Virus record (IMG/VR): IMGVR_UViG_3300022866_000322
Span: 124,001 to 188,000 of that record
Length of the DNA stretch: 64,000 bases
Strand: one strand, 5' to 3'
Source: a virus
The translations under genes were made by a program, and so were the position numbers. Below, one piece after another: positions 1-64,000 of the stretch. Position 1 is the first letter of the stretch; each line of letters starts with the position of its first letter. The notes under the pieces are model-generated. The model did not search any database. It was given only the letters and a program-made list of their open reading frames with translations, and was not told where the DNA came from.

Positions 1-302
1 CACAAGCACACGTTTGTGGTGCTGAATACTTGGAGACAGCAAGACCAGATCCTGCTTGTCATATTTTTAACCTTGGTACCAATACAGGTATTAGCAATTG
101 GGAAATTGTAAACTTCGTAAAAGAAAAATACGGTTTACCAAAGTTTACTGTTAGCGAACGAAGAGCCGGAGATCCTGCTCAATTGATTGCTGATGCTACT
201 CGTGCAAAAGAAATACTTAACTGGGTTCCTGAATACAGTAACTTGGAAGACGTTGTATCTACTGCACATCATTGGTATCTAAACAGCCTTACAAAACACT
301 AA
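1..302 (+). CDS. GalE-like NAD-dependent sugar epimerase, C-terminal part
   Basis: The reading frame is open from the left edge, so this is the 3' end of a longer gene; the first in-frame bases encode QAHVCGAEYLETARP. The visible part has the typical C-terminal pattern of UDP-glucose 4-epimerases: an AHV helix, then FNLGTNTGISNWEIV, an RRAGDPAQLIAD stretch that contacts the nucleotide in the family, and an LNWVPEY segment. Such enzymes interconvert sugar nucleotides in the cytoplasm. Its stop codon overlaps the start of the DegT-type gene by one base, which suggests joint expression in sugar-nucleotide metabolism. The Rossmann domain and catalytic YxxxK lie outside the window, so substrate and completeness are unknown. 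Confidence 0.85.
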   Translation, partial: QAHVCGAEYLETARPDPACHIFNLGTNTGISNWEIVNFVKEKYGLPKFTVSERRAGDPAQLIADATRAKEILNWVPEYSNLEDVVSTAHHWYLNSLTKH

Positions 303-880
303 TGTTTGACAAAATATTTGAATTTGAACAAGCACTTGCAGAATACACAGGTGCTCCGTATGCAGTAATGACCGATTGTTGTACACATGCACTGGAACTT
401 TGCTTTAGATTAAAACAGGTTAAACGTGTACAGTTTACCTGTTACACATACCTGAGCATACCCATGTTGATGCACAAACTTGGTATCGAATATGAGTTGG
501 TTCCAGAGAAATGGACAGGCGAGTATCGATTTTATGGCACGGATATTTGGGATAGCGCACGTAAAGTAGAGCGTGGCATGTATCAAGCAGGACAAATGCA
601 GTGTTTAAGTTTTGGTTACGGAAAGCCTTTACATATAGGACACGGTGGTGCTATACTAGTAGATGATGTAGAAACTTATGATCAGCTATCGCAAATGAGA
701 TATGACGGTCGGGACTTGAACATTAGTCCATGGGAGCAACAGAGATCATTTAGGGTAGGGTATCATTACAAACCAGCAATTGAAGATGCTGTGCTAGGAT
801 TAGAAAAATTATCAGTACTGGAAGAACAGTCTAAATATCATCAATATCCAGACCTAAGAGAGATTGAAATACATGATTAG
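302..880 (+). CDS. Short DegT/DnrJ/EryC1-type PLP protein
   Basis: The 192-residue product resembles the large-domain core of DegT/DnrJ/EryC1/StrS sugar aminotransferases, which transfer an amino group to nucleotide-linked keto-sugars. Visible landmarks are an N-terminal YTGAPYAVMTDCCTHAL segment (the cofactor phosphate-binding area) and SFGYGKPLHIGHGGAIL, whose lysine is in the place of the PLP-binding lysine. Family members are normally about 370 residues, so the small C-terminal domain is missing while the frame itself is intact. The ATG at 302 overlaps the previous stop (TAATG), and the gene overlaps folE by 8 bases. It may be a naturally short form or an enzyme that needs a partner; activity cannot be inferred. 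Confidence 0.75.
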   Translation: MFDKIFEFEQALAEYTGAPYAVMTDCCTHALELCFRLKQVKRVQFTCYTYLSIPMLMHKLGIEYELVPEKWTGEYRFYGTDIWDSARKVERGMYQAGQMQCLSFGYGKPLHIGHGGAILVDDVETYDQLSQMRYDGRDLNISPWEQQRSFRVGYHYKPAIEDAVLGLEKLSVLEEQSKYHQYPDLREIEIHD

Positions 881-1556
881 CAAAACTATTAAAGACAGAA
901 TTGAACAAGCAGGCAAACGCTACTGGGCAGGCGATAACATCAGTGAGCATATTCAAGAAGGAGATCTGGATCAGCTGGTGGATGAACTTACTGGTAAGTT
1001 TTCGGGTGTGTTGGATAGTTTGGTTATTGACCAAGCAAATGATCCCAACAGCAAAGGCACAGCAAAGCGTCTTGCTAAGATGTATATACATGAACTTATG
1101 GCAGGGCGGTATGATCCAATGCCTCCGGCAACAGCATTCCCAAATGATTCAGATGATCGTTATGACGGTATGCTAGTAGTACGTAGCGAACTAAAGAGCA
1201 TGTGTTCACATCACCATCAGCCTGTTACAGGCATAGCCTATATTGGTATTATTGCCGCAGACAAACTTATTGGCCTAAGCAAGTATACCCGTATTGCACA
1301 GTGGTGTGCTAGACGTGGTACGTTGCAAGAAGAACTTGCAAACGACATTGCACGTGAGATTGGTAACGCAACCGACGCAAAGCATTTGGGTGTTTACATC
1401 CAAGCAACACACGGGTGTTGTGAAAATAGAGGCATTATGGCACATAGTAGTCTTACGCAAACTACTGTATTACGTGGATCTTTCAAAGATGATCCGGGCA
1501 CAAAGAAAGAGTTCTTTGACAACATCAAACTGCAACAGGAGTTTTCGCCAAGATAA
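873..1556 (+). CDS. folE: GTP cyclohydrolase I
   Basis: This 227-residue enzyme is predicted to convert GTP to 7,8-dihydroneopterin triphosphate, the first step to folate and to 7-deazaguanine (queuosine) precursors. The zinc site is complete: SMCSHHHQP holds Cys111 and His114, and the third ligand is in ATHGCCENRG near Cys182. The conserved IGLSKYTRIAQWCARR block is present. I place the start at the ATG at 873, which overlaps the upstream stop, because an earlier in-frame TTG at 864 would extend further into the DegT gene. QueD and QueE are encoded about 5 kb downstream, so the queuosine branch is the likely use, though DHFR also occurs in the window. A sigma-70 promoter begins six bases after its stop. 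Confidence 0.93.
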   Translation: MISKTIKDRIEQAGKRYWAGDNISEHIQEGDLDQLVDELTGKFSGVLDSLVIDQANDPNSKGTAKRLAKMYIHELMAGRYDPMPPATAFPNDSDDRYDGMLVVRSELKSMCSHHHQPVTGIAYIGIIAADKLIGLSKYTRIAQWCARRGTLQEELANDIAREIGNATDAKHLGVYIQATHGCCENRGIMAHSSLTQTTVLRGSFKDDPGTKKEFFDNIKLQQEFSPR

Positions 1557-1561
1557 AATGA

Positions 1562-1590
1562 TTGACAAAATCATTAACTGAGTATATAAT
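1562..1590 (+). promoter_or_regulatory. Consensus sigma-70 promoter
   Basis: TTGACA at 1562-1567 and TATAAT at 1585-1590 are separated by exactly 17 bp, a perfect consensus. The predicted transcription start is near 1597, giving a leader of about 27 bases for the lipoprotein gene. No clear Shine-Dalgarno sequence precedes the ATG at 1624. Confidence 0.85.
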
Positions 1591-1623
1591 AAGTACTTCT
1601 TTTCAACACTTAATGGTGTGATC

Positions 1624-4056
1624 ATGAAGTACTTTTTTGTTTGTGCGTTGTCTTTATCTATTGTAGCCTGTGGTGGCGGAGGCGGGGGCGGAGGTCCAAA
1701 CGTTAGACCCACAATATCCAGCCCAACACTTTCGGCTTCTAGCAACACCAATTTTGTTGCACCAGTAAAAGCAGGCAGTTACAATCTATTTGTTAGTGGT
1801 AGCACAACTGCCCCTGTGCAGGACATATTTGTACAAGACCTAAACAATGACAACAAAGAAGAAATTGTCATTGCTGGACGTATGAGCCAGAGTGATACTA
1901 ACCTTGTAACTGCACCCGATCAAACAGCTAAAAATGCCGCCTGGCAGAACAGTCAAATTAGTGTATTTGGTTGGAACGGTAGCGACCAACTTGAAAACCA
2001 AACCAGCAGTTGGTTCACAGGAACAGAAAATCAAATAATAGGTGCCGAGCCAGGAATCGCATTTGGTGACTTCAACGGTGATAACAACACTGACATGGTT
2101 GTTGGGCATTCAACTGATATGGATTTCCTTGGAGATACTGTTGTGTTTACCAACAGTGGTACCAGTAGTTTTGGCAGAGATGATTATGCTACTAACCTTT
2201 GGACACATGATGTTGAGGTACACGATATAAATGGTGACGGATTAGATGATGTTATACTAGGAGGGTACGGTAATCCAGTTGTGATGTTAGGCGATGTATC
2301 TGGTACAATGACACAGATAACTACAGATCACTTTGGTATGAGCGGACTAGCCGCAGGAGATTTTCTAGGTGATGGTTCCACAACGTTTGTATTTGTAGAC
2401 AGTTCATTTAATACCACTTTGCCAGATAAAGCAACTAGGGAAATTGAAGATTCTAGACTGTTTAGTTTTACACAGACTGGTGCTAACACTGGAACATTCA
2501 CTGAACTAGCAAAACTGCCCAACCCCATATTTGAGTCCAGTGACTTTGATTCTTTGTTTGCTGTAGGTGTAGAACGTAGTCATGATATCAGAGCATTACC
2601 TTTCGACTTTAACAACGACGGTTCACTTGATGTTGTGGTTGTTAGCGTTAGCACAAATCCAAACGATGGTGTAAACAGAACTGAAGTACAATTTTTACAA
2701 AACAACGGTGGCGGTAACTTTGTTGACGTGACTGACGATGTGCGAGTAGGTTGGGATAATGTTACCAACGGAGATTATAATTCGCAGTTAAGAGATGTCA
2801 ATGATGATGGGTTGACTGACATATTATTAAGCGCACAGAACAGCACAGGTGACAGCACCAGAGTCTTACTGCAAACAGCCGAAGGCAAGTATGTGCAAAG
2901 TTTTGAAGAAATTTTTGATGATTTTGTGTCAGACGCTAGAGCAAATGAGTCTAATGCTACTGGCTTGTTCAACACTGTTAGATTCTTAACTGGACCTAAC
3001 GGAGATAAACTGTTGGTTACTGCTGTAACACTGAACGACGGAAGCAATGCAGTGTATACCAGTAGGCTAGGTGATGCAGGAGGTACCACAGCGGCAGCCA
3101 GCATAGCACTGATTCAGCAAGTATGGCCATATGTTACAGATGAAGTAGCCGCACAAATACTAGCAGGTACAGCATTCACAGACTTTGCAGGATTCGATCC
3201 TGATGTACACGGACTAGGTGTAATTGATATAGATCAGGCACTGTTGCCCGTGGGCGAACTGCGCATGCCACTAGACGGACGTGAAGGGACACGGGCCATT
3301 AACGGTGAGATCGCTGGTGTAAACTTTGGCAGTTTTGATAACGTTACAGCAGTAGACAGTACTGGCAGAGGATTTGACATCAACATCAACAGTATGCATA
3401 CTCCGGACATACAGAACAATTGGTATGATGTAGCTCTAATAGACAGCATAACCAGAATGGACTATAACTTCGAGCATGTGTACAGCGATGGTATGTTGAA
3501 CTACAGTCCAACTGATGAGTCTGGTAACTTCACCATGGGGCTGAGAGATATCAAACTTGCCAAAGGCTGGTACTTGCAAGGACAGTACACTACACTAGCA
3601 GATCGCAACCCTTGGTTCCACATGAGCGGTATGTGGGGTACAATAAACAGTTCCGAAACAATAGAAACTGTAGTGACCCACGTAAAAGACAAGTTTATGT
3701 TTAACATAGGCAACATGCACACAACTACCGACTTTGATGGTGGGTTAGTAACAAATGTAACCCCAATAGACAGTGTTTGGGGCGAAATCAGCTGGAGAAA
3801 TGACGGTTTACGACTAGCTGTGGGTAGTATGCCCTATGTTGTCAAAGGCGGTATAGATGTGCGTTTACCTAGCACAATTGATTCACAAGGCGTTGTACAC
3901 TACGATACATTCAACTTTGAAATTGAAAATCAGTTTGCCACATATTCGAGTGTAAGTTACGTTAACAGTTTCCGCAACATAAACTACACATTAGGTGCTT
4001 ACAACAACACATTAGGATTCTATCAAGCACAATTAAAACTAAATCTAGCTTTTTAA
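1624..4056 (+). CDS. Large FG-GAP/VCBS-type lipoprotein with outer-membrane-like C-terminus
   Basis: The 810-residue product starts with a lipoprotein signal (MKYFFVCALSLSIVAC; lipobox cysteine at residue 16) and then a run of glycines, so it should be lipid-anchored in the host envelope. Residues of roughly 50-400 carry about six FG-GAP/VCBS-like repeats with DxNxDxxxD calcium-binding loops, such as DFNGDNNTD, DINGDGLDD, DFNNDGSLD and DVNDDGLTD, suggesting a beta-propeller. Around residues 490-545, GGTTAAASIALIQQ and HGLGVIDIDQALLPVG resemble the end of subtilase-type autotransporters, without a GTSxAAP catalytic serine. The protein ends in alternating hydrophobic residues and a terminal Phe (QLKLNLAF), like outer-membrane barrels. 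Its own strong promoter makes it look like an accessory cargo gene. Surface display is inferred; the function is unknown. Confidence 0.7.
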   Translation: MKYFFVCALSLSIVACGGGGGGGGPNVRPTISSPTLSASSNTNFVAPVKAGSYNLFVSGSTTAPVQDIFVQDLNNDNKEEIVIAGRMSQSDTNLVTAPDQTAKNAAWQNSQISVFGWNGSDQLENQTSSWFTGTENQIIGAEPGIAFGDFNGDNNTDMVVGHSTDMDFLGDTVVFTNSGTSSFGRDDYATNLWTHDVEVHDINGDGLDDVILGGYGNPVVMLGDVSGTMTQITTDHFGMSGLAAGDFLGDGSTTFVFVDSSFNTTLPDKATREIEDSRLFSFTQTGANTGTFTELAKLPNPIFESSDFDSLFAVGVERSHDIRALPFDFNNDGSLDVVVVSVSTNPNDGVNRTEVQFLQNNGGGNFVDVTDDVRVGWDNVTNGDYNSQLRDVNDDGLTDILLSAQNSTGDSTRVLLQTAEGKYVQSFEEIFDDFVSDARANESNATGLFNTVRFLTGPNGDKLLVTAVTLNDGSNAVYTSRLGDAGGTTAAASIALIQQVWPYVTDEVAAQILAGTAFTDFAGFDPDVHGLGVIDIDQALLPVGELRMPLDGREGTRAINGEIAGVNFGSFDNVTAVDSTGRGFDININSMHTPDIQNNWYDVALIDSITRMDYNFEHVYSDGMLNYSPTDESGNFTMGLRDIKLAKGWYLQGQYTTLADRNPWFHMSGMWGTINSSETIETVVTHVKDKFMFNIGNMHTTTDFDGGLVTNVTPIDSVWGEISWRNDGLRLAVGSMPYVVKGGIDVRLPSTIDSQGVVHYDTFNFEIENQFATYSSVSYVNSFRNINYTLGAYNNTLGFYQAQLKLNLAF

Positions 4057-4126
4057 ACGAGTAAATACAATAGCAATAAAGTTTCAAAGGAGGCACAGTA
4101 GCACAAATAACATTTAGGAGAACCAC

Positions 4127-4753
4127 ATGAAGTGGATATTAGCAATGTTGTTGGTATCAACAACATCAGTAGCACAAGCCCAAGAAAGCGATCCAGTTGG
4201 GTACTGTAAAGCAACAGCTTATTTGGCTTTGGATATTGGAAGACAACTTAGTCAAGGACTTGACCCAACCAGTATAAACTTTTCGTTTCCCAATGCACAA
4301 ACACCAGGAGACCAGCAAAAAGCGGAAGACTGGGGTCGATCGTTGGTCATAAGAGTAGTAAATGAATGGGCAAAGGATCCCAGCCCAGAGATAATTGCAG
4401 ATATTCTGCTTCAGGAATGCCTAACAGCATATGGTGTACTTAAACAATCACACTACCAAGATGGTAAGTTTATCAAGACACAGTCTGGCTACAATAAACA
4501 AAGTAGGAGAGCCGTCTGCTACGAGCAGATAACCAGATTTGATAAGTTACTTAAACTTTATCATAAAATTGGATACAATGGTGTGTTGAATACATTCCCG
4601 CCAGAACAGGAAGGTTTCCCTCGTGAGTACGCAATTGAAATACTAAATGAAATTGAAACCATTGATAACAAACAAAAACGAGATGCATGGATTGAAGAAA
4701 AGTGGTGGACCTGCATTGAGAAGTTTGGGGGAAGTCGTGAAACCGACGGTTGA
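4127..4753 (+). CDS. Exported protein of unknown function
   Basis: This 208-residue protein begins with a clear signal peptide (MKWILAMLLVSTTSVAQA, likely cut after AQA), so it should be exported to the periplasm. The rest is mostly helical and charged, with four cysteines (YCKAT, QECLT, AVCYE, WTCIE) that could form two disulfides. I recognise no domain. A good ribosome binding site (TTTAGGAG) lies eight bases before the ATG. The gene follows the lipoprotein gene after a 70-base spacer and overlaps a candidate tiny membrane-protein gene, so these envelope-directed products may be expressed together. Confidence 0.75.
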   Translation: MKWILAMLLVSTTSVAQAQESDPVGYCKATAYLALDIGRQLSQGLDPTSINFSFPNAQTPGDQQKAEDWGRSLVIRVVNEWAKDPSPEIIADILLQECLTAYGVLKQSHYQDGKFIKTQSGYNKQSRRAVCYEQITRFDKLLKLYHKIGYNGVLNTFPPEQEGFPREYAIEILNEIETIDNKQKRDAWIEEKWWTCIEKFGGSRETDG

Positions 4754-4835
4754 AGATACGGTTAACTGGACTGTTATAATTCTTGCAACTGTGGTGTGTG
4801 TGGTTTCCCTTTTGGAATTATTTGATTTATTATAA
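4737..4835 (+). CDS. Candidate 32-residue membrane protein
   Basis: In the frame +1 to the exported protein, a GTG at 4737 preceded by a GGGGGAAG ribosome-binding-like stretch opens a 32-residue frame. It encodes a short polar N-terminus (KPTVEDTVN) and one strong transmembrane segment (WTVIILATVVCVVSLLEL). The 17-base overlap with the upstream gene fits the coupled style of the region. Single-span peptides are common among phage accessory and lysis-control proteins, but no function can be assigned, and the start codon is a judgement. Confidence 0.45.
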   Translation: MKPTVEDTVNWTVIILATVVCVVSLLELFDLL

Positions 4836-4850
4836 ACTTGATGTTATAAT
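4822..4850 (+). promoter_or_regulatory. Sigma-70 promoter giving a predicted leaderless mRNA
   Basis: TTGATT at 4822-4827 and TATAAT at 4845-4850 are 17 bp apart. With normal spacing the first transcribed base is 4857, which is the A of the next gene's ATG. No Shine-Dalgarno sequence lies between the -10 box and the ATG. Confidence 0.7.
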
Positions 4851-4856
4851 GCTAAC

Positions 4857-5393
4857 ATGATAAAGAAGAGACTTACCAATTCTACTGTGGAACAGCACGT
4901 ATATAATATGTGCCGGCAGATGGACCAATCCATGTGGCGTCCAGACATTGTAGTCGGATTAACACGTGGTGGTTTGGTTCCAGCAAACATGATCAGTCAA
5001 TACTTTGATGTACCATTAGAAACACTCAAAGTAAAACTACGTGACCTTCAGCCTGGCGAAGAAAATGAAAGCAAACATCATTTAGCGGGTTTAGCACATA
5101 CTGGCAAGCATGTACTAGTAGTAGACGATATAAACGATACTGGTGCAACACTGGACCATATATGTCGTGACTGGCAAACTAGTTTTTCCAACCCAAGGCA
5201 TTGGCGTTACTTGTTCAATAACAGTGTTAAATTTGCTATGTTGATTGATAACGAGTCAAGTAAATTTATGTACAACATTGACTACTATGGCGAACAAATA
5301 GATAAAAGTGTCGAGGATGTTTGGATTGAATTTCCTTGGGAAGTTTGGTGGGAACAGCACAGTAAATCAAGCTCATTTGTATTTGACAAATAG
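4857..5393 (+). CDS. Purine phosphoribosyltransferase-like protein
   Basis: This 178-residue protein has the type I phosphoribosyltransferase signature VLVVDDINDTGAT, which binds the 5-phosphate and diphosphate of PRPP. It also has an N-terminal PDIVVGLTRGGLVPA loop and a late EFPWEVWW motif like the FPWE of xanthine/guanine phosphoribosyltransferase (Gpt). The predicted role is cytoplasmic base salvage, joining a purine-type base to PRPP, although phosphoribosyltransferase folds can also regulate. The gene is predicted to be leaderless. It abuts the following 2OG-oxygenase-like gene with no gap, so the two are probably co-expressed. The actual base is not determinable. Confidence 0.8.
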   Translation: MIKKRLTNSTVEQHVYNMCRQMDQSMWRPDIVVGLTRGGLVPANMISQYFDVPLETLKVKLRDLQPGEENESKHHLAGLAHTGKHVLVVDDINDTGATLDHICRDWQTSFSNPRHWRYLFNNSVKFAMLIDNESSKFMYNIDYYGEQIDKSVEDVWIEFPWEVWWEQHSKSSSFVFDK

Positions 5394-5924
5394 ATGGAAC
5401 TTAGCCCGTATGGTGGAGAAATAAAACAATTTTTTGATAACGAAACCTTGGGTTATTTTGCTCAAGTATTCAATTTGTTCACCCCTTCGAGAACAGAATA
5501 TCAAGCTATTTCGGATGCTCTGTGTGAAAAATTTAACACCAGTGGTGAAACCAGAAGAGAAGTACAAGAAGTCATCTTGCCGACAAATATTCTTAACCTA
5601 GTTACAGATAAACTGCGCACGTATTTTGGAAAAAACGCTTGTATTTCAGCCTGCTCATGTTGGCAAGATTATTCATATTATGAAAACAATCTGCACACAG
5701 ACGATGCTGACAGTGTTAACAATGTTCTTATTGTTGCAATAACAGCAGATCCATTTACAGGTACACAATTTTGGAGCGAAGATGAGCGGCAGTTTATATA
5801 CAGCATACTAGAGTACAACAAAGCATTTTATCTATTAGACAGCACAGAAATTATGCATGGTATGAAATTTTGGGTACCACTACATTTCCTAAGACAAAGT
5901 GTATATATTAACTTCAATAAATAG
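5394..5924 (+). CDS. 2-oxoglutarate/Fe(II) oxygenase-like protein
   Basis: The 176-residue product has the ligand pattern of the 2OG-Fe(II) dioxygenase fold. An HxD pair in NNLHTDDAD is followed by a strand (VLIVAIT), a GTQFW turn, a distal histidine in STEIMHGM and an arginine in LRQSVYINF that would bind 2-oxoglutarate. Small enzymes of this kind hydroxylate nucleobases, proteins or small molecules. It starts directly after the phosphoribosyltransferase stop, and that neighbour suggests a nucleotide-related substrate, but this is only context. No signal peptide or membrane segment is visible. Confidence 0.65.
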   Translation: MELSPYGGEIKQFFDNETLGYFAQVFNLFTPSRTEYQAISDALCEKFNTSGETRREVQEVILPTNILNLVTDKLRTYFGKNACISACSCWQDYSYYENNLHTDDADSVNNVLIVAITADPFTGTQFWSEDERQFIYSILEYNKAFYLLDSTEIMHGMKFWVPLHFLRQSVYINFNK

Positions 5925-5956
5925 TTGCAACCGGCCTTTTCTGGCATTCAACCCGG

Positions 5957-5986
5957 TATACAAATTCTGCAAGCCTATGTTATAAT
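5957..5986 (+). promoter_or_regulatory. Probable sigma-70 promoter for the QueD-cupin-QueE genes
   Basis: A perfect TATAAT (5981-5986) is preceded 18 bp upstream by TATACA (5957-5962), a 4/6 match to the -35 box. The predicted start near 5993 leaves an 18-base leader with an AGGA ribosome binding site before the ATG at 6011. The 86-base spacer also holds short ACCGG/CCGGT arms that do not make a convincing terminator. Confidence 0.55.
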
Positions 5987-6010
5987 AACTTTTAATATAG
6001 GATAAACACA

Positions 6011-6511
6011 ATGAACAACCCAAGACAATACAAGTACGTGAGTACAAAAGAATATGTAGATCAGTTTCCTTGTGCATACAGGCAATGGAGAGCTGACAGT
6101 CACTGTAATCTGATACACGGCTATGCGTTTACAATGCGTTTCTTTTTCGGAACGGATGACTTAGACGTTAGAAACTGGGTAGCAGACTACGGTGGATTAA
6201 AAGAACTAAAAGGTGTACTACAAGATCAGTTTGATCATACGCTACTGGTTGCTGAAGATGATCCAGAACTAGAAATGTACAAGCAACTGCAAGCAAAGAA
6301 GATGGCTAAAATAACCATACTACCAAGACTTGGTTGTGAAGGACTAGCAGACCAACTGTACAAATATGTTAATGGTGTGTATATCCCAGACATGTGGGGT
6401 CAAGCAGAAGCAGACAGACTTTGGTGTTACCGAGTCGAGATACGTGAGACACAAAGCAACATGGCTTGGCGTGAAGGACACAGAGAATGGAACGAGGACC
6501 TGTTTGAATGA
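6011..6511 (+). CDS. queD: QueD-like 6-carboxytetrahydropterin synthase, variant zinc site
   Basis: The 166-residue product belongs to the 6-pyruvoyltetrahydropterin synthase/QueD family, which turns dihydroneopterin triphosphate into 6-carboxytetrahydropterin in queuosine-precursor synthesis. The catalytic Cys32 and His36 are in DSHCNLIHGY, the Asp-His pair is in FDHTLLV, and the substrate-binding Glu is in GCEGLAD. Unusually, the normal HGH zinc motif reads HGY (Tyr38), and the usual AHRL histidine is replaced by the CAYRQWR stretch. His31 may supply a ligand instead. I recall similar sequences in marine cyanophages. It overlaps the cupin gene by four bases and has its own promoter. Confidence 0.8.
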   Translation: MNNPRQYKYVSTKEYVDQFPCAYRQWRADSHCNLIHGYAFTMRFFFGTDDLDVRNWVADYGGLKELKGVLQDQFDHTLLVAEDDPELEMYKQLQAKKMAKITILPRLGCEGLADQLYKYVNGVYIPDMWGQAEADRLWCYRVEIRETQSNMAWREGHREWNEDLFE

Positions 6512-6852
6512 GCTTGAAATATAGTTGGCATGACATTGGCGGTGACGTGGTTAAGGATACTGATGTTTATTTGCTTAAAGATAATAAAACTCTAAATAAT
6601 CTTGTATTAAGTTCTACAAAGTTATACAGAGGACAACGCACTAACGGACACAGGCACCCCGGTCAAGAAGAAGTATATGTATTTGTACAAGGCTGGGGAG
6701 AGATGATTGTTGGGGACGAAGACAGTGAACCATTTACTGTTGGCCAAGGTGATTACGTATTGATTCCAGACGGTGCATTCCACAGAGTCACAAACACTGG
6801 TGACATGAACTTGATATTCAATTGTATATTTGACGGAAAGAGAAATCATTAA
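6508..6852 (+). CDS. Small single-domain cupin
   Basis: This 114-residue protein is a cupin barrel. Motif 1 is GHRHPGQEEVYVFVQG, with two histidines and a glutamate as metal ligands, and motif 2 is GDYVLIPDGAFHRVTN, with the last histidine. Such proteins act as isomerases, epimerases, dioxygenases or sensors on sugars and small metabolites. It lies between queD and queE with overlaps on both sides, so it is co-translated with the deazapurine genes, although no cupin step is known to me in that pathway. It could instead serve the sugar metabolism encoded elsewhere in the window. Confidence 0.75.
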   Translation: MSLKYSWHDIGGDVVKDTDVYLLKDNKTLNNLVLSSTKLYRGQRTNGHRHPGQEEVYVFVQGWGEMIVGDEDSEPFTVGQGDYVLIPDGAFHRVTNTGDMNLIFNCIFDGKRNH

Positions 6853-7703
6853 TGAAACTTAAAATAAGCGAACTGTTTTACTCAGTGCAGGGAGAAGGCC
6901 GTTACATGGGTGTGCCCAGTGTATTCCTGCGTACATTTGGTTGCAACTTCCAATGTGCTGGTTTTGGTATGCCTAGAGGCGAAAAGACAACAGAAGTGGA
7001 CGCTATTATTGAGCTGAACGATAAATTCAAATACAAAACCTATGGTGACTTACCACTGGTAAAAACAGGATGTGACAGTTATGCTAGTTGGCATCCCAAG
7101 TTTAGGCACTTGAGTCCTACATACGAAAACGACGAGCTGGCAGACATGATCGTGGATACACTGCCTTTTAAAGAGTGGCGTGAAGAACACTTGGTTATTA
7201 CAGGTGGCGAACCATTACTGGGTTGGCAACGTGAGTATCCTGACTTGTTGAATCAACCCAGGATGCAGAAACTAAAGGAAATAACAATAGAAACAAATGG
7301 CACGCAACCATTGCATGAGGACTTTAGGTATTTCCTAAGTGATTGGACCAGTCGCAGAAGTTCTAGTGCATTAACGTTTAGCGTAAGTGCTAAACTAAGT
7401 TGTTCGGGTGAAAAGAAGGAAGATGCTATTTGCCCTGATGTTGTAGCAGAGTATAGTCACTTTGGTTACACCTACTTGAAGTTTGTTATTGCGAACGAGC
7501 AGGATGCAGAAGAAGCATTAGAAGCAGTAAAAGAATACAGATTAGCAGGCTTTGACGGTCATGTATACTTGATGCCAGTTGGTGGCGACGAACATACGTA
7601 CAGGTTAAATAATAAAGCAGTAGCCAACCTGGCTATGCGAAATGGTTTACGTTATTCAGATCGACTCCAAGTTCCGTTGTTCAAGAATGAGTGGGGGACA
7701 TAG
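6852..7703 (+). CDS. queE: QueE-like 7-carboxy-7-deazaguanine synthase with long cluster insertion
   Basis: This 283-residue radical SAM enzyme matches QueE, which rearranges 6-carboxytetrahydropterin to 7-carboxy-7-deazaguanine. It has the QueE N-terminus (SELFYSVQGEG), the GGEP SAM-binding motif near residue 119 and TIETNGT. The cluster cysteines are spread out: Cys31 and Cys35 in RTFGCNFQCAGFG, and Cys74 in KTGCDSYASW, which corresponds to the usual CDTxYAW. The spacing is therefore CX3CX38C instead of the common CX3CX2C, with a 38-residue insertion. It overlaps the cupin stop (TAATG). QueC, needed for the next step, is not in the window. Confidence 0.85.
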   Translation: MKLKISELFYSVQGEGRYMGVPSVFLRTFGCNFQCAGFGMPRGEKTTEVDAIIELNDKFKYKTYGDLPLVKTGCDSYASWHPKFRHLSPTYENDELADMIVDTLPFKEWREEHLVITGGEPLLGWQREYPDLLNQPRMQKLKEITIETNGTQPLHEDFRYFLSDWTSRRSSSALTFSVSAKLSCSGEKKEDAICPDVVAEYSHFGYTYLKFVIANEQDAEEALEAVKEYRLAGFDGHVYLMPVGGDEHTYRLNNKAVANLAMRNGLRYSDRLQVPLFKNEWGT

Positions 7704-7957
7704 AGTTGCCTATAAACCCCGGCCTATTATTTAAAAGTTTCGGTCACGTCAGTGGATTCAGACAGTGCAAGCACTGGGTCCCAAAGTTTTGCTTAATCCC
7801 CAAGCGATGCTATCTTAGTAATCGAATAATATTTTTAAAAAAAGCCTACAAAGGAACTGTTTCCTTATACAACTATAGAGGAAACGACAAGACAACTAGC
7901 ACGTATTGGGTGTCAGCTAACGAATTTATAATTTGGAAATTAAAAGGAAATCAATGA
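7691..7957 (+). CDS. Small basic protein, unknown
   Basis: The 88-residue frame begins at a GTG overlapping the end of queE and ends with an ATGA overlap into the next gene. It is basic and rich in aromatic residues, with GNDKTTSTYWVSANEFIIWKL near the end. I recognise no domain. The overlaps at both ends and the lack of another frame across this stretch support it as real, but the weak ribosome binding site makes the exact start uncertain. Confidence 0.6.
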   Translation: MGDIELPINPGLLFKSFGHVSGFRQCKHWVPKFCLIPKRCYLSNRIIFLKKAYKGTVSLYNYRGNDKTTSTYWVSANEFIIWKLKGNQ

Positions 7958-8136
7958 GTAACACATGTGTCATCTGCAAGAAACCAATCGATGATAAATG
8001 TACATGGTCAGTCTGTGCTTTGGCAAATAAAATTAGCACTCACAGAACAGTACAATCTACCAATGATATACAGTATGATAGCAAGTTTAATCCAGAATGG
8101 AAACAAGAAATTGAAAAATACCCAGGGAGACATTAA
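7954..8136 (+). CDS. Small CxxC protein
   Basis: The 60-residue product has an N-terminal zinc-ribbon-like start, NTCVICKKPIDDKC, with a further cysteine in WSVCALA, suggesting a small metal-binding knuckle. The rest is polar. The start at 7954 is chosen because it overlaps the upstream stop (ATGA) and follows an AAAAGGA ribosome binding site; an earlier in-frame ATG at 7933 lacks these. The function is unknown. Confidence 0.65.
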   Translation: MSNTCVICKKPIDDKCTWSVCALANKISTHRTVQSTNDIQYDSKFNPEWKQEIEKYPGRH

Positions 8137-8516
8137 TGTTTGACATGTTCAAGAAGAAAAAACCACAAAAGAAAGAAGCACCCAAAGCCAAGAAGACTGA
8201 TAAAGAAATAGCATCAGAAAAGAAAGAACCATGGGTAAATGTGTTAACAGTAGAAGTTGACCCAGATGATCCAGGCAATGGTGCGTTTGAACTTGATTGG
8301 AATGATCACTTTGTGGCAAAATTAGTTAAAGCAGGCTACCAACAGAAAAAAGAAGATACTGACGCTGTTATAGTCGATCGTTGGTTCCATGCAGTATGTA
8401 AAAATGTTCTAGCAGAAAACTACGAACAGTGGGAGGCTAATCAAGATCAGACAGAAGGCCGTGCAAGACAAAATACGCAGAATGACCTAGGCGAAGGCAG
8501 AACTGAAGTTTCATGA
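8136..8516 (+). CDS. Conserved phage protein with Lys-rich N-terminus
   Basis: The 126-residue product begins with a strongly basic segment (MFDMFKKKKPQKK) and then a compact acidic region with VNVLTVEVDPDDPGNGAFELDWN. From memory this resembles a short conserved protein of unknown function in T4-like cyanomyoviruses; I could not check it. It overlaps both neighbours by one to four bases, placing it in a coupled set with the CxxC protein and the SGNH hydrolase. Confidence 0.7.
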   Translation: MFDMFKKKKPQKKEAPKAKKTDKEIASEKKEPWVNVLTVEVDPDDPGNGAFELDWNDHFVAKLVKAGYQQKKEDTDAVIVDRWFHAVCKNVLAENYEQWEANQDQTEGRARQNTQNDLGEGRTEVS

Positions 8517-9202
8517 TACTGTATGTAAATGGTGACAGCCATAGTGCGGGAGCTGAAGCAGTTAACGATTATTGTTTTGCAGAAGATGATCCTTTTTACT
8601 ATAATCTTGGACGTATACCTCATCCCGAGAACGAAAAGGTCAGTTATGGTTGTTTAATAGCAAACGAATTATTTGCTATACTGCACTGTGGTGCAGAAGC
8701 CGCCAGCAGTAACGATCGTATACTACGTACCACTAGAGCATACATTGCAGGTGGTAAACCTAATGCTGTTATTATAGGATGGAGTACACATGAAAGGCAA
8801 GAATGGTTGCACCATAACACTTATTGGCAAATTAATGCAGGTGGCGTAGGAGAAGACTGGCCTGAATTAGTAAAGGAAAAATACAAGTTTTATATTGCTA
8901 ACATAGACTGGATCATGTGCGAACAACAAGAACATGAAAAGATTTGGCAGTTCCACAAAGAACTACAAGAACAAGAAATACCGCATTTGTTTTTCAACAG
9001 TTTCAGTAACTTTCGACACATCCCATTGCAAGATCGAGAAGATTGGGAAGATTGTTTTATAGAGCCATACAACCCAGACATGACATACTACAACTATTTA
9101 AAGAATCAAGGACTTACAGCACTTCCAAGTTACCACTACAGAGCAGATGGTCATCGTAAATGGGCAGAATTCCTGTTACCTTACTTGACTAAGCTTCTGT
9201 AA
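8513..9202 (+). CDS. SGNH/GDSL-type hydrolase
   Basis: The 229-residue protein has the block I serine motif at its start (LYVNGDSHSAG), a block III-like Asn (SSNDR) and a final DGH in YHYRADGHRKWAEF, giving a Ser-Asp-His catalytic set. SGNH enzymes are esterases or acetyltransfer-type enzymes that remove or move acyl groups on glycans and lipids. Three more members lie in the minus-strand cluster at 25852, 27964 and 28669. There is no signal peptide, so it would act in the cytoplasm or on intracellular intermediates. A promoter for the next gene lies in its last codons. Confidence 0.75.
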   Translation: MILYVNGDSHSAGAEAVNDYCFAEDDPFYYNLGRIPHPENEKVSYGCLIANELFAILHCGAEAASSNDRILRTTRAYIAGGKPNAVIIGWSTHERQEWLHHNTYWQINAGGVGEDWPELVKEKYKFYIANIDWIMCEQQEHEKIWQFHKELQEQEIPHLFFNSFSNFRHIPLQDREDWEDCFIEPYNPDMTYYNYLKNQGLTALPSYHYRADGHRKWAEFLLPYLTKLL

Positions 9203-9213
9203 TATGCTACTAT
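9185..9213 (+). promoter_or_regulatory. Probable sigma-70 promoter, leaderless start for RNase H gene
   Basis: TTGACT (9185-9190, 5/6 to consensus) and TACTAT (9208-9213, 4/6) are 17 bp apart. The first transcribed base would be 9220, the A of the next ATG, repeating the arrangement at 4857. No Shine-Dalgarno sequence is present. Confidence 0.5.
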
Positions 9214-9219
9214 TATTAA

Positions 9220-10209
9220 ATGAAATATCTTATTGTAGACACAGCAAACACATTCTTTCGCGCCCGACACAGCGCACACCGTCAAAGCGACACCTGGGAT
9301 AAACTTGGTTTTGCTGTACACGTTACACTATCAAGTGTAAACAAGGCGTGGCGTGACCATAAAGCAGACCATGTTGTGTTCTGTTTAGAAGGGCGTAGTT
9401 GGCGCAAAGACTTTTATGAACCTTATAAAAAGAATAGAGCAGTTGCAAGGCAAGCACTAACCGAAGCACAAGCAGAAGAAGATACACTGTTTTGGGAAGC
9501 ATTTGATTCATTAAAAACTTTCCTAGATGAAAAGACAAATTGCACTGTGATGCGTCACAGTAACTTAGAAGCAGATGATTTAATTGCAGGTTGGGTACAA
9601 GCACACCCAGATGACGAGCATGTTATTGTAAGTAGTGACACAGACTTCCATCAACTGTTAGCAAACAACGTAAAGCAATACAATGGTGTTGCAGACGAGC
9701 TACACACACTGGAAGGTATATTCGACAAGAGAGGTAAGTTGGTAATGGACAAGAAGACCAAAGAGGCCAAGCAAATACCTGATCCAGAGTGGATCTTGTT
9801 TGAAAAGTGTATGCGTGGTGATAGCACAGATAATGTGTTTAGTGCGTATCCGGGAGTGCGTAAAAAAGGTACAAAAAACAAAATTGGATTGCTTGAAGCC
9901 TATGCTGACCGAAATGCAAAAGGCTTTAATTGGAACAATCTAATGCTACAGCGTTGGACAGACCATAATGGTGAAGAACACAGAGTATTAGATGATTATG
10001 AACGCAACAGGATATTGGTTGATCTCACTGCACAACCCGAAGAAGTAAAACAACAAATTGCAACTACTATTACAGAAGGCAGTGTTACTAGAAAACGACC
10101 AATGGTAGGCGCACAGTTTTTAAAGTTTTGTGGCAAATATGATCTGGTTAAGCTCAGTGAACACAGTCAACAGTATGCAGAGTTTTTAGGAGCAGAGAAT
10201 CCACAATGA
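9220..10209 (+). CDS. rnh: T4 RNase H-like 5'-3' exonuclease
   Basis: The 329-residue protein is a flap-endonuclease family nuclease like T4 RNase H, which removes RNA primers and flaps from Okazaki fragments. The metal-binding acidic residues appear in order: IVDTANTFF at the start, NLEADDLIAGW, VSSDTDFHQLL and CMRGDSTDNV, which leads into the helix-hairpin-helix-like region (YPGVRKKGTKNKIG). The length is close to T4 RNase H (305 residues). It is predicted to be leaderless and overlaps the downstream DNA glycosylase gene by four bases, forming a DNA replication and repair pair. Confidence 0.88.
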   Translation: MKYLIVDTANTFFRARHSAHRQSDTWDKLGFAVHVTLSSVNKAWRDHKADHVVFCLEGRSWRKDFYEPYKKNRAVARQALTEAQAEEDTLFWEAFDSLKTFLDEKTNCTVMRHSNLEADDLIAGWVQAHPDDEHVIVSSDTDFHQLLANNVKQYNGVADELHTLEGIFDKRGKLVMDKKTKEAKQIPDPEWILFEKCMRGDSTDNVFSAYPGVRKKGTKNKIGLLEAYADRNAKGFNWNNLMLQRWTDHNGEEHRVLDDYERNRILVDLTAQPEEVKQQIATTITEGSVTRKRPMVGAQFLKFCGKYDLVKLSEHSQQYAEFLGAENPQ

Positions 10210-10598
10210 TTGATCAATTGATGGTCCAACAGCAGGTATACAACGTGTGGCAACACATGGTTGGTGTTATATGTTTAAACTGTACAAATCGTAAACAGGT
10301 TAAACGTGTACTGCCTGAGTTTTTTGCTAAATGGCCAACGCATGATAAGTTATTGCAGGCATCGCCACAAGAGATTGAACAAGTAATTGCACCACTTGGA
10401 ATGAAACATGTACGGTTAAAAAGACTGTGTCGCATGAGTGAGCAGTTTGAAAACTGGGACGGAGAAGATGCCACTGCACTATATGGCATTGGCAAGTACG
10501 GCAGTGACAGTTATAGACTATTCTATAAACAAGAAATACCAGAGGATGTAGGGGATCACGAATTAAAAAGGTATATCCAGGAAGAACTAACGTTATGA
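10206..10598 (+). CDS. MBD4-like HhH mismatch DNA glycosylase
   Basis: This 130-residue protein is a helix-hairpin-helix DNA glycosylase most like the catalytic domain of MBD4, which excises T or U opposite G. Matching features are an N-terminal ICLNCTNRKQ helix, PLGMKHVRLKRL, the hairpin LYGIGKYGSDSYRLF (residues 92-106) and GDHELKRY, whose Asp117 aligns with the MBD4 catalytic Asp. It has no methyl-binding domain and no endonuclease III iron-sulfur cysteine cluster. Coupled to RNase H, it probably repairs deaminated bases in phage DNA; whether it acts on a modified base is unknown. Confidence 0.75.
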   Translation: MIDQLMVQQQVYNVWQHMVGVICLNCTNRKQVKRVLPEFFAKWPTHDKLLQASPQEIEQVIAPLGMKHVRLKRLCRMSEQFENWDGEDATALYGIGKYGSDSYRLFYKQEIPEDVGDHELKRYIQEELTL

Positions 10599-11059
10599 AT
10601 GACCTAGTAGCAAGAACTATAATCAAAAACAAATATTGGGTGGTAGAGCAATCTGGTAACCAGATTGCTACTATACAAGCAGTAGAAAACGGCGGCTTTG
10701 TGTATGTACACGACGACCGAAGAGAAACATATTCTAACGTAAAAAATATAAAGTCCAAATACAACATACGATTTGCACCTAATGACCAATCAGGTGCCAA
10801 GGAAAATCAAAAAGAAGTTCATGGTTTTCCTGCTACCAGTCGGACATATAATGAAGTATACGATATAAAACACAAAGTTGCTATCTATACCAAGTTACCA
10901 AAAAGTCGAAGTCATTATTGTGCAGGATGGTACTTAATTAAGTCAAGCAACAAATGGTCAAAAGTATTTTGTCCCAAAACCATAGTTATCAAAAGGTATG
11001 AATACCGTGGCCCATTTAAAACAGAACAAGACATGTTAGAAAAGTTGAAACAATTATGA
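10595..11059 (+). CDS. Phage protein of unknown function, possible two-part repeat
   Basis: The 154-residue basic protein starts with ARTIIKNKYWVVEQSGNQIATI and contains FVYVHDDRRETYSNVKNIKS. The C-terminal part (CAGWYLIKSSNKWSKVFCPK) resembles small structured repeats seen in cyanophage proteins of unknown role. No enzymatic motif or membrane segment is visible. It overlaps both neighbours by four bases (ATGA), consistent with co-translation after the glycosylase. Confidence 0.65.
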   Translation: MNDLVARTIIKNKYWVVEQSGNQIATIQAVENGGFVYVHDDRRETYSNVKNIKSKYNIRFAPNDQSGAKENQKEVHGFPATSRTYNEVYDIKHKVAIYTKLPKSRSHYCAGWYLIKSSNKWSKVFCPKTIVIKRYEYRGPFKTEQDMLEKLKQL

Positions 11060-11430
11060 TAATTAAAAAATTTGCACAAGGTTTTATCCTGGGTGTAGTT
11101 ACAACAGGAGCAATCACAATCGGGGCAGAAATATTTGCACAGGAACTAAGCGACGACAGTGAAGAATCTGTATTGAGAAGTAAGCCAGTAGAATGCTACG
11201 CTAGCCAAAGTGTACTAACGATAGCAGAAGATCAAGGCTACGAAGTTTTTTGGCAGGGCGCAAACATCAAAGACAATTACCCAGACAACACGATTGCAAT
11301 TATAATTAACGCAGAACAAAATTCATGGATGGCGCTTGAGATGAACATAGAGGCGGCATGTGTATTAGGTTTTGGTGGTAACTTTTGGCTTTTTGATCAA
11401 TATTATTATAACGACGGAGACGCAAGTTAA
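11056..11430 (+). CDS. Exported or membrane-anchored small protein
   Basis: The 124-residue product has a positively charged start (MIIKKFAQ) followed by a hydrophobic stretch (GFILGVVTTGAITIGAEIFA), which could be a signal peptide cut near FAQ or a membrane anchor. The acidic remainder includes ECYASQSVLTIAEDQGYEV and has two cysteines. I recognise no family. Overlaps at both ends tie it to its neighbours. Confidence 0.6.
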   Translation: MIIKKFAQGFILGVVTTGAITIGAEIFAQELSDDSEESVLRSKPVECYASQSVLTIAEDQGYEVFWQGANIKDNYPDNTIAIIINAEQNSWMALEMNIEAACVLGFGGNFWLFDQYYYNDGDAS

Positions 11431-11642
11431 TGCAAAAGATCAGTTTAGCAATCAAACAGTTTAACGATAAAGTTAATTTAATGAACCAGACCGGTAGTAA
11501 ACAATTGGCACTAACAGCACAAGAAGCACGTAATTTACATAGTGATGTCTATGTGCTGTTAGCTAATCTTGCTGAGACACAGGAAACAACATCTGCGTCT
11601 GAGCCTGTAAATTCAATAAGTGTAGACGGAGGTGGATTTTAA
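11430..11642 (+). CDS. Small helical protein ending in DGGGF
   Basis: The 70-residue product is predominantly helical (LALTAQEARNLHSDVYVLLANLAE) with a disordered tail ending VDGGGF. It resembles, from memory, small conserved proteins in T4-like cyanophages with a terminal DGGxF, but the role is unknown. The start overlaps the previous stop (TAATG). Confidence 0.6.
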   Translation: MQKISLAIKQFNDKVNLMNQTGSKQLALTAQEARNLHSDVYVLLANLAETQETTSASEPVNSISVDGGGF

Positions 11643-11665
11643 TGATTATATACCCACTTTTTAGT

Positions 11666-11673
11666 CATAAATA
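11666..11673 (+). promoter_or_regulatory. Candidate T4-type late promoter CATAAATA
   Basis: CATAAATA lies 20 bases upstream of the ATG at 11694, in the 51-base gap after 11642, and is followed by an AAGGA ribosome binding site. It differs from the T4 late core TATAAATA in one base and matches the same motif before structural genes on the other strand. Confidence 0.45.
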
Positions 11674-11693
11674 CTGTATTCAAGGAAATAGAG

Positions 11694-11981
11694 ATGTCCA
11701 GACCAAAGCCGACGGTCTTGTTAGAGCATGTTAACAAGACAAATTATAAAAGCGATCAAGTTCTAAGTAGTGATGGAATTTGGGCAGTCTTTTATGATGA
11801 CCGTCCAATCAATCTAAAAAGTCACAACATACTATTACATTACCCAGGACCTAAGTACAAAAAGGTAAGTTTTAGTAATAGTGGGCATGCGATTAACCTT
11901 TGTAAAAAACTCAATGCGCTGTTTAAAACAGACCAATTCACAGTTGTACTGATGAAGCAAGGTGAGCAAGTCTTTCCTTAG
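11694..11981 (+). CDS. Conserved small protein of T4-like marine phages
   Basis: This 95-residue basic protein (MSRPKPTVLLEHVNKTNYKS, IWAVFYDDRPINLKS, YPGPKYKKVSFSNSGHA) looks like a widely conserved cyanomyovirus protein of unknown function, by recollection only. The SNSGHAINLCKKLN helix and FTVVLMKQG end fit that family. An AAGGA ribosome binding site precedes the ATG, and a candidate late promoter lies just upstream. It overlaps the next gene by 20 bases. Confidence 0.7.
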   Translation: MSRPKPTVLLEHVNKTNYKSDQVLSSDGIWAVFYDDRPINLKSHNILLHYPGPKYKKVSFSNSGHAINLCKKLNALFKTDQFTVVLMKQGEQVFP

Positions 11982-12324
11982 TCAATTAGATTACGCAAAA
12001 CTTTTCTTAGAAAAGGGCGGAGGTAAGTACTCCAACCTAGACCATTGGCTCCGTAAATGGTTTTGGAACCATACCGACCAAAATAAATTACGCCTAAGCA
12101 AAGACGGTTTCAAATACCTCAGAGGCGTAGAGTTTCCAGTATATCAAGTAAAACTTCCAGAAAAACTCAAAAATCGCACACTCATACAAATGAGTCGTCT
12201 GCTATCCTGTTGTTACTACATAGAAAATCTAAGTTCTGTTTGGCTTACAGGCGAGGACGAAACTGTGATGCTGAAACTCCATGCTGACAATCTGCAACAA
12301 TACTTAGATAATCTTTCTTTATAA
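11962..12324 (+). CDS. Hypothetical phage protein
   Basis: The 120-residue basic protein begins at a GTG inside the end of the previous gene. It is rich in aromatic and basic residues (NLDHWLRKWFWNHTDQNKLR) and ends with a helical segment. I recognise no domain. It is the last gene before a 90-base spacer carrying the strong promoter of the MoxR gene. Confidence 0.55.
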   Translation: MSKSFLSQLDYAKLFLEKGGGKYSNLDHWLRKWFWNHTDQNKLRLSKDGFKYLRGVEFPVYQVKLPEKLKNRTLIQMSRLLSCCYYIENLSSVWLTGEDETVMLKLHADNLQQYLDNLSL

Positions 12325-12353
12325 TTAACAACTTACACCGCCAAATAAACTGA

Positions 12354-12382
12354 TTGACATTTGGCCAGAAAGAGCTTATAAT
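12354..12382 (+). promoter_or_regulatory. Consensus sigma-70 promoter for MoxR/VWA module
   Basis: TTGACA (12354-12359) and TATAAT (12377-12382) are exactly 17 bp apart, a perfect consensus. Transcription should begin near 12389, leaving a 26-base leader with an AAAGGAGA ribosome binding site before the ATG at 12415. Confidence 0.85.
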
Positions 12383-12414
12383 AGTATTTGATAAGTTGAT
12401 AAAGGAGAGCATAA

Positions 12415-13518
12415 ATGGCAGTTAGCGAAACAAGAACAGTAAATGTAGAAGAAGCCCGTGCTAGAATACAACGGTGCTTTAATCTTAAAAGACCTGTGTT
12501 TTTATGGGGGCCTCCGGGAGTAGGCAAAAGTGATATCATCTCCCAAATTACAGATGATCTAAACGGATACATGATTGATCTTAGACTTGGTCAAATGGAT
12601 CCAACTGATATTAGAGGTATTCCGTTCTTCAATAAAGAAGCTGAGAAAATGGATTGGGCTCCACCAATTGAATTACCAGACGAAGAACTAGCCGCAGAAT
12701 ACCCAGTTATCGTCTTGTTCTTAGACGAAATGAATTCCGCTACTCCGGCGGTACAAGCGGCGGCTTATCAGCTTATCCTGAACAGGCGTGTTGGTAAATA
12801 CTCTCTTCCTGAGAACGTGGTTATCGTAGCCGCTGGTAACCGCGACAGCGACAAAGGTGTTACATATCGTATGCCGACACCGCTGGCCAACCGCTTCGTT
12901 CACTTAGAAGTTAAAGCTGATTTTCAAACTTGGCAAACTTGGGCAGTTAAAAATAAAGTACACCAGGATGTTGTTGGTTACTTGAGTTTTGCTAAACAAG
13001 ACCTGTTTGATTTCGAACCACGTTCGTCGAGTCGTAGTTTTGCTACTCCGCGATCATGGGTGTTTGTGTCAGATTTCTGCAAAGACGCAGATATTACTGA
13101 CGGTGAACTTAGTGATCTAGTTTGTGGTAGTGTTGGTGAAGGCGTCAGTGGTAAGTTTATGGCGCACCGCAAAATTGCTGGGTCATTACCTAAGCCAGAA
13201 GATATATTAAGTGGCAAAACTACAAAGATGGAATCCAAAGAGATCAGCGCCATGTATGCTCTAACGACTAGTATGTGTTACGAGTTGCAGGACTTCTTGG
13301 AAAAGAACAAGGATAGTCTCCCAGCTTTCCACAAGCAGGCCGATAACTTCTTAAAATTTATGATGGAGAACTTTACCACCGAAGTATGTGTTATGGGTGC
13401 TCGTGTTGCTCTTACTACATACAATCTTCCAATGGTACCTGGCAAGATGCCTAGCTTTGATAATTTTCACAAGAAGTATGGCAAGTATGTAATTGCCGCG
13501 GCAAGTTCTAATAAGTAA
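12415..13518 (+). CDS. MoxR-type AAA+ ATPase
   Basis: The 367-residue protein is a MoxR-family AAA+ ATPase. The Walker A is WGPPGVGKSD (residues 31-40), the Walker B is VIVLFLDEMNSA (Asp103-Glu104), and sensor and arginine-finger regions follow in IVAAGNRDSDKGVTY and LANRF. MoxR ATPases work with VWA-domain partners as chaperones in metal insertion or assembly of complexes. Here the next gene, 16 bases downstream, encodes exactly such a partner, and a perfect promoter drives both. A role in virion maturation or host takeover is possible but not shown. Confidence 0.88.
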   Translation: MAVSETRTVNVEEARARIQRCFNLKRPVFLWGPPGVGKSDIISQITDDLNGYMIDLRLGQMDPTDIRGIPFFNKEAEKMDWAPPIELPDEELAAEYPVIVLFLDEMNSATPAVQAAAYQLILNRRVGKYSLPENVVIVAAGNRDSDKGVTYRMPTPLANRFVHLEVKADFQTWQTWAVKNKVHQDVVGYLSFAKQDLFDFEPRSSSRSFATPRSWVFVSDFCKDADITDGELSDLVCGSVGEGVSGKFMAHRKIAGSLPKPEDILSGKTTKMESKEISAMYALTTSMCYELQDFLEKNKDSLPAFHKQADNFLKFMMENFTTEVCVMGARVALTTYNLPMVPGKMPSFDNFHKKYGKYVIAAASSNK

Positions 13519-13534
13519 TTTACAAGGAGCGAAC

Positions 13535-14806
13535 ATGAGTGATTCAACAGTTATTAATAAGCAGGACAGTGTAGTAACTGAAACTGATCCTGCAATAGAT
13601 GCCAGGGCAAGAGAAAAACTGGTAACTGCACGAATTGGACTGTTGCTGAAAGCACCTTTCTTTGGACAACTTACATCACGTATGGATTTAGTTAATGCTG
13701 ATGCGTGGTGTCCTACTGCCGCCACGGATGGCAGGAAGTTCTACTACAACTCCGAGTTTATTGACAAGTTACCATTACGACAGTGTGAGTTCCTAGCAGG
13801 ACACGAAGTGCTACACGTAGTGTATGATCACTTGGGACGTAAAGATGATCGTAACGCTAAACTCAGTAACATTGCCGCAGACTATTGCGTTAACCAAGAC
13901 CTTATCGATCAAAGAATTGGTGAAAAAATTAACGTAGTACCAATACTTCATGACCCAAAGTTTAGAGGCTGGGCATACGAAGAAGTGTACGAGTACTTGT
14001 TCGACAATGCCGACAAGATTGATATAGAAAGCCTAGCTGATCAATTGTTGGACGAGCACCTCGAAGAAGAAGGTGAAGGTGGTGGCGCAGGTGACGATGA
14101 TCAAGATGGTAACGGTCGTCCTAGGATTAGTGCAGAAGAAGCCAAACAGATCAAAGATGAAATACGTGGTGCTGTATTATCAGCCGCACAGTCTGCAGGG
14201 TCGGGTAACTTACCATCAGGTGTAAGACGTCTTATTAAAGACTTAACTGCTCCTGTTATTGATTGGCGTGAACTGATCAGTCAGCAGATTCAATCTGTGT
14301 ACAAAGACGACTACAGTTTTGCCCGAGTTAACAGACGTGGTTGGCACTTTGATGGTATACTTCCAGGCATGAAGCCAGGCGAAATGATTGATGTGTGTAT
14401 TGCACTTGACCAGTCTGGAAGTATACTGGATGAAGATTCCAAAGCATTCCTAAGTGAAGTAAAAAGCATTATGGAATCGTTTGAGGAATACCGTATTACC
14501 ATATGGTGCTTTGATACTGGCGTGTACAATGTTAAAACATACACATCAGACAACATCGAAGACATACTAGACTATGAACTAGCAGGTGGTGGCGGTACTG
14601 ACTTTGAGTGCAACTGGGACTTTATGAAAGAAGAAGGTATCGAACCCAAACGTTTCATAATGTTTACAGATGGATATCCATTTGGTTCGTGGGGTGATCC
14701 GGACTATTGCGAAACTGTTTGGGTTATCAAAGGCAACGAAACATGTGAACCACCATTCGGCATTTGGGCCCATTACGAGAAAGAAGAAATGAAGAAGGGT
14801 CGTTGA
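13535..14806 (+). CDS. HExxH metallopeptidase-like/VWA-domain protein (DUF2201-type)
   Basis: The 423-residue protein has two parts. The N-terminal part carries GHEVLHVVYDH (HExxH at residues 90-94), a zinc-peptidase-like motif found in the DUF2201 family. An acidic linker (EEEGEGGGAGDDDQDGNG) follows. The C-terminal part is a von Willebrand A-like domain with the metal-site motif CIALDQSGSI, then GGGGTDFECN and IMFTDGYPFGSWG. It is the expected partner of the upstream MoxR ATPase. The ATG at 13535 follows an AAGGAGC site; an earlier in-frame start would overlap the ATPase gene. Proteolytic activity is inferred only from the motif. Confidence 0.82.
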   Translation: MSDSTVINKQDSVVTETDPAIDARAREKLVTARIGLLLKAPFFGQLTSRMDLVNADAWCPTAATDGRKFYYNSEFIDKLPLRQCEFLAGHEVLHVVYDHLGRKDDRNAKLSNIAADYCVNQDLIDQRIGEKINVVPILHDPKFRGWAYEEVYEYLFDNADKIDIESLADQLLDEHLEEEGEGGGAGDDDQDGNGRPRISAEEAKQIKDEIRGAVLSAAQSAGSGNLPSGVRRLIKDLTAPVIDWRELISQQIQSVYKDDYSFARVNRRGWHFDGILPGMKPGEMIDVCIALDQSGSILDEDSKAFLSEVKSIMESFEEYRITIWCFDTGVYNVKTYTSDNIEDILDYELAGGGGTDFECNWDFMKEEGIEPKRFIMFTDGYPFGSWGDPDYCETVWVIKGNETCEPPFGIWAHYEKEEMKKGR

Positions 14807-15387
14807 TGGGGGCCAGGGCACATCAGTTTATACTCAAGTACATTGATCAACTAGAAGGCGCAATAGTAGAAATAGGAGCAGGCAGAGGAGAAGGGTCAAC
14901 CGACTTCTTTGCTGGTCTTGTGGTTGGATGTACTCAGTTCACACACTATTCAGTAGACTTTGATTCTGAAGCATACAAGGTAATGAAACAGTACAGTGAC
15001 CGTATTGACAACTGTCATGCTTACTGCCTAACAGGTGAAGAGTTCTTGCGTAATCGCTTAGATGAAAAGATATGCTATGCTTATCTTGACAACTTTGATT
15101 ACATATATGATCCCGACAACTTGCCTTGGTGGGTAGAAGGACAAATAAAACGTTACCAAGAACTAGGTGTTGTTATGAACAACACAAACAGTCAACATGC
15201 ACACCTGTTACAGGCTCAACTATGTGTTAAAAAAGCACAAGATCGTTGTGTTATACAACTAGATGATACATTTAAACGTGGTAACACTTGGACAGGTAAA
15301 GGTGGTACTGCTGTACCATATCTTGTTGACCAAGGTTGGAAAATAGTTTATACTCATGAACAAAGTGTAGCGTTGATTAATTTCTAA
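14806..15387 (+). CDS. Class I SAM-dependent methyltransferase-like protein
   Basis: The 193-residue protein has a Rossmann-type SAM-binding motif near its start (AIVEIGAGRGEGSTDFF) followed by an acidic turn (HYSVDFDSEAY) and YAYLDNFDYIYD as a later motif. These suggest a small methyltransferase, perhaps of the kind that modifies sugars or small molecules, but no substrate motif is visible. The ATG at 14806 overlaps the VWA stop by one base, so it is co-translated with the MoxR/VWA pair. Confidence 0.6.
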   Translation: MGARAHQFILKYIDQLEGAIVEIGAGRGEGSTDFFAGLVVGCTQFTHYSVDFDSEAYKVMKQYSDRIDNCHAYCLTGEEFLRNRLDEKICYAYLDNFDYIYDPDNLPWWVEGQIKRYQELGVVMNNTNSQHAHLLQAQLCVKKAQDRCVIQLDDTFKRGNTWTGKGGTAVPYLVDQGWKIVYTHEQSVALINF

Positions 15388-15396
15388 GGAGCAACC

Positions 15397-15684
15397 ATGG
15401 AACTAACAGATTTTAAAACACTAAAAGCAACTAAGAAAGTCAAGATCATTATATACGAACTTGAAGAGCGTTTACTAAAAATGCAAGACGCACTAGACGA
15501 CATGGCTCGTGCGTGTGAAATAGCACAGATCACTAGTAACACAGACATGCTGAGTACTTTTGTAACACAGGCGCAAGACATATTAGAAGACAAACTGGTA
15601 CGTCCAGACAGCAGTATTGGTGCTGGTGACCATAAGTTTCAGATAATCACAGGCGGTAAGGCAGAGTCAAAAGATGTTACGTGA
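15397..15684 (+). CDS. Hypothetical helical protein
   Basis: This 95-residue protein is mostly helical, with charged heptad-like stretches (IIIYELEERLLKMQDALDDMA) suggesting a coiled coil, and a polar C-terminus. No domain is recognised. A strong AAGGAG ribosome binding site precedes the ATG, and its end overlaps the next gene by 11 bases. Confidence 0.65.
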   Translation: MELTDFKTLKATKKVKIIIYELEERLLKMQDALDDMARACEIAQITSNTDMLSTFVTQAQDILEDKLVRPDSSIGAGDHKFQIITGGKAESKDVT

Positions 15685-16021
15685 TGGCGACCCCAATCCA
15701 TTAAACGTACACGGTACTAGACTGATTGAAGGAACTTGTCCGCCACACTTTACCCAAGTGATGTTTGACCTTTATGTGCATCAAACACATAAAGAATTCA
15801 CAGATTGGATTTGGGAAAATCTAGAAGGTCGTTTTTGGTTTGGTGATATCTATACTAACGACAATACCCATACTATGGAAAATGGTACACCACACAGCAC
15901 TTTAGTTAAGAACTGGAAAGCCGGAATACACATGTATGCGTGTGGCGCTTTTGAATTGCCCAGTGAAGCAACCATGTTTGCTATGTGTAAAGATCAAATA
16001 AGCAAACCTGATCGCCTATAA
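15674..16021 (+). CDS. Hypothetical protein
   Basis: The 115-residue product has several histidines and aromatic residues (EGTCPPHFTQVMFD, WIWENLEGRFWFGD) and ends with FELPSEATMFAMCKDQIS. No catalytic motif or membrane segment stands out. It is coupled to the previous gene and is followed by a 57-base gap with a candidate late promoter. Confidence 0.6.
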   Translation: MLRDGDPNPLNVHGTRLIEGTCPPHFTQVMFDLYVHQTHKEFTDWIWENLEGRFWFGDIYTNDNTHTMENGTPHSTLVKNWKAGIHMYACGAFELPSEATMFAMCKDQISKPDRL

Positions 16022-16044
16022 AAATTTTTGGTTTTTGTTACACA

Positions 16045-16052
16045 GTTAAATA
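16045..16052 (+). promoter_or_regulatory. Candidate late-promoter-like GTTAAATA
   Basis: GTTAAATA lies 26 bases upstream of the ATG at 16079, in an AT-rich gap that also carries a strong GGAGG ribosome binding site. The same octamer precedes the structural gene at 43812. It differs from the T4 core in two positions, so confidence is low. Confidence 0.3.
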
Positions 16053-16078
16053 TATTAACAAATTGATTGGAGGAAAAC

Positions 16079-16336
16079 ATGGCAGAAACAAAAACAGCAC
16101 CCGATGATGAAAAGACACCACCGCAAGGCGTGAGTCTATCATTGCAGGATTTAGTTTTAATGATGAACTTGATCAGGGCAACCACAGAGCGTGGTGCTAT
16201 CCGTGCAGAAGAAATGACAGAAGTTGGAGCAGTGTATAACAAACTGGTTCAATTCTTACAAGAATCAGGTGCTATCCAGCAGTCTGCAGAACCGCAGGCA
16301 GAAACAGCACTAACTAAGGAGAAGAAAGATGATTAA
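16079..16336 (+). CDS. Conserved small T4-like phage protein
   Basis: The 85-residue acidic protein has a conserved-looking core (VSLSLQDLVLMMNLIRATTERGAIRAEEMTEVGAVYN, given here as positions 19-54) between disordered ends. From memory it matches a small protein with the same LQDL...RGAFRAEE pattern in cyanomyoviruses, function unknown. An excellent ribosome binding site (TTGGAGG) fixes the start at 16079. It overlaps the next gene by eight bases. Confidence 0.7.
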   Translation: MAETKTAPDDEKTPPQGVSLSLQDLVLMMNLIRATTERGAIRAEEMTEVGAVYNKLVQFLQESGAIQQSAEPQAETALTKEKKDD

Positions 16337-16994
16337 ACACGTCGGTAAACACAATGATAAAAAGTGTGTTATTATTTTTAGACGCATACCAGATTTGGAT
16401 CACATGGCACTTGTAGTTTATAGTGATCTGTTACCAAGACTAGTGCATGATGAAGTAATGGCAGCATTGGAAGGTGCACCAGGACAAAATACCACAGAAC
16501 TAAATGAAGTGTTGTTTAGGACCATAATGGGTGACGGTACCAACTGTCTACACACATTGCACTCACAAGGATTCTTAAAGAAGGTTCCTACTAACCAAAT
16601 CCTTGTTACACCAACCAGCAACTCAAGTGTACGGTTAGACGAACTAAACGACTTACTTGATGAAATGGCCAAAGGTCAAAGCGCAGTTGACAGACTTGCA
16701 GACATTGAATCAAGCAAAGGCATGAGCGGTGCTCCGCGAAAAGCTCAAGCAATCGAAGTAGGCGAAACTAGATCACGTGAAGCTCAAGGCAACACCAGTG
16801 CAGAAGCATTAATTGCAGGCGCACTCACTGATGACGATATCAATGCAGGAAAGATATCCCAAGCAGAAAGAATGGAAGCAGATGCAAAGGGTATGCTTGC
16901 AGAAGCAAAGAGACTAAAAGCAGAAGCAGGTGTAGCTAAAGGGGCAAAACGTGGCGGAACAACCAAAAAAGCAAAGAAGAAGCAAACGGCTTAA
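16329..16994 (+). CDS. Conserved T4-like phage protein with Lys/Ala-rich tail
   Basis: The 221-residue protein begins MIKHVGKHNDKKCVIIFR and has LKKVPTNQILVTPTSNSSVRLDEL in the middle, a pattern I recall from a conserved cyanomyovirus protein of unknown role. The last third is a helical Ala/Lys/Glu-rich stretch (AEAKRLKAEAGVAKGAKR) that may be a coiled coil or nucleic-acid-binding tail. It overlaps its neighbours on both sides and sits between two other conserved phage genes. Confidence 0.7.
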   Translation: MIKHVGKHNDKKCVIIFRRIPDLDHMALVVYSDLLPRLVHDEVMAALEGAPGQNTTELNEVLFRTIMGDGTNCLHTLHSQGFLKKVPTNQILVTPTSNSSVRLDELNDLLDEMAKGQSAVDRLADIESSKGMSGAPRKAQAIEVGETRSREAQGNTSAEALIAGALTDDDINAGKISQAERMEADAKGMLAEAKRLKAEAGVAKGAKRGGTTKKAKKKQTA

Positions 16995-17286
16995 TCTTAG
17001 TAAGAAAGCACAATGGGAAGCCATCCTTAAAGGTACAGAGAAAGATGAAGTTCCTATCCAGGTGCTCGATAGTATCAGTGTTAACCTAAAGGATGGCACG
17101 AGTGTAAACATCTATGTAAAAGAACTATTAAATGATGGCGAAGATCCACAGAGTTTAGAAGTTGAAATACAAAGACGTCTAGACGAAATGGATGACATTA
17201 TAAATGACGTAGACTTTTTCATTAGCGTACCGCAACTGTCAAAGACTGTTCAACCTGTTACAGATAAAATTCTAAAAGACTTATGA
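16951..17286 (+). CDS. Conserved T4-like phage protein
   Basis: The 111-residue protein starts at a GTG that overlaps the previous gene by 44 bases and is preceded by an AAAGGGG ribosome binding site; no better in-frame start exists. It has a basic head (QPKKQRRSKRLNLSKK) and an acidic body ending IISVPQLSKTVQPVTDKILK-like, with SINVNL-type spacing as in a cyanomyovirus protein I recall. The function is unknown. It overlaps the DHFR gene by four bases. Confidence 0.65.
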   Translation: MAEQPKKQRRSKRLNLSKKAQWEAILKGTEKDEVPIQVLDSISVNLKDGTSVNIYVKELLNDGEDPQSLEVEIQRRLDEMDDIINDVDFFISVPQLSKTVQPVTDKILKDL

Positions 17287-17798
17287 TATACACAATTTTT
17301 AGTATTGACCAATTGGGTGGATTTGGTCATAAAGGCAGTTTGCCTTGGGATCATGACCCAGAAGACATGGCTTGGTTTCGTGAGCACACATTAGGGCATA
17401 TAGTAGTAATGGGTCGCAACACCTGGGACGATCCTAAAATGCCCAAACCTATGCCGGACCGAGAAAATTGTGTTATCAGTTCTAGCCCATTGCATGCAAA
17501 GCACTTTAGAGTAAACCGATTCCACAAAAACTACAAACAACGTTTGGTGGAAATGAGTACATCAAACCCAGACAAAAAGATCTTCATACTTGGCGGGCCT
17601 GGCATTATAATGGACTGCTTGGATATTATTGACTGGGCGTATGTTACACATCGCAAAGGGTCAGGTTTCTATACTGAAGTCAATCTAAGCATAAACAGGT
17701 TTATGGATTCAATGACTATTAGAAGTAGTAGACCTAGCCTGTCAGGTATGTTAAACTTTTGTACATACAAGAACAACAATCTGAAGGAGAACAAATAA
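17283..17798 (+). CDS. folA: Dihydrofolate reductase
   Basis: The 171-residue protein matches dihydrofolate reductase, which regenerates tetrahydrofolate with NADPH. It has the N-terminal substrate loop (IDQLGGFGHKGSLPWD), the acidic residue region (DPEDMAWFREHT), the NADPH-binding VVMGRNTW and the IFILGGPGI motif. It supports ThyA, encoded about 230 bases downstream, since thymidylate synthesis oxidises the folate cofactor. The length is normal for bacterial and phage DHFR. It overlaps the frame-disrupted small gene by one base. Confidence 0.9.
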   Translation: MIYTIFSIDQLGGFGHKGSLPWDHDPEDMAWFREHTLGHIVVMGRNTWDDPKMPKPMPDRENCVISSSPLHAKHFRVNRFHKNYKQRLVEMSTSNPDKKIFILGGPGIIMDCLDIIDWAYVTHRKGSGFYTEVNLSINRFMDSMTIRSSRPSLSGMLNFCTYKNNNLKENK

Positions 17799-18026
17799 TG
17801 TCAAAAATATATGCAAGCATGGACGAACTAGTAAAAGAGTTCATAGATAAAGCAACCAATAAGCAATGTGGGGAAAACACATCACACAACACTGTTCGAA
17901 GATTTGATGCCTGCTGATCTAGGTTATAGCAGTAATAAATTTATCGTTAAAGTACCAACATCGTATAATGTTGATTATATTGATTCGTTCCCAACAATCC
18001 AAAAAAAGCCACTTGACTACATATGA
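17798..18026 (+). pseudogene. Small gene split by a frame change
   Basis: An ATG at 17798 overlaps the DHFR stop and opens a 39-codon frame (MSKIYASMDELVKEFIDK) that stops at 17917. A second frame, +1 relative to the first, runs to TGA at 18024-18026 with protein-like sequence (TTLFEDLMPADLGYSSNKF, VKVPTSYNVDYIDSFP) and an ATGA overlap with thyA. Removing one base in the GGGGAAAA run at 17870-17877 would join them into one protein of about 75 residues. It may be a sequencing or assembly error, a decayed gene or a programmed +1 shift. Confidence 0.6.
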
Positions 18027-18913
18027 AAACATACTTAACTGCACTAGAACAAGTACTCGACAGCGGCGTTAGGAAAAAGGACAGGACAGGCACAGGAACA
18101 ATAAGTGTGTTTGGCATGCAACAACGCTACAATTTACGTGAGTGTTTTCCAGCAGTAACCACAAAGAAACTAGCATGGCGTAGTGTTGTGTCGGAACTGT
18201 TATGGTTTATCGAAGGGTCTAGTGACGAACGTAGACTAGCAGAAATACTGCATGGTACACGTGACACAGACAAGAAAACCATATGGACTGCTAATGCGGA
18301 AGCAGACTACTGGCAACCCAACGCAAAGTTTGATGGTGACCTTGGTAGAGTATACGGAGTACAATGGCGGGACTGGCGCACACCAGTTAGCCTAGAGAAG
18401 AAAAACTTCAAAGGTATTGAATACACCCAAGCAAAAAACTCAGTGGATCAACTGGCAAATCTTATCGAAGGTATCAAGCAGGATCCAACCAGTAGAAGGC
18501 ATATACTAAGTGCTTGGAATCCAGGTGAGATTGATCAAATGGCTCTTCCTCCTTGTCATGCGTTTGCGCAGTTCTATGTTGTTGATGGTGAGCTGAGTTG
18601 TCAGATGTATCAACGTAGTTGTGACATGTTCTTGGGTGTACCTTTTAACATTGCCAGTTATAGTTTGCTAACCTGTATGATTGCACAAGTATGTGGTCTA
18701 AAACCAGGTAACTTTGTGCATACACTAGGTGACGCACACATTTACTTGGACCATGTGCCACAAGTGCATGAACAGTTGAAGCGTGAACCGTTAACTGCTC
18801 CAACACTACAACTTAACCCAGACGTAAAAGATATAAACAATTTTACCATGGATGATGTTAAACTAATTGGCTACGAAAGCCATCCAGCAATCAAGGCTCC
18901 AATGGCGGTTTAA
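18023..18913 (+). CDS. thyA: Thymidylate synthase
   Basis: The 296-residue protein is a folate-dependent thymidylate synthase that methylates dUMP. The catalytic Cys178 is in MALPPCHAF, with the phosphate-binding arginines in [11 protein letters not shown] and [13 protein letters not shown]. Asn209 in FNIASYSLL corresponds to the residue that selects uracil over cytosine; dCMP hydroxymethylases have Asp there, so plain dTMP synthesis is favoured. It overlaps the split small gene by four bases and works with the DHFR and the dCMP deaminase encoded at 24310. The length is normal for the family. Confidence 0.93.
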
Positions 18914-19192
18914 GTGACAACCAACCCTAACCACAAACTAATACACTGTCTCACAATGGGTGATGTAGAAGACCCATATCTATATGCGTCTTTTCCACTA
19001 GGTGAGTTCATGGACACAGAAAAAGGTCGGTGGGTTAAGGATAATGTTGTTGATCGCGTATTCTATTGTCGACCAAGTGATTCACCCCATCTAGGTTTCA
19101 CAGTTGTGGTGTATGGCGAATTCAAATCACCAGAAGCAGAAACTTATTTCTTATTAAAATATGCAGACAAAAAACATATCAGTTACAGGTAG
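18914..19192 (+). CDS. Small protein of unknown function
   Basis: The 92-residue frame begins at a GTG directly after the thyA stop and overlaps the epimerase gene by 32 bases. It contains MGDVEDPYLYASFPLGEF, KGRWVKDNVVDRVFY and a final strand-rich part. From memory, small cyanophage proteins have a similar DVEDPxxYA...GRWV pattern. No function is known, and no ribosome binding site is obvious, so translation probably depends on coupling. Confidence 0.6.
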   Translation: MTTNPNHKLIHCLTMGDVEDPYLYASFPLGEFMDTEKGRWVKDNVVDRVFYCRPSDSPHLGFTVVVYGEFKSPEAETYFLLKYADKKHISYR

Positions 19193-20144
19193 TTGTGGTT
19201 TTATAGGACACAATGTTGTTAGGATCCTATCCGAGCAAGGACACACTGTGCATGGTGCAGACTCACACACCAGTTACGGTTTTATACCCGAAGCAGAACT
19301 TGCGTATCTTAAAGAATCAAGAGAAACAGCGTCAGGGTATAAAAGTTGGCAGGCAGATATCGTAAGTCCATACACTGCCAACGGAGTAGCCATGGATGGA
19401 TCGGATGTGGTTATCCATCTTGCTAGTTTTCCAAGACAAAAGGTTGTAAATGATAACCCAATAGAAGCCAGTAGAACAATGATAACTGGGCTTATACATC
19501 TGTTGGAGTCAGCAGTAAGGTACCAAGTAAAACGTTTTGTTTACATAAGCTCTAGCATGGTATACGGTAACTTTGCAGATGATGTGACCGAGGATGCTGT
19601 GTGCTCACCACATGGGCAGTACGCCATTATGAAATATGCTGGTGAGAAATTAGTTGAAGATTACTATAGACGTCACGGTCTAGAGTATGTTATAATAAGA
19701 CCAAGTGCTGTCTACGGAGAACGTGATGTCAATGATCGTGTAGCCAGTAAGTTTGCCATTTCTGCGCTTAAAGGAGGTGATTTACTTGTACGTGGAGCAA
19801 ACGAACGACTAGATTTTACGCACGTAGACGACACAGCTATGGGCATTGCGCAAGCCGCAGTCAGCACTTCTTCCGCTAATAAGATTTACAACTTAACACG
19901 CAGTAATCAACACACACTAACACTACTAGAAGCCGCTGAACTAATGACCAAACTTGCAGGATCAGGCACAATCAAAGTAGAGGACAGGGATATGAATTTC
20001 CCTAGCCGTGGAAGATTAAGCATTGACCGTGCTAGGCAAGATTTTGAGTACGATCCCAAGATTGACGCTAACGAAGGTTTCACTCGTTACCTAAGTTGGT
20101 TCCAGACCAGCAAGTACTGGCGCAGTCAAATATATGGCTACTGA
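19161..20144 (+). CDS. NAD-dependent epimerase/dehydratase (extended SDR)
   Basis: The 327-residue protein is an extended short-chain dehydrogenase. It has a GxxGxxG nucleotide site (ITGSCGFIGHN-like: VTGSCGFIGHNV), VIHLAS, a serine-containing YISSSMVYG and the catalytic YAIMKYAGEK. RPSAVYGE and a FTHVDD segment follow, as in UDP-sugar 4-epimerases and dehydratases. It overlaps the DegT aminotransferase gene by 11 bases. Together they resemble the pair that makes an amino sugar nucleotide: one enzyme changes the ring and the other adds nitrogen. The substrate cannot be told from the sequence. Confidence 0.87.
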   Translation: MQTKNISVTGSCGFIGHNVVRILSEQGHTVHGADSHTSYGFIPEAELAYLKESRETASGYKSWQADIVSPYTANGVAMDGSDVVIHLASFPRQKVVNDNPIEASRTMITGLIHLLESAVRYQVKRFVYISSSMVYGNFADDVTEDAVCSPHGQYAIMKYAGEKLVEDYYRRHGLEYVIIRPSAVYGERDVNDRVASKFAISALKGGDLLVRGANERLDFTHVDDTAMGIAQAAVSTSSANKIYNLTRSNQHTLTLLEAAELMTKLAGSGTIKVEDRDMNFPSRGRLSIDRARQDFEYDPKIDANEGFTRYLSWFQTSKYWRSQIYGY

Positions 20145-21249
20145 CCATATTCCTTTCTTTGGCATCAGGCGACAGTACCAAGATATTAAAGATGAATTAC
20201 TGGACGTTACTGATCAAGTGTACGCTAGTGGGCAAGTGCTTGATGGCAACTATACAGAAAAGTTTGAAAGAGAAATAGCACTCAGATGCAACCGTAGGCA
20301 TGCTATTGCAGTTAACAGTGGCACACAGGGACTATCCTTTGCTACCAAAGCATTAACGGATAGTCAAAACAGCCATATACTGTTACCCACACTTAGTTTT
20401 CCGGCCACACTAAATGCTGTTAACCAAAATAATAATTTTATTGATTTTTGCGACATTGATGATCACGGAATAATAGATTTAGACAGTTACAATGCACGAG
20501 TTGATCATACAACAGATGTTATTGTGCTGGTTAATCTTTTTGGCAACACTGTGGACTACGATCGTTTTAGAATGCATACAGAATTCTTTAACCAGGATGT
20601 TGCTGTACTTGAAGATGCCGCACAGAGTTTTGGTGCTAGTTACAAAGACATACCCAGTGGCAAAATGGGTGCTGTGAGTGTATTAAGTTTTGACCCCACA
20701 AAGAACTTTAACAGTTACGGATCCGGTGGCATGGTGTTGACTGATGACGAAGACATTGCGTACCACGTACTTAATTTACGTGACAATGGTAAAGCCAGTG
20801 ACCATGGCTATTGGGGCACCAATAGTAAAATGAGTGAAGCAGACTGTGCCCAAATGTTAGTTAAACTACAGCACTTTGATTCATGGCAGAAGCGTAGGTC
20901 TGACATTGCCCATTTTTGGATAGAAAACATGCCAGAGGAAATAATTGTGCCAATGCCCAGTACTGAGTTCACAGAGCATGCCTGGAGCAAATTTGTTATT
21001 CGAACATACCCTTCACGAGATAGGCACGATCTAATAGATTATCTATCCAACAGCCACATAGATACTAAGGTTCACTATACACAAGGACTATATGATCTAC
21101 CAACGGGCCTAGCGGCGTCAAATAATGTGTTTTTAAGCACTGAACGGTTCACAAAACACTGTTTAAGTCTACCTATATACCCTGAACTCACTGACATAGA
21201 GGTAGAACGTATAGTAGACACTATATACGAGTTTTATAGAGGCTCGTAA
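20134..21249 (+). CDS. DegT/DnrJ/EryC1 sugar aminotransferase
   Basis: The full-length 371-residue protein belongs to the PLP-dependent DegT/DnrJ/EryC1/StrS family, which aminates nucleotide-linked keto-sugars. It starts with IPFFGIRRQYQDIKDE, and has VNSGTQGLSFA for cofactor phosphate binding, LEDAAQSFGASY with the ring-binding Asp, and SFDPTKNFNSYGSGGMV, whose Lys forms the internal aldimine. It follows the epimerase and its 3' end overlaps the convergent gene at 21221 by 29 bases. A second, half-length member is encoded at 302-880. Confidence 0.9.
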   Translation: MATDHIPFFGIRRQYQDIKDELLDVTDQVYASGQVLDGNYTEKFEREIALRCNRRHAIAVNSGTQGLSFATKALTDSQNSHILLPTLSFPATLNAVNQNNNFIDFCDIDDHGIIDLDSYNARVDHTTDVIVLVNLFGNTVDYDRFRMHTEFFNQDVAVLEDAAQSFGASYKDIPSGKMGAVSVLSFDPTKNFNSYGSGGMVLTDDEDIAYHVLNLRDNGKASDHGYWGTNSKMSEADCAQMLVKLQHFDSWQKRRSDIAHFWIENMPEEIIVPMPSTEFTEHAWSKFVIRTYPSRDRHDLIDYLSNSHIDTKVHYTQGLYDLPTGLAASNNVFLSTERFTKHCLSLPIYPELTDIEVERIVDTIYEFYRGS

Positions 21250-23098
21250 AGTATTGTTGTAGCCAGTCCCAATCAAAACTTAACATGAGTTTGTTATAAT
21301 TACCCCCGACACTCTTGTAATAGATCACAGCATCGTTAGCCCCATTAATGCACCACTCAGCATGTTGGCCATGTGCTACTGTGGTCCAAACCTTAAGTCT
21401 ATGCTCTGTTTCTAGTGTGGGCTCTGTATCCATAAACAGTTTTAGTTTAAGCACTTCTCTAAATGCTGTACGCCACGTCATCCAAGGACTTTGGTTAAAG
21501 TGTGCTACGCCTGACTGTAGTGGTACTGACTCGTGTGGTTGGCTCAGTGTAAAGTCAATCCCGGGATCGTTGTTTTCTAATACCAAACGTTTGTTGTAGG
21601 CAATCATGCCTTGGTGTCCATACTCCAGCCCGTTTACAGGATTAACACTATTAAAAATATAATGCTTAGGCTCTTGCCAATAGTCCGGGCGCCAGTTAAA
21701 ATTAAATGCTGGACTAATTTCTAGTTTAGCAAACACTGCAAAGAACCACGGTGTAGTACTTTGCCTGGCCGCTTCCTGGTATGCGGCTGTTCTACCGTTA
21801 ACACCACGCACCCATTTTACTCTAGGACTTGTAGTAAGCCTATTACCTGACGCGGCAACATCAAATGCATAACGCAGTTCATCTGAGGTACAGTAAGTTA
21901 AATGGTTGTAATACTTGCGTTCGTCAGGCTCACCGTTGCTGATGTACACAATATCAAGATTCTGTTCCAGCACATGATATTCACCTTTGGTCTCTATTAC
22001 ATACGGGTAGTCATACATTTGTGTTTTTAAATCTACCTTCACATCCTTGGGTACTAAACTTGATGCACCACTTAGGCTAACACGTTTGGCTACACGATCC
22101 TTGGCATGCCACAAACAAAAATGGTAATTCATGTTTAGGTATTTTTGATTGGTAAACAGTGTATAGGGAAATTTAAAATCGTGATTTTTAACTTCTTCTA
22201 TTAGATTATCATGATCATACACAACTGTTGGTATTGGAAACCATCTCACAGTTTGGTCATCGCAATAGTTAATCACATTAAACCAGTCCAGCAGTTCTAG
22301 TTCATACAATTGTTGTCGGATGCTCTCTACACGAATATAGAATGTATCACCACGACGATTATTGCCACTAGGAAACACATGTATCATGTTACGTTGTGCT
22401 TGGTCCGGGTGCCAACTAAAATCAAACGTGCTGTAATCACACAGACTGCTGATAACCCACACATACTCTGTTGTGGCTAAGTTTATGATACGTTTAAACA
22501 CATTCAAGTGACTATCCACGTAACGTGTGCTTTTTATTGTAGGGTGTTGTTCACGCAAACTTTCCAGTTGATCTTTACTCTGTTCATTCATAAAGTCCAT
22601 GTAGAATATTTGCGTACTGTTGGTCTTAACTTTTTGGCTACTCATAAACTTAATACCAGCAGTGCCGCGATACACAGGTCCACCTTGTCGTTGCCACTGT
22701 GTAGGGAAATGGTATTCGTATTCTGGTTCTAGATCGTCAGGATGCCAACTGTAATCAAAGTCTGTATCATCAACCTCTTTGGGCGTGATCCAGTTTGTCT
22801 TATCTTGTATGCGTTTTATTTCACTGGTGTGGAAGTTGTATTCTTCGTTATGTGCTGTAAGTGGACTGGCCAGGTATGCTCCGCCTGTGCGTTGCCATTG
22901 CGTACTGAAACTGTGTACATGATCTGCTTCCCACGGCACAGGTACAAAATTAAAATTAAAATTTGAGTAATCATTGCCCCCATAAATATACCAGTAGAAG
23001 CGTGTACGACTTTGATCTGCCGCATCCCTAAGACTACTAGCAGGTTTCTCAAATTCAAATAAGTTGGGCTTTGGCCCGTAATAAAAAACATCAAACAT
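21221..23098 (-). CDS. Large repeat protein, possibly glycosyltransferase-related
   Basis: The 625-residue protein has no signal peptide. Its most visible feature is a module repeated about four times (near residues 31-75, 100-140, 210-250 and 460-510): a TxYxW strand, then F(D/N)FxWxPD and often HxFPTQWQRxGG. Examples are FDYSWHPD, FDFSWHPD and FNFNWRPD. This resembles glycosyltransferase-like segments in phage and procollagen-galactosyltransferase-type proteins, where an acidic pair precedes a VFP strand, but I could not verify it. Its ATG overlaps the start codon of the divergent glycosyltransferase-like gene (CATG at 23096-23099), so both may serve one glycan function. Confidence 0.6.
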   Translation of the reverse strand: MFDVFYYGPKPNLFEFEKPASSLRDAADQSRTRFYWYIYGGNDYSNFNFNFVPVPWEADHVHSFSTQWQRTGGAYLASPLTAHNEEYNFHTSEIKRIQDKTNWITPKEVDDTDFDYSWHPDDLEPEYEYHFPTQWQRQGGPVYRGTAGIKFMSSQKVKTNSTQIFYMDFMNEQSKDQLESLREQHPTIKSTRYVDSHLNVFKRIINLATTEYVWVISSLCDYSTFDFSWHPDQAQRNMIHVFPSGNNRRGDTFYIRVESIRQQLYELELLDWFNVINYCDDQTVRWFPIPTVVYDHDNLIEEVKNHDFKFPYTLFTNQKYLNMNYHFCLWHAKDRVAKRVSLSGASSLVPKDVKVDLKTQMYDYPYVIETKGEYHVLEQNLDIVYISNGEPDERKYYNHLTYCTSDELRYAFDVAASGNRLTTSPRVKWVRGVNGRTAAYQEAARQSTTPWFFAVFAKLEISPAFNFNWRPDYWQEPKHYIFNSVNPVNGLEYGHQGMIAYNKRLVLENNDPGIDFTLSQPHESVPLQSGVAHFNQSPWMTWRTAFREVLKLKLFMDTEPTLETEHRLKVWTTVAHGQHAEWCINGANDAVIYYKSVGGNYNKLMLSFDWDWLQQYFTSLYKTRI

Positions 23099-24356
23099 GT
23101 ATAATATATATAGTCATAATGAGAACATCTTAAATTTAGCTAAAAGTATTATAACAGAATGTTCCCTAATGTACCTACATCCTTTTGGATCAACTCAACC
23201 AGAAAATGTTGAAATAATAGGAGGTAACGACAATGGACCAATGGTTGTAATTTATGATCAAGAACCTCTTGACTTGTTTTATAACACACCTTTATTTAAT
23301 TACATTAACGATGTCCATAGAGATTTACAAGGTGAATTCAGACCAATGATTTTGCTAAGCACAGAAAGACATAGTGAGGAGAAAGAAAAGATACTTAAAC
23401 ATTACAATGCGGTAGATGTTAATTACTTCTTCCATGCGTTTTGTGCAAGTGATTGGTATAGAGGTTATAGATATAATGTTAACATTACTGATCCATCAAA
23501 AAGAAAACTGCAAAAGAAGTTTGTTTGTTTTAATAGAATTACTGGCAACATGCGTGTTTATAGAAGTCTGCTAGTAGCAGAATTAGCTGATGTCATCGAT
23601 CAAGGGTATGTTAGTTATAGTCACAACTGCCCAGTACACAACGAAACATGCCGTGATGCATTAGTTAACAATAATAAAAAGTTTCTCTTTAGCCGTGAAT
23701 ATATTAACCAAGTTGTAGCAAAAGTAAACAGTTTGCCGCGCTCATTGCGTATCGACAGTTCCGAAGCAGACATCCCCAATGGAAGTCAAAGTATAGGACC
23801 ATTACCAGAATTAATGTCAAGTTTCTTACATGTAGTAACTGAGACTATGTTCTGGGACGATCGTACACACTTAACTGAAAAAATATTCAAACCTATTGTT
23901 GCTAAACAACCGTTTGTACTTGTTGGTTGCGCAAACAATTTAGATTATTTCCGTAGTTACGGATTTAGAACATTCGGTCGTTGGTGGGACGAAAGTTATG
24001 ATGCTATTACTGATCCTGTACAGCGTTTAGAAGCCGTAAGTAATATTATAAAAAGTATATGCAAGAAATCATTGGGTGAGTTAGAGGACATGTTACAGGA
24101 CATGACAGAAGTGCTGGAACACAATTATAATTTATTTTACAGCACAGACTTTTTAGATAAAGCCTGGGCCGAACTTGCATCCAATTTTGAAAAAGTAAAT
24201 GATAAATTGATTGATTGGACTAAGCCAGACATAGGTGTTCCTCTGCCACCGATCGGGAGAGATCAGATATTAGAAATAAGACAAAATGCTACGAGCTATG
24301 AAGAGTCTCTCAAGACAATAGCTGAAGTTGAATCCCAGATTTTGTCAAAAACTTAA
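23097..24356 (+). CDS. Glycosyltransferase-like protein (exostosin/GT10-like C-terminus)
   Basis: The 419-residue protein has no membrane segment. The region around residues 245-300 has HVVTETMFW, LTEKIFKPIVAKQPFVLVG and YGFRTFGRWWDESYD, the nucleotide-sugar-binding pattern of exostosin and fucosyltransferase-like GT-B enzymes that is common in phage glycosyltransferases. The N-terminal half (VVIYDQEPLDLFY, FVCFNRITGNMR) is also typical of that group. Its start codon shares two bases with the divergent gene on the minus strand, and its 3' end overlaps the dCMP deaminase gene by 47 bases. The acceptor is unknown. Confidence 0.7.
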   Translation: MYNIYSHNENILNLAKSIITECSLMYLHPFGSTQPENVEIIGGNDNGPMVVIYDQEPLDLFYNTPLFNYINDVHRDLQGEFRPMILLSTERHSEEKEKILKHYNAVDVNYFFHAFCASDWYRGYRYNVNITDPSKRKLQKKFVCFNRITGNMRVYRSLLVAELADVIDQGYVSYSHNCPVHNETCRDALVNNNKKFLFSREYINQVVAKVNSLPRSLRIDSSEADIPNGSQSIGPLPELMSSFLHVVTETMFWDDRTHLTEKIFKPIVAKQPFVLVGCANNLDYFRSYGFRTFGRWWDESYDAITDPVQRLEAVSNIIKSICKKSLGELEDMLQDMTEVLEHNYNLFYSTDFLDKAWAELASNFEKVNDKLIDWTKPDIGVPLPPIGRDQILEIRQNATSYEESLKTIAEVESQILSKT

Positions 24357-24771
24357 TACCGCTGTCATCGCGATATTCTTGCTCGTAGTAAACTTCTTTA
24401 ATACCTGCTTGATGCATGCCTTTTGCGCAGTCCAAACAAGGACTGTGTGTAATAAACATTGTAGCACCATTACCACTTTCAGTAGACCTTGCCAACTTCA
24501 TTAGTGCGTTCATTTCAGCATGAAGTACTTCTGGTTTACTTTTAAGCTCTATCACATGATGCTGATGTGGATTGGGATATTTCTTTAGGTGTTCATTTTC
24601 AACTTCAATTTCGCAATTGTTATCCCAACCACTAGGCATTCCATTATAGCCAATGCTAATGATCCTATTGTCTTTTACGACAATAGCGCCTACTTGTAGT
24701 CTACGTGCTGTACTACACTCCGCAAATGCATGCGCAGTTTTCATGTATGCTTTTATGTGCTTCTGTTTCAA
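24310..24771 (-). CDS. dCMP deaminase
   Basis: The 153-residue protein is a deoxycytidylate deaminase, which converts dCMP to dUMP for thymidylate synthase. The zinc site is complete: the His and catalytic Glu are in VLHAEMNALM, with the two cysteines in HSPCLDCAKG. The N-terminal STARRLQVGAIVVKDNRIISIGYNG is typical, and the length is near that of T4 Cd. It is the last gene of the long minus-strand cluster and overlaps the nucleotidyltransferase gene by four bases. It supplies the ThyA encoded at 18023. Confidence 0.93.
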   Translation of the reverse strand: MKQKHIKAYMKTAHAFAECSTARRLQVGAIVVKDNRIISIGYNGMPSGWDNNCEIEVENEHLKKYPNPHQHHVIELKSKPEVLHAEMNALMKLARSTESGNGATMFITHSPCLDCAKGMHQAGIKEVYYEQEYRDDSGIKFLTKSGIQLQLLS

Positions 24772-25181
24772 AGTTTACCTTCTGCTCGTAACTGTTCTCT
24801 AATTTGTGTAGCACTAATCTGATGTATATCGTTGCCAAGATCATGTTCTGTAAATGTGTATCCAACACCTCTACCATAACTGATGTCAACAATATTAGGT
24901 ACTTGCGTTATAATGTATTCCTCACCATACGTAAAGCCTGCGGCAAACAGTCCTTGAGTGATGTTGTTTTTTACTGTGCCGAAGTTAAATGGATTATCAG
25001 TTTGTGCGCCCGTTCGTCCACCACCTGCGTCTTCACCCACAATGCCTCCAACATCACGTACCATAATACATACTTGTCCTGACTCCAGCAGTGCTTTTTT
25101 AAACAGTGCAGTGTGTCCGTCGTGCCAAGGTTGCCAACGACCCAACATTTCTGTAGTTGGTTTCTGATTATCAAATGCCAT
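24768..25181 (-). CDS. HxGH nucleotidyltransferase
   Basis: The 137-residue protein is a small nucleotidyltransferase of the cytidylyltransferase-like superfamily. It has GRWQPWHDGHTALFKKAL at the start, with the HxGH nucleotide-binding motif, and ISATQIREQL near the end, corresponding to the ISxTxxR signature. Members link a nucleotide to NMN, choline phosphate, pantetheine phosphate or sugar phosphates. The ATG at 25181 overlaps the stop of the DUF2061 gene, so I prefer it to an upstream GTG-type extension. The neighbouring P-loop kinase suggests a phosphorylate-then-activate pair; the substrate is unknown. Confidence 0.78.
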   Translation of the reverse strand: MAFDNQKPTTEMLGRWQPWHDGHTALFKKALLESGQVCIMVRDVGGIVGEDAGGGRTGAQTDNPFNFGTVKNNITQGLFAAGFTYGEEYIITQVPNIVDISYGRGVGYTFTEHDLGNDIHQISATQIREQLRAEGKL

Positions 25182-25387
25182 TATTTTGTTACTCCATATT
25201 TTATGTGGTTGTACCATACACGTTCGTGTGCATAGTATAATATAAATTTAATTACCAAGTCTGCCGCAAATACCAATCCTACTGCCTTGGCAGGTAAACC
25301 AAACCACCATGCAATCAGTGCTGTTACAGTACTAGCAATTATTCGCCATGTAATTGCTTTTGCTAAGTGTCTACGTTTAGATATCAT
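25181..25387 (-). CDS. DUF2061 membrane protein
   Basis: This 68-residue protein matches the DUF2061 family closely: KRRHLAKAITWRIIAS at the start, two membrane-spanning helices, and ILYYAHERVWYNHIKYG at the end. It is predicted to sit in the inner membrane. The family's role is unknown, but in cellular genomes it often lies near sulfate-assimilation-type kinases and nucleotidyltransferases. Here too it lies between a nucleotidyltransferase and an APS-kinase-like gene, overlapping both. Confidence 0.85.
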   Translation of the reverse strand: MISKRRHLAKAITWRIIASTVTALIAWWFGLPAKAVGLVFAADLVIKFILYYAHERVWYNHIKYGVTK

Positions 25388-25841
25388 GTACGTTTATCTT
25401 TATCTTCTTATCATTGATAAAAGGCCACAAGTACTTGCTTACAATCTGCAAAAGTTCTTGGTGCGTATTTTCAAACCATTCCGCAACATGGTAGTCATAT
25501 TCATCACGTTCTAAAGGCTCAAACATTTTGTTTGTATCTTCAAACCTACCTTCTTTAATTGTGTCCATCCAGATAGTATAGTCTGCACCAAACCCTGCTC
25601 TTGCTTGTTTTGTGGGTGCAATAAAATCTGCTATACAGATCTTACCTGCCTTGACAATACCGTCTGCCAGATACTTCATGCGTAGTGCTTGTCGCATACG
25701 CCCTTCTGGGGAAAAGTCCCAGTCGTCGTATTCTTTTCTAATAGCGTCAGCGTTGATATGCACTGCTCCAATTAGTTTGGCAAATGGTTCTGCTAGTGTA
25801 GTTTTACCGCTTCCGGGTAATCCGCATATTAATATTTTCAT
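25377..25841 (-). CDS. APS-kinase-like P-loop kinase
   Basis: The 154-residue protein begins with a P-loop (ICGLPGSGKTTLAE) and has VHINADAIRKEYDDWDFSPEGRMRQA-type sequence as in adenylylsulfate kinases, followed by ICIADFIAPTKQARAGF. Adenylylsulfate kinase phosphorylates APS to PAPS, but the same fold also phosphorylates sugars and nucleosides. I recall cyanophage genes annotated as adenylylsulfate kinase with a neighbouring nucleotidyltransferase. It follows the SGNH gene after a 10-base gap. Sulfate activation is possible but not proven. Confidence 0.72.
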   Translation of the reverse strand: MKILICGLPGSGKTTLAEPFAKLIGAVHINADAIRKEYDDWDFSPEGRMRQALRMKYLADGIVKAGKICIADFIAPTKQARAGFGADYTIWMDTIKEGRFEDTNKMFEPLERDEYDYHVAEWFENTHQELLQIVSKYLWPFINDKKIKINVHDI

Positions 25842-25851
25842 GCTATTCTTT

Positions 25852-26508
25852 CTAATTTAGTTGAAAATGATCCAAGTTGAATTCGTGGTCGCCTGGAGAA
25901 TAATCTGTAATTAGCTTGCATAATTGGGTCGCAATGACAGAATTATTCTCTTTACTAAAATGATTTAGTCTGGTGTCTTGATGCAATGTGTTAGGATGTG
26001 CTGTGTCCTTGTATATTTCTGCAATACTAATCGATGTTAAGTCTGGAAGTACTTGTACACCACCTAGTAGGTTTCGAAATGGCAACGAACTAGGAAAACC
26101 ATGTAAATGGACAGTTTTGATGTTAGAATATTCTTTATTGATTTCTTCAAACCATTTCTGCTGTGCCCATTCTGCAAAAGGTGCATTTTCTAAATACTTG
26201 TAATACAGTTTCACTGCTAGTCCTACTTCTGTTTTAGGAGTAGGATCAAATTTATTGATGTTTGCTATTTCATAGTTAGGGCAATCGAACGGGATTCTTT
26301 CTGCGAAACTGTGAACAAAAACAAGGGCATCGGTTTCTGTTGCCAACATATCTTTAATATATTTTTGATTCAAGAAATGTCGATAAGCCCACCATGGGTG
26401 TCCGCTATACCCTGCAACAACTAAATTTAAATTTAGTAATTGTGCTAGTTCCTGGGGCCAACCTTTACTAGCACAGAAACTGTCACCGACTACAACTAAA
26501 TTTTTCAT
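25852..26508 (-). CDS. SGNH/GDSL-type hydrolase
   Basis: The 218-residue protein starts with the serine block I (LVVVGDSFCASKGW) and carries an Asn/Gly block (AGYSGHPWW) and a late Asp-Thr-Arg-Leu-Asn-His stretch (QDTRLNHFSKENN) that would supply the catalytic His. It is predicted to hydrolyse or transfer acyl esters. There is no signal peptide. It overlaps the carbamoyltransferase gene by four bases and is one of three SGNH genes in this cluster. Confidence 0.7.
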   Translation of the reverse strand: MKNLVVVGDSFCASKGWPQELAQLLNLNLVVAGYSGHPWWAYRHFLNQKYIKDMLATETDALVFVHSFAERIPFDCPNYEIANINKFDPTPKTEVGLAVKLYYKYLENAPFAEWAQQKWFEEINKEYSNIKTVHLHGFPSSLPFRNLLGGVQVLPDLTSISIAEIYKDTAHPNTLHQDTRLNHFSKENNSVIATQLCKLITDYSPGDHEFNLDHFQLN

Positions 26509-27998
26509 GATAGTACTCGAACTCCATATTCAGTTTCGAAACGATCAGCATCTGCACGATCGTTTACCATCGGTTCGCCCCTGATGTTTAAACTTGTATT
26601 AAGCAACATCGGGCAACCTGTTTTCTTATACCATGCTTCTAACAGTTTTCTAAATCCACTGCCGCTATCTGCAGGTACTGTTTGTACTCTACTTGTTCCG
26701 TCAGCATGTAGTATAGCAGGAAACTTGTCACTTGTACACCGTGCTACCACTTGCATGTAATCACTACGTTGCCAACCTTTGGGCATTTCAAAATAGTCAT
26801 GCACATGCTCTGCCAGTATAGCAGGAGCAAATGGCCTAAAGTGTTGTCTACGTTTAATTTCATTTACACGATCCTTTATTTCTTTGCCACGTGGGTCCGC
26901 TAGTAAACTTCTGTTACCCAATGCTCTAGGACCAAACTCTGCTCTGCCACTTGCTACACCTGCTATTTTATTCTTGGCTAATTCTTTTACCAGTGCCTTT
27001 ACAGGATACTCACCAGGTATGTTGTGACCAAGATAAGGATGTTGCCAATTTAGTCTGCCACCATGCACTAGTGCCGCGGCTCCTAAACTACTACCAGCAT
27101 CACCTGGGTTTGGCATAATCCAAAAATTGTCAAAGCAACTACCTAAAAGTCTATTGGCTAAACAGTTAAGTGCAACACCTCCCATGAATACTAAATTTTT
27201 ACTCCAATGAAAGTTTGCCGCATTCCACATAACACTGTTAAGCAATGTTTCTGTAACTGCTTGTATACTACCAGCCATGTCTGCATCGCTAATAACCGAC
27301 AGTTCGTTGCTCAACACACCGTCAAAGCCTGTGTGTAAATTATGTTTTAATTTTATATTAGTAAAGTCTGCTACAAGTTTGTGAGACAACTGATTAGAAT
27401 AATGTCGTACTTTTTCTTTGTCGGCATAAGCGGCCATTCCCATTAGAATATACTCTTCGTCCATTGGGCGTAGTCCTATGTGTGCAGTTGCGGCCGAGTA
27501 CATCAACCCGATACTGTGTGGGTAACGTCTGGTCCAAAGTTTCTTGTACACTGCACGACCATTCTTGTATTCAGCGCCCCATATGGTAATACAATCCAAC
27601 TCACCTATAGCGTCTACTACAACAACTGTTGCACGTTCAAACGGAGATGTTTGAAATCCAGCGGCAGCATGGCTTAAATGATGATTATGTGTGCTAACAG
27701 GAACATCAACAGGACGTCCGATTTGATCGAATATCAATTTATCAACACTGGTTTGCGTCCAGTTGAATCCTTCACCTGATATGAGTCTGCGTATTTGTTT
27801 CAACCAAGGACGCTCATAGTATGCAATATGATCAATACCGTGGCTCATTGCTTCTTGCACAATCCCCTCGCATAGATTGGGATCGTGTTTTTGTTTGCTG
27901 TAGCGTTCGCTATGACTAGCAAACAGTATGTCGCCTGCTGTGTTTATTACACTAGCACCAGCGTCATGAAAACCACTGCTTATTCCTAATATGTTCAT
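26505..27998 (-). CDS. NodU/CmcH/TobZ-type O-carbamoyltransferase
   Basis: The 497-residue protein is a carbamoyltransferase of the NodU/TobZ family. These enzymes use carbamoyl phosphate and ATP to form carbamoyl-adenylate in the YrdC/Kae1-like domains and then move the carbamoyl group to a hydroxyl. Visible features are GISSGFHDAGASV at the start, HNHHLSHAAAGF with metal-binding histidines, FMGGVALNCLANRLL, and a C-terminal region with EFGPRALGNRSLLADPR and LLNTSLNIRGEPMVN. NodU and TobZ act on sugars; phage relatives have been linked to hydroxymethylated pyrimidines in DNA. The nearby glycosyltransferases favour a sugar target. Confidence 0.88.
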   Translation of the reverse strand: MNILGISSGFHDAGASVINTAGDILFASHSERYSKQKHDPNLCEGIVQEAMSHGIDHIAYYERPWLKQIRRLISGEGFNWTQTSVDKLIFDQIGRPVDVPVSTHNHHLSHAAAGFQTSPFERATVVVVDAIGELDCITIWGAEYKNGRAVYKKLWTRRYPHSIGLMYSAATAHIGLRPMDEEYILMGMAAYADKEKVRHYSNQLSHKLVADFTNIKLKHNLHTGFDGVLSNELSVISDADMAGSIQAVTETLLNSVMWNAANFHWSKNLVFMGGVALNCLANRLLGSCFDNFWIMPNPGDAGSSLGAAALVHGGRLNWQHPYLGHNIPGEYPVKALVKELAKNKIAGVASGRAEFGPRALGNRSLLADPRGKEIKDRVNEIKRRQHFRPFAPAILAEHVHDYFEMPKGWQRSDYMQVVARCTSDKFPAILHADGTSRVQTVPADSGSGFRKLLEAWYKKTGCPMLLNTSLNIRGEPMVNDRADADRFETEYGVRVLS

Positions 27999-28599
27999 AA
28001 ATTTTATCTGCTATTCGTTGATGTCCAAGTTCCAATGGATGTCCATTTGGGCCTAACGGACAACCATCCTGCCAATGCGTGAATCCCTCATGAGGCCAAC
28101 CCAAGTAGTGTTCTTTGTCTACTGCATCAGCCATATGCTGTAAACCAATATTCTTATAGTGGTAGTCGTCCCAGTGCCCGTCCATACTAACAAACACATA
28201 CTTTTGTCTACGCTGTTTTAAAAGATCTTGTAGTGCTAATACCTTTGCTAACCAAGTTTGTGTTGCGTGTGCTACATCATAGTGTTCTGCATAATACTGT
28301 TTAATCCACGGGAACCTAGTGTGGTGATGATAACTAGCACTGGTTATTTGTAGCTCTTTTCCTCCGAACATTAAATCAAGTCTTGACGGTTCAGTCCAAG
28401 CGCATATTACTAGTTCATAATTATTTTGTACAACCCGGTCAATAGTAACCCTAAACATCCTATCGTTACTACCCCCAGGTACAGCAAGGTTGTAAACTCC
28501 AAAGTCTAATTCTCTTCCCAATAGATACGGCCATGCGTCTTGTTCACGATTGTCAAGTTCTGCACCGTAGGTAAAACTGTCGCCTATTGTTAAAATCAT
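27964..28599 (-). CDS. SGNH/GDSL-type hydrolase
   Basis: The 211-residue protein begins with the block I serine motif ILTIGDSFTYGAEL and has a block II/III-like VPGGSNDRMFR with the Gly and Asn of the oxyanion hole. A final GHPLELGHQRIADKI supplies a His. These are standard SGNH features, so it is probably an esterase or acyltransfer-type enzyme. It overlaps the carbamoyltransferase gene by 35 bases and is preceded by a 33-residue gene. Confidence 0.75.
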   Translation of the reverse strand: MILTIGDSFTYGAELDNREQDAWPYLLGRELDFGVYNLAVPGGSNDRMFRVTIDRVVQNNYELVICAWTEPSRLDLMFGGKELQITSASYHHHTRFPWIKQYYAEHYDVAHATQTWLAKVLALQDLLKQRRQKYVFVSMDGHWDDYHYKNIGLQHMADAVDKEHYLGWPHEGFTHWQDGCPLGPNGHPLELGHQRIADKIYEHIRNKQWFS

Positions 28600-28697
28600 T
28601 TGTAAATAAAAGGATCTCGTTTTTTAAGTTCTTTGAGCTTTTTACGATAGCGTATTTCTAGGATGATTCTATTCCAAAGGTTCTTTAACCAGTTCAT
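28596..28697 (-). CDS. 33-residue basic protein
   Basis: A 34-codon frame on the minus strand runs from an ATG at 28697, inside the end of the 28669 gene, to a TGA that overlaps the ATG of the SGNH gene at 28599 (ATGA). It encodes MNWLKNLWNRIILEIRYRKK followed by a short LKELKKRDPFIYK end. The product is amphipathic and highly basic. The exact fit between two genes, the coupled ends and the resemblance to short proteins ending RDPFIYK that I recall from marine phages support it as real. The role is unknown; a membrane or nucleic acid association is possible. Confidence 0.7.
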   Translation of the reverse strand: MNWLKNLWNRIILEIRYRKKLKELKKRDPFIYK

Positions 28698-29481
28698 TGA
28701 ACTTGTCCTTCATAAGTTGATAAGCGGCATCGTGCGCTTCTTCTAGTGGATGTGTTTCTCCACTAGGGTATTTATTTTCCATTGCCCACTGGTAAAAACC
28801 TCTTGGGCCTGTTTCACCATCCGGAAACCAAAACCAGTTTTGTTGTCGATCTTTGATCTCCTTGACTAGCATGTTGATGTTATCATCACACATCTTCATT
28901 GATCTGTTACTAGCGTCATGTATCAATTTATTGCACAAGATACTGTTATCTGCACATGTGAACATGTACTTTATTCCGTTTGCAATTAAGTAGTTTTGCA
29001 GATACACTATTTCTTTTAACGATTGGTATGTGTCCCAGTAATCCCCACCTACATGTTTGTAGAAAGTTTCAGCAAAACCTGCCATACCTTTTTGCGTAGC
29101 TCTAGCAATGTGCTCGCTTTGCATTCTTGCTATAGGATTTTCTAATTTGATATCTGCGGTGTGCGGAGTAATAGCGTACCAATTACCTGTGCGTTGCCCT
29201 GTGTCGTAGTTGAATCTAAATTCATACCTGCCAGGGAATGTCCAGTTTACAATAACAAATAAATCACGGACCTGAGTGCCGTGCATGCGGTATACATAAA
29301 CTTCATCAATCACTCTACGTGCAATAGCATCGTTGCCTATACCGGGCCAGGCTGTGCATCTATATGTTTGTTTAATATCATGTGCCAACAATGCAGGAAA
29401 TGTGCTGTGACTATGCGCACGTATGCAGTCTTTTAATTCACTACCGTATACGAAACTATCACCCCCTGCTACTATGTTCAT
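28669..29481 (-). CDS. SGNH/GDSL-type hydrolase
   Basis: This 270-residue protein starts with IVAGGDSFVYGSEL (block I serine), has WPGIGNDAIARR with the oxyanion Gly and Asn, and ends with SGETHPLEEAHDAAY, whose His completes the site. It is the longest of the four SGNH members in the window, with an extra middle segment. It is predicted to be cytoplasmic. It overlaps the gene at 29459 and the 33-residue gene, so all are expressed together. Confidence 0.72.
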   Translation of the reverse strand: MNIVAGGDSFVYGSELKDCIRAHSHSTFPALLAHDIKQTYRCTAWPGIGNDAIARRVIDEVYVYRMHGTQVRDLFVIVNWTFPGRYEFRFNYDTGQRTGNWYAITPHTADIKLENPIARMQSEHIARATQKGMAGFAETFYKHVGGDYWDTYQSLKEIVYLQNYLIANGIKYMFTCADNSILCNKLIHDASNRSMKMCDDNINMLVKEIKDRQQNWFWFPDGETGPRGFYQWAMENKYPSGETHPLEEAHDAAYQLMKDKFNELVKEPLE

Positions 29482-30607
29482 ACCCTGGCCTCATCATGTC
29501 TATTTGCGTTTGTTTGTAGTTATGGTCACCCCAACAATAATCAAACGTATTACTCACGTCTCCAACTTCTATACGGTAAATGTCTAAGTGATTGCTAAGA
29601 TGTTGTAGTATTGCTTGGGGATGACATTGTCCAAAACTTTCTGTCAGCAATACTTGTCCAATTTTTGCATGCCCTAAACTTAACTGTGGATCAGTTGGGT
29701 CCATGCCGTTAAGTTCTAACCAATTAGTAAAGTCATCAATTTCTTTATTGTGCCACTCGTAACCATCAACATAGCGTATTGTTTTACCCCACTCTACATC
29801 AAACTCTCCCGAGTAGTATTGTAAATGAGTAATTGCTTCACATACCGTGTCAGTTAATTCTGGTGCATGCTCATCCCTAAACACTTCCATCAGTGTTTTG
29901 CCAATTTGTGTCCAGTGCATGTATACTCCACCAAACTCTCTGTCGTATCCGTTTGCAATAAAATCTTTCCTATGCTCGTCCGTTAGCTCAAAACGTAATG
30001 CTTGCAAGAATGTTGTAATCTGACTAGGACGTACCCAGTCTGGCACTGTTGCTTGTTTACGTTGACTTAGAATAAGCGTTTCTGATTCGTGACATAAGTT
30101 GTTTAGTTGCCTAATAGCGTATTTGGTTTCAAAATCTGCATGTTTGTAATAAGGACTTAGATTTTCTACAGTGCCTTGCAGTACTTCGAAGTAGTTATGT
30201 AGTCTATTCATTGCACCATGCTTGACCCCAAGGCCCAAGTTGTCACTATCATAGCCAACAGGATATTCATCACCGAATCGGACAGTGTCTGGCGTAAAGT
30301 AATCTTCTATTATGTAAGGTTTAAGTCCCGCTTGCTGCCAAATACCTGTGCGATTAAAAATATTAATACGGTATATCGAATCATTTATTTCGCGACACAG
30401 ATAGGGCAAGTTGCGCGGCGAATGGGGGAAGCCCATAAAGCAATAATTTTTTTCTAATAGTCTGTTGCTTCGTAATTCTACCTGCAATGCACTCGCCCAG
30501 TCCTGCGCCAATTGGGTATCTGTTAATTCTATTGTGTAGTCTAACTGATCTTTTTTGTCTAAAGGATTACGTAGTACTACCTTAACTGATTTGATTCCAC
30601 CACTCAT
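29459..30607 (-). CDS. Protein of unknown function tied to the radical SAM cluster
   Basis: The 382-residue product has no motif that I can name. It contains a distinctive HGAMNRLHNYFEVLQG segment and KYAIRQLNNLCHE, with many histidines and aromatics, and GYDREFGGVYMHWTQIGKT, suggesting an enzyme or metal-binding protein. I recall related sequences in marine phages near radical SAM genes but no assigned function. I start it at the ATG at 30607; this still overlaps the first radical SAM gene by 26 bases. It could be the substrate-binding partner of that set. Confidence 0.65.
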   Translation of the reverse strand: MSGGIKSVKVVLRNPLDKKDQLDYTIELTDTQLAQDWASALQVELRSNRLLEKNYCFMGFPHSPRNLPYLCREINDSIYRINIFNRTGIWQQAGLKPYIIEDYFTPDTVRFGDEYPVGYDSDNLGLGVKHGAMNRLHNYFEVLQGTVENLSPYYKHADFETKYAIRQLNNLCHESETLILSQRKQATVPDWVRPSQITTFLQALRFELTDEHRKDFIANGYDREFGGVYMHWTQIGKTLMEVFRDEHAPELTDTVCEAITHLQYYSGEFDVEWGKTIRYVDGYEWHNKEIDDFTNWLELNGMDPTDPQLSLGHAKIGQVLLTESFGQCHPQAILQHLSNHLDIYRIEVGDVSNTFDYCWGDHNYKQTQIDMMRPGYEHSSRG

Positions 30608-31868
30608 ATACGTCTGGTCTCTTGGACAATATTTCATCCATTGTAGTTGATTGCGTTCTAATACTTTCTAATTGTAACACACGAGCCTTGCCTTTTGCAA
30701 GTCCTTGTTTGTATTCATTTGGCCATTGTTCGTCAAACGTAGGACGTGATTTAAGTTGCTGTAGTACATCATGCATTGCACCATGTGTGTCCGGCAACAG
30801 TTCGTCCACCCATTTATGTAAAATAGATTTTGGTAGTGCTAGTGGACTCAACGCAATATCCGGGCTAAAGCTGAAAACAACTTTAGCCAAGATATCTACA
30901 TTAAGCTCACGTGCTAGTTTGATTATTGGAACGACTTCAAACATACCCGGTAAGGTAAGCGTGAAGTCTATTCTCATTTGTCTTCTATGAGTAGCTGTAC
31001 TAACTCCTCGTTTAAAATTTTCAAGCCACTCCGGATAGTCAAGACCTGTTCTGACATACTCTCCAATTGTGCCTGTACCGTCAATGCTTGCGCATATTTG
31101 CCAGTCGCGAAGCCCAGGTAAAATATCACTGTAAAGATCGCAACCGCGATAAGTGATCCTACTAAGATTAGTGTTGTACCTTGCATAAACATTTTTTCCA
31201 TCTCCCAGTTCAATTATTCTCTGCATGTACTTCCAGTGTTGCTCGTACATGAGAGGTTCACCGCCTACCCAATAGACTTCCTCGACACGGTGGTCCTCTA
31301 CCGCTTGTGCAAACTCTTGTTCAACTTGAGTACTTTGGAAATGTTCAATCTGATTCTTGACCTCGGGGCGCATCCAACTGTTTTTTGGATCGTGCCAATT
31401 GACCATGTCATGCTGTTTTTGCTCAGTTTCCCATGCACTGGACAGCATGTCGCCGCACATACGGCATTTGAAGTTACATAGGTTACTGAATCGATAATCC
31501 CAGGAGATTGGCTCCATGGAGGTGTAACCTGTTTCGTCAGTTGTTTCTACTGCGTGTAAGTACTTATGCCCAAATAAACTGTTAAAATATGAGCGGTAAA
31601 CGTCAGTGTTTAATAACTTGTCATTGCACACTTCACACTCTGGTAACGTTTCTCCTGCCATCATGCGCTTGCGCACACTACGCATGTGTTCACTATTCCA
31701 ATGCTGTTCTAATGTAATAGGTATATAAGTACCAGTACCTGCTTTTGTATCTATGTACTGTTCAAAGTTTTGTGCTGGTTCACGTGATGCACAACATAAA
31801 CGTCTTTCTGTCTGTGGACTCAGATACGTGTGTGTCCACGGTGCCATGCATAATGTTTTTGATTTCAA
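30582..31868 (-). CDS. Twitch-type radical SAM protein 1
   Basis: The 428-residue protein is a radical SAM enzyme with an extra N-terminal cysteine region. The N-terminal ligands are Cys7 in CMAPW, Cys25-Cys26 and Cys78/Cys81 (ECEVC). The 4Fe-4S motif is C131xxxC135xxC138 (NLCNFKCRMCG), followed by SSAW, and the GGEP SAM site is in YWVGGEPLM. It ends SKRPDVYEWWNQIS. It is the last of seven in transcription order. Such proteins with twitch or SPASM-type auxiliary clusters modify peptides, proteins or sugars; no substrate peptide is recognisable nearby. Confidence 0.85.
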   Translation of the reverse strand: MKSKTLCMAPWTHTYLSPQTERRLCCASREPAQNFEQYIDTKAGTGTYIPITLEQHWNSEHMRSVRKRMMAGETLPECEVCNDKLLNTDVYRSYFNSLFGHKYLHAVETTDETGYTSMEPISWDYRFSNLCNFKCRMCGDMLSSAWETEQKQHDMVNWHDPKNSWMRPEVKNQIEHFQSTQVEQEFAQAVEDHRVEEVYWVGGEPLMYEQHWKYMQRIIELGDGKNVYARYNTNLSRITYRGCDLYSDILPGLRDWQICASIDGTGTIGEYVRTGLDYPEWLENFKRGVSTATHRRQMRIDFTLTLPGMFEVVPIIKLARELNVDILAKVVFSFSPDIALSPLALPKSILHKWVDELLPDTHGAMHDVLQQLKSRPTFDEQWPNEYKQGLAKGKARVLQLESIRTQSTTMDEILSKRPDVYEWWNQIS

Positions 31869-33133
31869 TTTTCGGCCATTGGTAAATTAGCTAACTTAAA
31901 ATATTCTTTTAAATCGTCGTACAAATAATGTTTGCTATCATATACATTCATGTCATAAAAAACTTCTTTGTCCCAGGTATCCCAATTCCACATTTTTTGT
32001 ATATTCATCGACAATCCAAACTCTCTACACAGGTTAGCAAATAGAGGTAGATCTTTATAATTACTCTTTTGTACTACAAAGTCAGCAGATAACTTTGTTT
32101 TAAAATTATTTTCTTCTATTAGATCTTTAACAAATTTTACATTTTTTAATAGGTTGTCCCACTGTCCGCCAACTCGTGTTAGTTTATAGGTTTGCTCACA
32201 GCCTGCATCAAAACTTATACGTAACTCTGAGATATAAGGAAGTAACTTCAACACTAAGTCTTTCTTTGCAATAAGGACACTGCCATTTGTGTGTATAATA
32301 TTCTGTATGTTTGTTTTACCACTATCTATTATGTAGTCAAGCAGTTCTAAATAAACGTCACTTATAAATGGCTCGCCGCCAGCCCATCTGATAATTATAG
32401 GTTGGTCCTTGATTTCGTCAATTATCAATTTTTTAATCTTTTCAGATATCGTATCATTAATTGGTCTTATAATGAGATCATTGTTGTAATTTTGATATTC
32501 TACTCTACAACTCGGACACTTAAAATTACAGCTAATATCAAAATCAAAAACTAAATTTTTTGGTATTTGTGTAACACAAAGATTTGAATCATCTTGATCG
32601 TCTAACTCTAAAGGTATTTGATCTTTATCAGTGTACGTTTTTTTGTGCGATGCTGGGTTAGCAGACTGGAAAAACGTACATATACTAGAATTGCAGTAGT
32701 AATATCTATCTTTAAGAATCTCGAATCTAATTTTCTTTGCTTGGTTGCAATTTAATATTTCGTAAATGTTTTTTGAATCCAATACTGTGCCTAAGAAAAT
32801 AGGAATCCAACTTGAGCAAGCACATAAAAAAACATTCCCGTTTTCATTGACTCCCATTGTTTCCCATGGTTCCCTGCACCTGTTTGTTCCAGTATATGAT
32901 TTGTTATAAAAAACTTGATCCTGGCGTGTTTGAATTGATGTTGACAACTCTTCGGTTGACTTAGATGCTATATCTTTATAATGTTCCTCCATTACGCCAA
33001 CAAAATTACTTAATTCATTGTCAATGGTAGGAGAAACACTATAGTTGTCATTAATAAAATCGTCATACTGAGGCCAATCCGCCCCTTTAAATTTTCTGTA
33101 TGATTTACTATCTATTATTTTCTTTAATTCCAT
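31865..33133 (-). CDS. Divergent radical SAM protein 2
   Basis: The 422-residue protein has the cluster motif C202xxxC206xxC209 (ISCNFKCPSC) and WAGGEPF, so it is a radical SAM enzyme. It is the outlier of the seven: it has a 200-residue N-terminal region with Cys86, Cys104, Cys106, Cys147 and Cys152 (RCREPW, FLCACSSW, YYCNSSIC), lacks the SSxW motif, and has a different C-terminus. The N-terminal region resembles a SPASM-like auxiliary-cluster domain placed before the barrel. It overlaps the first gene by four bases, and a 7-base gap separates it from radical SAM 3. Confidence 0.82.
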   Translation of the reverse strand: MELKKIIDSKSYRKFKGADWPQYDDFINDNYSVSPTIDNELSNFVGVMEEHYKDIASKSTEELSTSIQTRQDQVFYNKSYTGTNRCREPWETMGVNENGNVFLCACSSWIPIFLGTVLDSKNIYEILNCNQAKKIRFEILKDRYYYCNSSICTFFQSANPASHKKTYTDKDQIPLELDDQDDSNLCVTQIPKNLVFDFDISCNFKCPSCRVEYQNYNNDLIIRPINDTISEKIKKLIIDEIKDQPIIIRWAGGEPFISDVYLELLDYIIDSGKTNIQNIIHTNGSVLIAKKDLVLKLLPYISELRISFDAGCEQTYKLTRVGGQWDNLLKNVKFVKDLIEENNFKTKLSADFVVQKSNYKDLPLFANLCREFGLSMNIQKMWNWDTWDKEVFYDMNVYDSKHYLYDDLKEYFKLANLPMAEN

Positions 33134-33140
33134 AGTCTTG

Positions 33141-34346
33141 TTAGTACCCCATTGCCTTTGCTATTTCCGGGTGTGTGTCTGAAAAACTTTCTTTACGATA
33201 TCTATCAGTTTGTTGCATCTTAAACACAAACTCTTCGCCGTCAGTTCCTGCACCATTTTCGATAAATTTTACAATGCGCATGATTTCTGCTTTATGTTTG
33301 GGCATGAATTTACCGTTAAGTAACTTCTCCACCACAATACGTTTTGCTACTGGTGTCAATCCATCAATACACATGTGCTTAGGATCGTGTAACATGTTAA
33401 AGTAATGATCATTGAACGTTTGTGTGTTTACCCACTCGCATAGTTCTTCTAAGTAATAAACATTTTGTGCGTTAATGGTCATGCACACTTGTGTGGTAAT
33501 TTTTCTTATGTTGCGATCACGCAGTTTATGAAAACGTCTTATGTTGTCTTCTACTTCGTTCCACTTAGCACCGTAGCGTTCGTATTCAAAACGCTTGCCT
33601 ACGTTGTCGATACTGAATGCAATATCCACACGTTTAAAGTGACTCCATAACTCATACGCATCTGGCCATTGTGTACCGTTTGTGTTGTAGTGTATGTCAA
33701 TGTCTTTGGCGTAGCCTTGATCTACTGCATACTGTAGCAATTCAAAGTGTTCTTTGATCATAAATGGCTCACCGCCAGTGAATTCTAGATACTTGATGTT
33801 GGGTAGTAGTTCACGTAGGTTGTCCCAGAAGGCTTGTGTCTTTCTTGGCCATTGTCCTTGTTGCAAGAACTTGTATGCCAAGTGGCTCTTTTTGTTCTTC
33901 AATTCGGGTATATAATCTATTTCTTCTTGTGCCCATTTACTACTGCTCCAACTTCCGCATATACGACACTTTAGGTTACAAATGTTCCCCAGCTTTAAAT
34001 CCACAAACCATAATTGGTCTGGTTTGTCGTTAGCATAGTCTACTTTGTCAACAAACTCTTTTAGTCGGATCCTACTGTGTATGCGTTTGCTTGCACGGCC
34101 TGCGGCTTCTTCTTGCCAACAGCGTGTGCAGGTCTCTGGTTTCTCACCATTTCTAAATTGTTGCCGTAAGTCTTGCATGTACTTGCTGTTGTATATTGTC
34201 TGCAAATTGTCTTTGTTTAAGTCATACTTTTCGCCTGACTCATCTGTTATTTCGTCTATTGCCAAACAGCAAGGTCTTGCGGATCCAATTGGACTAGCTT
34301 CTATGCTAATCCAAGGTAGCATGCATATTGTTTTAGGAAGTTCCAT
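33141..34346 (-). CDS. Twitch-type radical SAM protein 3
   Basis: The 401-residue radical SAM protein has N-terminal Cys8 in CMLPW, Cys26-Cys27 (RPCCLA) and Cys73/Cys76 (ETCTRCW). The barrel cysteines are C123xxxC127xxC130 (NICNLKCRICG), followed by SSSKW, and the SAM motif is EFTGGEPFM. It ends SFSDTHPEIAKAMGY. It belongs to the CMxPW/CC subgroup with numbers 1 and 4. The end of number 4 overlaps its start by 14 bases. Confidence 0.87.
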   Translation of the reverse strand: MELPKTICMLPWISIEASPIGSARPCCLAIDEITDESGEKYDLNKDNLQTIYNSKYMQDLRQQFRNGEKPETCTRCWQEEAAGRASKRIHSRIRLKEFVDKVDYANDKPDQLWFVDLKLGNICNLKCRICGSWSSSKWAQEEIDYIPELKNKKSHLAYKFLQQGQWPRKTQAFWDNLRELLPNIKYLEFTGGEPFMIKEHFELLQYAVDQGYAKDIDIHYNTNGTQWPDAYELWSHFKRVDIAFSIDNVGKRFEYERYGAKWNEVEDNIRRFHKLRDRNIRKITTQVCMTINAQNVYYLEELCEWVNTQTFNDHYFNMLHDPKHMCIDGLTPVAKRIVVEKLLNGKFMPKHKAEIMRIVKFIENGAGTDGEEFVFKMQQTDRYRKESFSDTHPEIAKAMGY

Positions 34347-35661
34347 TTAGTTCCTTGTACTCAGGGAATGTGTCCCAGAAGTTTTCGTTTCTTATAACAT
34401 CTAATTTTGCAATTTGTTGCTCAAACTCAGGCCACTGCTTGTTGTTATCTTGTCCTTGTAATAAACTCAACACACTCTCATAGCCATTAATGGCACGACG
34501 TAAACTGTCCTGCGGGTCTAACCATGCAATATGTTCTTTGTACTTGGGCGTTATAACATTCTTTTTAAATTCCGTTGTAAATATATCTGGTCTGTACCAG
34601 TCTGGTGACTGACATATATTAATATTCCAGTCTTTTGCTTCAATTAGCCCTAACTCTACCCACTCTTTGTGAAAGTCTGGCACGTGTAGCACGTTCATTG
34701 CACTCACGGTTGCGCTTACATAAAAGTCCACATGCGGTACTTCTTTTAACATGCGTTGTCTGTTCTCAACTGTTTGTTTCCAATCTGTGCCTTTGCGCAT
34801 AAGCTCTGCTCTAGCACCACTAGCATCTAAACTGGCGCCAACACTAACATTCGTAAAATGTTGCCAGTAATCGAATACATGTTTGTTTTTATAACGCATT
34901 TCGCTAAAGTTTGTATTGTACTGTATTCGCACATCTGTCTTACCGTACTCTATTAGTTTGTCTAATAGATAATAATGTTCTTTCATTATAAGTGGTTCGC
35001 CACCTGCAAAATACACCTGCTCTAAATGTGGAATATGCTGTTCCATTTGTTCCAACATACTGTCTTCGTTGCCCGCAGTATACTCTACTCGTGCCATGTC
35101 CCTACCCAGTACATCTGGCTTACGATTATACAGTTTTACATGGTCATTATACCAATTACTGCTAAAGATAGGACCACAACTTCTACAGCTAAAGTTACAC
35201 AGGTTACTGAACCTAACGTCCCAGTAGCGTATTTTAAAATCATCTACAGAACCATCTGCATTAGTCTGCTCTGCTTCTGCTATGTGATGACCGTAGTTTC
35301 TGTTTGAATCGTTGCGCATACTAAATGCACCGTGTTGTTCTTGCTCGTAACACTTGGTACATTCTTTACACTCTTTACCTGCAAGCATATTTGTACGCAT
35401 TGTTTTGTAATCGTCTTGATTCCATACCTCTTCCATAGTATGCTTGCGTAAGTCACCTACAGGATGCCAATAATCACTTAGACAACAAGGATATGCTCTG
35501 CCATCTGGAAATGCATGCATGTGCATCCAGGGCAACATGCAAAACGTTTTGCTGTCCATTAACAAGTCTGTTTGTTTCTCAGTCAAGTCTTCTAGTTCTG
35601 CAAAGTACGGCTTGCGACTCATGTAGTCGTAGCCTTTGTTGTAAAATTTTTTAGAGTCCAT
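34333..35661 (-). CDS. Twitch-type radical SAM protein 4
   Basis: The 442-residue radical SAM protein has a 34-residue N-terminal extension and then Cys41 in CMLPWM, Cys59-Cys60 (YPCCLS) and Cys98/Cys101/Cys104 (ECKECTKC-like, three cysteines). The barrel motif is C155xxxC159xxC162 (NLCNFSCRSCG), followed by IFSSNW; FAGGEPLIM is the SAM site. The C-terminus reads NFWDTFPEYKELNG. An internal ATG could give the usual start, but 35661 overlaps the upstream gene by 11 bases and is favoured. Confidence 0.86.
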   Translation of the reverse strand: MDSKKFYNKGYDYMSRKPYFAELEDLTEKQTDLLMDSKTFCMLPWMHMHAFPDGRAYPCCLSDYWHPVGDLRKHTMEEVWNQDDYKTMRTNMLAGKECKECTKCYEQEQHGAFSMRNDSNRNYGHHIAEAEQTNADGSVDDFKIRYWDVRFSNLCNFSCRSCGPIFSSNWYNDHVKLYNRKPDVLGRDMARVEYTAGNEDSMLEQMEQHIPHLEQVYFAGGEPLIMKEHYYLLDKLIEYGKTDVRIQYNTNFSEMRYKNKHVFDYWQHFTNVSVGASLDASGARAELMRKGTDWKQTVENRQRMLKEVPHVDFYVSATVSAMNVLHVPDFHKEWVELGLIEAKDWNINICQSPDWYRPDIFTTEFKKNVITPKYKEHIAWLDPQDSLRRAINGYESVLSLLQGQDNNKQWPEFEQQIAKLDVIRNENFWDTFPEYKELNGTS

Positions 35662-36994
35662 TGTACCAATCTGCTAGTTCTGGAAAAGTCTCTGTCAAGT
35701 TCTTTCCTCTGCGTTTGTCATACTGTTCGTGAAACTGTTTAAAGTCGTTGTGTAGTTTGGGCATGTCGAATGTGTCTGAATGTGGTGTTTCTACTACATC
35801 CAAGTAATCAATTAATCGTATGATGTGGTTAATCTCATGTTCATGCAACAACTGCCCAATTGGTCGTGCCGTTTGATAATCCAACCATGTGCGTAAACGT
35901 TCTTTGTGTTTAATTCTAATTTCTTCAGGGAACACCAACGGACTTTGGAAACTAGGGAAGCGTAAGATATTAAGTGTAAAACTTACAGCATGTTTACCGT
36001 GTTTTGATTTCCATCCAACTAATAAATCTAAAAAGGCAGTCAGACTTTCCAAACACAATGCATTAATTGTACACATTACATGTAACCCACGCAATTTATT
36101 TCTATGTACTTTTAGTACTTTGTTTATGTTATCACACCACAGTTCCCATTCCAGGCCGTCACGTATATACTCTGCTTGTTTATCCCAACTTTCGTTGCTA
36201 GTATATAGGTCTATAGGTTGGTCTACACTGTCGAACAATCTATCTACATCTATATCCTTACCTAAGTTACTGTTAATCGCCAAGCGTGTTTTACTCTTGC
36301 CTTTGTTTTGTTTAAACCAGTCTATAAGTTTCCAGGTGTAGCCACTCATTAGTGGTTCGCCACCTGTAATGCGTAGTTCGTCTAGCGTTCGGTGTAGGTC
36401 TGATTCCCACCACTTGAAGAACGCCTCAACATAAGGATTTTCCTCGCCGAATTTGTACAACTGCGCACTGTCATGAGCATGGGTAAAATGATTACGCCCG
36501 TCAGAAACAAGCCCAGTATAACTTCCGTTTGATTTGATATCCTTAACCCATGTACTACTAAAAGCAGGGTTGCAATAACTGCAAGCAAATTGACAAGTCC
36601 TATCGAAACTGATTTCCAAAGTTCGTAAGTCCACGTCTCCTGTTGCATCTGATTGATATGCATCGTCTAATTCCTTTATAGTATATATTTTACTTTTATA
36701 CACACGGTCAGAAATGTTATCACGTTTGATATCTTCAATCTTCCAGCAGTACTCACAACCTGGCGGACGTTCTCCTGCCTGCATCTGCGCCCTGTCTTGC
36801 TTCTTTTCGGGCGTGTTGTGTATTGCTTTGGGATTACGCTTAACTTCTTCAATATCAACTTTGTGTGCTGGTGGATGATGACAACTGGTACTCATGCCAC
36901 TACCAAGCCATATAGTAGCGTTATACCATTTTGCTCCACAAAAGCTCGCTGACTTTGTGTCTAATATTTGTTGTTTAAATTCTAAATCATTCAT
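35651..36994 (-). CDS. Radical SAM protein 5 (CxxKW subgroup)
   Basis: The 447-residue protein has the cluster C134xxxC138xxC141 (RTCQFACSYCN) with FSSTW after it, and RITGGEPLM. Its N-terminal set differs from the CC subgroup: Cys19 (FCGAKW), Cys38 followed by two histidines (TSCHHPP) and Cys80/Cys83 (PGCEYCW). A histidine may therefore replace one auxiliary-cluster cysteine. It ends NLTETFPELADWYNGL. It overlaps number 6 by four bases. Confidence 0.85.
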   Translation of the reverse strand: MNDLEFKQQILDTKSASFCGAKWYNATIWLGSGMSTSCHHPPAHKVDIEEVKRNPKAIHNTPEKKQDRAQMQAGERPPGCEYCWKIEDIKRDNISDRVYKSKIYTIKELDDAYQSDATGDVDLRTLEISFDRTCQFACSYCNPAFSSTWVKDIKSNGSYTGLVSDGRNHFTHAHDSAQLYKFGEENPYVEAFFKWWESDLHRTLDELRITGGEPLMSGYTWKLIDWFKQNKGKSKTRLAINSNLGKDIDVDRLFDSVDQPIDLYTSNESWDKQAEYIRDGLEWELWCDNINKVLKVHRNKLRGLHVMCTINALCLESLTAFLDLLVGWKSKHGKHAVSFTLNILRFPSFQSPLVFPEEIRIKHKERLRTWLDYQTARPIGQLLHEHEINHIIRLIDYLDVVETPHSDTFDMPKLHNDFKQFHEQYDKRRGKNLTETFPELADWYNGL

Positions 36995-38253
36995 TTTAAA
37001 TTATATTTTCCAAATTCGGCAACTAGCCAAGGAAAGGTTTTCCTCCAATTTATGTTTCTTCTCAAATCAATATCATTTAAAAAGTGAAACAAACTTGTTA
37101 TTTCCTTGACATTCGGTTCTTTGCTGTTGCTTTGCTTTCTTAATCCATCTAAGTAGTCTTTACTAAGCTGTTCTTCCTCTGTGTCAACAGGCTTTAATGC
37201 CAATGCCTTTTGAAAGTCTTCTTCGAATATGTTTCCGAATATGTCTATTCTTTGATTAGTAGGATCATTTACAGAGTTTTGATACAAGTAAATCTTTCTA
37301 ACCTTAGACCATTCCCTAACTTTTTCAAGTAATATAGGATAAGTTTTTATAGTCATTGGAGTAAGTGTTGAGTTAATAACTAAGTTAATATACTTCTTAG
37401 ACAATATGTACAAAAAGTTTTCTTCCCATTGTTTTAAATCTAACGGAAATCTAACATACTCGGCTTCCGGCCCCCAATTGTCCAAACTTGCTGTAACTTG
37501 AAACCCACCTATTTTTCTTTTTGCTATTAATTTCTCTACTTTACTTATAATTTCAACTAATCTATCTTTCTTAACACTAAGATTGGTAAAAATTTGTAGT
37601 GTAAGTTTCGGACTGGGGTATTGATCAAATATATCCAAACATTCTATAAATTCTTTTTGAAATAAAGGTTCTCCACCTAAAAAGTTAAACTGGCTTAAAT
37701 TATGCCCTTCGTTCTTTAACCAATCGTATACCTTTTGCTTGTTGGCATCGAAGCTATTTGCATTCTTAAAAATTACGCCATGTCTCGAATAACTCCACTT
37801 TTGACTTGTGTATTGCCCGACATGCTTGAAGTTTTCTTCTGCCCACATAGAGCTGAAAAGTTCTGAACAGTATAGACATTTTTGATTACACAAGTTGCTG
37901 AAATAAACTTCCAACACTGTAGGTGTCACACTGGTTGCTATCGGATTGTCCTTGAGTTCAGGGGGAGTTGGGACGCCGGGCATTGCCAGATTTGTTGTTC
38001 TATCGCTCTCGCCTCCTGCTTGTTCTATGTCTCTGCAGTATTCGCATCCTTGGCCAGGCCACTTGCCTTCTAGCATCATTTCCCTTGATTTAACTTTCTC
38101 TTCTGTATTATGAAAATCAAATGTATCTAAATCAAATTCATGTCGGTTGCAACGATGACAACTTGCTGTTTCGCCTAAACTGAGATATATGGTGCTCCAT
38201 CCCCATTTCAGACGGCAAGCAGTTTCTGTTTTTATAGGAAATATTTTATTCAT
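36991..38253 (-). CDS. Radical SAM protein 6 (CxxKW subgroup)
   Basis: The 420-residue protein has C122xxxC126xxC129 (NLCNQKCLYCS) followed by LFSSMW, and FLGGEPLFQ. N-terminal ligands are Cys13 (CRLKW), Cys32/Cys35 (SCHRCN) and Cys70/Cys73 (GQGCEYC), close to numbers 5 and 7. It ends RKTFPWLVAEFGKYN. It is more lysine-rich than its neighbours. Its overlaps of four and eight bases place it between numbers 5 and 7 in the same run. Confidence 0.85.
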   Translation of the reverse strand: MNKIFPIKTETACRLKWGWSTIYLSLGETASCHRCNRHEFDLDTFDFHNTEEKVKSREMMLEGKWPGQGCEYCRDIEQAGGESDRTTNLAMPGVPTPPELKDNPIATSVTPTVLEVYFSNLCNQKCLYCSELFSSMWAEENFKHVGQYTSQKWSYSRHGVIFKNANSFDANKQKVYDWLKNEGHNLSQFNFLGGEPLFQKEFIECLDIFDQYPSPKLTLQIFTNLSVKKDRLVEIISKVEKLIAKRKIGGFQVTASLDNWGPEAEYVRFPLDLKQWEENFLYILSKKYINLVINSTLTPMTIKTYPILLEKVREWSKVRKIYLYQNSVNDPTNQRIDIFGNIFEEDFQKALALKPVDTEEEQLSKDYLDGLRKQSNSKEPNVKEITSLFHFLNDIDLRRNINWRKTFPWLVAEFGKYNLK

Positions 38254-39631
38254 TGTGTGCGTGGTACCTGCATTCTTCCCAAAACTCTTTCATTTGTGGG
38301 AACGTTGCTAAAAAGTTAGTCTTACTACGTTTGTCTTGCTCGTTAAAAAATCTATAAAAGTCTGCACGTTGCATTATAACATACTCTGGTGTTAATTTGC
38401 TACCTTCGCGCATCCAATCTAGAACTCTGTGCATACGTGCTATTTCATAATCTTTAAATCCAACATACATGTTTTCTTCTGTTTCGCGATGTAATTCCAT
38501 CCACTCTATAATGCCCGCTAACCTGTCTGCATACACAGGCGGGAGTATCTGCAAACTTTGCCAAGTTGGCTGGCGCAGTATGGGAGTGTCAAACCAAACA
38601 CGTTGGTATGTATGACTCTGAGTTGCTCGTAAACGCAATATTTCTTGCAATAGATCCTGTAAACCTAATATGTTTAGATTATTCATTGTTATAATAAACG
38701 TTAAACTATTTCGGTACGGAATCTGAGTAAGGAAACTGTCACACCGCTTTATAATCTTCTGATAGTCTGCACCGTATCTGATATAATGTGCATGTTCTGC
38801 TATGCCAGTATCAATACTAACATACTGCATAAAGTGTTCTATGTTGCTGTTACATAGTTTTTCTACATAATTTAAGTATTGGATCCACAACTTTTCATCT
38901 ACACTAAAGTTACTGGTAACATCTATGTGCAGATCAGGCTTGGGAAACGCCAACACATAATCAAACACTTTGAATGTGTTACGATCCATAAGTGGTTCGC
39001 CGCCAGTCATCCTAAAGTGTTTTAGTTTAGGATACAGTTCGGGCCACCATTTCCAAAATGCTTCCACATACGGATTCTCTTCGCGAGCAGGGATAGGTCT
39101 ACGTCTGCCTGCAAAGTGTTCCGGGGCATTGTGTGGTTTGCTGGTTGGGTATGCGCCAAATCTTTTTATTTCGTCAGCCCAAGTACTGCTAAACTGAGGG
39201 CTACAGTAACTACACTTAAGATTACAAGCGTTGTTAAAATTGACTTCCACATAACTCGGTATTTCATCTTCATCGCCAGTGCTCTCCATTATACGGTCAA
39301 AGTGTTCTGCGGCCCAAGGCTCGCCTGAGCGATAATGTCTATCACTAAGGTTACCCATGTCTTCTTGTGTCCAACAATAACTACATTCGTTTGGACGTTC
39401 CTGCTTGATCATTATTTTGCGTTGTTCTTTTTTGTGCTTGGTATTGTGCAGTGCGCTAGGATTATCTTTTAGTTCAGCGGCATCTATTTGGTGCAGTGGC
39501 GGATGATAACAACTGTTGTTCAACCCTGTAGGCAAGTGCAGACTTACCTGTTGCCATTTGGCAAGGCACATTCCGTTTCCAAGTTTGTCACGCATCTGTT
39601 CTGCGCTATTCATAAAAACTGATTTAGCCAT
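38246..39631 (-). CDS. Radical SAM protein 7 (CxxKW subgroup)
   Basis: The 461-residue protein has C136xxxC140xxC143 (NACNLKCSYCS) followed by QFSSTW, and RMTGGEPLM. The N-terminal set is Cys22 (MCLAKW), Cys41 followed by Tyr-His (SCYHPP) and Cys83/Cys86 (ECSYCW). It ends FLATFPQMKEFWEE. It is the first radical SAM gene in transcription order, sharing one base with the glycosyltransferase-like gene upstream. It most resembles number 5, suggesting duplication. Confidence 0.86.
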   Translation of the reverse strand: MAKSVFMNSAEQMRDKLGNGMCLAKWQQVSLHLPTGLNNSCYHPPLHQIDAAELKDNPSALHNTKHKKEQRKIMIKQERPNECSYCWTQEDMGNLSDRHYRSGEPWAAEHFDRIMESTGDEDEIPSYVEVNFNNACNLKCSYCSPQFSSTWADEIKRFGAYPTSKPHNAPEHFAGRRRPIPAREENPYVEAFWKWWPELYPKLKHFRMTGGEPLMDRNTFKVFDYVLAFPKPDLHIDVTSNFSVDEKLWIQYLNYVEKLCNSNIEHFMQYVSIDTGIAEHAHYIRYGADYQKIIKRCDSFLTQIPYRNSLTFIITMNNLNILGLQDLLQEILRLRATQSHTYQRVWFDTPILRQPTWQSLQILPPVYADRLAGIIEWMELHRETEENMYVGFKDYEIARMHRVLDWMREGSKLTPEYVIMQRADFYRFFNEQDKRSKTNFLATFPQMKEFWEECRYHAHNE

Positions 39632-40560
39632 TACCAGCCTTCCTGTTTCCTAATAACACTTATCTCTGTGGTCATTACCTCAGCATTGCGTAGTGTAGCA
39701 CCATAATGATGTTTGAAAAACTTGCTCTGTTGTGCATCTAGTGTAACAATAGGTAAACCTAGCCGTTTTGTGAGTGCTGTTTCTAAATTTGCGTTATGCT
39801 CCATTGGGTCGTTGTCTTTAACTGACTCCCATAACTTTTCTAATTCAGCAAAGTCTTGTACACGCTTGTAAGGCCAGTCTTCTAACATGGTCATGTAAGT
39901 ACCAAGTCGTGCGCCATACATTGCCCACACACCATTCTCAACATCCATGCCTACACTTTGCCAAATACACAAATGATCATAGTTGCGATTGTTTACTTTC
40001 TTTTCAAACTCTACCAGTGTTGGCTTTGCACCACGATCCAAACACATCTTTACACCTTCTCTAAATCCTGCTCGCCATGCTTGCTTGGGTGTGCCGTTTG
40101 GGTATGTTGTACTGTAGCAGTTGTGCATTGCTATGTACTTGGGATCAAAACAAAACTCCACTGCTGTGTCGTCACTGCCATCACTGGCTTCGTGTGTTTG
40201 CATGTTGTTAACAAATGTACGTGACCAAACACTTAGTCCGCCGTTGCCGTAACGTAGTCCATTGATCGTGTTCTTAGCTTTCCAACGGAATGCGCCACCT
40301 TCGAACGCAGGTTCTATTTCCAACTGTAGGTTAAAGAAGTCAGGATCAGGTAAGTTATCACCATCGATCAGCACAAACCATTCTGTGTTGCTCAGAGCGG
40401 CTGCGGCTTTGTGTGCGGCATCTGACCCTTCTACTCCGTCAACACGATCCGCCCAAGGTACCATGTTCTGTATTTGTATCCAGAACTCTTCCTTCTTTGG
40501 TTCGTCATAACTTAGATAGATGCAATCCAAGTCTGCTATGTCAATAATCTGTGTATCCAT
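39631..40560 (-). CDS. Glycosyltransferase-like protein with DGD motif
   Basis: The 309-residue protein has a GT-A-like core: an N-terminal strand LDCIYLSYDEPKKE, then FVLIDGDNLPDPDFF, where the DGD corresponds to the metal-binding DxD of nucleotide-sugar transferases, and RYGNGGLSVWSR. The start is placed at the ATG at 40560, overlapping the upstream stop by 20 bases. It precedes the radical SAM genes, so a sugar made or moved by it could be their substrate. The donor and acceptor are unknown. Confidence 0.68.
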   Translation of the reverse strand: MDTQIIDIADLDCIYLSYDEPKKEEFWIQIQNMVPWADRVDGVEGSDAAHKAAAALSNTEWFVLIDGDNLPDPDFFNLQLEIEPAFEGGAFRWKAKNTINGLRYGNGGLSVWSRTFVNNMQTHEASDGSDDTAVEFCFDPKYIAMHNCYSTTYPNGTPKQAWRAGFREGVKMCLDRGAKPTLVEFEKKVNNRNYDHLCIWQSVGMDVENGVWAMYGARLGTYMTMLEDWPYKRVQDFAELEKLWESVKDNDPMEHNANLETALTKRLGLPIVTLDAQQSKFFKHHYGATLRNAEVMTTEISVIRKQEGW

Positions 40561-40900
40561 AATATTCTGTGTTGTTGTGGGTTTCATCTTGCTCTAACAA
40601 TAAGCCTGCGTGGTTCTTTACTACTTGAAAATCACCTTCACCGTGTACCAATTGTCTTTTATATCCTGGGTTGAACACTTTTACTTTTAGTTCACCATCT
40701 TTTACTCGTGCGTACTTGTGCATGTTTTCGTATTCGTCTTGTTCGACAACAATATAATCACCTTCAAGGTGCGGCTCAGTCATTGACTGGCCTACAATCT
40801 CTCCATTGAGATCATGGTATACTCTGTACTCCTTTACTATTTCTTTAGGAGTACCAACCAGTGCATTAACTTCTGCTAAAAACTTTTCAAGCTCGTTCAT
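40541..40900 (-). CDS. Small hypothetical protein
   Basis: The 119-residue acidic product begins NELEKFLAEVNALVGTPKE and contains YRVYHDLNGEIVGQSMTEP and a beta-rich DYIVVEQDEYENMHKYARV stretch. I recognise no family. The start at 40900 is an ATG overlapping the previous stop, better than a TTG nine bases upstream. It lies between two glycosyltransferase-like genes. Confidence 0.6.
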   Translation of the reverse strand: MNELEKFLAEVNALVGTPKEIVKEYRVYHDLNGEIVGQSMTEPHLEGDYIVVEQDEYENMHKYARVKDGELKVKVFNPGYKRQLVHGEGDFQVVKNHAGLLLEQDETHNNTEYYGYTDY

Positions 40901-41708
40901 ACTGTTCAATAAGTTCTGCTGTGCACCATTCTTTTACATGATAGTGTACAGGGTTAAGTTGATTAATGTTGTTGATCCTGATTACTGGTGGGTCTGTTTC
41001 ACACATAACTGTGTCTGTCCATTTACTTGACCCTGCCCATCCTTGTATGTGTGGTTTCATATGAACAAAGTTGAAGTAATCTAAACTGGGCATTGTGCAA
41101 TTTTCAACGCCATACATCTTAGCGGCAAGTGCGTATATAACATCAGTGCTAGGACGTTCTTCCCTGCAGTTTATCAACACGTTATCTCTAATATGATTAT
41201 AGTGTTTATACAAAGTGCGAGCAAGTTGGAAAAATTCAGTTGCCTCACGTGTAAATCTAAAATACATCATACCATTATAGATGTTTGGCAAGTCGTTGTC
41301 AACCCAGAACTTTCTGTATCCAGTGTCAACAACCACTTGATCCTGAAGATTCCTGCAATGCGTTGCAAGCACAACAGGTTTCAGTCTAAGTGCGTCCCAC
41401 CAGTGATCCACATTGCGTGTGAACAACAAATCCGCTTCTACCTTAATTGTTTCTTTAAAAGGTGAACATGAAAATAGGTCTGGTTCACGTTCCATAGGCC
41501 AGTCAGTCGCATTTACAGTTCTAACATAATCAAACACCAGGCTCTGCTTGTCTGTAATCAACTCTTGTGTAGTTGGGTCCACTGCTACACAATATCGTGC
41601 ATCGGGCATTACTAACTTTATACTAAGTGCTTGCAAGTATGCCATTTTCAAATAGTCTGCACCAATTGCCAGGGTCATGAACCCTTGCTGTTCTTTGTGA
41701 TCAAACAT
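40887..41708 (-). CDS. Glycosyltransferase-like protein (GT8-type)
   Basis: The 273-residue protein resembles GT-A transferases. It has an N-terminal FMTLAIGADYLKMAYLQALS helix-strand, and ETIKVEADLLFTRNVDHWW, where the Glu-Ala-Asp is in the place of the DxD metal motif. NIYNGMMYFRF and MPSLDYFNFVHMKPHIQGW also fit. A start at 41708 is chosen because it overlaps the previous gene by eight bases. The missing first Asp of DxD makes activity uncertain. Confidence 0.6.
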   Translation of the reverse strand: MFDHKEQQGFMTLAIGADYLKMAYLQALSIKLVMPDARYCVAVDPTTQELITDKQSLVFDYVRTVNATDWPMEREPDLFSCSPFKETIKVEADLLFTRNVDHWWDALRLKPVVLATHCRNLQDQVVVDTGYRKFWVDNDLPNIYNGMMYFRFTREATEFFQLARTLYKHYNHIRDNVLINCREERPSTDVIYALAAKMYGVENCTMPSLDYFNFVHMKPHIQGWAGSSKWTDTVMCETDPPVIRINNINQLNPVHYHVKEWCTAELIEQYERA

Positions 41709-42525
41709 CAAGTATTTCCTCAACAAACTCTTCAAACGCATCACTGACTAAAAAGTTCTTGTCCATAATATGTACATTGTGCTTTGGTATGGTGATTGCT
41801 AAATCTTTGAGTCGCACAATAATCTTGTCTTTTAAATTTGTGTCCATGCGCACAACTTCTTGCACCACAGTAAACATCTTCCACGGAATAATGTTCTTAG
41901 ACGTGGAACAATATCCATTTAGTATTGTGTTAGCCATAGCAAACGAATAATCATTGCGATAACTTGTACCGTCTACCATAAACAGGTTTCTGTAATAAGC
42001 CCAGTTGCGCTGTATACGTCCTATTAGATTAAAGAACAGCTCACTGCGTGGGCATTTTCTAAACATTACCACAGTAGCCCACAAGTAAGGCAAACTTACT
42101 TGCCCCATACGTGCTGGCATGGTTTCTGCACTACTGTTGCTGTGTTCCATAACACGATAATCATAGTCCAGTTCCATTAACTTTAATAAACCGTCGTCTA
42201 ACACCAAGTAGTCTGTGTCTATCAGCAGTGTGTTATCGTATGGACTATGTTCGTATGCAGTATAACGACCGTGATTCTTCCACTGCTTTACTTCTTTAGA
42301 TATATGGTCGTTTCTAAAGTTGTTGCCTGTGTAGTTGACACGCACAACATTGTCATAATTATGCTTGGGCTGTGACTCTGTGTCAGTTACTAGCGTGATA
42401 GGCAAGTTGAGATGTTGTTCTACTAACCGTGCAGAAAGGTCTGCGATACGAACATAGTCAACATCAACAGTGTTATGAGCAAAAAATACTACACCTTTAG
42501 ACTCTGCGGAGTCGTCTGAGTTCAT
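41701..42525 (-). CDS. Glycosyltransferase-like protein with DTD motif
   Basis: The 274-residue protein has a clear GT-A pattern: GVVFFAHNTVDVDYVRIAD at the start, TLLIDTDYLVLDDGL with the DxD metal motif, and LPYLWATVVMFRKC and MVDGTSYRNDYSFAMA, which resemble acceptor-site regions of small phage glycosyltransferases. The start at 42525 is preferred over an ATG at 42546; both overlap the previous gene. It is the second gene of the cluster after the promoter. Confidence 0.65.
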   Translation of the reverse strand: MNSDDSAESKGVVFFAHNTVDVDYVRIADLSARLVEQHLNLPITLVTDTESQPKHNYDNVVRVNYTGNNFRNDHISKEVKQWKNHGRYTAYEHSPYDNTLLIDTDYLVLDDGLLKLMELDYDYRVMEHSNSSAETMPARMGQVSLPYLWATVVMFRKCPRSELFFNLIGRIQRNWAYYRNLFMVDGTSYRNDYSFAMANTILNGYCSTSKNIIPWKMFTVVQEVVRMDTNLKDKIIVRLKDLAITIPKHNVHIMDKNFLVSDAFEEFVEEILDV

Positions 42526-42811
42526 TATATTGTTGATGCCAGTCATTCATTACCGCTTGATATCGTTGTTGAGCTAATTCTAAGAATTCTGTTCTGTCTA
42601 CTTTGATTGGATTCTCATATGTGTCTTCTAAATACAGTTCGTCACTGTTCCACGTTGCCACGAATGATATCAGGTCAGGCGTGATCTTAAACAACCCATT
42701 ACCGTATGTCATGTGCAACTCTGTTTGAATGTGTTCTCTTAGTGTGCGTCTGTTGGCTTGATAGTCCGTGGCCTGCTTGATTTCTGCAACTATGTTGTCT
42801 AATTCTGTCAT
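42497..42811 (-). CDS. Conserved small T4-like phage protein
   Basis: The 104-residue protein (MTELDNIVAEIKQATDYQAN, LREHIQTELH, FKITPDLISFVATWNSDELYLEDTY, NDWHQQYNELRRLRRV) resembles, from memory, a widespread small protein of T4-like marine phages. It is the first gene after the promoter embedded in the terminator hairpin at 42822-42869. No clear ribosome binding site is seen in its 23-base leader, so it may be weakly translated. Confidence 0.7.
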   Translation of the reverse strand: MTELDNIVAEIKQATDYQANRRTLREHIQTELHMTYGNGLFKITPDLISFVATWNSDELYLEDTYENPIKVDRTEFLELAQQRYQAVMNDWHQQYNELRRLRRV

Positions 42812-42821
42812 GGTATTATAT

Positions 42822-42861
42822 AAAAAGAATGGATAAGCATATTATACTGCCTATCCATTCT
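42822..42861 (-). terminator. Rho-independent terminator of the structural block
   Basis: On the minus strand AGAATGGATA and TATCCATTCT (arms at 42852-42861 and 42826-42835) form a perfect 10-bp stem with a 16-base loop that can add two G-C pairs. It is followed by a run of five T (42826-42822). It follows the structural gene ending at 42883 and would end its transcription. Confidence 0.7.
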
Positions 42862-42869
42862 GTTGTCAA
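42841..42869 (-). promoter_or_regulatory. Consensus sigma-70 promoter inside the terminator hairpin
   Basis: On the minus strand TTGACA (42869-42864) and TATAAT (42846-42841) are exactly 17 bp apart. The spacer holds the first stem arm of the terminator and the -10 box lies in its loop. The predicted start, near 42834, is inside the second arm, so new transcripts cannot form the full hairpin. It would drive the 22-gene run ending at 24310. Confidence 0.85.
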
Positions 42870-42882
42870 CTACAATTAACTA

Positions 42883-43812
42883 TTAACCAATAGTTACTGA
42901 GCCCCAGACAGCAGACAAACCTGATGCTGTCTCTGGTGCTGTTACGTTTACTTTACTAACAAACTGTACATCAATGTTGTCATTGAAACTGCCGCCAGCG
43001 CCAGTAGCCGCGGCCTCAAGTGTTATTGTCCAAGTAATAATTGTGCCTACGTCACCATTTGCGCCTTGTGTACCATTTGACTTAACAGCAACTTGACAGA
43101 AGTCTGATGTGTATGGAGTGTATGCCGCACCTGACTCGTCGACTCTTGAAATTACTTGGTTACTGGTTGTTAAATCATAATAACCAATGGTTAGATTGTT
43201 TGTGGTCTCAGTTTCGCCTGTGCCTGTACGTCCGTTGTTAGTGGTTGCTCTAAAATCTGCAACACCCCCAACTGCTGTTACCATTGATAGTGCTTGTGCG
43301 CCACGTCCTGTACCACCTGTGTTCGCACCTGCCGTTAAATCTAAATTAAGTTCGCCGCCTGCGTTAAAAAAGTAACGTGCTTGGTCTGCACTAGCAAATG
43401 TTGCTGTGCGGGTAAATGTAAATGTTGCGATACCGTCAGCATCAACTGGATTGTGTGTTGTACCTGAATCTGTTGTGGTTGAGCCTTGTGCGTTAAAAAC
43501 CAAACGATTCGTGTATGCTAGGTCAACGCCGTCATCAACACCAAGTTGGTATGCAACAATGTCACCTGTCACAACCGCAACAACACCTGTGCCTACACCA
43601 GTCTGATGTGTACGCACAATGTTCAGTTTGTTGATTACACTAGCCCACTCAGTGGCGCTGACTGTGTCACCGGCACTTTTAGTGGTTATTGCTGTTTGTC
43701 CGTAGCCTGCATCGCCGGTTCCAACAGACCAAGTTGTGTTAAGTTTGTTTCCCCCATTAATGAGAGTGTTATAATCGGCTGCTGATATGATCCCACCGGA
43801 TTCGTATGCCAT
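42883..43812 (-). CDS. Virion structural protein, fibre-like
   Basis: The 309-residue protein begins AYESGGIISAADYNTLIN, a sequence style typical of phage fibre or neck proteins, and is rich in Thr, Ala, Gly and Val with short beta repeats. Its length and the adjoining fibre genes suggest a tail or baseplate accessory. It is the last gene of the structural block before the terminator. A candidate late promoter GTTAAATA lies 17 bases before its ATG. No enzymatic motif is present. Confidence 0.65.
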   Translation of the reverse strand: MAYESGGIISAADYNTLINGGNKLNTTWSVGTGDAGYGQTAITTKSAGDTVSATEWASVINKLNIVRTHQTGVGTGVVAVVTGDIVAYQLGVDDGVDLAYTNRLVFNAQGSTTTDSGTTHNPVDADGIATFTFTRTATFASADQARYFFNAGGELNLDLTAGANTGGTGRGAQALSMVTAVGGVADFRATTNNGRTGTGETETTNNLTIGYYDLTTSNQVISRVDESGAAYTPYTSDFCQVAVKSNGTQGANGDVGTIITWTITLEAAATGAGGSFNDNIDVQFVSKVNVTAPETASGLSAVWGSVTIG

Positions 43813-43829
43813 GTTCTACTTCCTTATGC

Positions 43830-43837
43830 TATTTAAC
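43830..43837 (-). promoter_or_regulatory. Candidate late-promoter-like GTTAAATA
   Basis: On the minus strand GTTAAATA (43837-43830) ends 17 bases before the ATG at 43812, and the AAGGAAGTAG that follows serves as ribosome binding site. The same octamer occurs before the gene at 16079. Confidence 0.35.
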
Positions 43838-45488
43838 TATTTAGTTTCACAATGGCCTCAACTACTCCTGCGCCATCATCTAATTTATTTTCTAATGATC
43901 TTCCGATCACATTAAATGCAGTAACTTCACTCTTTGTTCCTGCACGAGCTAATCCGTTTCCTGCGGCAACTAATCGTTGCCCTTTCTTGATTGGGCCAAT
44001 TACTCGAACTGGTACACGCCCGTTTACTGCAACTGGTGGATGTGTTGCATCACCACCAGCCCCACTGTTCATTAAGTATGCTGCCTTTGTACTAATAACG
44101 CCAAATACATCTTCACTTAATGCATCTGACGCCGCTGTAATTTCTTCTACACCACCTAGTGCAACAACTGTGCCTGCTGGGTATGCTGAATCACTAGCAA
44201 AACGCTCTGCCAAGTCAGCATATTGTGCTTGTAGCGAAACACCAAAAATAGTATTAAATCGCATACCGTTACTTCCCAGGTTAACAGTATTACCCACAGT
44301 TGGGAATACTGAATTGGCAATGTAAATGTCTGTTACGTTAGCTCTTGTAGTGGCTACATTAGCACTAAACAGGTTGCCTGTAAAGCTGGTTTGGCTAATT
44401 ACATTACTCCAACGGTTAGTTATGTTACCTAAAGTATATGTAACATTTGCGGACGGGTTTACATTTGCTGTAAATGTAGTTGTTCCAACACCACCACCTA
44501 ATCTTGTGTCAACATAATTCTTGGTTGCTATACTAAATCCACTGCTTGCGGCTGTTGGATTTGCATAAACTTCTGCAAGTCCTGATGTTGCATTACCTTT
44601 AAAGAAGTTAGTATCAACACTTCCTTTGTTTAAACTGAATATTACATCTTTGTTGTTTGTAAGTCCTTTGACATGCAATTGATCAGATGTAATTAAAATT
44701 TGTCCGTCGCTTCCTGCGCCAACTGTTAGGCCGGAATCGTTTGTTAATGATACTGCACCATTAATTGTTTGTGCTCCAACACCACCGTTTAGTATAATGT
44801 TATCAACACTAGTAGCTGAACTATCGCCTGTTCTAAATATACCCAAAGTCGAGCTTGCGTTGCCTTGGAATGCATTGTTTGCAATTGCTGTTGATAAGTT
44901 CAATCCAGGCTTAATAGTTGCAAAACCTGCAACTGCTGTTGTAAAGTCTGATTCCTTACTCCAAATAGCAACTAGTGTGTTATCGACATAAATTTTTACA
45001 ACAACATAAGTTGCACTAGGGCTTACTGCAACAATAGTATCTGGTATAGCACCCGAGTTACCTGTTGAGCTTGTTGCCGCTGGACCTACTGTAGTAAAGC
45101 TGGTTCCGTTATAAACTTTTAGTTGAAGAGTACTAGTATCCCACCACTGTTCGCCAACTACCGGACTATTTGGTGCGCTTGCACCGCTAGACATTGTTGC
45201 TAGTGGTTTAAATGCTTGACTTGCGGCACCTTTTGTGGTTGCTGTGTTAATTTGCATTAACTTAGTTCCGGTGTCCCACCATAGTTGTCCTGGCAATGGG
45301 CCAGTCGGTGCAGATCCGTTAGCAAAGTTTTCTACTATACGTACAACATTCTGATTTAAGAACGTGCCATATCCTGGGTAGTTTTTACCAACAAGTGTTA
45401 AACTGGTAGTTGTAGTGTCGATAGTTCCATCGGCTAAGCCTCCTGATATCAGCTCTGTACCGTTGGTTTGTGTAATATTGTATGCCAT
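43833..45488 (-). CDS. Tail fibre protein with C-terminal chaperone/peptidase-like region
   Basis: The 551-residue protein starts AYNITQTNGTELISGGLADG and repeats PLPGQLWWDTGTKLMQINT and VVGEQWWDTSTLQLKVYNGT, a pattern typical of myovirus tail fibres whose first part attaches to the baseplate. The middle is a beta-rich, Asn/Thr/Val-rich stalk. The C-terminal part contains AQYADLAERFASDSAYPAGT, which resembles the domain in phage fibres that follows the receptor-binding part and may act in trimerisation or self-cleavage. A late-promoter-like CATAAATA lies just upstream. It is the second of two related fibre genes (see 46998). Confidence 0.75.
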   Translation of the reverse strand: MAYNITQTNGTELISGGLADGTIDTTTTSLTLVGKNYPGYGTFLNQNVVRIVENFANGSAPTGPLPGQLWWDTGTKLMQINTATTKGAASQAFKPLATMSSGASAPNSPVVGEQWWDTSTLQLKVYNGTSFTTVGPAATSSTGNSGAIPDTIVAVSPSATYVVVKIYVDNTLVAIWSKESDFTTAVAGFATIKPGLNLSTAIANNAFQGNASSTLGIFRTGDSSATSVDNIILNGGVGAQTINGAVSLTNDSGLTVGAGSDGQILITSDQLHVKGLTNNKDVIFSLNKGSVDTNFFKGNATSGLAEVYANPTAASSGFSIATKNYVDTRLGGGVGTTTFTANVNPSANVTYTLGNITNRWSNVISQTSFTGNLFSANVATTRANVTDIYIANSVFPTVGNTVNLGSNGMRFNTIFGVSLQAQYADLAERFASDSAYPAGTVVALGGVEEITAASDALSEDVFGVISTKAAYLMNSGAGGDATHPPVAVNGRVPVRVIGPIKKGQRLVAAGNGLARAGTKSEVTAFNVIGRSLENKLDDGAGVVEAIVKLNS

Positions 45489-45510
45489 TTTAAGTTTTCC
45501 TCAACTTTAT

Positions 45511-45518
45511 TATTTATG
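45511..45518 (-). promoter_or_regulatory. Candidate T4-type late promoter CATAAATA
   Basis: On the minus strand CATAAATA (45518-45511) lies 22 bases before the ATG at 45488, with GAGGAAAAC as ribosome binding site between them. It is one mismatch from the T4 late core, and the spacing matches the candidate at 48812. Confidence 0.5.
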
Positions 45519-45537
45519 CGTATTTAAAACTGTGGTG

Positions 45538-47001
45538 CTAAGAACTGTACGCTCTCACAACAGTGCCATATTCACCGCTTACTGCTGCCAATGCGCCTTG
45601 CGTTTGGCCAGCATCTTCTACTTTTCTCCATGTGCCGTCAACCTTTACTTGCACGTCGTTAATACTTTTCCATGCACCACTTACTTTAACAAAGGCGTCT
45701 GTGACCTGTTTCCAATTTCCACTTACTCTAGTAGAGAACAAGCCTACTGGTGCTATTTCTAAAACTATCAATCCATTTTGTCCGTTGCCGCCCCCGCGAG
45801 CACCTCCGCCTGCAAATCCTGATTTGTAATACAATGTACCAACACCGGTTGATGCACTGTTGGCTGGTAAGTTGCCTCCTGTTTTACCAGGGTTGGCTGG
45901 CACATCCGGAATACTGCCAGTGGGAATAGGGCCCTCGCGACTGGGACGAGAGAAGGTAAGTGTGTTACCGCTACCGCCTGTGCCACCAGGGTATCCACCA
46001 CCACCTGCGCCACCACCGCCACCATCGGGAACACCTTTATCTTGGCCGTTCATTCCCCTATAGTCTGATGGTGTTGCACCTATAACATTGTTACCAATTG
46101 ATGCATTAGGGTCGGTTGCTGGAAACAACCCTGCGCCGCCACCTCCACCACCACCTCCGGCTATTAATATAGGAGTATTGTTGAGAAGCACAACCGAGGC
46201 TCCCCCACCGCCACCTCCGGTTCCTGATGCTCCATTAAAGCCTGACCTTCCACCTGTGCCACCGTTGAGTGATAGTGTAGAATTACTGCTTATGTTTGTT
46301 CTAGCATCGCCGGCGGCGCCGCCAGGACTCTGACCTCTCGGCTGATTGCCAGGACCGCCTTTACCGCCTTCGCCAACTACTACTTCTAGTGTATCACCTG
46401 ATGTTGTCGTAAAGGTTAATGTATTGTACAGTCCCGGTGACCCAACACCACCGCTAACAGAAGCATCATTGCCGCCGCCTCCACCGGCACCACCCCATAT
46501 GTGGGCTGTAATAGTTGCCGCATACGGAAGGACGGCCTGATATCTTCCACTGGGAATCGCCGTAACAGTTAAGTTATCTTTAAGGTTAAAATTGTTTCCG
46601 CCTACAGGTGCTGTCACTGTTGCGGCAAGTCCGGCCGCTCCACTGGTATTAGTTACTTGCCAACTAAGCAAATACTGTGTGCCTGCAACAAATGTTACTG
46701 TGTCTGAAGATGTACTTTGTGGATTGCTACCTGCTAGAACTTGTTCACCAGTAAAAGTCCCGCCAGTGATTGCCCACGAAAAACTGTCATCGCATGATGC
46801 TTGTAATGTGTGTGTCCCGGATGTATTTGGTATGTAGTATCTTGAAATTGTATATGTTACTGTCGTGTTACTATAGTCACGCCATACTGCATTGTTGTTT
46901 AAAAATGTGGGCCAAGAAGCATCACTTCGTAATACCAGATTAGTACGGCCTTGGGGGGAAGGATCAACTACAAATTCTTTAACAGTTAACCTAGTACTCA
47001 T
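45538..47001 (-). CDS. Glycine-rich tail fibre adhesin
   Basis: The 487-residue protein has an N-terminal beta domain (RLTVKEFVVDPSPQGRTNLV, DDSFSWAITGGTFTGEQVL). The long middle has many glycine runs (GGGGGASVVL, GGGGGGGGAGLFP, GGGGGAGGGGYPGG). Poly-glycine helices occur in receptor-binding tips of T2-like phages (gp38 type). The C-terminus has repeats (SGNWKQVTDAFVKVSGAWKS). It lies between two fibre genes. It is probably the receptor-recognising tip; the receptor cannot be told. Confidence 0.68.
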   Translation of the reverse strand: MSTRLTVKEFVVDPSPQGRTNLVLRSDASWPTFLNNNAVWRDYSNTTVTYTISRYYIPNTSGTHTLQASCDDSFSWAITGGTFTGEQVLAGSNPQSTSSDTVTFVAGTQYLLSWQVTNTSGAAGLAATVTAPVGGNNFNLKDNLTVTAIPSGRYQAVLPYAATITAHIWGGAGGGGGNDASVSGGVGSPGLYNTLTFTTTSGDTLEVVVGEGGKGGPGNQPRGQSPGGAAGDARTNISSNSTLSLNGGTGGRSGFNGASGTGGGGGGASVVLLNNTPILIAGGGGGGGGAGLFPATDPNASIGNNVIGATPSDYRGMNGQDKGVPDGGGGGAGGGGYPGGTGGSGNTLTFSRPSREGPIPTGSIPDVPANPGKTGGNLPANSASTGVGTLYYKSGFAGGGARGGGNGQNGLIVLEIAPVGLFSTRVSGNWKQVTDAFVKVSGAWKSINDVQVKVDGTWRKVEDAGQTQGALAAVSGEYGTVVRAYSS

Positions 47002-48119
47002 GGGGTATACTTAAACCAAATGTCTCCGTCGGCACCATCACTAACGGTTGGATCTGCTGTGCTTACAAACTTTCTACTACCGTCCCAAAATACACCACGT
47101 GTCATTACATATTGTGTTGTGGCAACCTGTGTGGTATTGGCACCAAATGTTGCTGTTGGTGCAACAGGAGTTCCTGTGAATGTTGGACCTGCTGTGTCTG
47201 CTTTTAGGTTAACATTTGCACTAAGTGCGGCAGTTTGTGCTAGGTTAACGCTGTCAAGTCTTCCGCTCAGTGTACTGATGCTAGTATTTGCACCAGTGAC
47301 GTTGTTGTTGATTGTTGTAATACTGGTGTTTGCATAAGTTTGGAATGCACCAACATTGGCATTTATACCAGGTACAGTTGTCCCTACTACTGTACCTAAG
47401 TTTGCACTTGTAGTTTGTGCTCTTGTGTTGGAAAATGCTTGGTACGAACCTATATTGGCCTGCGTAGTGTCTATTTCAACATTAGCCGCTGTTACGTTTG
47501 CTCTTAGTGCTGACTCTGCGTCAGTTCTAACTGCAAGATTGGCATTTATGGTTGCTACATTAGCAGTCATTGCTACACCAGCATCATACCTGTTTTGCGC
47601 ATCCACGCTGTCTACATATATCTTAGTAGTAACACCCATGTTGCTCGTAGCATTAGCAGATACTGTTGCTAGTCCTGTGTTGCCTTGGATGTTTAAAACA
47701 TTAGTGCTTGTGCCCGCAACATTAGCAAATACTGCAATATTGCCATTATTGTTTGTATTTGTTACGTTTACAAGTCCGGCAACTTCTTTTATTTCTACGT
47801 TGCCACCACCACCAACAGTTAAGTTGCCGGCTATGTCTACATTACCTGAAATGTTTGAGCCTACTTTAAACCAGGTCGTACCATTATAACTGTTTAGGTT
47901 GTTGGTACTAGTGTCGAACCACAGTTGTCCTGTAATAGGATTAGGTGGACTGGTACTTAATGCAAAGTTTTCCAGTATGTGTACAAAATTTTCGTTAGTA
48001 GCATCACCGTAGTTTTGAACTAGACGTCCAAAAAGCGTAATACTAGTACTGGTGGTATCCTTAGTACCATCAAGTACTACTATTGTTGTTCCATCTGTTT
48101 TATTTACATTATATGCCAT
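46998..48119 (-). CDS. Tail fibre protein with coiled repeats
   Basis: The 373-residue protein starts AYNVNKTDGTTIVVLDGTKD and has TGQLWFDTSTNNLNSYNGTTW, the same attachment-type repeat as the 43833 gene. Residues of roughly 180-320 are helical and low complexity, with repeated Ala/Asn/Thr stretches (ANVATINANLAVRTDAESAL, TVPGINANVGAFQTYANTSI) that suggest a trimeric coiled-coil stalk. It overlaps the adhesin by four bases (ATGA) and probably forms a fibre with it. Confidence 0.72.
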   Translation of the reverse strand: MAYNVNKTDGTTIVVLDGTKDTTSTSITLFGRLVQNYGDATNENFVHILENFALSTSPPNPITGQLWFDTSTNNLNSYNGTTWFKVGSNISGNVDIAGNLTVGGGGNVEIKEVAGLVNVTNTNNNGNIAVFANVAGTSTNVLNIQGNTGLATVSANATSNMGVTTKIYVDSVDAQNRYDAGVAMTANVATINANLAVRTDAESALRANVTAANVEIDTTQANIGSYQAFSNTRAQTTSANLGTVVGTTVPGINANVGAFQTYANTSITTINNNVTGANTSISTLSGRLDSVNLAQTAALSANVNLKADTAGPTFTGTPVAPTATFGANTTQVATTQYVMTRGVFWDGSRKFVSTADPTVSDGADGDIWFKYTP

Positions 48120-48125
48120 TGTTTA

Positions 48126-48788
48126 TTACCCCTGACTTGTCAAGTTGGTCAGTGTTTGTATTCTAACTGTGTAGTCAATCTGTATCAATCTGTTGAGTGA
48201 CTTTTGCACAGGGTGGAATACTACATGTGTTAACAACTTGCCTGTTGTTGCTAATCCACTTGTACCATCTGTGCTTCTTGCTTTAAGTCCAAGCTCGTCG
48301 AATGTGTATGTGTCGTCAAGGGTAGTTGAATTGTCAAATGCGCTTTGTCCTGTTGGTTCGCCATAATCAAGCAAGCAACTTACTACTATGTCTGTAAATA
48401 CCTTGCCTGGTGTGTGTCTAATTTCCATCTTGTTGCGTGTAGGATCAGTGTTAAGTGTACTGGTGTTGTCTACAATCTTAGCAAAAGTTGGGTTGTACAA
48501 ATTACTGTTGCTGGTATTGGTATTGCTTGGCAAATAGTTGATGACCCCTGTTGGATCAACACTAGTACCTCCGTTACCAAAATGCATTTCGTAAATGTAA
48601 CCTTGTTGTTTATTTGCAAGGTTGTATGCGATTGCTTCACTGATGTTTTCATAGTGAATAGCATTTCGCTTGTTAATAAAGATTTCCCCAGACTCTGGGT
48701 CAAAAATCTTAATGTGTCCTTGAACGTGTAAACCACCGTGCTCGTCTGGTTTTGGTTCAAGTTCTGAATTTTCAGGTAAGGTTTGCAT
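48126..48788 (-). CDS. Virion structural protein
   Basis: The 220-residue protein begins QTLPENSELEPKPDEHGGLH and contains FDPESGEIFINKRNAIHYEN and HFGNGGTSVDPTGVINYLP. From memory this matches a structural protein of T4-like marine phages found near baseplate genes. I place the start at the ATG at 48788, with a GGAAGAAAA ribosome binding site. A longer version starting at 48833 would include the candidate late promoter GATAAATA within its coding region and overlap the next gene. Confidence 0.65.
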   Translation of the reverse strand: MQTLPENSELEPKPDEHGGLHVQGHIKIFDPESGEIFINKRNAIHYENISEAIAYNLANKQQGYIYEMHFGNGGTSVDPTGVINYLPSNTNTSNSNLYNPTFAKIVDNTSTLNTDPTRNKMEIRHTPGKVFTDIVVSCLLDYGEPTGQSAFDNSTTLDDTYTFDELGLKARSTDGTSGLATTGKLLTHVVFHPVQKSLNRLIQIDYTVRIQTLTNLTSQG

Positions 48789-48811
48789 ATTATTTTCTTC
48801 CGTGTCTAGAG

Positions 48812-48819
48812 TATTTATC
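48812..48819 (-). promoter_or_regulatory. Candidate T4-type late promoter GATAAATA
   Basis: On the minus strand GATAAATA (48819-48812) lies 23 bases before the ATG at 48788, the same arrangement as before the fibre gene at 45488. It supports the shorter start of that gene. Confidence 0.45.
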
Positions 48820-48829
48820 TGGGGTTTAA

Positions 48830-51800
48830 TCATGGAGTATAACTCCTCTCTGCTTTGATGTATTCAGCCCACTCAGTGGTACTAGAATCCAGTGTATCAC
48901 CAGTTCCGTATGCCTTCCATAAGTAGTCCTGTTTAATTGTTTTGCCTGTTACACTAACATTACCAGTACTAAGTACTTCACCTAGTATGTTAAGTGCGGA
49001 AACATTAGCTGTTGTTGTAGTGCCATTGATACTAACATTAGCATTAGCAATTCTTAGGTTGCCATCAACAAAGTCTACAGCAACCACATTGGCGTTTGCT
49101 ACAGTTTCAAGTATTCTAACATTTGCTGTAGGACCAGTCTGCGTTATGTAATCACCAATGTTAGCACTGATTGTGTTGTTTAACGACACACGCCATGTAA
49201 CATTTGCGGCTACTTTCTTTTCACCCGTTAGTGAGTTGGTTGTTGCTAGTGCTATGTTTGGTAACTGCTGTGCCAATGAGCTATCAACTACACGAGCATT
49301 GGCATAGTGTACGTTTGCACCAGTGCCGTCAACTCCTCTGCGCAACTGTGAAATTGTGTTGGCAAATACCTGCTTAACGTTTGATGTGTTGATGTATGCG
49401 TTAGCATTAGCAAACACATTTCCTAATACTAGGAAAACATTACTGCTGTATGTAATCAAACTATCTGTTGCAAACTCAGTGTTGGCTGTCCAAACATCAG
49501 CACTGAGCATTTTAGCATCATCATACTTCTGGTAGTAGTAAATCAATTCACCGTTGATGAATACCTCACCTGGTGAACCACCGACTCCAGTGCCTGGATC
49601 TGGTAGCAAGGCAGCGTTGTCAACAAATATGTTAACATCGTCAAGAGCCAAGTTAGCAGTAAGTGTTGTTGTACTGTTTGCACTTATTCGGTAGTAACTT
49701 CTGTCACGGTCCATTGGTTCAAACACTCTAAAGCCATAACTTGCAGTGTTTGACGCTGTATTAGTAAACACACGCATTTCAAGTGTGTCATACATTCTAC
49801 CCGGAACTAGTTCTTCTGGTGCATGACTATTGTAAGCATCTAAGTAGAAACCACCAGCAATGTTAATGTCCTCTGGTCTAGTTCCTAGTGCGGTGTCTGT
49901 GTAAAAACTTGCAATGTTGCTGTCAAGTAAGTCGTCAATGTACAAGTTACTGATCTTAACATTAGCAGTACCGGAACCTAACACATCCATAACATTAGCA
50001 GTAGTTGCAACACCATTTACGCGAACAACATTAGCATCAAGTTCTAAGAAACCTTGCTTTTCTTGGATAACTGCAATTTCTTTTACACTAGTATAGTTGT
50101 TCAACACTCTTGCGTTTGCAGTTGAATTAGTCTGAGTAATGTAGTCGCCTTCGTTTGCACTTATACTTTCACCTAACGACAACGTCACAATACTTTCGAT
50201 CGGTTGCCCACTTAGCATCATTTCATCACGTGACACGCTTACTACTCTGAACGTTGCATTGTTCTCAAAATTGAAGGTTTCGTACATGCCCTCAATTTTA
50301 ATAGGATCATTTAGATTAAAGCCACGGTCAACGAAGTCTACCTGTTGTGTGTTTGCACTAGTAATCTTATGACCTGTGTAGTTGAATCCAATTACATTGC
50401 TCGTTAAGGTAAAGCTGTTAGATGTAAACGTCTCTCCACTTATTTTATTACCAGGATAACTTGTACCAAACATCAATTGATTGATGTCTTTGCCTGGTCT
50501 TCCAAAACTTGGAACATAGTAACTGGTTATTCTATCTGCGGCACTAAGCAATACATTACCGCTATCAATTTCTGTAAAGCGTGTAAAGTCAAACACTGTC
50601 TGCGAACTTACATTTGCGTTTGTAGCCAAGTATGCTGTGTTGTTGTAGAATATAATGTTGCCACTTGTGATATACAAGTTGCCGTCTATTTGTGTAATTC
50701 CGTTGCTGTTGAAATCATACTGTTGTACAAAGTTGCCTACGTCATCTGCTACAAACAAGCGTGTACCGTCGTGTCTCATGTACAAGCCAGTTGGATTAGT
50801 TGCATTCAAGTCTGCTGAATTATTAAGTGTAGCAGTTGAGATATCCCATGCCGTTGAAAGTGTATAACTCCATATCTTGTTATACTGCTGTCCAGTTACA
50901 AACAGTTCTTTACCATCTTCTCTGAAGCGCATACCTGTTGGAATATTTTCTTCGCTAGCCACGCTCTTGCTTCGTGTGCTGTATGTTGCACTGCTTGCTA
51001 ACCACGGAATGCTAAGTTCATATTCAAACACTGTGTCATTTGCTGTGCCTAACACGTACATTCTTGTGCCGTCTGTACTGAATTCAACACTAGTTGCACT
51101 TGTTTCTTGGCTGTTAATGCTTACAACACTGATGTTAGCGGCTGTATTAACAAACCAAGGAGTAGCAAGTCTGTACTCGTAAACGCTGTTACTTGTATCC
51201 CCAACAGTGTACATGCGAGATCCGTCTTCTCTAAAGAACAAACCTTGCACACTGGTGTCTTGAACATTAACATTAGCTACAGCAACGTTGCTTGCCGTTG
51301 TAACTTCCCATGGTGTACCTAGTGTGTACTCATACACACTGTTTGATGTGTCGCCTGCGATATACATTTTAGTACCGTCAGGTTTGAAAAATACATCTGT
51401 AATAGTAGTATCTTGTGGAGCAACATTTGCATTGCCGTCAAGTTCTATTCTGTTCAAGTCATAGCTGTTTGCAAAGTTGCCATTTACTACAACAGTATCT
51501 TCGTATGCAACATTCGCGGTCCATTGTGCTACATTACTGGTGTAGGTTATTCTATCAAATTTAATTGTGCTGTCTATGCTTCTAACAGTGTTGTATCCAC
51601 CTTGGCTATCAAACTCACTGTTTAACATTGCATACGCTGTTGCACCCTCACCTGTGCCGTTAATTACCACGTTTGGTGTAGTAGTGTATCCTGATCCTGC
51701 CTTTGTAACAGTAATACTAGTTACAGTTCCATCAGCGGCACTAATTGTTGCAGTTGCATTGGCTCCTGATCCGCCACCTCCTGTTATTTCGACGTTTGGT

Positions 51801-54800
51801 GCAATGGTGTAATTTTGTCCTATATTGCCTACAATAATTTCACCAACTTTAAGTTTATAGTTGTCTGCATATGGCTGGTACAAGTCAGTTGTAAAATATG
51901 TACTGTCAGATGTAACCTGGATGTTTGGTGAGCGGAATGTATTTTCTTCTGCATACCAACGTGCCGGGATGTCAAAGTCTGTCCAACTACCAGTTGCAGT
52001 ATCAGTCTTTGTGTAAACTGGAGTAAACTCTTTAAGTTGTGTTCTGTATGGCTTTACTTCATCTATATACTGTTTATAAAAATCTTGATTATCTTTGCTG
52101 TAGGTTGGCAATTGCTCGAGTGATCTAAGATTATGTAATACATCAATAAAGCTGGTTTTAAATATCCAGTCTGGATTTTTCTGTTCTTCAAACACATAAT
52201 TTATTATTGTAAAGAATAGCTTATTAAAATCTGTAGCCAAACTGTTAATAAAAATTTGGGTGTACAAACTATCAAAAATATTTCCTATTTCGCTGCCTGC
52301 TTGCTTATCGAATGCTACTGCGTCAAACACAGCAGTATCAAAGCCCAAAGTTATTGTGGTGTCGTACAATAAGCTACTTAAAGTTACTGTGGCATTTTCT
52401 GCCGCAATCAAAGAAAGCTGTCCTGTGGTTTCGTATCTATATGTGGACCAGTTTCCTGCACCATCATCTAGTATTTTTATGTAGTCGTTGTTTGCCAATA
52501 CTAATTTTTGAATATCACCATACGTATTAACAGTATGCGCTATTGCATTACCTGCAATGTAAGTACTGTCATACCATTCCGAAGGTGTCCACCACAGGTC
52601 TGTCTTGTAACTCTGGCTACGTATTAAATCAAACTCTCTTGACGTGCCGTTGAACTCAAGCAATGACCATCTGTTTTCGTAACGACTATCTTGCGGAATT
52701 AAAATTGTATACCCATCAGCAAAACCTGTAGTGTCGAGATATTCTACATCTGTATATGATGCTACTTGTGCATCATAACTAGCAGGGAACGGTTGTTGTA
52801 CATACAAACTTGTTGCTGTAGTTGTTAGCAATACTGGGTGCAGTGCTAGTAGCCTGTTGGCTTCATTTACAAAAACTTCCAAGGCAGCTGATCTATCCAA
52901 GAACAGTCCTTGTCTAGGTCTAGAAAGTATCCCTAGCCTGTCTTGTGGTTTAAGTGTAATGTCGGGCACCAATCTACCTGTGCTGTCTTCACCACGTAAA
53001 CTATCTCGCAGTTTGTCTATTACACGTTGAGGGATGGCACTTGTAGTAGTGCCTTGCTGAACTAATCCAAATTCGTTGTGTATTAATTGATCGTTATTCT
53101 CAACAGTCGTGGTGTCCAAATGCAAAATAACATCACTGCCTGTGGTCTTGTCATTTATGTTGTACAAGTTTACACTACTAGGCGAAGTTAATCCTAGGTA
53201 AGGAATATTTTGATCCTTTGGACTTCTTATATATTGTTCTAATAGAGTAGTGCTGATCCGACGGTTTGCAGTTACTGGATCGACACTAGTCTTTCCACTT
53301 ACCCAATAATAATACTTGCTTACGATTATGCCAGTGCCAGGATCAACAAAAGTTGATTGTGTGTAAGCAGAGTCATCTGCATTCTTAGGCACACCATCTC
53401 CGCCATTACCTACATATTGACTAGGTAAAACATCGCTTTCTACCCATTCGTAAATTGTTACTGTACTTCCCGGGAACAAACTACCCCAATTAATACTTCT
53501 GTACAATAGTGTACTCTGCTCGTAATCAATAAAGTTAGCTACACTAGTGTCCCACCATGTCTTACCAATTTGTTGGGTAGTCCAGTAAAATGAATCATTT
53601 GATATGCCGGTGCTTGCTGTTGTTGTATTATAAGAAGCTGGGTCAAATTCCTCAATGTAATCTAGTTCCTGTTCAACAGCACCTAGTAACTTGCCTTTGA
53701 CAGGATCTAATATATCTAAATAATTTATTATTGTTTCTGATGTCTTATTATAAATGAACGCTGAATTAATTGCATCAATTGCTACCCTTGGTTCTTTGTA
53801 CCTAAGCAATTCCCATCCAGGTTTACTACCTTCGTTGTAGTATGTGTATACACTTCCACCGCCTACTGTAATGTCTGAATCATTAGTAACACCAATTACC
53901 ATGATATCATTTACAATATCAATATCAGCACCATAATCATCACCTGTCTCGACGCCAGGTGCAGTTAGTTTTTGGCTGAATGCAAATATTGATGGATTGT
54001 CTTCTGACTCGTAAGGGTTAGCTATGAGATCATATAGGTAAACTGCACCTGAATCTTTAACTATCTTAACAAACGTAGTAGATAAACTATCAAATATTGT
54101 AACTGTGTCAGCTATATCAAAAGTCGTAGGGGTTGTAGTATCTGCGCCTTCGCTAGATATTGCCAACTTACCAACGCTTTGGCTAATGCCTATCGCAGTA
54201 CCAAACTTTTCTCCAATTTGATTAGGATGGGTTACAACTTGCGTATGCTTGTAGATCTCTATTCCGAGATCAGTTAATCCGGTACCTGTGCTTGCAGAGG
54301 TAATGTTAAGTTTTTCTGTAGCAACTTGTACATTGCTTGTAATTTGTAGCCTCCAATGGCTTTCTGTTTCTCCCGACGTTACGTTACTAATAAACACCAA
54401 TGCATTACTTGCTGTTACTCCCGGAATACCTGTTCCATTAATGTCATTGGCTACGTCTGTTATAGTAGTTCCGGTAAATTCTACTGGCCTATCGTTAATT
54501 ACAATACTGTCACCTGAAGTAACAGTGGCGTTGCTCACTGTGCCTGTTACGTTACCGTAAACTCTTCCTGTGTTTACCAGTCTATAGACTGCTCCCGAAC
54601 TATATTGATTTGCAAAGTAGGAAGGAGCACTTCCGTATAGATTACAGCCAGTACCGCATAACTGAATATCAGTTCCGAATCTTTGTCCGTTGATTCCTGT
54701 CAAACTAGGAGAGATAATCTGATCTTGGACGAAGTTATTGGTTTCAACTGTTAGCGTAAGCCCTGCTGTTTGGACATCGGGAAACTGTACAGTACTTGGT

Positions 54801-57800
54801 GCGATTATATAATAATCAAGATCTTGGGTCAGTTCTACACCATTCAATAATACTCTGTAGCTGTTAGCAAAAGCGTCCGGGGCTGTGAATGATGCCGATG
54901 TACCGTCTGTAGTAAACTCTGTAATTGTTCTATGGTACGCATACAATAGTCCGTCGTTGCCCTGTGTCCCTACAACTGCTGTGTCACTTCCAACAGTAAG
55001 TACGCTACCGTCTGAATTAGTAGCAAGACTTGATCCAAAGTTTGTACTAGCGTTTCCAGTTATTGTTGTAAGATTTGTGTAGAAGCTACCACGGGTGAAT
55101 ACCTGTATAACGTCGTTAGTTGCTGGTGGTGTTACAAATGTTATCGTTTCGCCGCTAACACTGTATTCGATGGTTGGTACATACTCTACTGCACGTAGTT
55201 GTGAGTACACAAAAACTTCGGTTGGATCGCTTGTGAGTATGGATACGTTACTGAATGTGCCTGTAGCTACAGACTGCGTGTCCGATACAATGTTGGCTGC
55301 AACGTTGGCTCCATTGATTGCAATAAGATCTGTGTCAGTGAATGCCGCAACGTTTCCTGTAATAATAACAACATTAGTGTTAGTCAAAACTCTGGTGCTA
55401 TCAAACACAACTGTACCACTTGCTGATGATGTTGTACCTGGACTTTGATACGTTATGGTATCGTTTACTGCAACACTAACATTAGCATCTAGTACTAGGT
55501 TATATCGTTCGACTGGCAGCAGAACTGGATCAACTGCTGTTCTCAGGTTCAATTGATAACAGAAAACTTTATTTGCACCACTAGCACCAATATACAAATA
55601 GTTTGCATCTCTACTAATTGCCAAACTAGATCCAAACAAATCACTTGCGCTACCTGCGGCATCAGTTAATATTTGTTGTATGATACCGTCTTTAAAGATG
55701 TAAACATAGCCTTTTCCGCTCGAACTGTCTGGTGCGCTGACTGCAACATATCCTTGTGCATTTACAACTTTGTATCCGAAGCTGTCTAGTCCTGTACTGT
55801 TTGCACTTAAAGCAAAACTTGCTGTCCAAGAATTAGTAACGGATCTGGTAAATGCATTAACTCTACCCTCGCCTGACCCTGGCGAACCTACATACATCAA
55901 CTGAGCAAGATTAGGTTCTATACTAACTGTTCTACCAAAGTTATCATTGCCGGATAGTTTACTAGGATCTAGCTCCGCTTTGCTGTTATATACCCACGGG
56001 CTTGTTTTATTGTATACACCCCAATTTCCATCGTTGTCTAAATTTTCTACCCATACCTTATCATTTTCTAACCACCCACTTACTGGCATCACTGATTGTA
56101 TGTCAACAGGATTGCTTATCTTGGCGCTGGACAATCTATACAACAATCCCGACCCACTGATTACTGCTTCTTCCTGCAATGCTTCTAAGTTTCTTGTTAT
56201 TGTAATACTAAACCTAGTAGTGTCTATGATGTTGCCTACTTTATACGCCCCGTCAAATCTATCATCAAAGTTTTTAATAACAACTACATCATCAACTGCT
56301 AGTCCGTGATTTTCATTAAACACAACTTCTGCAGAACCGTCATCTCGGCTTCGCAGTATAAACACCAAACCGTCTATATAAGTTGCTCTGAATACATTCC
56401 AGCTACCGTTAAAGTCTTTAGCTACCCAAATCTTGTACCCTGTTCCTATTTTATCAATTGATGCAGATAATGAATCATAGTTATTTAAATTAAACAGTGT
56501 AGTGTCTACGTCTGCTAGGTTTACAAAGCCTGCCACTGGCAACGGACGTAGTAACGGAAACTGTGTTCTGTCTTCAGTCACAAATACATTTGCGTTGTAA
56601 GTGCCAGATATCTTAAAGATATCGTTTTCTATAATTGCAACTGTTCCTTCTTGGGCGGCGTTGTTGTTATCTGTAAACTGTATAAGTGTAGGATTTTTAG
56701 TAATTGCAGTGTCGCTCAACGGTGTTTCAATGAACGCATTTGTATCCAATGATCCGTATTCGCCTACACGCATAGCCCAGTTTTCATACCAGTCAATATC
56801 TGAATCTAAGTTGCCAAATATTCCACCTTCTAAAGCATTAATAGAGTTAGGTGTGCCTTTTTGTGTAATTAATCCTTGGTAATACTTTGACTGGGTAGTA
56901 ACGTCTATACCTAAGTCAGTAAAGTACTGTCTTTCTCTGAACCCAGTGATACCGTCACTGAATAATTGTATTTCTTCGTTAGCAGGTTGATTGTCTATAT
57001 CGTAGAAACTAACACCAAGTTGTGCGTTTGATGCAAGATTTCTCAACATTCCGCTTTGTAATTCTGCCTTGTCAAACTGCTTCCATTTCGTAGTTTGGAA
57101 ATTAGGATCGGCGGTTATGTTTTCTAACGCTGTATAGTATCTATTTTTATGCTGGACAATAGATCCTTTAAGGTAATCAGTTCCGCCGCCCCACGCATCG
57201 ATGCTATCACTGCTGAACATGAATCCTGGCAGTTCTAAACTTCCGTTCCAAGAATCAGTTTTGTATCCAACAAACTTTAATCTATATTGTCTATTACCTA
57301 ATTCCGGAACGTAGATAACATCATTGAATTCAGTAACGTTATCTAATATCAACAAGTGTTCTGTTTGTACTAAGTTTAGTTCAGCAAAACCCACTGACTT
57401 TTGTGCGTTGGATTGGAATGTAAACAAGTTATCTTCTCTATAAACCGAAAATTCGTTTTTATTAATTGGTTTAAAGTTTAGGTCAAGTACTCTACTGCCA
57501 AACGGTGCATTTTTTATCTCGTCTACAATTGCTGTTTGTTCGAATACCTTTAAAGTATCGCTCACAGGACTTAACACAAGAATATTATTAACACGCCATC
57601 CTTGTGTTGTCCAATGTAAGAATTCCTTAACACTTAGTATAAAATCTTTTTGTTGCTTGAGAGAGTCGTCATTGTCTACAAAAAGAAATCCTTGACTCTG
57701 TAGGAATCGCTGATAGCCTACTAAAAAATCAGTAACTTGTTGACTGGAATTAAATTCAAAACCATAAGGTATTGTAATTTTTTGTTTTTTAAAGTCTCTA

Positions 57801-60800
57801 AAGATTACAGCACTGGCATCACCGTCAGTAACTTGATATGCGTTATTGTTAGGCTCGCTAGGTATAATAGTAAAGAATGGGCTGGTTATATCATACCCGC
57901 TTACTGTATACCCATTGGCTGTTCTTTGTACAATGACAGCACTATATGTAATCTTCCTAATAGGGCTACCTTTGTATATCTTTAATGCATAGTTGTCATC
58001 GGGAATAACAACACTGTTGTTTATACTACTCGGACTGCTCTGCTCTGCCAGTAGTTCAATGAATTTTTTATCGGTATATCCTGCCACTTTGTTTAACAAT
58101 TGAACATTTAGTTTTGCTAAATTTTCTTGTATTACTGTAGGCGCTGAACCTGCACCTAAGTTGGTTATGTAATCTGTTATCCAGTTTAAGTACCCAGCAG
58201 TGCGTTGTGTTACACCGTTTGCATCTACGTACCCGTTAACATGAAGTGAGGTAGGGGTAAGGTGCTGACTTGTGTCAGTGATTTCAAATTGTCCAGTAAA
58301 ACTATTTCTTTTGTATCTATGTACGTCTGCTTGTAGTCCGTAAAATCTAGCAGGTTTTGTTAGTGCCAACGCTAACATTAACGCATATGGATATTCACTA
58401 CTGCGTCTCCATGCAAGTTCAACAGGACCTATATCTCCAACTGCATAACTTATATTAGCTCGACTACCATCAAAATCAGTGACGAGCATTTGCTCAGGAC
58501 TACGTAAGTTACCGTTATCGTCTACTGGTATAAATTCACTTAGGTTTGGTCTTTGGTAACGTAGATCAATACCTTGTCTATCGCCACTGTGTATGTAGCC
58601 TATACTTAAATCACTCCATAGGGTGCTATTTCCGCCTGTGTACGGAGAAACTCCATATCTGGTTTCCCAGTAGTCTGGCTTTTTGCTAAAGCCTAGCATT
58701 TCCCATGGATGCGTATGTGGTCTATCAGTGTCGTAGAAGTATCTGTAAATGCTTCTCCAGGTTCCTGGTAAAGTTTCACCATTGACTATATCTCTAAATG
58801 CTTTGTAGTTCCAAGTGAACGGATCGCTTGCACTAAAATAACTGTTTGTAGAAAAGTCAACTCTATTTGTGCCTACCCAGGCCAAAAATCCTTGGCTTAA
58901 AACTTGTGTAAATTCTGCTCTAGTATAGTCAGTGTCTCTGAATTTGCCGGGCACGTAGTCAATGATGTTAAAAGTATCAGTATCATATTCAACCTTGACG
59001 TTGTTATAAATTCTACGCTCTAGTTCTAATAACAGATCATCTCTAAAGTCATTAAAGGCGGGAGTAATACTACCATCATGTCCTTGAATTACATTTGCTG
59101 GTGTACGCAGTGTATTGTCTAAATACTTCTCAGGAATGAACTTAGGATACATTCCCATCTTTGTAGGAGTTTCTGGGATGAAACTTCCGTCTGTATCACT
59201 GTACTCTACAATATCTATCTTGTCTTCAAATAACAATCTAAAATTACTTGTGAAAGTTATTGCGGCACGATCTGTATTGAAGGTATAATCTCTGCCTTTT
59301 ACTACTAAGGTCTTTGTTGTAACATCATCTACAGTTCTAGTCACATAAACTAAAACAGATTTGTTACTCGGAATAGTGTCGTTGAATATACTTGTGATTT
59401 CGTATGCAGTGATCTCTGGGTCAAGAACAGTGTAAGTAGGAATCAATGATCTATTGTCATCTCCATGTGGTATCATGTCACTACGGAACCACGGGAAACT
59501 ACTGTTCTTAACGCTGTGCATTTGCAGAAGCACTGCATCAAAACTAGTCTGCACGTTGTTTAAATCTAACTCAATCTTTCCTGCAACTTCTAAGAAATTC
59601 TTCCTGAATTTTGAGTATTCTCTATTGGCTAATTTAATGGCGTTAATCGAATCCATCGTTGGGTGATTTAAAAACAGTCCTGCATACACTGCAGGGGCAC
59701 TATGCTGAAGTATACTTCCTGATGTGTTTTTATACACAATGTCTCTCAGGTTACTACTTCCAGGTACAGTACCCACAACACGTAAACTGTTATTTTTCAG
59801 CTCTATTAGATGATTCCTCATTTGCCCTAGTGTAACTGTAGACAGATTTTTATTCAAAGTATTGATGTCTAAGTTAATAGGAACTTCGTAGTGTGCGTTA
59901 GCAGTGACCGGTATATCTTTATTAAAGATAGCAACAAACACTGCATCGTTTTTTGTAATCAGATCTGGATTAACCAATACTGCAAATTTATCTACTACTT
60001 TTGTAGTTGCAAAGTTACCCACGCTTACAATCTTGTTGTTGACGTAAACTTTGATATGCGGGAAATTAGTACTAACGTCAGGCAAATTATCAATTGGGAA
60101 TAAATTAGTTACGCCGTCGTATACAAAATCATAAATTTTAAATTGTTTACTAAAATTGGTTGCAATTTCCCATACGTTGTCTCTGGCACATGTTGTAGTT
60201 GACACGTTCTTCTGTAAATAACCAGCATTCACTTTTTGTGGAGTTACAACATTGTTGGTCCCTGCCAGGTAAGTGAATGTTTGAGAATCAAAAGTGTTTT
60301 CAAATTCAATATCACCTTGATTCGTAAAGTTTTTGTAACTGAGAGGGAAACCCAATACTGTATCGTTACTGCCAGTTCCTCGCTTATAAGAAAATATCTT
60401 AGATCCAGTGAACGTTGTTCCAGTGAATGTACTTGCGTCGGAATAACTTATGCCTTTACTGTCAACTACGTCAAATAACGGTTCTTGGTTATTTGCAGTT
60501 TTCTCTTGCGCTATAGTCCAACTGAAGCCATTGAAGTACCATTGTTTACCACCATTGGTTCCTGACAGGACCAGCACAGTATTGTTGTCTACAACTGTTG
60601 CATCATCTGCTTCAACTAAGTATGCCTTGTAAACATCACTCGGGTCGTCTATTGCTTTTTCAATAGTAAAATTGTAAATTTTGTTTCTTACGTTGTCATC
60701 TAAGTCACTTGCAAATATAACTCTATCGCCGGTTGTAAGAGTGAGTGTCCCTATAGTAAAAACTGTTGTGTCGACCGATACCACACCTTGCACTTGTTGA

Positions 60801-62989
60801 AATGCTCTGGTAATAGTAGTGTCTAAAATGTCGACAGGTAACTTAGCAACTGCTCCGCTATTATATAATTGGTAATCTGCGTCAAATTCAATAATTGGTC
60901 TGCTGGCACGTTGTGCTTGATCTAATAATACTTCTTGATCAAGATACCCTGCTGTCTTTTCTATAACATCTATGTGTACCCATCTATTGCCACGGCTCCA
61001 TGCATTTCTGTCCAGGCTAGATCTGTTTACTGTGATGTAATCTTGGTACTCTGGTTGTAAATATACTTCAAAACTTGCGCCTGAGCCCGACCCGCCTGTT
61101 ACCGAAACAGGATTAGTAGGTAATACTGTGTAGTTTCCTCGTTGTTTAATCTTAAATGTCTTTATTGATCCAGACTCCGGGGCTGTTACTGTAATTATAG
61201 GATTAGCCTCGTATCCACTGCCGCCACTTGCTAGTGTAACTGCTGTAACAACACCATTTGTCAATGTTGCTGTGGCACTAGCCAAACTTCCAAATGCACT
61301 TGATGGATTTGCAAAAGTTAACGTTGGCGTTGCTAAGTAACCGCTACCGCCATCTACAATAGTTACCGCCGTGACTGCCCCTGAAGAAGGATCTATAGTT
61401 GCTGACAATACCGCGGTATCTTTAGTTATGCTATCAACTACTGCTATTGCCGCAGTAGTAAAAGTTCCGCCTTGGATAGTGACTCTATCATTGACTTGAT
61501 AGTTTAGTCCTCCAGCTGTAACAAAACTATCGTTTAGAGTTTCCACACTGATTAGCTCGTCTTCAGGCACTAGTCTGATTCCTGTGCCTACACCTTCGAT
61601 ATAATAGTTTTTGTTTCGATAACTTGCTGTAACTGTACTGTCAAAACTAATTTTTAAACCATTTGTAAATACCACACCGTTAGGACTTGTGTAATTTATT
61701 TCGCCTACTATGTCCCTATCAGGATCTATAGTGTCAACTACAGCATCAACAATGTTTATGATGCCACTGGCACCTGAATCAGCTTGATTTTGGTAATATA
61801 AATTTGTTAATGGGGCAGTAATGTATGGTACAAGTTCATAAACAGAGTTTCTAACAAACCACTGTTTACTTGCGTATGTAGCGCCACCTTTAATTCTTAC
61901 TTTATTGTTTTCAGGCACAGCAATTTTACGTACCAAGAAAATTCTATCATTGCCGGCAGCGTCAGGCTGTATTGACACAGTGTAAACAGAAGTCCTTTCG
62001 GATAACGGAATTTGTACACTCTGATCCAAGTATACGACACCTTCCTCAGTTCTAGCAACATCAATCCAGAAACTATCATCAATGTAATTTCTATTAACGA
62101 ATACAACTGTAGCACCATCTAAATATGCAACAGGACCATCAATGCCGCCGTATGTGTCAATTAACTCCTGTGGCTTGGCTCCTTGCACTTGATTAAATGC
62201 CAAATCAGTAGCATAACTTACTGCTTCTACTGTAGGGAGATCTAAAAAGCTATCTTGCGCTGTTGCGCCAGGTACCGTGAAAGTTACAGTGCCCGAGTCA
62301 GTTCCATTATTCGAAACTCCCAGTACTCCCCTAGTTTCAACGTTACTCAGATCAGGATCTATACCGTCCTTGCCTGGCTTGCCTTGTATCCAGAAGTTGT
62401 TTCCTGGGTTATTAATTACAAACTCGTATACTCCGCCACGTGCTAGTGCAATACTTGGGTTAGGCACGTTGTCACTGCCAGTAAATTCAAAAGCGTTGTT
62501 TACAGGATTATATGTTACAGTAAACGTCTGGGGTGTGCTTATGCCACTGGATGTAATTTGTACTGGGTTAGGTCCTGAACTTAACCAATAGTACTGGCTG
62601 AAGTTTACAAATTTATCAAAACTTAACTTAGGATCATACGTATAAAACTCATTGTCGAACAATCTGTTGTGATTGTTTGTTAGGCCGCCTTCGTATCCAA
62701 TTTTATTAACAATGTCTACATAAGTTGTTGCATAGTCTACTTTGTTAGTTATTTGATCTTTAATTATCACGCCAGGTTCTAGCTGATAGTCTGCTCTCGA
62801 TGCAGTTGGTTCAGATACATAGCTATCAGTTGCTTTATAAGAAGGTGCTAGTTTTCTACCAATGTAACCATTGACTTGTTTAAGTTGTGGTTCATTAACT
62901 AGCTGATCAACTGTAGCGTTTAAAAACTTTTTATTAGTATCAGTTTGAAAAACGTCAGGTAAAAACTGGTGAGTTTTGAATGCTGCCAT
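48830..62989 (-). CDS. Giant virion structural protein (4,719 residues)
   Basis: This is one uninterrupted 14.2-kb frame. It starts AAFKTHQFLPDVFQTDTNKK, which I recall as the N-terminus of very large structural proteins of T4-like marine phages near baseplate genes. It is rich in beta structure with several repeat blocks: GSGY repeats (four copies, for example VDGGSGYLATPTLTF, and another group with GGGGSGA), about seven FG-GAP-like repeats around residues 2350-3030, and five DGxxMYxxG/NSVYEY repeats near residues 3860-4100. The C-terminus has SPGEVFINGELIYYY and NIALATTNSLTGEKK-like repeated domains. It probably forms a long tail or baseplate-attached appendage. No signal peptide. Confidence 0.75.
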   Translation of the reverse strand: MAAFKTHQFLPDVFQTDTNKKFLNATVDQLVNEPQLKQVNGYIGRKLAPSYKATDSYVSEPTASRADYQLEPGVIIKDQITNKVDYATTYVDIVNKIGYEGGLTNNHNRLFDNEFYTYDPKLSFDKFVNFSQYYWLSSGPNPVQITSSGISTPQTFTVTYNPVNNAFEFTGSDNVPNPSIALARGGVYEFVINNPGNNFWIQGKPGKDGIDPDLSNVETRGVLGVSNNGTDSGTVTFTVPGATAQDSFLDLPTVEAVSYATDLAFNQVQGAKPQELIDTYGGIDGPVAYLDGATVVFVNRNYIDDSFWIDVARTEEGVVYLDQSVQIPLSERTSVYTVSIQPDAAGNDRIFLVRKIAVPENNKVRIKGGATYASKQWFVRNSVYELVPYITAPLTNLYYQNQADSGASGIINIVDAVVDTIDPDRDIVGEINYTSPNGVVFTNGLKISFDSTVTASYRNKNYYIEGVGTGIRLVPEDELISVETLNDSFVTAGGLNYQVNDRVTIQGGTFTTAAIAVVDSITKDTAVLSATIDPSSGAVTAVTIVDGGSGYLATPTLTFANPSSAFGSLASATATLTNGVVTAVTLASGGSGYEANPIITVTAPESGSIKTFKIKQRGNYTVLPTNPVSVTGGSGSGASFEVYLQPEYQDYITVNRSSLDRNAWSRGNRWVHIDVIEKTAGYLDQEVLLDQAQRASRPIIEFDADYQLYNSGAVAKLPVDILDTTITRAFQQVQGVVSVDTTVFTIGTLTLTTGDRVIFASDLDDNVRNKIYNFTIEKAIDDPSDVYKAYLVEADDATVVDNNTVLVLSGTNGGKQWYFNGFSWTIAQEKTANNQEPLFDVVDSKGISYSDASTFTGTTFTGSKIFSYKRGTGSNDTVLGFPLSYKNFTNQGDIEFENTFDSQTFTYLAGTNNVVTPQKVNAGYLQKNVSTTTCARDNVWEIATNFSKQFKIYDFVYDGVTNLFPIDNLPDVSTNFPHIKVYVNNKIVSVGNFATTKVVDKFAVLVNPDLITKNDAVFVAIFNKDIPVTANAHYEVPINLDINTLNKNLSTVTLGQMRNHLIELKNNSLRVVGTVPGSSNLRDIVYKNTSGSILQHSAPAVYAGLFLNHPTMDSINAIKLANREYSKFRKNFLEVAGKIELDLNNVQTSFDAVLLQMHSVKNSSFPWFRSDMIPHGDDNRSLIPTYTVLDPEITAYEITSIFNDTIPSNKSVLVYVTRTVDDVTTKTLVVKGRDYTFNTDRAAITFTSNFRLLFEDKIDIVEYSDTDGSFIPETPTKMGMYPKFIPEKYLDNTLRTPANVIQGHDGSITPAFNDFRDDLLLELERRIYNNVKVEYDTDTFNIIDYVPGKFRDTDYTRAEFTQVLSQGFLAWVGTNRVDFSTNSYFSASDPFTWNYKAFRDIVNGETLPGTWRSIYRYFYDTDRPHTHPWEMLGFSKKPDYWETRYGVSPYTGGNSTLWSDLSIGYIHSGDRQGIDLRYQRPNLSEFIPVDDNGNLRSPEQMLVTDFDGSRANISYAVGDIGPVELAWRRSSEYPYALMLALALTKPARFYGLQADVHRYKRNSFTGQFEITDTSQHLTPTSLHVNGYVDANGVTQRTAGYLNWITDYITNLGAGSAPTVIQENLAKLNVQLLNKVAGYTDKKFIELLAEQSSPSSINNSVVIPDDNYALKIYKGSPIRKITYSAVIVQRTANGYTVSGYDITSPFFTIIPSEPNNNAYQVTDGDASAVIFRDFKKQKITIPYGFEFNSSQQVTDFLVGYQRFLQSQGFLFVDNDDSLKQQKDFILSVKEFLHWTTQGWRVNNILVLSPVSDTLKVFEQTAIVDEIKNAPFGSRVLDLNFKPINKNEFSVYREDNLFTFQSNAQKSVGFAELNLVQTEHLLILDNVTEFNDVIYVPELGNRQYRLKFVGYKTDSWNGSLELPGFMFSSDSIDAWGGGTDYLKGSIVQHKNRYYTALENITADPNFQTTKWKQFDKAELQSGMLRNLASNAQLGVSFYDIDNQPANEEIQLFSDGITGFRERQYFTDLGIDVTTQSKYYQGLITQKGTPNSINALEGGIFGNLDSDIDWYENWAMRVGEYGSLDTNAFIETPLSDTAITKNPTLIQFTDNNNAAQEGTVAIIENDIFKISGTYNANVFVTEDRTQFPLLRPLPVAGFVNLADVDTTLFNLNNYDSLSASIDKIGTGYKIWVAKDFNGSWNVFRATYIDGLVFILRSRDDGSAEVVFNENHGLAVDDVVVIKNFDDRFDGAYKVGNIIDTTRFSITITRNLEALQEEAVISGSGLLYRLSSAKISNPVDIQSVMPVSGWLENDKVWVENLDNDGNWGVYNKTSPWVYNSKAELDPSKLSGNDNFGRTVSIEPNLAQLMYVGSPGSGEGRVNAFTRSVTNSWTASFALSANSTGLDSFGYKVVNAQGYVAVSAPDSSSGKGYVYIFKDGIIQQILTDAAGSASDLFGSSLAISRDANYLYIGASGANKVFCYQLNLRTAVDPVLLPVERYNLVLDANVSVAVNDTITYQSPGTTSSASGTVVFDSTRVLTNTNVVIITGNVAAFTDTDLIAINGANVAANIVSDTQSVATGTFSNVSILTSDPTEVFVYSQLRAVEYVPTIEYSVSGETITFVTPPATNDVIQVFTRGSFYTNLTTITGNASTNFGSSLATNSDGSVLTVGSDTAVVGTQGNDGLLYAYHRTITEFTTDGTSASFTAPDAFANSYRVLLNGVELTQDLDYYIIAPSTVQFPDVQTAGLTLTVETNNFVQDQIISPSLTGINGQRFGTDIQLCGTGCNLYGSAPSYFANQYSSGAVYRLVNTGRVYGNVTGTVSNATVTSGDSIVINDRPVEFTGTTITDVANDINGTGIPGVTASNALVFISNVTSGETESHWRLQITSNVQVATEKLNITSASTGTGLTDLGIEIYKHTQVVTHPNQIGEKFGTAIGISQSVGKLAISSEGADTTTPTTFDIADTVTIFDSLSTTFVKIVKDSGAVYLYDLIANPYESEDNPSIFAFSQKLTAPGVETGDDYGADIDIVNDIMVIGVTNDSDITVGGGSVYTYYNEGSKPGWELLRYKEPRVAIDAINSAFIYNKTSETIINYLDILDPVKGKLLGAVEQELDYIEEFDPASYNTTTASTGISNDSFYWTTQQIGKTWWDTSVANFIDYEQSTLLYRSINWGSLFPGSTVTIYEWVESDVLPSQYVGNGGDGVPKNADDSAYTQSTFVDPGTGIIVSKYYYWVSGKTSVDPVTANRRISTTLLEQYIRSPKDQNIPYLGLTSPSSVNLYNINDKTTGSDVILHLDTTTVENNDQLIHNEFGLVQQGTTTSAIPQRVIDKLRDSLRGEDSTGRLVPDITLKPQDRLGILSRPRQGLFLDRSAALEVFVNEANRLLALHPVLLTTTATSLYVQQPFPASYDAQVASYTDVEYLDTTGFADGYTILIPQDSRYENRWSLLEFNGTSREFDLIRSQSYKTDLWWTPSEWYDSTYIAGNAIAHTVNTYGDIQKLVLANNDYIKILDDGAGNWSTYRYETTGQLSLIAAENATVTLSSLLYDTTITLGFDTAVFDAVAFDKQAGSEIGNIFDSLYTQIFINSLATDFNKLFFTIINYVFEEQKNPDWIFKTSFIDVLHNLRSLEQLPTYSKDNQDFYKQYIDEVKPYRTQLKEFTPVYTKTDTATGSWTDFDIPARWYAEENTFRSPNIQVTSDSTYFTTDLYQPYADNYKLKVGEIIVGNIGQNYTIAPNVEITGGGGSGANATATISAADGTVTSITVTKAGSGYTTTPNVVINGTGEGATAYAMLNSEFDSQGGYNTVRSIDSTIKFDRITYTSNVAQWTANVAYEDTVVVNGNFANSYDLNRIELDGNANVAPQDTTITDVFFKPDGTKMYIAGDTSNSVYEYTLGTPWEVTTASNVAVANVNVQDTSVQGLFFREDGSRMYTVGDTSNSVYEYRLATPWFVNTAANISVVSINSQETSATSVEFSTDGTRMYVLGTANDTVFEYELSIPWLASSATYSTRSKSVASEENIPTGMRFREDGKELFVTGQQYNKIWSYTLSTAWDISTATLNNSADLNATNPTGLYMRHDGTRLFVADDVGNFVQQYDFNSNGITQIDGNLYITSGNIIFYNNTAYLATNANVSSQTVFDFTRFTEIDSGNVLLSAADRITSYYVPSFGRPGKDINQLMFGTSYPGNKISGETFTSNSFTLTSNVIGFNYTGHKITSANTQQVDFVDRGFNLNDPIKIEGMYETFNFENNATFRVVSVSRDEMMLSGQPIESIVTLSLGESISANEGDYITQTNSTANARVLNNYTSVKEIAVIQEKQGFLELDANVVRVNGVATTANVMDVLGSGTANVKISNLYIDDLLDSNIASFYTDTALGTRPEDINIAGGFYLDAYNSHAPEELVPGRMYDTLEMRVFTNTASNTASYGFRVFEPMDRDRSYYRISANSTTTLTANLALDDVNIFVDNAALLPDPGTGVGGSPGEVFINGELIYYYQKYDDAKMLSADVWTANTEFATDSLITYSSNVFLVLGNVFANANAYINTSNVKQVFANTISQLRRGVDGTGANVHYANARVVDSSLAQQLPNIALATTNSLTGEKKVAANVTWRVSLNNTISANIGDYITQTGPTANVRILETVANANVVAVDFVDGNLRIANANVSINGTTTTANVSALNILGEVLSTGNVSVTGKTIKQDYLWKAYGTGDTLDSSTTEWAEYIKAERSYTP
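50700..51430 (-). repeat. Five DGT-MY-G/VYEY repeats in the giant protein
   Basis: Within the giant protein, five imperfect protein repeats of about 40-48 residues follow one pattern: FxxDGTxMYxxGDTSNSVYEYxLxTPWxxxTA. Examples are FKPDGTKMYIAGDTSNSVYEY, FREDGSRMYTVGDTSNS and FSTDGTRMYVLGTANDT. The two later copies are more diverged. The pattern fits blades of a beta-propeller. Confidence 0.7.
53880..55960 (-). repeat. Seven FG-GAP-like repeats in the giant protein
   Basis: Protein repeats with the pattern (F/Y)GxxhxhxxxxxxhhVGxxxxxxxGxVYxY occur seven times, for example NFGRTVSIEPNLAQLMYVGS, SFGYKVVNAQGYVAVSAPDS, LFGSSLAISRDANYLYIGAS and DYGADIDIVNDIMVIGV. Seven copies match the blade number of integrin-type beta-propellers. 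Spacing between copies is irregular, with inserts. Confidence 0.65.
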
Positions 62990-63000
62990 TGCTTATCTTC

Positions 63001-64000
63001 CTATACCCTATTAAGTTGTCCTGCTGTAATAGCAGAAATAATTTGTACATCATTAACTGTTGCCGCACTTATAAGAATCTCGTTTGGCTCTGTGTTAATC
63101 TGATATAAGTTACCAAAACTGTTTGACCCCGTATTAGGTACAATTATGATACTACTCACTGTTGGTGTTAATTCACTATGCAAATATGCACTTAGTTCAC
63201 TCATGTAAAATGATTCTCCGAAGTCCCAGTTGTTGATATCAAAGTAAGTGTTGATAGATTCAATTATTAAACTCTTTACTTCGTTATCACTTACGTTGGA
63301 ACTAGGATTCTTAACCACTTTAAATGTTGCTCGCAACTCTGTCTCTGCTTTGCTACCAAACAAAGGTTTGAACGTTGCCGCGTTGTATATTAAACTGTCA
63401 CTTACAGTTTTAAGATTTTCGATAGTGCTGTATGCTGTTTGTAAGTCTTCACTGGTTGGTGCAACCGGCTCTGGCAATGTTGCTGTTGTATCTGTAATGT
63501 ATGCAGTGTAGTCGTCACCATATGCCTTGGTTAATATATACAGATCTATTAGGTTGTTTGGACTAGGATCTATTCTATTATTGTTTGGACTATTATGCTT
63601 GTATTGAAATGATACCTGCTCTCTACCAATTCTGGCAATGTAATTTGTAAGTAACGTTATTGCAGTGCCGCTGGATCGGAAAAACTTATTGTCAGTGTAC
63701 GCATAAAAGATTGTATCAATTGCGTACAAAGATATGTTGTTTAGAACGTCGCTTTCAGTTGCATAACTAGAAACTATGTCTGTCTTTGCAACAGGATCGT
63801 ATTGCAGGAAGTTTACGGTATCTTGCGACTCTACAAAATATATATACTTGTTCTGTGGATTAACTGTAGGGGCAACAAACGTAACAAACAAGTCAGGATC
63901 GTCAGGTACACCATCTAAATTTTCATCTGGGAACGTAACTAATATTTTCCTATTATCAACAGTGCCATCTTCGGCGATAACACGATTGTCGATAGCCCAT
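63001..64000 (-). CDS. Baseplate-type structural protein, C-terminal part
   Basis: The frame is open through the right edge, so the start is outside the window. The C-terminal part (VKSLIIESINTYFDINNWDF, GESFYMSELSAYLHSELTPTV, PNEILISAATVNDVQIISA) resembles the end of T4 gp6-type baseplate wedge proteins. Bases beyond 63891 continue the frame (NRVIAEDGTVDNRKILVTFP), so a TTG there is not the start. It lies directly upstream of the giant gene, 11 bases away, as expected in a baseplate block. The gp6 assignment is tentative. Confidence 0.55.
   Translation of the reverse strand, partial: WAIDNRVIAEDGTVDNRKILVTFPDENLDGVPDDPDLFVTFVAPTVNPQNKYIYFVESQDTVNFLQYDPVAKTDIVSSYATESDVLNNISLYAIDTIFYAYTDNKFFRSSGTAITLLTNYIARIGREQVSFQYKHNSPNNNRIDPSPNNLIDLYILTKAYGDDYTAYITDTTATLPEPVAPTSEDLQTAYSTIENLKTVSDSLIYNAATFKPLFGSKAETELRATFKVVKNPSSNVSDNEVKSLIIESINTYFDINNWDFGESFYMSELSAYLHSELTPTVSSIIIVPNTGSNSFGNLYQINTEPNEILISAATVNDVQIISAITAGQLNRV

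Follow-up and report, generated by a model that had tools for sequence, protein, structure and literature searches.

What do seven adjacent radical SAM genes do in the genome of a phage? The array was found in a window of 64,000 nucleotides (bases 124001-188000 of the 221,342-bp virus record IMGVR_UViG_3300022866_000322), and the source virus is an aquatic T4-like giant phage. The first-pass annotation of this window proposed that the array and its neighbours form a dedicated multi-step modification pathway. Our analysis suggests that this phage-borne unit builds and chemically tailors a carbohydrate, probably early and most likely on the host surface, a reading to which we give a probability of about 55%.

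The seven minus-strand ORFs (401-461 aa; positions 30582-39631) were confirmed as adjacent, overlapping radical SAM genes. The superfamily motifs CxxxCxxC and GGEP were found in all seven proteins, Pfam Radical_SAM matched all seven (E 2e-12 to 0.025), and neighbouring genes overlap by 4-14 nt at five of the six junctions. The SSxW motif follows the cluster motif in six proteins and is absent from r2, the divergent member already recognized in the annotation. Protein r2 also scored 92 bits against NF033640 (N_Twi_rSAM; curated cut-off 170 bits), and is related to this family and not a member of it; r1, r3, r4, r5, r6 and r7 passed with 218-410 bits. A SPASM-type domain was identified by Pfam N-terminal to Radical_SAM in r1-r4. 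The extra N-terminal cysteines noted earlier are strongly conserved in the five core groups (r1, r3, r4, r5 and r7), where four were found in r5 and r7 and five to six in r1, r3 and r4. Judged by these alignments, the core enzymes are of the twitch type, with about four conserved cysteines for one predicted auxiliary [4Fe-4S] cluster. We know of no reaction for any NF033640 member.

Transcription runs from about 42811 to 29459 through 13 genes, seven of them encoding radical SAM proteins, in the order c8, c2a, c2b, c9, c3, r7 to r1, c4 (Table 1). A single 7-nt gap (r2/r3) occurs in this unit and all other junctions overlap. SGNH and carbamoyltransferase genes come after c4, and upstream of the array the same strand encodes a phage baseplate wedge protein and tail-fibre-type proteins. 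The neighbours listed in the annotation were recovered as a carbamoyltransferase, SGNH-type proteins (two by Pfam and a weaker third), two weak GT8-like proteins and one GT-A-fold protein. The AlphaFold model of the last, c3, has a pLDDT of 84, and its Foldseek matches are GT-A enzymes; no PDB fold match was found for c4. The whole record encodes 13 NF033640-type enzymes, six of them outside the array, and one SPASM-type relative (L075:7058-8050).

Table 1. Features of the 13-gene unit and its surroundings (positions are those of the window).
Feature	Positions	Strand	Observation
Sigma-70-type promoter TTGACA-N17-TATAAT before c8	42841..42869	-	12/12 match; between c7 and c8
c8, 104 aa, first gene of unit	42497..42811	-	c8-c2-c2 adjacent in 120/121 loci
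c2a, GT8/glycogenin-like	41701..42546	-	Profile vs PDB: glycogenin alone, E 0.16 (weak)
c2b, GT8/glycogenin-like	40887..41744	-	Profile vs PDB: glycogenin alone, E 0.16 (weak)
c9, 122 aa	40541..40909	-	Between c2 and c3 in 130/150 loci
c3, GT-A-fold glycosyltransferase-like, directly before array	39631..40587	-	AlphaFold model and Foldseek
r7, twitch radical SAM, core	38246..39631	-	NF033640 306 bits; ortholog clade support 99; Cys invariant
r6, twitch radical SAM, accessory, r5/r7-like	36991..38253	-	NF033640 218 bits; few orthologs
r5, twitch radical SAM, core	35651..36994	-	NF033640 295 bits; clade support 99
r4, twitch radical SAM, core	34333..35661	-	NF033640 410 bits; clade support 98; BtrN-like auxiliary domain
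r3, twitch radical SAM, core	33141..34346	-	NF033640 357 bits; clade support 99
r2, divergent radical SAM, SPASM-type domain upstream, accessory	31865..33133	-	Pfam Radical_SAM and SPASM above cut-off
r1, twitch radical SAM, core, TTG start	30582..31868	-	NF033640 300 bits; clade support 100
c4, phage-only protein, directly after array	29459..30637	-	Phage relatives
c1, SGNH-type (DUF6071-like, weak)	28669..29481	-	Pfam; family profile 244 bits
c1, SGNH-type (DUF6071)	27964..28599	-	Pfam
c5, NodU-type carbamoyltransferase	26505..27998	-	Pfam E 5e-52
Protein with a c3-like domain at each end	21221..23098	-	Profile matches

With r4 as query, IMG/VR yielded 62 loci, and scans with c3 and c4 gave at least 576 and at least 528 viral contigs, respectively, with 159 loci read. 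Since so many viral contigs encode relatives of c3 and c4, the unit is common in water. The annotation had suggested looking for the same gene order in other marine phages, and the order r7-r5-r4-r3-r1 was found in 115 of the 115 viral loci holding all five core groups. Some of these 115 loci may be one contig met in two scans, and a distinct count is therefore given: the 107 loci with full-length genes represent 87 distinct sets at 95% identity. Median identities of the core proteins, in sequences that are mostly metagenomic, range from 48% (r3) to 71% (r1). The accessory r2 and r6 are variable extras, optional among loci, and in some loci SPASM or B12-binding radical SAM, SGNH or other genes are inserted between core members. 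Gene c3 accompanies radical SAM genes in 187 of 191 loci, c4 follows r1 at a distance of at most two family genes in 108 of 111, and the succession of a tail-fibre-type gene (c10) and then c8-c2-c2-c9-c3-radical SAM was observed in nearly all loci. Ten long phage contigs contain 10-19 NF033640-type genes apiece. The genes of the unit are almost missing from 50,697 cultured-phage records, where r3, r4, r5, r7, c2, c3, c4, c7 and c8 had no or only distant matches. Cyanophages often carry the carbamoyltransferase, which is therefore not diagnostic.

Analysis of 263 radical SAM proteins with FastTree placed r1, r3, r4, r5 and r7 in five separate clades (support 98-100). In each core clade (34-38 sequences), every member retains the three cysteines of the motif as well as the N-terminal cluster cysteines. 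A recent duplication with dead catalytic sites, named beforehand by the annotation as an outcome that would overturn its proposal, is excluded by the separate clades, the invariant cysteines and the 87 distinct sets.

A scan of GTDB revealed both phage and chromosomal copies. Marine MAG contigs (L080-L084) plainly carry the phage unit, in the order r7-r5-r4-r1-r3 where complete. On a chromosome of Bacteriovoracaceae UBA6144 (L088), r5, r1, a further radical SAM gene, r4, r3, r7 and r5 lie between obg and lgt, so that all five core groups are present in an order other than that of the phages; no glycosyltransferase gene directly adjoins this array. Each phage core group has its own Bdellovibrionota sister (support 99 for r7, 100 for r5, 97 for r4, 99 for r1 and 92 for r3), and the five groups therefore separated before the phage and bacterial copies parted. 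They have remained a set under two different arrangements, the behaviour expected of cooperating enzymes. Bdellovibrionota genomes hold 9-20 NF033640-type copies each.

Two gene fusions were identified, each resting on one metagenome-assembled genome. One, a 955-aa protein of Bacteriovoracaceae UBA6261, combines a NodU-type carbamoyltransferase with an N-terminal-SPASM radical SAM protein and is neighboured by genes for a DegT aminotransferase and an ABC-2 permease with its ATPase. In the other, a 654-aa protein encoded on a chromosome contig of Oligoflexia, a c3 domain is fused to a SPASM radical SAM protein. Three Bacteroidota loci (L106, L107 and L111) each contain three NF033640-type genes and an SGNH-type gene; two of the three also contain a carbamoyltransferase, with a UDP-sugar dehydrogenase, an epimerase, PhyH and a Wzt_C ABC ATPase in one or other of those two. 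The informative bacterial loci are the multi-gene ones. Beside single bacterial homologues no enrichment of glycan genes was found, and only other radical SAM genes recur. Overall, the fixed order, the intact catalytic sites, the arrangement as one operon, the fusions and the bacterial counterparts give good support to the annotation's proposal of a dedicated multi-step pathway.

The nature of the substrate is suggested by the two fusions, the Bacteroidota loci, the GT-A fold of c3, the relationship of r4 to BtrN and the nucleotide-sugar enzymes of the phage (UDP-sugar dehydrogenase, epimerases and DegT aminotransferases), on which the glycan reading rests. The evidence for a glycan is stronger than that for a peptide or protein. 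Peptides are the substrates of many radical SAM enzymes that have auxiliary clusters, and the enzymes of the array could act in sequence on a RiPP-like peptide or a virion protein (for example c9 or c7); the small protein c9 is encoded inside the unit, and some loci have insertions of B12-binding and SPASM-type radical SAM genes. However, c9 is absent from 20 of 150 loci and its alignment has no core-peptide pattern, Pfam found no leader-recognition domain in the proteins scanned, the four or five auxiliary-domain cysteines suffice for one cluster only, and the fusion partners are a carbamoyltransferase and a GT-A domain. We consider peptide or protein modification improbable. As a precursor peptide in its own right, c9 is not supported, being neither universal nor patterned like a core peptide.

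Some phage radical SAM enzymes have been reported to modify DNA bases, and thymidylate synthase-like and QueD/QueE-like ORFs nearby, together with a P-loop kinase-like gene downstream, would suit a unit that modifies the bases of phage DNA. The same enzymes occur, however, in bacterial chromosomes within polysaccharide loci, and neither the carbamoyltransferase nor the SGNH partners are known to take part in DNA modification, which makes this explanation very improbable. Points against a glycan are that single bacterial homologues lie mostly outside glycan loci, that the five-group array has no adjacent glycosyltransferase gene, that the GT8 assignment of c2 is weak and that no activity or product is known for NF033640.

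If the product is a glycan, c3, c2a and c2b (GT-A and GT8-like) would assemble or transfer sugars supplied as phage- and host-encoded nucleotide sugars. The enzymes r7, r5, r4, r3 and r1, each with a SAM-cleaving and a predicted auxiliary Fe-S cluster, would then make successive radical changes at C-H or C-OH positions of the sugar, with oxidation, epimerisation, dehydration or deoxygenation as candidate reactions. Extra radical SAM enzymes, SGNH enzymes and the carbamoyltransferase may add variable decorations. An A-type Fe-S carrier (PF01521) is encoded in the same genome and could supply clusters to so many radical SAM enzymes.

Evidence on timing comes from the promoters. Matches of at least 10/12 to the sigma-70-type promoter were found upstream of c8 in 51% of 101 distinct loci vs 4% of dinucleotide shuffles, and upstream of c7, c10, c3 and r7 in 3-10%. 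The T4-type late motif, TATAAATA, precedes c10 in 22% of cases vs 2.4% in shuffles. These patterns suggest that the 13-gene unit may be early and independently expressed, beside late tail genes. The host-type promoter at c8 and the late motif at c10 point to the host cell, more than to the virion, as the site of action. The unit would probably be made early and act in the host cell, since it has its own host-type promoter while the upstream tail-fibre genes carry late-type signals. A host surface polysaccharide would most likely be altered, for example against superinfection, with the phage's own tail as a second option.

This second option would involve the same glycan chemistry, with the sugar attached to a tail-fibre or adhesin protein (c10, c7 or a 4719-aa protein) so as to alter or protect host binding. 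Tail-fibre-type genes directly precede the unit in nearly all loci, a position that counts against the host surface and fits virion modification as well; c8 overlaps the first glycosyltransferase gene and is almost always adjacent to the c2 pair (Table 1), and export machinery is not required. The host-type promoter of c8, set against the late-type motif of c10, and the polysaccharide-export loci among the bacterial counterparts speak against it, and we regard virion glycosylation as unlikely.

Tailoring of the host surface makes its own demand. The 221-kb record, which may be incomplete, showed no polymerase, flippase or ABC exporter, and only two of its proteins, a sulfate permease and a 4-TM protein, have three or more predicted TM segments. 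The record does not hold a complete polysaccharide (O-antigen or capsule) locus, and exporter genes occur in bacterial loci of such enzymes. Host machinery would therefore have to place the surface glycan. A wider possibility, which we put forward tentatively, is that an ancient five-enzyme radical SAM pathway, not described before and shared as a set by aquatic T4-like giant phages and Bdellovibrionota, makes a new class of radical-tailored glycan, used by the phages for early recoating of the host.

Phages that alter surface sugars are known but, to our knowledge, none that does so with a fixed series of five radical enzymes. If the product is a glycan, the unit would represent new sugar chemistry and provide a testable function for a large radical SAM family, so far unassigned, whose members also fill the genomes of Bdellovibrionota. 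With only five genes, the set is small enough for direct expression and assay.

The annotation's view that no such system had been described holds for the core and its function, and does not hold for phages with many radical SAM genes. In the literature searched, mostly open-access papers, we found no account of the core, its order, the bacterial sisters, the fusions or the promoter, nor any description of the Bdellovibrionota arrays or Bacteroidota loci. The T4-like metagenomic phage TARA_ERS488813_N000010 has 12 radical SAM genes paired, as here, with an A-type Fe-S carrier (PMC5332604), and the Aeromonas giant phage 332-Vera, compared by description, has eight among its tail genes, a setting like that of the present array (PMC12390700); unlike here, no core, orthology, operon or function is described for either. 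In pelagimyophages, GT8-type glycosyltransferases and radical SAM cassettes, variable from one relative to another, come after the tail fibres in a host-recognition cluster whose glycosyltransferases were proposed to modify host LPS (PMC7029224). The unit is built in the same way, with glycosyltransferases and variable modification genes after tail fibres, whereas in that report radical SAM is only mentioned, and neither the ordered five-enzyme core and its function nor c3, c4 and the bacterial counterparts are described.

Among bacteria, the Bdellovibrionota arrays (L088, L086, L102 and L158) share core-enzyme orthologs with the phage unit, and the Bacteroidota loci share the combination of radical SAM, carbamoyltransferase and SGNH genes; gene order differs in both, and all seven loci are metagenome-assembled, lack c2 and have c4 absent or weak. 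As in NF033640, the auxiliary domain of the array proteins precedes the radical SAM domain, and six of the seven belong to it; NF033640 is a sequence family whose definition does not include a fixed-order five-member set. Among PDB sequences, r4 is related only to BtrN of butirosin biosynthesis, through the auxiliary twitch domain (E 5.6e-5) and over only about 75 residues; this domain is C-terminal in BtrN and N-terminal in r4. BtrN is a twitch radical SAM dehydrogenase that acts on an amino-cyclitol.

Analysis of bacterial contexts revealed 9 to 20 radical SAM genes of the NF033640 type (the N-terminal-twitch family) in each of the Bdellovibrionota genomes G001-G007, which carry the loci L086, L088, L158, L102, L130, L132 and L094. 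Bacterial radical SAM proteins with an N-terminal SPASM domain fused to TPR or Sel1 repeats were found at L085:3444-6776, L087:9092-11251 and L119:11582-13384. Bins of marine MAGs from several phyla include contigs carrying the phage cassette, the ordered radical SAM gene unit with its neighbours (L080-L084, L136 and L137); these contigs are likely misbinned phage.

The c4 gene directly follows the array. A relative of its family was matched by predicted fold in Agrobacterium phage Atu_ph07, and a weak relative occurs within a polysaccharide locus (L094, 12543-13433). A PDB fold search with the fairly confident predicted model of c4 gave no match. The family at 23097-24356 has no Pfam match; in other phages, copies of it turn up repeatedly as insertions within radical SAM arrays. 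Inside c2b, one of the two GT8/glycogenin-like genes ahead of the array, a second perfect sigma-70 consensus (12/12) was observed at 41274-41302, minus strand.

Among the phage genes listed in the table, the QueD-like and QueE-like genes suggest 7-deazaguanine DNA modification. The sulfate permease and the APS-kinase-like protein possibly represent a sulfur or sulfation theme.

Features of the phage record (window coordinates unless a stretch, L072 or L074, of the same record is named)
Feature	Location	Remarks
QueD-like and QueE-like genes	5996-7700	assigned by eye
Recurring family	23097-24356	about 320-420 aa
APS-kinase-like protein	25377-25841	
c4	29459-30637	family occurring in uncultured phages
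Single ORF, 4719 aa	48830-62989	flanked by baseplate wedge gene and tail fibres
Sulfate permease	L072:13896-15542	with STAS domain
A-type iron-sulfur carrier	L074:8671-9012 (record 68671-69012)	PF01521; phage-encoded
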